DNA from: Heterotrichella gracilis
Taxonomy: Eukaryota; Sar; Xanthophyceae; Tribonematales; Xanthonemataceae
DNA: 23,864 nucleotides
Assembly: GCA_032358255.1 (NCBI GenBank)
Contig: JAULBX010029113.1
Span: 1 to 23,864, forward strand
Reading direction: 5' to 3'
The translations under genes and the position numbers were made by a program. The notes beneath the pieces were generated by a model. That model ran no database searches. It saw nothing but the letters and a program-made list of their open reading frames with translations, and was not told the DNA's origin. Below are positions 1-23,864 of this stretch, in pieces (positions within the stretch are counted from its first letter, which is position 1; each line of letters begins with the position of its first letter).

Positions 1-8
1 GCACCGGG

Positions 9-67
9 CGTATGCCATACGCCAGCATACGCCACATACGCCACATACGCCATACGCCCATACGCCG
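9..67. repeat. Short tandem repeat of CATACGC/CGCCATA units
   Basis: About six to seven imperfect copies of a 7-9 base unit built on catacgcc (for example cgccatacgcc, cgccacatacgcc) run from the left edge to about base 67. It may continue left of the window. Confidence 0.8.
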
Positions 68-114
68 TGGATGCTGGAAAGCAGGCAAAGCTGTCCTGGA
101 TTGGATAATTGTTT

Positions 115-144
115 TATCACGGTGATAAGCCTATCACCGTGATA
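115..144. repeat. Perfect 13-bp inverted repeat with 4-nt loop
   Basis: The arms are tatcacggtgata (115-127) and tatcaccgtgata (132-144), with loop agcc. The inner part of each arm is itself nearly self-complementary. It could form a stable hairpin or be a footprint of a small element. No further element is visible beside it. Confidence 0.85.
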
Positions 145-557
145 CCTGCTTTTAGCCAGTTTGTCTGTTTGGTGCTGTGAGTCAGGGGCAAGGTTGCCGG
201 ATACAGTACCTCTCATGGTGCTATCACCATGGCACCCACACCCTACATTTTGGGTGCAGCAGTTGTTATTGTCGACAATACCCTACTCATATCAATAGTA
301 ACTTGAGTTGCGACCACTGTTACCCTTTGCTAGTTCACTGTTCCAGCATGCATGTGTGGTGACGTTCTAGGCGCTTGTCCAGTGTACCCCCAGCTGGCAA
401 ACCTTGAGAGAGTACCGCATCTCCTGACCTTGTAGTGTGGGTTGCAAATCTGCAACCTGATGACACTAAGAAACTTCAGACTTGCACCTATCCATTGACG
501 AAAGAGCATAGAGCTTGAGGGGGGGAGCCTAGAGGTGGCATGGTCACATTTCGCCAG

Positions 558-701
558 TAGACGATGTGAACAACTCTTTCGGGTTTGCCTATGGCACCAG
601 CTTCAGCGGGGCCAAGGCCCTGCAGTTGCCATTTTGGGTGGTGGCGATGGGGTATGCTGGCAGCAGTGCTCATCAACTGCCTGGGACCAACAGATGGCCA
701 G
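558..701 (+). CDS. Possible upstream exon of the mosaic gene
   Basis: An open stretch follows a CAG acceptor at 555-557, begins with codons for DDVNNSFGFAYGTSF, and ends at a good CAG|GTAATC donor after 701. It could encode part of a peptidase prodomain, but I see no clear I29 (inhibitor) motif. Its end phase (1) does not match the phase-0 start of the exon at 919. A later acceptor such as 812, 833 or 890 would restore the frame. The first coding exon may also lie outside the window. Confidence 0.25.
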
Positions 702-918
702 GTAATCCAAACCCCAGCAACCCACACAGGTTCTCCCTTTGCAGTCCACCACACAATGTGACCATCTTGTCCAACACCTTTGCTCTTCCCACCCACACTC
801 CACCTTTGCAGTCCTCCATACCACGCGTGCAGCTGCCATCCACCTAGTACTGGATGTATTTAGTTTGTATCCTCAACGTATGCCAGCAGAGTGTCACCAA
901 CCCCTTTGTCCCCTGCAG

Positions 919-2068
919 AGTTCCAGCGGGTTCTTTGGCCTGGTTCTCCCTCTGGATGCCAACGTGAAAACGCCTTTCAGATACATGGCCACTTTTCCCG
1001 GCAGCAATGCCAGCTGGAGCGATGCATTGCCTGCAGCTGCAACCATACGAGACCAAAACCAGGTGAGTGTCAACCACTCCCTGTCTGCCGTTCACCCAGT
1101 CCAGCTGTTGCACCTGATGACAGTGCATGTTTGCCTGTGCAGTGTGGTGCCTGCTGGGCAATGGGGGCTGTCACTGCAGTGGGGTACCACCTGGCCATAG
1201 CTAGCGCCAACGCCAGCGTTCCCCAGCTGAGTGTGCGACAGGTGCGGAATATGTGCTCATGTCCAGCACTCTGTTGCCACATACCTTCCAGCAAGGGTTA
1301 GTGGCAAACCCATGCATACATGCCGGACCCTGCCATACATCCTGTCACTCCACCACGCCTCCCCAGGTGCTTGACTGCAACCGCCAGTACACCCCTTGCG
1401 GTGGTGGCTGGAGCCTGTCCGCTTACACATATGCAGCCAGTACCGGGCTGGTTCCCGAGAGTGCCTACGCCTATGACAGCGCCACAGCGGCCACCTGCAA
1501 GCAAGCCACCATCCAGTCGCAGGCGCAGGCGCGGCAGGTGCACAAGACTGTGGGCTACGAGCGGGTGCCAGCCAACAACGAGACCGCACTCATGCAGGCT
1601 GTGTTCAGCCAGCCTGTAGCGGTGACAGTGAAGGCGGACTTCAGCGCGTTCAACAGCTACCCAAGCAGCGGCTGGCTGTTTGACGGGCCGTGCAGCACCG
1701 GGTGAGGCCGGGGGGGGGTCGAAGTCCAATGGCTATGTGGGCTGCAGACAAGTAGCGCTTGCAAGGGTGCAAATGAACTAATGCTGAAATGCTCCCAGTG
1801 TGTTCAATCCTTGCACTTTGGTCCCTAAACCCTAATCCGTAAACCCTAAACAGTGGATGACCTCCCCTCCCCCGCAGTTTCACGCACGTGGTTGTTGCCG
1901 TTGGCTACAACATCTTCCCCAATGGTACTGCCTACTGGGTGCTGCAGAACTCATGGGGCAGCGGCTGGGGCCTCGGCGGGATGATGCGCTTCAAGATGGG
2001 GTCAAACCTGTGCAGCATTGCGGCGCTGGCCTTCTACCCAACAGGCCTGTTCCAGCCGGTCCCCGCTG
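919..2068 (+). CDS. Exons encoding C1A papain-like cysteine peptidase domain 1
   Basis: Four exons encode a full papain-type catalytic domain. The oxyanion Gln is Q46 in RDQNQ, the nucleophile is C52 in CGACWAM, the general base is H196 in FTHVVVAVGY, and the orienting Asn is N217 in YWVLQNSWGSGWG. Family cysteine motifs VLDC, PCGGGW and NLCSIAALAFYP are also present. All catalytic residues are intact, so activity is plausible (inference). The intron at 1063-1142 falls just before the CGACW motif in phase 0, exactly as in peptidase domain 2. The exon at 1367 opens at VLDC, where domain 2 has no intron. An inhibitory prodomain is not visible in the resolved exons. The end of the fourth exon is provisional. 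Confidence 0.9.
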
Positions 2069-5000
2069 GTGCGCACCGCTGCGCACTGCAGGGCTGCACT
2101 TCATCCAAGTTGTGAACCATGCCACAAGCGATTCGATGGTGCATACTGTTACGAGGCCATGCCCCAGTCCGGTCATGCACACAGCTGCAAGCTGCATGTG
2201 TCATCCTCCTGGAATGCACCATGCAGTACTTCTCCTGCACACTTCCAACCTGGCATCGCCCTGTTGCAGTTCCCCAGGCGGCAGCCCTCGCCACGCCCGA
2301 CTACACCGCCCGCTTTGTGTGCCCACCTGGCGCCTACATCACGCAGTGGACCACATGCGCCATGTCCTGCCGGGCTACATCGCCAGGTGGCGCCTCCTCA
2401 CTGGTCCGCATCATCAAGAACGTGGGCGCCACCTGCAGCGACGCCAACTCCACCGGCACCGCGCTTGACCTCACCAGTGACAGGCCATTCACATGGTTCC
2501 CGCTGGACATGGGGGAGGTGCAGCTGCAGTGCGACGTGGTGCGCACGCAGTGCGATGACCTGTCAGCAGGCCTTGACACAGGCGACAACCCCTTCCCTGT
2601 GACAGCGTCAGACCCTAAAGGGTTCAGCGCTGTGCGAGCAACCACTGCGCCTGTGTGCACTGGCCCCTCCTGCACCAGCTCGGCCAGGTTCATATCAAAC
2701 CTGACGCTGCTTTCGTCCGGCAGCGGGGCCGCAATGTGTCCCGGGGATCACAAGGTGGTTGGGTTTGAGGTTGGCATCATCAACGGGGATCTGGGCTGGC
2801 TGGGGCCATGGGACCCGGCACTGTACTGCGACAAACCCTTCTCAGGTAGGCATGCGGGTGGTGGTGGTGGTATTGAACCACATGGGGCGCATGCATGCTA
2901 TGTCACTCAATGAACCATCTTCCACCGGCAATCCCATGAACCCCGTCCACAATCCACACAGTGGTTTGCCTACCCTCAAGAACCATCGCTAGATGCGCAT
3001 TTGGGTGGTGGTGCTGCGTGACGCCATGTGAGGCATTCTGCGCATGTCCAATGTCCTCAATGAAAGATATCAAATGGTTCAGAACCATCCAGACCACTTC
3101 CTGCATACAATTGTGGGGAACAGTTCCCGTCCTTGATAGATGCGGGGTGGCCAAACAGCCAATAATTTCCTGATCGTTACTTATTTGAATCCCCAATCCC
3201 CACATCGCACCAGTCCCCAATTGCATGAAGCAATGTGGAGATCGGCACTGCAGCTCAGTTCTTGTTAGCATGCCCAGCTGGAGCCACGTGTGATGCTGCA
3301 GGTCCAATCATTGAAGGCACCCAGACGCCTGACCTTAACTTCAGCACTCCTGTCCCTGACCCTGAGCGCACCAACCTCACCAATGTGGGCGGGGTGTGCG
3401 GGTTCAGGCGGCCATGCAGGGGACGCACAGGCTACAACAACAATGCTGGCAGCGGGGGCTTCTTCCCATACGCAAGTGTGGTGGTACCAGCTGCTAAGGA
3501 CTATTCAGCCTTTCTGCCAGCGCCTGTGCGAAACCAGGAATCGGTAAGGATCTCGGTAGCTATGTTGCATGCAAACATGTTGCATCCGTAAAACATTTGC
3601 ACTGGCATATATGTGAGGCGGCATGCATCATTTCACAGTGAACCACAAAGCACGCAATCTAAATGCTGTAATCTGTCCTGCATTTGGGCTTGCAGTACCC
3701 GGACATTCATGTTTGAGCCCAGACGTGAAATGCATGCATGGCGGCAATTGCGGATGTACGCGCTTTTCATTGCGGCAGATGGGGTTCACATTGGGGCTGA
3801 TATGCTCCCACCACTGCGCTGGGGCTAGTATATTACTCGTGGCATGCAACAAAAGCATGCGATGAGGGGATTGCCTGCAAGGTGCCTGCTTTGCATGCCT
3901 AGACACACCAGCCAGGTGCAGTGCATGGGTGCAAACCTGAGGTGGACAATGGTTCATGCTGCTGAGGGCATGTACAAACCTGTCTTTCGTCCGTTTGCAG
4001 TGTGCTGCCTGCTGGGCGTTTGCGGCAGTGTCAGCGGTTGAGGCGCAGCTGTACATGACTCGCCAGGACCTGACGCGCAGCCCGTTGTCGGTGCAGCAGG
4101 TACTGGACTGCGCTGCAGTCAATGTCACAAACAGGCAAGTAATGCTGTACCTGTTGCAACCCTCACAACCTAATATAGGTGCGATCAGCTCCACCTGGTG
4201 ATTTTGATGGTAAAGCATGATTGTAATTGTACTGTGCCCATGGCCCCAGGTGCGCTGGTGGCTACCCGCCCGACGCCATGACCTACATGATGGCCGACGG
4301 GGTAGCGCTGGACTCTGATTACCCTTACTTAGGGTCTAGCAGCAACGGCGGCTGCCGCATAGATCTGCAGGCAGTGGCTCGCCAGGTGCAGGTGCAGTCG
4401 GTGATCATGGTGCCAACAGGAGAGGACAACCTGGCCAAGGTGGTTGACTCTGGGCTTTCCTGCTTCTTTCCTTTGGTGCTGGTCATGCTGTGTCTGCAAA
4501 TGCCATCACTGCAAAGACAGCCAAGTGGCATGGGCCCACTACTCCACACACAAGTGCTTGGCACTGCAGTGCAAGCGTGGCTGCAGTGATAGAATGCCTA
4601 CTTGCAGAAAGTAATTACTAACGTATGCCCCCTCCCCGCTCCCCCGTTCCTCGCAGGCATTCATTGGAGGTGGCCCTGTGGTGATTGTGCTGCGCCTCAA
4701 CCTGAGTGACCCCGACCTCCAGGAGTATGGCGGGGGACTGTACAACGGCTCATGCGATGGCGACTTCACCCATGCACTGCTGCTGACGGGCATGAGCGCC
4801 GCCACCTGGACCGCGCGCAACTCGTGGGGTCCTGACTGGGGCGCAGGCGGCTACATCCAGCTGCCCAGGGGGGTCAACTTCTGCGGCATGGCGGAGCAGG
4901 CGTTTCTGCCAGGTGGGGGGGCAAGAGAGTGGTATTTCGGGCGCATTTGGTGATCAATGCCATTGTGACCAGCAAGGATTAGTACCGTTGTTACAGGAAT

Positions 5001-8000
5001 CACCTTGCACCGGTTTGCAATTTGCAGGCAATGCGGCTGTGGACCTTGTTGACCAGACCACCATGAGGACAGCTGCCAAGGTTGGGGTGCTGAGGGACAC
5101 AACCCCAGCTACAGACCCCTGTGAAGCGGCGGGTGTGCTTTGTGATATGGGATATGTTACCTCACTGTAAGTGCAACAACTGGTGGCCATATATGTTGCA
5201 AACACATAGAATCACAAGTTACTGGGGATTGCGGGTAAGTGTAACTGCAACTGCATGTCACTGACTGTGGTTGCCCAGATATGCAAGAGGTGTTACTCTA
5301 CACCAATCTGCTTGTGCACGTGGCATAAATGTTGTGACCCTGTGGTAGCTTAGATGCACATGCACCTGTCTGTCCCCTATTGTATCTTGAAAACAACAGG
5401 GGACTGTAAATATTGCAGTATAGTCCCCGTGAAACAACTATACCTCCTCTCCTTTGCACCCACTTATCATCCTCCCCCTTGTCAGGGACATCTCCTGCTG
5501 GGATGGCACCAGCGCCTTCCCCTCATGCGGGACCCAGTTTGACCTGCTGGCCCTGGCGCCATTCACGCGCCTCAAGACCCTCACAATCACACACGGCTTC
5601 ACGTACGCAAGCGCAGACCAGGAGGACACATGGTGCTCGAATGCTGCCTTCAGGGCCTTGGAAACGTTGACGCTCGTCAATTTCTATGGTGCGTGCTGGT
5701 GCAAGACATGTGGGACCAAGTCACTTGATGCCTTTAGCTGACCAGCGCTGCAAAGCCTGCCTTTGCTGTCATTTACATGTAGCTGCTACACTCGGTGAGC
5801 AACTGAGCATGTATTGCCTGCATCAGGTTTCGCATGTTATCGTGTGCCAGGCTGTATCCACCTGTCACATTGCCTCCTGTCACCCTATCAGTATGAGGTG
5901 GTACCCATACCAATGCATGTGCCTGCGCAGGTCCCTTGCCCTGGTGCTGGGGCAATCGCCTGCGGGAGCTGACCATCGTGCTGGACCGCACCCTCAAGCC
6001 GCTTCCAGTGGTGTCATGCTCATGTAAGTGGAGCCGCCTCTAGGCTCATGCATTTATTGAAAACAGCTCTTTCAACACGCCTGGTCAAGGACAGGCTGTG
6101 TAGATATTTATGTTTTTATTTTTATTTTGAAAAAATAGCTCATATCACCATTTCCCTCCTCGTATGCCCATCTACACTCTCAAGCTGCTGCCAGTGGTGC
6201 CATGCGCATGTGAATGATGCGCAACCCAGACACATGCATCCACAGCAAAAACGCATACTGTCACCACGTCCCTCCCCGTATGCGCATTCATGCTTCTAAG
6301 CTGCAGACGTTGTGCTGGTGTGGCTGGTAAATGTCCAACCTGTTCCACATTTTTCTTGGCAATTTTGAGCATGTATTTGTGGCGCAGATTCGCTGCTTGA
6401 CGCATCGGGACTTGCAAGGGTTGGCAACTACAACAGCCTGCAGACGTTTGTCGTCAAGGGGGATACCATCACCACCCCATGCCCCAGCACTGTGTGCGCA
6501 TCCGGATGTAAGTAGTGCTGGGGCAGTTGGCTCTGTTTATTCAATAAACAGAGCCAACTTCCCCAATTTGGCAGGGTAGTTACTACTTTCTCTTTATTCG
6601 TTGGGCATTCTGGCGCCACCCACTAACCAGCTTAGTCTATAAAATACCAACATTTTCCGACGAACCACTGCAGGTGCCGCCAGCAAGCCCGTGTACCCCT
6701 TCATGCGCCCACCACCCTGGTGGGGCACCCCCGCTGGTCGCCCAGGCGGCTCCAACCCCAGCTTCCAAACCCTGGTCACCCTAGACATGCGCCTACATCC
6801 CTACCTGCTGGGAGAGTTCCCGCTTGCCTGGGCCCAACCTACCTCCTTCCCAAAGCTTTCCACCATGTACGTGCTCCCTCTTGAGTGGTGATAGTGCTGG
6901 GTTTAGTTCGTGGGTACTGTGGTGTAGCCTGCTGGTTCCTGTTGACTGCATGTACATAATGCATACTATAATCACATTTCTACAGTGCAAGGGTGATTGC
7001 ATCCCATCTGAGGCAGACCTGTGGTTGTAAGTGTAGATGGTCCCTGGCCCAAAACGACCCAAAATCGTCCAACCGAACAATGTCGAATCCCCGATCCCCA
7101 CATGCACCAGTGCCCATGCTACACCCTTGTCGATCAGGAGTGGTAGTGATATACAACAAGCACGTCCCCACAGCCACTTAAATGTGGTTGATGTTCGCAG
7201 GAAGTTGCCCAGCACAGTGCTGCCAGGCTGCTGGACCAACCAGACGCTGACATTTCCCATCACATCATACATGGTGACAGTGGAGGGGTCGGCTGCCGCC
7301 CAAGTCTACAGCCCCGACAGCTGTGGTATGTGACAGGATTGCATTTGGGGCACAAAACAGAACAATACGCATGTACCAGGAATTAACACGTGCATGGCTT
7401 GTGAACAGCAGTGGGTGTGGTGACCATGGCTGATGCACCCTGATTGGGGACACCCTTGTCACTGCTAGTGCAAATGCCACTTCCTGCGCCTGGTTGGTGT
7501 GTGAGGGTACAAAGGCAATGCGGACTTGTGATCATTAATCTGTTGTTTCATTCTGCGCACCGTCCTTGGAAATGCCTGGGATACCATGATGCCATTGGGG
7601 TTGTAGCCATGAGTCATGGTGGGACAGGTTGTACAAGGGAGGTGTGTGCCGCAAGGCGTGCAGGGGTCAGTGTTCATCTTGCAGTGGCTGTTCTGCAACA
7701 TGCCGCATGGCATGTATTAAATTGATTAATTGGTGACATTAAGCATGGTTCCCTGCGCAGGCGGCATCACGTCGGTGGATCTTGGCTTCCCCCTGACCCC
7801 TAGCGTGTGGCTGTCTACCCGCAACACCACCTTCATCTGCCCTGCACCATACGCCATCACAAGCTGGCAGGTACGCTGCAGCCCTTCGACGCTCGCCAAT
7901 GGGTCATTATTGCAATCTATTCACATGGCAGCAGCACCTGGTATATCTCCGTCCTGTTTGTGCTTGCAGCTTGCGGCTCCCTTTTTCCCCAGAAATTTCT

Positions 8001-11000
8001 CTGGTTTGCTTCCTCCCTGCTGCATGTGGTGTCGTCCCTTGTAACTATTTATTAGTATTGTCTTTTATCATTATTAAGTACCTTTTGTTTCTGTATTATT
8101 ATTATGTAATAAACGACTGGCTTTCATTTCTCAGGTCGGCCAGGCGTCCTGCACACCGCCCTACACCACGTTCTTCCAAGTGCTGGCGCTGACTGCCACG
8201 TGTGGGAATGGGGAGACAATCACGTGGGACCCCGGGCACACACAGTGTTTTAGTGAGGTGAGCCAGAACTACAGCGCAAGATGCAGGGATTGTGGCGAGA
8301 CATTCCCGCATGGGATCAGGGACATGACATGAACTGCTGCGCCACCCAAGCAGTGTTCCATGTTTGTGTAACAAGTGTAACGAAGAGATTTTGTTTCTGC
8401 AAGACAATATCCTGAGTAACCGGATGGTTTTGTTTAAACTTTAACGCTCCACGGTTCTTCTGCCGCAGACCTCGCAGTACGCCAATGTTGCTGGCAGCGC
8501 CGAGAGCAGGTTCAGTGCCACGCTGTACCGACTCACGCAGTCAGATGTCATGGCGCAGATAGGCTTCCCAGCGCTGCCCAGCCAGGATTTTACACGCAAC
8601 GTCAGGTGGGTGCACTTGCCACGCTCAGAGCTGTTGTGACATGTCACGGTTATTGCACAAGATGGGACGATGCATGCCCAATTTGACTCCGGGCATGCAG
8701 GCTGGCGCCTTACACCCAAATCCCTTGAACAGGTACCAATGCTCTGCAAGCTGGACACGGTCTGGACCAGGACCCTCCTTCCAGCAGAGGTATATGAAAC
8801 ATATGAAATTGCTCATACTTCTGCTTGAAGCCTGCCCTGCCATGTTGCTCCTGCAGGAGCGCCGCGTGCCCTGCAGATACGCTTGCAGTGGGGTTTGCGG
8901 TGGCCCTGGCCTCGGGCGCAGACGTGTATGGCGTGCAGTACATGTCCATCAAGTGCGCACATGCGTCCGCAACAGGCAAGTACACCTGTAGCAATGGCAC
9001 TACCGAATCGGGGGAGAGGGGGAAAGGGGGTGAAAACCATGTGATTTGGACCCCTTCCGATTGCCAGTCATCATTTTGACAAATCAACCCTGTCCTGAAA
9101 AAACGGGACCAAAGCTATGCAAGCCTGTCATTCCATTGGTCTATTGGTGAAGGGCATCTACCTCCTGTTCGCCATGCCCCCCTACCACATCACGTGACTG
9201 AGACATTCCACAATCGCATGCGCTGATGGCCATCCTGTCACTTGTAGGCTACTTTCAACCCCCTCCGCCGCCTGTTCCCCCGGGCACTCCATCGCCTCCC
9301 TTCCCCATGCCACCACCACCACCAAGCCCCCAGCCGCTCACAACCCTAGGCAAGTCCCTGCTCATTCAAGGAGAATGATTGCTCCTTTATAAGCACCACT
9401 TACTGTCAGCTCTGCACTTTGCGTCCAGTTTTATATGCATACAAGGGTTCAGTCTTCAAACACACTGTTTGGGAAGGATTTGCCAGATTTAGAGCAAAGC
9501 TCGTGCACTGGGTTGCTCAGTGCGGCAATTTGTTCTTGTTGCCGGTGGCTGACAGTAAGCACCAACCTGCTCCCCCTGCTTCTGACTAAAATCTACCCCC
9601 TTGCTGGCCATGCAGTCCTTGAGCCTCTGTCCACCTACGGCTGCTTGTGCATGCATTTCCCCGCTGTTAGACGAGGGTTTCAGAGCAGGCGCATGCACTG
9701 GATTGCTTAGTGAGGCAGCCTGTGGTTGTGGCTGACAGCCTGTCCCCTGCTTCTGATGAAACATACCCCGTGCTGGCCATGCAGTTCCAACTGAGCCTCT
9801 GTCCAACTACGGCTGCTTCTACTGCCAACCCCTTAAGACAGATCCGGTGCTGGTTACCTGCTCTGATGGTTCCCTGGTGTCGGAGATCACTGTGTATGAG
9901 CCATTTGGGGGCGGCCCACTGGCGGTCTCTGCAGGGGTTGGGAATGTGGGCTTGTCGTGCCTGTCACCAACCACTGGGAAGGTGGACAGTGTGGTTTTCA
10001 CAAATGCTGGTATGTGGTTTAGACTCGTAAGTCGTGAACTGCATGCTGGTTAATGCAAATTGAATGGTGAGTGGATGAATGGATAGATGAAGACCACGAT
10101 GAAATGCAGGATGGTTAAAACTTGTAGAATATAAAAGCTGAAAAGATTCATTGGTTTGTTGAGTTGCTTGCTGAGACGTGTCAGGCGCACAGCTCTAGTA
10201 ATGCACACTGTAGGATAAAACGCACCATATAGTGAATCACGGATGTAGAGTAGCGGAGTTTCTCTAGGCACCGTACCTGCAGTGTCTGCTTCCATACCAT
10301 TGCTCCCCTTGCTGTGCAGGGCCCGTTGGCGCCGCCTGGCTGTTCCACCCGCCACCTGGCCTCCTGTACTTCACCTCTTTCACCTCCATGCGCACCGCAC
10401 CCTACCCGGGCCTAGCCAGGTTCATGGGACTGGACGCTGGTCCCGGGGATGACCTCACGCCATTCAGCTGTCCCCACGGGAGCTATGCATCAGCCATGAT
10501 TGGCCGCCCGCTGGTCTTTCCTGGCCCGCTGTACTACCAAACTGGCATCATAGACACCTTCCAGGTGGTGTGCGAGCAGCAGGCAGCAGGTGGGTGGTGG
10601 GGGTGGGTGGGTCGGAAGGAGGAAATGAGGGGTTCTCTGAAGTCAATACACAATGTGAGTGGGTGATTTGGGGGGAGGAGGGGAGAGGGGAGAGGGTTTA
10701 GAGAAGTCACCACACAGTGCGCTAGTTGTTGCACAGTTGCACATGGTGTGTAGCACTACCCTCCAAATGTAAGTGTAACATCCTGATTTGCACGATTACA
10801 AGGCAACAGTGGAGGCATGTAGGCTGTTGCCAGCGCTTGCTTACAGTGTGAATGGCAGATCAGGTTGTATGTTTTTTATTGGCAAGTGACAGCCTCTGAC
10901 TGTGTAATGGCAACTTGGCACCCCTGCAGGTTTCAACCCATGTGATGTTGGCTACACCTTTAATAGCACGCAGCAGCAGTGTGTGCGAGATGCCGTGAAC

Positions 11001-14000
11001 GGTACGTGACCCATGAACACTGAACCCTGAAACCCTAAAGCAGTGAGTGCGACAGCATGGCACTGCAAAACGACAACCTTACTGTTGAATAGGACACGAT
11101 GACTCAACACTGTGACTATATCATTAGGGTTTATCGTTAGGGTTTATGACGATGGCACTGCTCCCTGCTATATCCCGCCTGTTACCAAGTGCCGTGCACT
11201 GGTTTAGGGCATCAATATGTATTCATCGTACGTGACCTTCTGCAGCCCCACCAAGCCCACGCCGCCCTCCACCCCTTCCTGCCAGCCCCTCGCCCCCGCG
11301 CTCTCCCCCCCTGCCCCCCTCCCCTCCCCCCTCCCCTCCAGCGCCCCCCTGGTCATGCTCCAACAGCACACCAGGCAGCGTGTTCACACCTGTCACCAAC
11401 AGCATAGTGTGGACGTTGCCATGGAATTCCAGCTGGGTGGATTGCTGCAGGTGAGACGCTGGGGTGGTTTTGCACCTGAGACTCCCTGCACGTACCAAAG
11501 GAGCAATGTTACAAAGCTTTTTCCATTGTTAACCAAGGTTTGACCCCTCACGCCCATCAGCAGGCTTGTACTACATTTGAAATGGTTGGGTCGCCAGTTG
11601 CCACCCTAAACCCTGATTTAGGGTTTGAACCCCTAAACAGTACAAACCACTTGGCATTCTGCTGCAGCAAGTGCGCCACCTCTGCTGGGTGCCACGATTG
11701 GATGTACCTGGGTACCGCAGACCCATACACCCCTGCCCGCTGCCACTTCATGCAAGGGACATACACAAACAGTGTATCCAAGAATCTGCTGCACTACACC
11801 GGCGCAGTCATTGGTAGGTGGTACTTACAAGATTACAACATTATATCACAGTCACATTCAGGGAGCCAACCCGGGCTCACGAGACTGTTGGGGGTGCTTC
11901 ATGACGTCACCCCGCTTACTGAAAAGTCTGTGAATTAATGGGGCCACATTGGCCCCACATCTACTACCAAAAAAGCTACACAAGTTTCTGGAAATGCCCA
12001 TCATAGCAGCTATGAAATATTTCCCTGTGTTTCTTTTTGAATTCATGCTATCTCTGCTATTATTCATGCCACTGGGCTTGTGGCGTGCGCGTGTGGACAA
12101 AGCCCTGCTGTAGCATTTTGTGGGTTCCAGCTTTGCTTAGCTTTTTATTCTGCTCCTGTGTGTGCAGGCGGTATCCCTTACTCCCCGCCCCCCTCCCCCC
12201 TGCCTCCTTCGCCCCGCCCACCACCCACCCCTCCACCTAGACCACCCAGGCCACCGGCGCCACCAGGCTCATCCACCGGTACGTGCATTCAATGCAACTA
12301 CTAACGTTAGTCGGTTACCTAGTTACATGCTGAAACGAATGTAATCAGCAACCAGCCCTTGTCCTGGCACTGCTTATACCAGGGATTTTTACAGGAATTT
12401 TGAGACAGTCAAGAGGGAGCCAACCCGGGCTCACTAGACTGTTGGAGTTGTACCATCTCTGCATCAGCAGGTATCACAAGCCACTTCTGGTAGCTCCATC
12501 CGTATCCTGGGCACACATCTGACTGCTTTGCACACTCCGCCCGCTCAACACTCAGTTTCCAGGTAGCCTGCTTGCCCGGCTCCCTCCCCTACACACTTTC
12601 TTTGCTACGCCTCACATCCAACGTTGGGTACCCCTCATTGAGAAGCGTTTAAGGGTTTAGGGCTTAGAGTTTAGGCGGTCACAGCAACAGGCTCAATCGG
12701 CGTAAGCACATGCGTGCGGTGTGGTGCTGCAGGCAGGCACCAAACAAATATGGTAGAGGACATAGTAGACAGGAGAGCATTGCCATCCTCTCTGCTAATT
12801 CCTCTTCCTTAACCAACAGGTTTGTTCAAGGACAGGCTGCGTAGCTATTTATTTATTTATTTTGGTGTTGCAGGCCTGTACACATGGACCCAATCAGCCA
12901 GCTACGTGGTGGGTGGGTTTGAGTTTGGGCGGCTTAACACATACATTTGCCTGGTGAAGCGGGATGGCTACAACAAACCCGGCAAGCTGGTGGGCACCAC
13001 ATGCTCCATAGGGGTGGATGGCCAGCAGCTGATGTACTGGCAGGGAACCTACATGTACCTGTCCTCCAGCCTGGCGCCTGTGTGGACCCTCTCCATGCCA
13101 GACAGCCCTGTGTTTGCGCCAGAGGGGGCTGATGCTGTGTGCCAGGCAGGGGTGGGGGGCGCGGTGTTTACTGGGTGGACGGACGGCGTGGCCTGCCATG
13201 TGGCAGACAGCCTCCAGGAGAAGGTGCTGTCGGATTTCAGCTGGCTGAGCTTTGACGGTAAGCAAAGAAGTCTAAATTCTTGTAAGTACGTGCAGTTCTA
13301 GCTTAGAGGCCAGATTAGCATGCCTGGGTATGTCTCATCCCAGACCTAATTCTACAATGTTTTGTACTCGATGATGCCTTTTTTTATTCTACTGCTACCA
13401 CCCTTGTGCACGTGTGACCACAATGTTTGCCTGGCTAACGCTTACCTGGACAAATTCAACGGGTCGGCAATTAAATCCACAGCCACTGCAACTCATGCTA
13501 CCCCTTGTGGCTGCAGCCCCCCCTCCACCCCCACCAAAGCCTGCGCCACCACCACCTGCCCGACCCCCCCCCCAACCACCGCCATTGCCGCCGCTACCCC
13601 CTGCGCCCCCAGCAGGTACCTAAACCCTTGAACTAAACCCTAAATAGCCACCCCAGCAGGTACAGACACTACAGGCAGTGTGTGTCAATACACATGTGTG
13701 AACCCTGTTTCTAGACCCCTGATAGAGCTGCAGGACTAGACTAGCTGCGTAATTAGTTATATGTTTGGTATAAGGTCACCTTGGCATATGTTTATCAGCA
13801 TGTACCCATGGGTGTGCTGATTCTTGTTCCGCCACAACATCCACATACGATGCCAGTGTACCGTTTGCCATCTCCTATCAGCATCACTGCTAGAAGTCCA
13901 ACTGCGTTTTGTGCGGTGCAGGAAGCGTATACCGCTGGGATCCCCAATGGGCGGAGCTAATCCCAGGGGGCGCTGAGGCCAATGGAGACGCATTCTACAT

Positions 14001-16674
14001 CTGCCAGCCAGCGACAAATGACCCAACCATCGCACTCCCTGGCAAGCTTGCATTTGGCACCTGCTACGTTGGGGTCAATGGCGAGGAGCAGGGCTTTGAG
14101 GCCGATGCAACCATGTACCTGGTTTCAGCCTTCACCCTTGTGTGGACCTCATCAAGGCCCCTCTTCCCCGTGTATGGTGATGGCGGCACAGGGGCGGTGT
14201 GCCGTGCAGCCTACCAGGGGGGAACATATCCAGGGTGGACAGAGGGGGTGCAGTGCCACATCAGCTATGGCGGGTTTGAAGTGAAGCTTGGTGGCTTCCA
14301 GTGGCTCAGCTTTGCAGGTGGGGAACCACATTCTTGGCCCAATTCATCACATAGTATGAAATTTCAGCTGTGTACTTGTCGATTTTGTCACAGGGCACAC
14401 ACCAGACAGCACGCTTCACAGACAGCAAGTGTGGGTGCCAGGCGGGTCTGACCTGACACTACGCATGCCTGGTGCTTGCAAAACCCAAAATCGTGCTGGG
14501 TCCCATGTTTCCAGCCATTGCTGGCCTGTGCATTGCGCTAGATGCTCTACAGACTGATTGCATGCTGCGTGTGTGTGTGTGCTGCAGGGGCCCCGCCCTC
14601 ACCTCCATCCAGCCCTGCACTGGAGTTTGGTGAGTCCCAACTTGCATTGACAAGACAGAGCCCGTACATCAACCCTGGATCCATTAATGGTGTTAATCAT
14701 GGCTCCATAAACATTGCCTTGCCTCACTATGCATGCATCACACATCACAGCAGCAAGGGCAGGCTAGCGCACTGGCAAGAAGGCTGGCCCTGCACAATGC
14801 CCACCTTCCCATCGGATGTTGTTCATCATGCATAGCTAGCCACCTCCTGACGCACACCCAAATCCAGAGCGCTGCTTCCCTGCACACCAAACCCTAAACC
14901 CTAAACCCTAATGCCAGCCTATCTGCCAATCCCCAGCCCTAATCGCAGTCCCAGGACCGACTGATAGAAAACCCTTTGCCCTGTGCAGTGCCCAAGGCCC
15001 CCATCGGGTCCTGTGATTCATGCGTGGGTAGCCAGCTCCTCACGCGCACCTGCCCACCTGGGGCGCTGGTGTCTGGGTTCAAGCTGTGGGGCTCCGCTGT
15101 GGCTGACGTGGCCAACACATCCAATACCCTTGGTGGGGTAATGCTGCTGTGCAGCGATGCCTCCGAGGTCATGTTCCCAATCACATCCACTGGTGCGTGG
15201 GGTGGCGTGCGCAGCAGTTTAGGGTTTATGGAACCGGCAAACTAGGTATTGTTTTTGAAATGGGGTAATCTTACACTGGATTGTTATTCATTAGGATTAT
15301 TGTTGATAGAATCATGTCGATCAAGACAAAGGCCCAAAGACACATTGTGAAGACAAGCTTGACACAAGCAAGGCACCTGTTTAGGGTTTAAGGTTTACGG
15401 TGCAACGTTTTCTATGAAGCGCTCTTCTGCTGTGCAGACAAGCTCGACACCAGCATACCACCTGTCGCCTTCCAGCCACCACCAGCCTTCAAAATCTTCT
15501 GGTCATTTGCCGCCCGAGCGCCTGCCGGGGCACAAACCCTAGAGGGTTTTCTAGGGTTCAAGGGGTCGAGCCAGCTGACCACATTCCAGTGCCCCTCCAA
15601 TTCGTTCATCAAGGGCATCAGGGCCAGGAGCATTGAGGTGAATGGCGGGGCAAGGCTGACCAGCTTCCAAGCGGCATGCCAATCTCAAGCGGCAGGTGAG
15701 CGCTGTGTCCACTGTGGAAAGAATATTCAAACAAAGCATGATGCGCACGCACGCTTGCTGTCCACTACCTCCCGGTGGGTTTACGGAAACCCTGAACCCT
15801 AAACCCACAGCCACGTCATTTGTGTCTGGATTAATACCATGTCGGGGTGGCCCTAAACCAAACTTGAATCAAGAAGGTAAATATTATTTACAGGCTGAAG
15901 AATAAGGGAACAATTAAGGATATTGATTGCTTTCCAGCAGTACAGTCAGATGAATATACAATCAGCAATCAGCATCAGCAGTTTGGTGCACAGCTAAGAT
16001 TGACATGCCATGTGCAATTACCTCCCACAGGCTTCAACCCTTGCTCCGATGGGTACGTTGTGCGCTATGCAAGCAGTGGCGCGCCGTCATGCACTGTGGC
16101 ACCACCGCCGCTTCCAGCCAGGCCGCCACCGTCACCACCACCACCATCACCCTCTCCACGGAAGTCACCGCCACCTCCCTTGCTGCCACTACACCAGCCG
16201 CCACCAGCACGCAGGGCCCCACCACCACGCAGATCCACCACCCCATCACCATCTCACTCGCCACCACCACCCAGACCCCTGGGAAAGAAGCCACCGCCAC
16301 CCAGGCTATCATCACCACCACCACCACGCAGGCAGCCACCATCACTCAAGCAGCCACCACCACCACCACGCAGGCAGCCACCACCACGCAAGGCGCCACC
16401 ACCACACAGGCAGCCACCACCACTCAAGCAGTCACCACCACCGCCATGCAGGCGGCAACCACCACTTAAGCAGCCACCACCACCACCACGTAGGTCACCA
16501 CCACCCAGACCATCATCACGACCACCACCACACAGGGCGCCACCGCCGCGGGTGCCACGCCCAGTGCCGCCATTGCCACGTGCACCACCACCACCACGCC
16601 CACCGCCCCAACCACCAAGATCACCAGCACGACCACCACCGCCACGCTCATCTCCACCACCACCACCACCATAA
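919..16674 (+). CDS. Giant mosaic extracellular-type protein with two papain-like peptidase domains, LRR, DM9, PAN and Pro-rich modules (5' end unresolved)
   Basis: I rebuilt 34 exons from splice signals and phase: 919-1062, 1143-1241, 1367-1701, 1878-2068, 2270-2845, 3254-3543, 4001-4134, 4250-4439, 4657-4912, 5028-5166, 5486-5688, 5931-6023, 6388-6507, 6674-6866, 7201-7325, 7761-7870, 8135-8257, 8469-8605, 8733-8789, 8857-8975, 9248-9349, 9785-10009, 10320-10589, 10930-11001, 11246-11450, 11668-11813, 12168-12278, 12874-13257, 13517-13615, 13922-14317, 14588-14629, 14989-15192, 15438-15695, 16031-16674. All junctions keep frame, the total is 6,792 nt and the stop is TAA. Residue numbers in the module entries count from base 919. 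The modules are typical of secreted, cysteine-rich proteins, and the proline-rich linkers recall algal wall glycoproteins. Location and role are inferred; no signal peptide was identified because the start is not resolved. The least certain junction is 2068/2270, where 2058/2278 also keeps frame. It could be more than one transcript, but unbroken phase and the lack of an internal stop argue for one gene. Confidence 0.82.
1825..1852. repeat. Interstitial telomere-like motif in intron
   Basis: Several CCCTAAA-type units, one imperfect (ccgtaaa), lie in the intron 1702-1877. They match the plant/green-alga telomere repeat TTTAGGG. Confidence 0.75.
2270..2845 (+). CDS. Single-exon CP-type module between the two peptidase domains
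   Basis: One 576-nt exon, phase 1 at both ends, encodes about 192 residues. It has two copies of a pattern seen later in the protein: CP, then one or two residues, a hydrophobic strand, and a closing hydrophobic-x-C. These are FVCPPGAYITQW leading to VGATC, and AMCPGDHKVVGFEVG leading to PALYCD. A middle part has its own cysteines (VQLQCDVV, RTQCDDL). The layout resembles beta-prism proteins of the vitelline membrane outer layer (VMO-I) type, but this is only pattern similarity. The acceptor used here is TGTTGCAG at 2262-2269; CCCAG at 2273-2277 is the alternative. Confidence 0.8.
2846..3253 (+). other. Intron 5 of the mosaic gene
   Basis: A 408-nt intron with CAG|GTAGGC donor and CACTGCAG acceptor. 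It contains short imperfect direct repeats, such as a gggtggtggtg core at 2854-2866 and again at 3003-3013. No other feature is seen. Confidence 0.7.
3254..4912 (+). CDS. Exons encoding C1A papain-like cysteine peptidase domain 2
   Basis: Four exons form a second intact C1A domain. The catalytic residues are Q543 in VRNQES, C549 in CAACWAF, H692 in FTHALLLTGM and N708 in TARNSWGPDWG. VLDC, CAGGYPPDAMTY, SDYPYLG and NFCGMAEQAF match the family. Its first exon (3254-3543) begins with about 70 residues of a cysteine-containing lead (LLACPAGATC, GGVCGFRRPCRG), which is not a recognisable prodomain. The loop between the active-site His and Asn is shorter than in domain 1. The second intron, 4135-4249, has a GC donor (AG|GCAAGT). 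Apart from the phase-0 intron before the active-site Cys motif, its intron positions differ from domain 1. The whole unit is bounded by phase-1 introns. Confidence 0.9.
3544..4000 (+). other. Intron 6 of the mosaic gene
   Basis: A 457-nt intron that splits the motif NQES|CAACW just before the second peptidase's active-site cysteine. It is dotted with gcatgc palindromes. There is no coding signal. Confidence 0.75.
4135..4249 (+). other. GC-AG intron (first of three)
   Basis: The donor is ACAG|GCAAGT and the acceptor is GCCCCAG. Using GC keeps the frame and joins VNVTN-R to CAGGYPP, which is the expected peptidase sequence. No GT at this point gives a continuous frame. Confidence 0.8.
5028..7325 (+). 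CDS. Exons encoding a plant-type leucine-rich repeat block
   Basis: Six exons (5028-5166, 5486-5688, 5931-6023, 6388-6507, 6674-6866, 7201-7325) encode about 291 residues. The start resembles the cysteine-paired LRR N-cap of plant receptors: DPCEAAGVLCDMGYVTSLDIS. Degenerate LRR strands follow: FTRLKTLTIT, FRALETLTLVNF, RLRELTIVLD, YNSLQTFVVKG, FQTLVTLDM and FPKLSTMKL. Cysteines at both ends suggest a capped, secreted LRR. The repeats are irregular and would be missed by strict LRR models. Entry and exit phases are both 1. The likely role is protein or ligand binding (inference from the fold). Confidence 0.78.
5167..5485 (+). other. Intron 10 of the mosaic gene
   Basis: A 319-nt intron with a strong GTAAGT donor, splitting the LRR N-cap after VTSL. 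Nothing else is recognisable in it. Confidence 0.7.
6024..6387 (+). other. Intron 12 with an exon-edge echo and an AT-rich dispersed repeat
   Basis: It contains a diverged copy (6179-6216) of the end of the preceding exon (5993-6030). It also holds a segment at 6084-6129 (tcaaggacaggctgtgtag, then a T/A-rich run) that recurs at 12825-12863. Confidence 0.75.
6520..6564. repeat. Long intronic inverted repeat (hairpin)
   Basis: The 16-bp perfect arms gttggctctgtttatt (6526-6541) and its complement (6543-6558) are separated by one base. A further GGGG/CCCC pairing lies outside them, past one A-T pair and one mismatch. The hairpin starts 12 bases after the GTAAGT donor at 6508. Confidence 0.88.
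6867..7200 (+). other. Intron 14 of the mosaic gene
   Basis: A 334-nt intron between a GTACGT donor and a TTCGCAG acceptor. I see no repeat or coding signal in it. Confidence 0.65.
7326..7760 (+). other. Intron 15 of the mosaic gene
   Basis: A 435-nt intron (GTATGT donor, CTGCGCAG acceptor). No recognisable feature is found inside. Confidence 0.65.
7761..8975 (+). CDS. Exons encoding CP-type repeats after the LRR block
   Basis: Five exons (7761-7870, 8135-8257, 8469-8605, 8733-8789, 8857-8975) encode about 182 residues. Two CP units are visible: FICPAPYAITSWQ running to LTATCGN, and SAACPADTLAVGFAVALASG running to YMSIKC. The middle exon (TSQYANVAGSAESRF) has no recognisable family. The 57-nt exon 8733-8789 is the second-smallest in the gene and is supported by phase and by splice sites on both sides. 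The last exon ends at a GC donor (ACAG|GCAAGT). The block enters and leaves in phase 1. Confidence 0.75.
8976..9247 (+). other. GC-AG intron (second of three)
   Basis: Donor ACAG|GCAAGT and acceptor CTTGTAG. Phase 1 on both sides is kept only if the GC donor is used. Confidence 0.75.
9248..9349 (+). CDS. Proline-rich linker exon 1
   Basis: A 102-nt symmetric 1-1 exon encodes a linker of about 34 residues, more than half proline (GYFQPPPPPVPPGTPSPP and onward). It resembles hydroxyproline-rich spacers of algal wall and matrix proteins. It is followed by a GC-AG intron (CTAG|GCAAGT at 9350). It separates CP-type modules. Confidence 0.75.
   Translation, partial: ATFNPLRRLFPRALHRLPSPCHHHHQAPSRSQP
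9350..9784 (+). other. GC-AG intron (third of three) containing a tandem duplication
   Basis: Donor CTAG|GCAAGT, acceptor CCATGCAG. About 9492-9650 is a diverged copy of about 9682-9820. The second copy runs into the real exon, so a decayed acceptor-plus-exon start (CATGCAG|TCCTTGAGCCTCTG) lies inside the intron. Confidence 0.75.
9785..10009 (+). CDS. CP-type module exon (CSDG variant)
   Basis: A 225-nt symmetric 1-1 exon. It opens with cysteines (NYGCFYCQP), then has LVTCSDGSLVSEITVYEP, a Gly-rich stretch, and a closing VGLSC. The proline of the usual CP start is replaced (CSDG). The 5' edge of this exon and its upstream intron are present in a diverged second copy at 9602-9650. Confidence 0.75.
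10010..10319 (+). other. Intron 22 of the mosaic gene
   Basis: A 310-nt AT-richer intron (GTATGT donor, CTGTGCAG acceptor). Apart from tgaatgg/tgg-type short repeats near 10060-10090, nothing is recognised. Confidence 0.6.
10320..11001 (+). CDS. CP-type module plus GFNPC cysteine module
   Basis: Two symmetric 1-1 exons. Exon 10320-10589 (about 90 residues) has FSCPHGSYASAMIGRPLVF and closes at TFQVVCEQQAAG. Exon 10930-11001 (24 residues) reads GFNPCDVGYTFNSTQQQC, a short two-cysteine motif resembling C-x-x-GY modules that often precede wall linkers. The same order (CP unit, QAAGFNPC, proline-rich segment) recurs at 15438-16674, so this looks like an internally duplicated cassette. Confidence 0.8.
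10590..10929 (+). other. Intron 23 of the mosaic gene
   Basis: A 340-nt intron with a purine-rich first third (ggtgggtgg, gggaggagggg) and two similar segments around 10632 and 10695 (gttct/ttagagaagtca, then cacaca/cacagtg). The acceptor is CCCTGCAG. Confidence 0.6.
11246..11813 (+). CDS. Proline-rich linker plus PAN/Apple-like module
   Basis: Exon 11246-11450 starts with about 30 residues rich in Pro and Ser (APPSPRRPPPLPASPSPP), then changes to WSCSNSTPGSVF and ends at WVDCC. Exon 11668-11813 continues SKCATSAGCHDWMYLG, ARCHFMQG. The pattern CC-x-x-C, then C-x-x-W, then C-x-hydrophobic is typical of PAN/Apple-like domains, which bind proteins or carbohydrates in secreted proteins. The internal intron is phase 2, but the outer boundaries are phase 1. 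The PAN call rests on cysteine spacing only. Confidence 0.75.
11861..11892. repeat. 32-bp intronic repeat, copy 1
   Basis: gggagccaacccgggctcac followed by gagactgttggg. It matches 12415-12446 with about two differences. The pair flanks the proline-rich exon 12168-12278. Confidence 0.85.
12168..12278 (+). CDS. Proline-rich linker exon 2
   Basis: A 111-nt symmetric 1-1 exon of about 37 residues (GGIPYSPPPSPLPPSPRPPP and onward), with Ser-Pro repeats and arginines. The introns on both sides share a 32-bp near-identical repeat (11861-11892 and 12415-12446). Confidence 0.8.
12279..12873 (+). other. Intron 27 of the mosaic gene (longest)
   Basis: A 595-nt intron. It holds copy 2 of the 32-bp repeat (12415-12446), telomere-like bases around 12650-12675 and the 12825-12863 copy of the AT-rich segment also found at 6084. 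Possible cryptic acceptors exist, but no extra exon is supported. Confidence 0.7.
12874..13257 (+). CDS. DM9-type (DUF3421-like) lectin module 1
   Basis: A 384-nt symmetric 1-1 exon of about 128 residues with two DM9-like repeats. The first has VVGGFEFGRLNTYICLVKRD, PGKLVGTTC and VGVDGQQ-type strands (here SIGVDGQQ). The second has VFAPEGADAVCQAG, GWTDGVACHV and DFSWLSFD. The matching signs are an aromatic-G-G start, YxC, PGK, a TC-x-x-G-V-x-G turn and a WL/YL end. Animal DM9 proteins include mannose-binding lectins, so glycan binding is a reasonable guess. It is paralogous to 13922-14317 along its whole length. Confidence 0.78.
13517..13615 (+). CDS. Proline-rich linker exon 3
   Basis: A 99-nt symmetric 1-1 exon of about 33 residues, mostly proline (APPPPPPKPAPPPPARPPP and onward), joining the two DM9 modules. 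Its last bases and its splice donor (CCCCAGCAG|GTAC) are repeated 44 bp downstream at 13651, giving a second possible donor. Confidence 0.78.
13616..13921 (+). other. Intron 29 with repeated donor edge
   Basis: A 306-nt intron. Telomere-like bases lie at 13622-13646, and a copy of the exon end plus donor (ccccagcaggtac) starts at 13651. Confidence 0.7.
13922..14317 (+). CDS. DM9-type (DUF3421-like) lectin module 2
   Basis: A 396-nt symmetric 1-1 exon of about 132 residues. It is the clearer DM9 copy: YRWDPQWAELIPGGAEANGD, AFYICQP, ALPGKLAFGTCYVGVNGEEQ, TMYLV. The second repeat has FPVYGDGGTGAVCRAAYQGG, YPGWTEGVQCHISYGGFEV and FQWLSFA. Lengths and landmarks match the module at 12874-13257. 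Family knowledge links DM9 to mannose-type glycan recognition; binding here is inference. Confidence 0.85.
14588..14629 (+). CDS. Pro/Ser micro-exon
   Basis: A 42-nt symmetric 1-1 exon encodes 14 residues (GAPPSPPSSPALEF). It lies between a CTGCAG acceptor and a G|GTGAGT donor. Skipping it would keep the frame, so it may be optional. It is too short for standard gene finders. Confidence 0.65.
14630..14988 (+). other. Intron 31 with telomere-like array
   Basis: A 359-nt intron. Positions 14888-14911 hold three uninterrupted CCCTAA(A) units, the longest perfect run in the window. Confidence 0.8.
14989..15695 (+). CDS. Two CP-type modules
   Basis: Two symmetric 1-1 exons. Exon 14989-15192 has GSCDSCVG, RTCPPGALVSGFKLWG, and closes at GGVMLLCSDA. 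Its CPPG-x-x-V-x-GF pattern is the best match to VMO-I-like sequences. Exon 15438-15695 has FKIFWSFAARAPAG, TTFQCPSNSFIKGIRARSI, and closes at TSFQAACQSQAAG. Telomere-like bases (CCCTAGAGGGTTTTCTAGGG, 15537-15556) are translated within the second exon (TLEGFLGF). The 5' edge of the second exon is echoed in the upstream intron at 15351-15381. Confidence 0.78.
15193..15437 (+). other. Intron 32 with exon-edge echo
   Basis: Telomere-like bases are at about 15220-15233 and 15379-15392. 15351-15381 is a diverged copy of 15436-15466, the start of the next exon. Confidence 0.75.
15696..16030 (+). other. Intron 33 of the mosaic gene
   Basis: A 335-nt intron with telomere-like bases at 15787-15808 (ctgaaccctaaaccc) and cagcaatcagcatcagcag near 15960. 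No coding signal. Confidence 0.65.
16031..16674 (+). CDS. Terminal exon: GFNPC cysteine module and long basic proline-rich tail
   Basis: The exon follows CCTCCCACAG and opens GFNPCSDGYVVRY with a closing SC, paralogous to exon 10930-11001. It then encodes about 190 residues dominated by Pro with Arg, Lys, Ser, Gln and Ala (units such as PPPPPRR, KQPPPPP, RQPPP), up to a TAA at 16672-16674. There is no hydrophobic end, so no GPI or membrane anchor is seen. The composition suggests an extensin- or pherophorin-like tail that may be hydroxylated and glycosylated and could contact acidic wall polysaccharide through its basic charge (inference). The other two frames give Thr-rich and His-rich translations that are by-products of the repeat. 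Confidence 0.85.
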
Positions 16675-16837
16675 GGTCCACCATTGCCACGCCCTCCCCC
16701 ACCATGACGCACTACGCACGACTGTGCCACAGCCTGCTACACACCGCTGGCCTTTGCAACCCCGCCATGCAGCCATGGATTGTTGTTGCTTGCAGCATTT
16801 GGGATAGTAGATGCCTTTGTTCATAAATATAAAGAGA

Positions 16838-16843
16838 AATAAA
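16838..16843 (+). terminator. Candidate polyadenylation signal of the mosaic gene
   Basis: AATAAA, 164 bases after the TAA. A second AATAAA is at 16998-17003. I saw no TGTAA, the usual chlorophyte signal, in this stretch. Confidence 0.45.
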
Positions 16844-17118
16844 TTTGTATATTCGTAACTTATTGCGTATACGTACTCTGCACATCCATTTTGCATTTGC
16901 TTCTAGCAAAAGTGACACTGGCTGTACGTTCACGCTGTCAGTATTGATTTTTTTTACCGTCATAATGAAGATGATTCTTCCTCAATTTCCGAACCGCAAT
17001 AAAGGATGTTATCAGGCATTGAGCACTAAGTGGGCATCGCTGTGAAGAGCGAGTCTCTCAGAGGCATGCCACTGTTGTACTACACTGGCCTAAAAAACAA
17101 TTCCCTCCTGTTGACGGG

Positions 17119-17124
17119 TTTATT
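17119..17124 (-). terminator. Candidate polyadenylation signal of the ABC transporter gene
   Basis: AATAAA on the minus strand, about 160 bases after the TGA at 17283. Confidence 0.45.
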
Positions 17125-17282
17125 TTTCTACGGCAATTGTCCATGGTGGCTGTGCATTGCTGCTGTAGCTGAATTTTTGCAACGTTGTGTTCAATTTCTT
17201 CAAACTTTGTATTTGCAGTGCTGGCACTGCAAGGATTGCAAAACATTTGTTCAGAGCAATATTGTCAATGAAAACCCAGTGG

Positions 17283-19368
17283 TCAAGCAACGCTGGCATT
17301 GGTGGGAGCCACTGCTGCTGCCTCTGCCCCTGCCCGCTGCGCCGCCTGCACCATCCCCGCAAACACGCCCCCTGCACGCATGCGCAGCTCCCCAGGTGGG
17401 CCGACCTCCGCCACCCGCCCAGCAGACAGCACCAGAACCTGCAAGCACGAAGCAAAAATTATGTTGAAAAATCAGCGCTGCTACGTAGCCCACAGCGAGG
17501 GTTAACCTGATCAGAAATAGGCACCATGTTAAGTCAAAGGTTGGGCACCCGCTACCCTCAGGATTGGTCGGCTATGCCTACGCATGTCGCCATGTTCAAC
17601 TTAATCAACTGCAACATCTTCGAATGCAATGGAATCATTGCAGTCATGCTGCAGCTGACCATTGGGAATTTACTTCATTTTGTTCGTTTTGTTGCATTCA
17701 AAAACATCTGCAAAATGTGGCATAATGATTCCCCTGAGCGTATAGGCAACAGTGCCACAGGCTGGGCAGGGACAAAGCAACATGATACCAAGGCATCCAA
17801 CAGCTGACTCCATTCTACGACCTTTGCAAATTCAGTTTGCAGACAATACTCAAGGGCGCCCCATACCTGGTCACAATCCATGACTGTATCCAGCCTGTGG
17901 GCGATGATGAGCAGCGTGCGGGCGGGCCTGTCCTGGCCACCCCCCACACACTCCCGCAGCGCCTGCTGTATGAGGGCGTCCGTGGCTCGGTCTACATTGG
18001 CGGTGGCCTCATCCAGGGCAAGAATGGAGGCGTGCTGGAGCAGCGCCCTGCAGGGGAAACACAGGAGGCGGTTTCCACTCGGCAAAGCCTGGAATGTGTA
18101 TGATTGCAACCATGGCATGGGGCAGCACGCACTATGGTATACCATTGTTCATATTGTGTGTTGGCAGTAAATCGTCAAAAGTCGAACAACATTGATCCCT
18201 GTGGCACCCGTCCCTGCAATGCGCATGATGCGCGCCATGCGCCACCCCAGGAATGAACATCTTGCCCCACCCCACCCCACCCTGCCTCACCTGGCCAGGC
18301 AAAACAGTTGTCGCTGCCCCACACTCAGGTTGTCACCGCACTCTGCCATGCCTGCATCCAGCCCGCCCGCACCCGCCACCGCCCCCTCCAGCCGCACGCT
18401 GCGCACCACCTCCCACAGCGCCGCGTCCCCGTGCACGCCCCAGGGATCCAGGTTGCTGCGCAGGCTGCCGCTGAAAAGCACGGGGTCCTGTGGGTGGCGG
18501 AAGGCGTGTGATGTGAGGTTGAGCAGCGAGAGCATTGTTACGAGTACAGACAGCTCGGCTTTGCAAACAAGGGACCATTATCCTGGGGCTCACGAATACC
18601 GCGCAAAAGTCACTTTTGAGCATTGGATGTGGTGATGCAGCAGTCTGCATGCATGCATCTACACGCATGTGGCAGGAGCAGGTGGCAGGTGGCAGGAGCC
18701 TAGGCGTGCAATTTTATGTTCTTTTACCACAATGGACCTGACAGCTTGGCATTGCGGACCGACTCCACCAAACACCACCTGGGATGTTGGTTTACCCAGT
18801 CCCCAGTGTCACAGACTGGGGACACCAACATAATGGGAGCTCCCATTGCTATGCAGCAGCCCCTACCTGTGGGATGATGGCCAGCTGGTTGCGCAGTGCA
18901 TCCAGGCCGATGGACGCCGCATCCACCCCGTCTATGAGTATCCTCCCCTGGGTGACGTCGATGAGGCGGAACAGTGTGAGCATGAGCGAGGATTTGCCAG
19001 ACCCAGTCCTCCCCACGACCCCGCATGATGTACCCCCCTGCAACAGGGAAAATGTATTTTTATTCCCTGACTACTATGGCAGTCACTACTATGCAGACGC
19101 CAACCAGATTCTGGGTCAGTGCTAACCACATCTGACAGGTTAATACAAACGTGATATACAAAATCGGTACACACATATGACAGTTGAAAAAAACCATGAT
19201 TAACATGCTGGTACGGTAATTCCTCACCTTTATCCTGAAAGTGATGTCCTTGAGCACCGCTGGCAGTCCCGGGCGATACGTCGCTGTGACCCCTTCATAT
19301 GTTATCTCCCCCTTGCTGGGCCACTGGGCAGGCGGTGCGGGGGCGCCATCCTCCACAAGAGGCGGCTC
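17283..19368 (-). CDS. ABC transporter exons: complete NBD2 and C-terminus
   Basis: Five exons. Exon 19368-19228 has [19 protein letters not shown]. Exon 19037-18867 has Walker [13 protein letters not shown] (Lys about residue 730) and ends in the Q-loop IIPQ. Exon 18487-18291 has [16 protein letters not shown] and the signature LSVGQRQ. Exon 18047-17867 has Walker B ILALDEAT with the catalytic Glu, D-loop ATANVD, and H-loop [15 protein letters not shown]. The last exon, 17438-17283, reads [20 protein letters not shown] and ends in an Ala-rich tail before TGA. All ATPase motifs are intact, so this half is expected to hydrolyse ATP. Confidence 0.93.
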
Positions 19369-22300
19369 CTGCGGCACACACCAAGGGAGGGTAATGTCAG
19401 AATCTGGGTGTGGGTTAATCCCAAGGTGTATGGTACACGCATCATGATTACAGAACTGCTGCATTTGCAAAGATTGGCACCAGGGTTCACACAAGGGTTC
19501 ACTGGGGTTCACTAGGGTTTGGCACAAGGGTTCACATAAGGGTGCACCCATGTCACATGCCTCCCCTCCCCACCTGCTCCAGCCCGCCATATGCCACCAC
19601 CCGCTCCAGCGCTGTCATGTTGTTCTCAGTCTCGGCTGCCTGGCGCACCATCCACTGCATGGAACCCGACAGCTGCGGCAACAAGGGGAGGGAGGGATGA
19701 GCCTCTAGCGTACAGTACGAAGCAGGGAGGTTGTGCGGGAGGTCGCAGCATCGCAATCCGCAAGTCTGCAAGCCCAAAAGGCAAAGAGATTGCATGGCAA
19801 TGGCTACTGTACCCATTTGACAACATGAGCAGCTGTAATAAATATGGTGAATTTTTTAATACTACTCTTTTACACGGGCTTTGCTTGTCCCACCACCCAC
19901 CCACCTGCAGCACATGTGCTCGCTCCAAGCCCACCACCATAATGTTGACACATTCGTGACTCCTACATAGTACGACTTCCTACGGCGCCCACTGAATACC
20001 CTCGAGAGTTCCTCCACACACCTGCAGCACGTGCGCCAGCGCCAGTCCCACCAGCTTGATGCTGACCCGCTCATACAACGCCATGATGAGAACCAGAGCT
20101 AGGGTGAGGGTGACCGCGCATATGAGGTCCAAGCGCACACCCAGCCAGCGGGCTGAGCCAATGAAGCACAGCCACCAGGAGCAGTTGGCATCCAGGTCGG
20201 CCAGGAAGGTGGCGCGGAAGCGGGCCTGGGGGAAATGGGAGGAAATAACACTTATTTAGGGTTTAGGGTTAGGCATCCAGGTCAGACAGGAAGGTGGCGC
20301 GGAAGTGGGCCTGAGGAAGAGGGGCGGGTATTATGTTTGTGAGGGATAGTGATCAGGGTCTAGGGTTAAGGGTTTTCTGTCACGCGCAGATGAGGTCCAC
20401 ATGCACCCCAAGTCAACGAGCAGGGACAATGAAGCACGGCTGTCTTATATTCTGCTACTCTTAATACCAGTGCAAACCTGCCATGTACCATCTAGTGCAC
20501 TGATACTATTGTCCCTACCTGTGCCCCATACGCGCGTATTGTTGGCAGCCCTTTGAGGGTGGCGCTGAATGCGGCATACAGTGGTGATCGCGTGACTGCC
20601 TCAAAGCGCTTGACCTCCCTGCTGGTGGCCACATAGCGCTGCTGGGTCAGGTAGAACGCAACTGCAAGGATGGGAGAGGAGTTTATATGAATATGAATTT
20701 GAATTTACATGTAAACTTCGAAATCTGGATTTCCCAAAACGGAGTTGAATTTGAAACAATAACGAACATGTAAAACTGAAAACAAGGTTGCCAGGTAGCC
20801 ATGGCAATCCCCACGTGCAAGATCGGTTACTGCCGGGGCCCAAATCCAAACTGATCATGCACAACATAGGAATGGTGCGCCCCCGCATGGGCCACCACAT
20901 GAACAATGCCCCACCGCCCACGACCCATGATCTCACACCCATCAGGGGGATGAAGGTGGACAGTATTACCAGAAATCATGATTAATACATGATCACTCAC
21001 TTATCAGGGGGATGAAGGTGGGCAGGATGACTGGGACCACAATGCTGACCAGCACAAAGGCCCCCAGCACCATGCCCCCCGTCTGGATGGCATCAAAAGC
21101 CACCTCTGGCAGCTGCTCATCAATGATGCCCTGGTCCTTGGAAAAGCGGTTGAGGATGCGGCCTGGGAGCAGGGGCAAAAGAGGGGTAAACCTCTGGCAC
21201 AGACACTTCCACTGTTCTGAATTGTAGGGCAAACCTGCTCACTTAACCTGGCTACCCTTCTAGAAAGAAGAAAGAAAGGAAGGGGACGCACAAAGGCGGA
21301 GTTCAGGGGCCACTGGCTCGCACCAGGGCACCGACCAGCCAGAACGGTCGGTCAAGCACAGGCCTTAGTGTATGCCAGCATGCATGGCATGCAAAAGGGT
21401 TTGACGTTTGGTGGACACAGCATAGGAACCCTGTAGTAACAGCAACCAGCATGCAGACATTTTCAATGGTGGTAAGTAGCATCAAATTGAACCAAAATTG
21501 GATGAGCCAAAGCTTCAAGCAACATGTACGGTACCTGTTGGGTTTGTGTGGAAGAACGCCAGCGGGGCCCTGAGCACCGCCGCTGCCGCCCTGTTGTGCA
21601 GAACAGTGGCCGCACGCAGCGATGACGAGAAGAACAGCAGGGAGCGCGATATGGATACAACCACCACGATGCCGATGAGCAGCGCATACACCCACATCCA
21701 CCTGGGGAAAAGGGTGCGGAGGTCAGGGTGCAGGCTTAGGGTTTAGAGACAGGGTTCAGGGTTTATATGTAGGCTTAGGGTTAACACAACCACCACAATG
21801 CTGATGAGCACCACCAAAAATGCCTTTAGGTTTAAATTTCTAGTGCCAGAGTTGGAGACCACAGCCACAGCCACAGCCACAGCCACACCCGCACCCACAG
21901 CCACACCCACAGCCACACCCACACCCGCATCCACACCCACCCATTTCCCCTCCTACTTACTTCCCCTCCGATTGCTCCACAGGTGGCGCCCACGACCACA
22001 GCGCCAGCCAGTACTCTGAAAGCAGCAGCGCAGCCTGGCCAGCAACCAGCTCAGCACCCACCACCACCACCACCCACACACCCGCAGCGCGCGCCAGGCT
22101 TGTGTACACGTCCCACCCCACCCGTCCCACCGCACGCTCCTCCGCCCCCACAAGCTTGCCGGATTTGGTCTGGCGCAGGGCCGCCTCGGCGGCTGACCCC
22201 CCATGTGATGCATCGTCATGTTCCCCCTTGCCGTTCCCTCCCCTGTGGAAAATGAGAAAATGAATGACAACGTACATGGATTGTTGTGCCAAGAAGGGGT

Positions 22301-23810
22301 GAGGGTTGAGGGAGAAACAGGGTAGGTGAGAGCCAGCTTTGGAGGCTCACCCCCCCTGGGATGCATCGTCCTGTTCCCCCTTGCCTTTCCCTCCCCTGTG
22401 TTGGCAGTAACAGTCACATGCCAGGTTGGATACATATGTCACCATGCATGTCTGAATATTCTATACGTTGAAGTCGCATGTAGTCTTTCCATATTATGGG
22501 GATACATGTAAATGTGCAGTCCGCCCAATTATGAACCACCTAGGTTTTCCATTGGATCAATGAACGTCAGAACTGTACCTGAACTTCTGGCTGATTGCTC
22601 GCCTCAGGTTGGCGCTCCTTGACCTCCCCAAGCCCACCTTTGACACCTGGCGGCTGAAGCTGCGGCTGGAAAAAAGGCGCAAACCCTTGGGTAGGGTTTG
22701 GCTGGCAGCCGCCTTGCCAGCTGGCACCTCCAGGGTGTATGACCCCGGGAGGGTTTTAGGGTTTGCGTCAAAGGCTTCCGTGGCTGTGTCGTGGTTGAGA
22801 GTGTCAGAGAGATTCGTTCCTTGGTGGGTTGGAGTAGGTATTTCTTTCTGAGAGTCAGTTGCTGGCTGAAAGGGTGAAGCAGGCTGTGTGGTTTGCGCGC
22901 TGGCTTTATTTCCCCTGTCTGCAAATGACACCGATCGCTTCCTGGATTGGAGTGCCCTCCCCTGAACAAGATCATTCCCCTCCCCTTGCCCCCCAGCCCC
23001 TGCTGGATAATTTAAATGAGAAGAATTTGCTGGGTCGCGTGCTGAATGGTCTGAAAACCTGATACCTACCACCCCGTCAGTGCTGCTGCTGGCTACTCCC
23101 GCAGAGCGATCAATCCCTTCTGTCCCATTCCCAGTGCTGTGGTAATCTGATTTACTGTTGCCATCCCCTGGCTGTCCCTGCCCGCTTCCTAATTGCAAAT
23201 CCCCACCTTGTTGACCATCCTCGTCACTGACTGGGGAGGTCACTGCCCCTTGTTGCGGTGCAAGGGGAGTAGGATCAGTGGCTGCACCGGGGAGGTCATC
23301 TATTTGCAGGGCATCCACATAAGCGTGCTCCTCAGAGATATCATTGGAACCCACTGCACAAAACCAAGACATACCAGCATTAAAATGGTAAATGGTAATG
23401 AAGACTGGGCAAAGGAGGTAGGCAAGCCAAGGCCACATGGGCTAATCTCTATCAGGACGTCAATTTGCGTGCAATCAAAAGGTGGTACAGACACTGCCAG
23501 GAGAGAGCTGCGTGGCGCCACATGTGCAAAACAGATTGCATCTGACAGTATCACTAAAATGCATGCTATTAGCTAAAACTCTTACGGTATATTTAATACT
23601 GGTGAAACGTTTTCACTGCAAACCACCACAGTCTTCACCTTTGGCGGTGACCTCAGGCAGTTCCATCCCCTCCAGCTCGTCATAGGTTCCCTCCCTGAAC
23701 ACCGAACCTCCCCGCACCACCAGCAGCCTGTCGCAGTGCTTGAGGAACTGGCGCTGGTGGGTCACCAGCAGGCGGGTGGAGCCTTGGAGCAGGCCCCCGG
23801 GACCAATGCA
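17283..23810 (-). CDS. ABCC (MRP-type) full ABC transporter, 3' 13 exons; 5' part beyond the window
   Basis: Minus-strand exons, 5' to 3': 23810-23639, 23353-22579, 22242-21961, 21701-21535, 21162-21001, 20661-20519, 20225-20022, 19672-19574, 19368-19228, 19037-18867, 18487-18291, 18047-17867, 17438-17283. All junctions keep phase. The total is 2,850 nt, or 949 residues plus TGA (17285-17283). The order NBD1 end, linker, TMD2, NBD2 and the motifs fit the ABCC subfamily, whose members export glutathione or other conjugates across vacuolar or plasma membranes. The substrate cannot be told here. TMD1 and most of NBD1 lie to the right of the window. Residue numbers in the parts below count from 23810. 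Confidence 0.92.
17439..17866 (-). other. Last intron of the ABC transporter gene
   Basis: A 428-nt intron (CAG|GTATGG donor, GCTTGCAG acceptor) separating the H-loop from the final exon. No further feature is seen. Confidence 0.8.
18488..18866 (-). other. ABC transporter intron with palindromes
   Basis: A 379-nt intron splitting the Q-loop ([11 protein letters not shown]). It contains the bulged inverted repeat 18784-18832 and, directly after it, the perfect 16-bp palindrome aatgggagctcccatt (18832-18847). Confidence 0.8.
18784..18847. repeat. Bulged inverted repeat followed by a perfect palindrome
   Basis: atgttggt and gtccccagt (split by a 7-base insert) pair with actgggga and accaacat on the other arm. 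The 16-bp palindrome aatgggagctcccatt follows. The palindrome ends 20 bases short of the exon edge at 18867. Confidence 0.75.
19574..22242 (-). CDS. ABC transporter exons: second transmembrane domain (TMD2)
   Basis: Six exons. [20 protein letters not shown] is the conserved entry to MRP TMD2. Hydrophobic spans follow: [54 protein letters not shown] and [17 protein letters not shown]. Signature MRP loops are present: [38 protein letters not shown] and [13 protein letters not shown]. The last exon (19672-19574) carries [20 protein letters not shown], the exit helix into NBD2. The exon starting at 22242 is the start of the recognisable domain; [10 protein letters not shown] before it is linker. 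Confidence 0.9.
20250..20445. repeat. Intron relic with two diverged copies of the adjacent exon
   Basis: 20272-20316 copies 20187-20231, the exon start with its splice site. 20379-20442 copies about 20110-20173, the middle of the same exon. Telomere-like bases lie at 20256-20271 and 20358-20375, next to each copied piece. Confidence 0.8.
20941..20963. repeat. Echo of an exon end in an intron
   Basis: This 23-base segment matches 21003-21025, the 3' edge of exon 21162-21001, with one mismatch. Confidence 0.85.
21725..21812. repeat. Telomere-like cluster and exon echo
   Basis: Several ttaggg/gggttta units occur at 21737-21782. Directly beside them, 21786-21810 (acaaccaccacaatgctgatgagca) copies exon bases 21656-21680 with two mismatches. 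Confidence 0.82.
21862..21940. repeat. Hexamer minisatellite (CCACAG/CCACAC)
   Basis: About 13 units of a six-base repeat (ccacag changing to ccacac or ccgcac/ccgcat) lie in the intron 21702-21960 of the ABC transporter gene. Confidence 0.88.
22243..22578 (-). other. ABC transporter intron with a diverged copy of the downstream exon start
   Basis: A 336-nt intron. 22343-22400 is a diverged copy of 22189-22247, including the minus-strand acceptor CACAG|GGGAGG. The real exon was placed at 22242 because it follows a longer pyrimidine tract and leads into conserved TMD2 sequence. Confidence 0.75.
22579..23353 (-). CDS. ABC transporter exon: long linker between NBD1 and TMD2
   Basis: A 775-nt exon, the largest of this gene here, encodes about 258 residues rich in Ser, Gly, Gln, Asp and Thr with no predicted fold. 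Near its end is a basic Ser/Arg segment ([20 protein letters not shown]) and before that RKRSVSFAD, both likely phosphorylation-type sites. In ABCC proteins this linker is often a regulated, phosphorylated region; here it is long and low-complexity. A telomere-like motif (GGGTTTTAGGGTTTGC, 22751-22766 on the plus strand) is translated within the exon. Confidence 0.85.
23639..23810 (-). CDS. ABC transporter exon: end of NBD1 with H-loop
   Basis: 57 codons plus 1 nt. It starts CIGPGGLLQ, equivalent to the post-Walker B helix of MRP NBD1. The H-loop [19 protein letters not shown] then places the switch His, followed by [12 protein letters not shown], the usual end of NBD1. The acceptor is GTGCGCGCAG just right of 23810; the earlier NBD1 exons are outside the window. 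Confidence 0.9.
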
Positions 23811-23864
23811 CTGCGCGCACAGGAATGAAATAAACAAATGAATATAAATTACCACAAAGGGGGG

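Follow-up and report, generated by a model that had tools for sequence, protein, structure and literature searches.

The window, by which we mean the whole 23,864-nucleotide stretch of DNA analysed here, carries on its plus strand one large gene of 34 exons (positions 591 to 16674) that joins two catalytically complete papain-type (C1A) peptidase domains to cysteine-rich, LRR-like, PAN-like and DM9-like modules and to proline-rich linkers. The catalytic residues of both domains are intact, the architecture occurs at four loci of the same genome, and the genes are under purifying selection. With middling confidence, we propose that the product is a secreted, wall- or matrix-docked, double-headed multi-module papain-family protease of an alga.

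Gene model and paralogous loci

The coding sequence comprises 6,798 nt including the TAA stop and encodes 2,265 residues, and the joined frame of the 34 exons contains no internal stop. GT-AG borders are present at 30 of the 33 introns and GC-AG borders at the other three, whose donors read AG followed by GCAAGT (after positions 4134, 8975, and 9349); the acceptor is AG in all cases. From N to C terminus, the protein consists of a leader, C1A domain 1, a cysteine-rich region, C1A domain 2, and an LRR-like region, followed by cysteine-rich modules, a PAN-like module, and two DM9-like modules, together with proline-rich linkers and a proline-rich tail. A previous, sequence-only reading had placed the gene start at 919, which is the start of exon 2, and thereby missed exon 1 (591 to 701), encoding a Met and a hydrophobic, signal-peptide-like leader (best 11-residue hydropathy 2.2). 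We moved the start to 591 because two paralogs, C49 and C450, have similar leaders (best 11-residue hydropathy 2.7 and 2.2, respectively); by eye, the leader exon in each resembles exon 1 of the window and has a Gln at its end, followed by GT. An in-frame TGA lies at position 567, before exon 1. The hydrophobic leader fits secretion, and the protein is apparently exported. No membrane anchor was found, the top 19-residue hydropathy beyond the first exon being 1.51. A 57-nt candidate exon (8733 to 8789) was rejected and left out of the model, as neither C49 nor C450 has it.

Whole-genome searches of the 68.5-Mb assembly identified three further, colinear loci (C49, C450, and C667). The full module order is found in C49 and C450 and part of it in C667, the first 6,095 bases of which are N and whose contig ends within the gene. 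Spliced projections free of stops gave proteins of 2,157 (C49), 2,265 (C450), and 1,371 residues (C667). Introns of the window gene recur at the identical place and phase at 28 of 33 positions in C49, 25 of 33 in C450, and 17 of 20 in C667, an agreement that is biased towards the window model because the paralog models were built by spliced alignment with the window protein as guide. For the six pairs of loci, dN/dS is 0.40, 0.345, 0.32, 0.36, 0.345, and 0.20, as computed on a gene model starting at 654; dS values above 1 are near saturation. With two queries, one running from the LRR-like region through exon 20 and the other covering exons 22 to 26, all matches listed (at least 34 and at least 15, respectively) lay on the four family contigs. 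Because the module order and most introns are common to the three other loci, stops are absent and dN/dS lies between 0.20 and 0.40, we conclude that the window gene is a member of a selected four-locus family and not a chance join. The sequence-only reading of a single large gene whose two C1A domains are both catalytically complete is borne out by the 34-exon frame and the colinear paralogs; the separate genes, stop codons, or frameshifts that it had named as contrary evidence were not seen in the genomic data, in which paralogs are colinear, introns are shared, and selection is purifying.

Phase-1 introns account for 8 of the first 20 introns of the gene and for 12 of its last 13 (Fisher p 0.0036), the pattern to be expected had the C-terminal half been built up through the shuffling of phase-1 modules. 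By eye, an intronic run of plant-type telomere-like CCCTAAA units lies at about 14888 to 14912, and single CCCTAAA units also occur in other introns of the gene. Beyond the gene, on the minus strand (17283 to 23864), lies an ABC transporter that is ABCC-like by motifs read by eye (frames at 18849 to 19070 and 18287 to 18577), interrupted by introns and truncated at the end of the window; Pfam gave nothing on four other frames of this stretch.

The two papain-type domains

Domain 1 (exons 2 to 5; 919 to 2068) carries Gln83, Cys89, His233, and Asn254 and matches Pfam Peptidase_C1 (PF00112) with 155.9 bits (E 2.1e-45). Domain 2 (exons 8 to 10; 4001 to 4912) carries Gln564, Cys570, His713, and Asn729 and matches the same family with 145.5 bits (E 3.2e-42), the curated cut-off being 20.7 bits. 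This active-site set is complete in both window domains and at every paralog position covered, the C667 sequence not covering the domain-1 Gln and Cys positions. A PDB sequence search with the C1A domains returned plant papains and cathepsins (ficin, dionain-1, FBSB, and cathepsin K), and we regard the assignment of both domains to C1A as certain, the likeness to these enzymes being one of fold family by sequence and of the full Gln-Cys-His-Asn set. Unlike them, the window protein has two unlike C1A domains per chain and a long C-terminal module array, and no I29 prodomain was seen. An I29 inhibitor prodomain is usual in C1A peptidases but does not define them; Pfam gave no I29 match at E≤1 before domain 1 or domain 2. 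The paralog alignment delimits a cysteine-rich region (exon 6) and a pre-sequence of domain 2 (exon 7) at 2270 to 3543, and within exon 7 the stretch CRGRTGYNNNAGSGGFFPY is invariant in all four paralogs. C1A was the sole catalytic domain detected, no other, M11 and S8 included, being found by a Pfam scan of protein pieces that took in the joined proline-rich linkers and tail in part.

A tree built with 13 further C1A genes from this genome separates the three domain-1 and the four domain-2 sequences into two groups, both with 100/99 support; the stems of these groups measure 1.06 and 1.26 changes per column, respectively. Both domains are thus old; the same tree gives no answer on whether domains 1 and 2 are each other's closest kin. 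Elsewhere in the genome, contig C597 has two clusters of C1A matches on its minus strand (185688 to 187269 and 193415 to 195256), about 6 kb apart and perhaps tandem C1A genes, with no match to the LRR-like or cassette regions of the family among the matches listed.

Window and C49 differ at 8 of 92 four-fold sites in exons 4 to 5 and at 235 of 423 in exons 13 to 34 (p 6e-18), against 51 of 78 and 253 of 439 for the control pair of window and C450 over the same exon sets (p 0.21). Sequence exchange thus seems to have taken place between the window gene and C49 in the protease part, in a gene-conversion-like patchwork (window 1143 to 5688) that includes introns as well.

The C-terminal modules and proline-rich linkers

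The region following domain 2 (exons 11 to 16; 5028 to 7325) is LRR-like only, and its assignment to LRR is weak. Pfam LRR models gave no match in the window or C49, and a profile of the region from the four paralogs matched six PDB sequences at E≤10, with a best E of 0.014. Five of these carry the names of plant LRR receptors (two RLK5, one HSL1, and two TMM entries), and the sixth is named only as a "protein kinase domain-containing protein". LxxLxL-type cores, a pattern chosen post hoc, number 6, 4, 5, and 6 in the four paralogs against about 0.4 in shuffles, the count being matched by 0, 5, 3, and 0 of 2000 shuffles. The region shares an N-cap-like start and these cores with plant LRR receptor ectodomains (HAESA/RLK5, HSL1, and TMM), from which it differs in its weak score and irregular repeats and in a protein where no kinase and no membrane span were found.

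A conserved cysteine-rich region (exons 17 to 20; 7761 to 8975) is kept in the paralogs and has no Pfam match. Beyond it, the sequence-only reading had overlooked a duplicated cassette of three cysteine-bearing exons, present as copy 1 in exons 22 to 24 (9785 to 11001) and as copy 2 in exons 32, 33, and the start of 34 (14989 to 16098). Compared as profiles, exons 22 and 32 give an hhalign probability of 98.7, a score reached by 0 of 50 column shuffles, and exons 23 and 33 share 29% identity; homology of exons 23/33 to exon 22 or 32 received no support (hhalign probabilities 4.1 and 4.1). Searched against the PDB, the cassette profile retrieved one unrelated chain only, and an NCBIfam scan of four protein pieces gave no match. 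Of 72 cysteine positions with an alignment in C49 as well as in C450, 66 are conserved. By eye, a sequence closely resembling the start of exon 22 lies about 170 bases upstream in the intron (about 9600 to 9830), as if duplicated.

Exons 25 to 26 (11246 to 11813) encode a proline-rich linker and a module that we call PAN-like only, with PAN_4 scores of 17.4 bits in the window, 22.1 in C49, and 25.1 in C450, all below the cut-off of 27. Two DM9-like modules follow, module a in exon 28 (12874 to 13257) and module b in exon 30 (13922 to 14317), which are 39% identical. Against the Pfam DM9 cut-off of 26.2 bits, module b scores 23.2 (E 6.8e-5), module a has no match alone, the C450 module scores 15.7, and that of C49 scores 27.2, so that one of the four family copies reaches the cut-off and DM9 is partly degenerate here. 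The paralog models contain likely intron read-through (C49 12723 to 12976, C450 relative positions 18558 to 19222, and C667 about 19401 to 19500), and for this reason C49 and C450 were counted with one DM9-like module and not two; they appear to have one each and the window two. Searching the PDB with a profile of the family's DM9-like modules returned no DM9 lectin and only two unrelated chains. By eye, the lysine of the DM9 PGK motif is kept in three of the four copies (window a, window b, and C450) and is Asn in C49. Oyster DM9 proteins are reported to bind mannose (PMC4932603 and PMC5712788). The family resembles the oyster lectins CGL1 and CgDM9CP-1 in its Pfam DM9 similarity, strongest in the C49 paralog, and differs in that its modules stand singly or are split among proline-rich linkers and that, by eye, residues of the Asp22/Lys43 mannose site seem only partly kept. 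With one of the four family copies over the Pfam cut-off, we grade the DM9 assignment as fair. Of the LRR, DM9, and PAN modules claimed in the sequence-only reading, DM9 stands in fair form, C49 passing Pfam, while PAN stays below its cut-off and LRR is weak. Further DM9-like stretches in the genome, both below 26.2 bits, are found in C649 (L038 7277 to 7831; 23.2 bits) and C167 (L039 2877 to 3389, minus strand; 24.3 bits). A genome-wide search with PF11901 yielded no match, and its controls yielded none either.

Proline-rich tracts of the SPn/PPP kind occur in five linkers and once at the C terminus, with 14 SPP-type motifs. Besides the linker preceding the PAN-like module, they were read from the joined frame in exons 21 (9248 to 9349), 27 (12168 to 12278), and 29 (13517 to 13615) and, for a short linker, from the exon model in exon 31 (14588 to 14629); the tail (16099 to 16671) bears Lys/Arg and resembles the tails of C49 and C450. 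The linkers sit at similar places in the paralogs. Algal wall proteins typically contain such tracts, and the earlier description of hydroxyproline-rich-type linkers agrees with these tracts, which are HRGP-like in sequence.

Proposed function and alternatives

We propose that the leader would direct the protein into the secretory path, where the HRGP-like linkers and tail, probably hydroxylated and glycosylated, would space the modules and may anchor the protein in the wall or matrix. Docking on glycoprotein or glycan targets could then fall to the DM9-like, PAN-like, cysteine-rich, and LRR-like modules, and the two different C1A domains would cut protein there, most likely wall glycoproteins of the alga itself. 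No I29 domain having been seen, the enzyme may be kept silent until use by short conserved pre-sequences or through oxidation of its active-site cysteine. The sequence-only reading had likewise suggested a matrix-bound protease that could dock on glycans, in wall remodelling, mating, or defence.

A role in defence or feeding, with the secreted protease docking on bacteria or fungi through pattern recognition by its DM9-, PAN-, and LRR-like modules and digesting their surface proteins, is possible, though we think it rather unlikely. It gains from the report that oyster CgDM9CP-1 is a pattern recognition receptor for microbes (PMC5712788) and from the lower constraint, by dN/dS, on the DM9 and PAN parts than on the C1A parts; however, we could not detect any sign of positive selection over whole modules, since per-exon dN/dS is below 1 throughout, with a highest finite value of 0.98 (exon 26 versus C450). 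We consider it improbable that the C1A domains are structural or binding and the protein a non-cutting adhesin or matrix component. Linkers and modules make up most of the protein length and the I29 propeptide was not seen, as such a use would allow, but the active-site residues are kept at all covered positions in the four loci and the C1A exons are among the more constrained. That two or more neighbouring genes were mis-joined, domain 2 opening its own gene in intron 7, is very improbable: an open frame from the ATG at 3623 has a hydropathy (2.31) level with the real leaders and could splice in phase to exon 8, but it has no convincing paralog counterpart (the best tblastn match, in another part of C450, spans 21 residues at E 0.041), the preceding exon 7 is conserved coding sequence in all four loci, module order and introns recur in the paralogs, and the separate second gene was rejected on the lack of conservation of this frame.

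The proposed wall- or matrix-docked protease can be set beside the Chlamydomonas wall lysins gametolysin (M11) and sporangin (S8), to which wall lysis is attributed in PMC8643629, a source whose main text does not contain the word papain. The likeness is one of possible job only, that of a secreted protease acting on the wall; the window protein is of another catalytic type and fold, with no M11 or S8 domain found. Genome matches comprised 43 to light-harvesting proteins and 3 to Peptidase_M11 (the gametolysin family). Searches with tblastn found no relatives in viral_contigs (LRR-region alignment and two short patterns; 25 stretches tested), genome_contigs (domain-2 alignment and two patterns specific to the family; 68 stretches covered), or phages (domain 2 only), which are virus and prokaryote collections and not informative on other algae. 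No description of an architecture with two C1A domains and these modules was found among the literature matches listed, most subscription journals lying outside the search, in keeping with the earlier statement that no described protein with this order is known. The four-locus family sets known domain families in an order that we found nowhere else in these searches.

As a bolder and doubtful extension, the family may represent an undescribed class of algal extracellular protease, in which two unlike cysteine-protease heads would share one wall-anchored docking scaffold and stay silent without an I29 prodomain, with one head perhaps processing or regulating the other. Such a class would add to gametolysin and sporangin a third route, of cysteine type, for lysing walls or attacking microbes, and it would mean an algal use of the DM9 lectin module. 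DM9 proteins are reported in PMC5712788 as not having been identified in the plant kingdom. The I29 prodomain not having been seen, the family raises the question of how such proteases stay inactive. In it, two papain domains that look active are joined to modules of wall type and recognition type; if the protein acts on walls, it would extend the algal wall lysins of PMC8643629 by a class of cysteine proteases, and if it acts on microbes, it would unite proteolysis and recognition in one algal protein.
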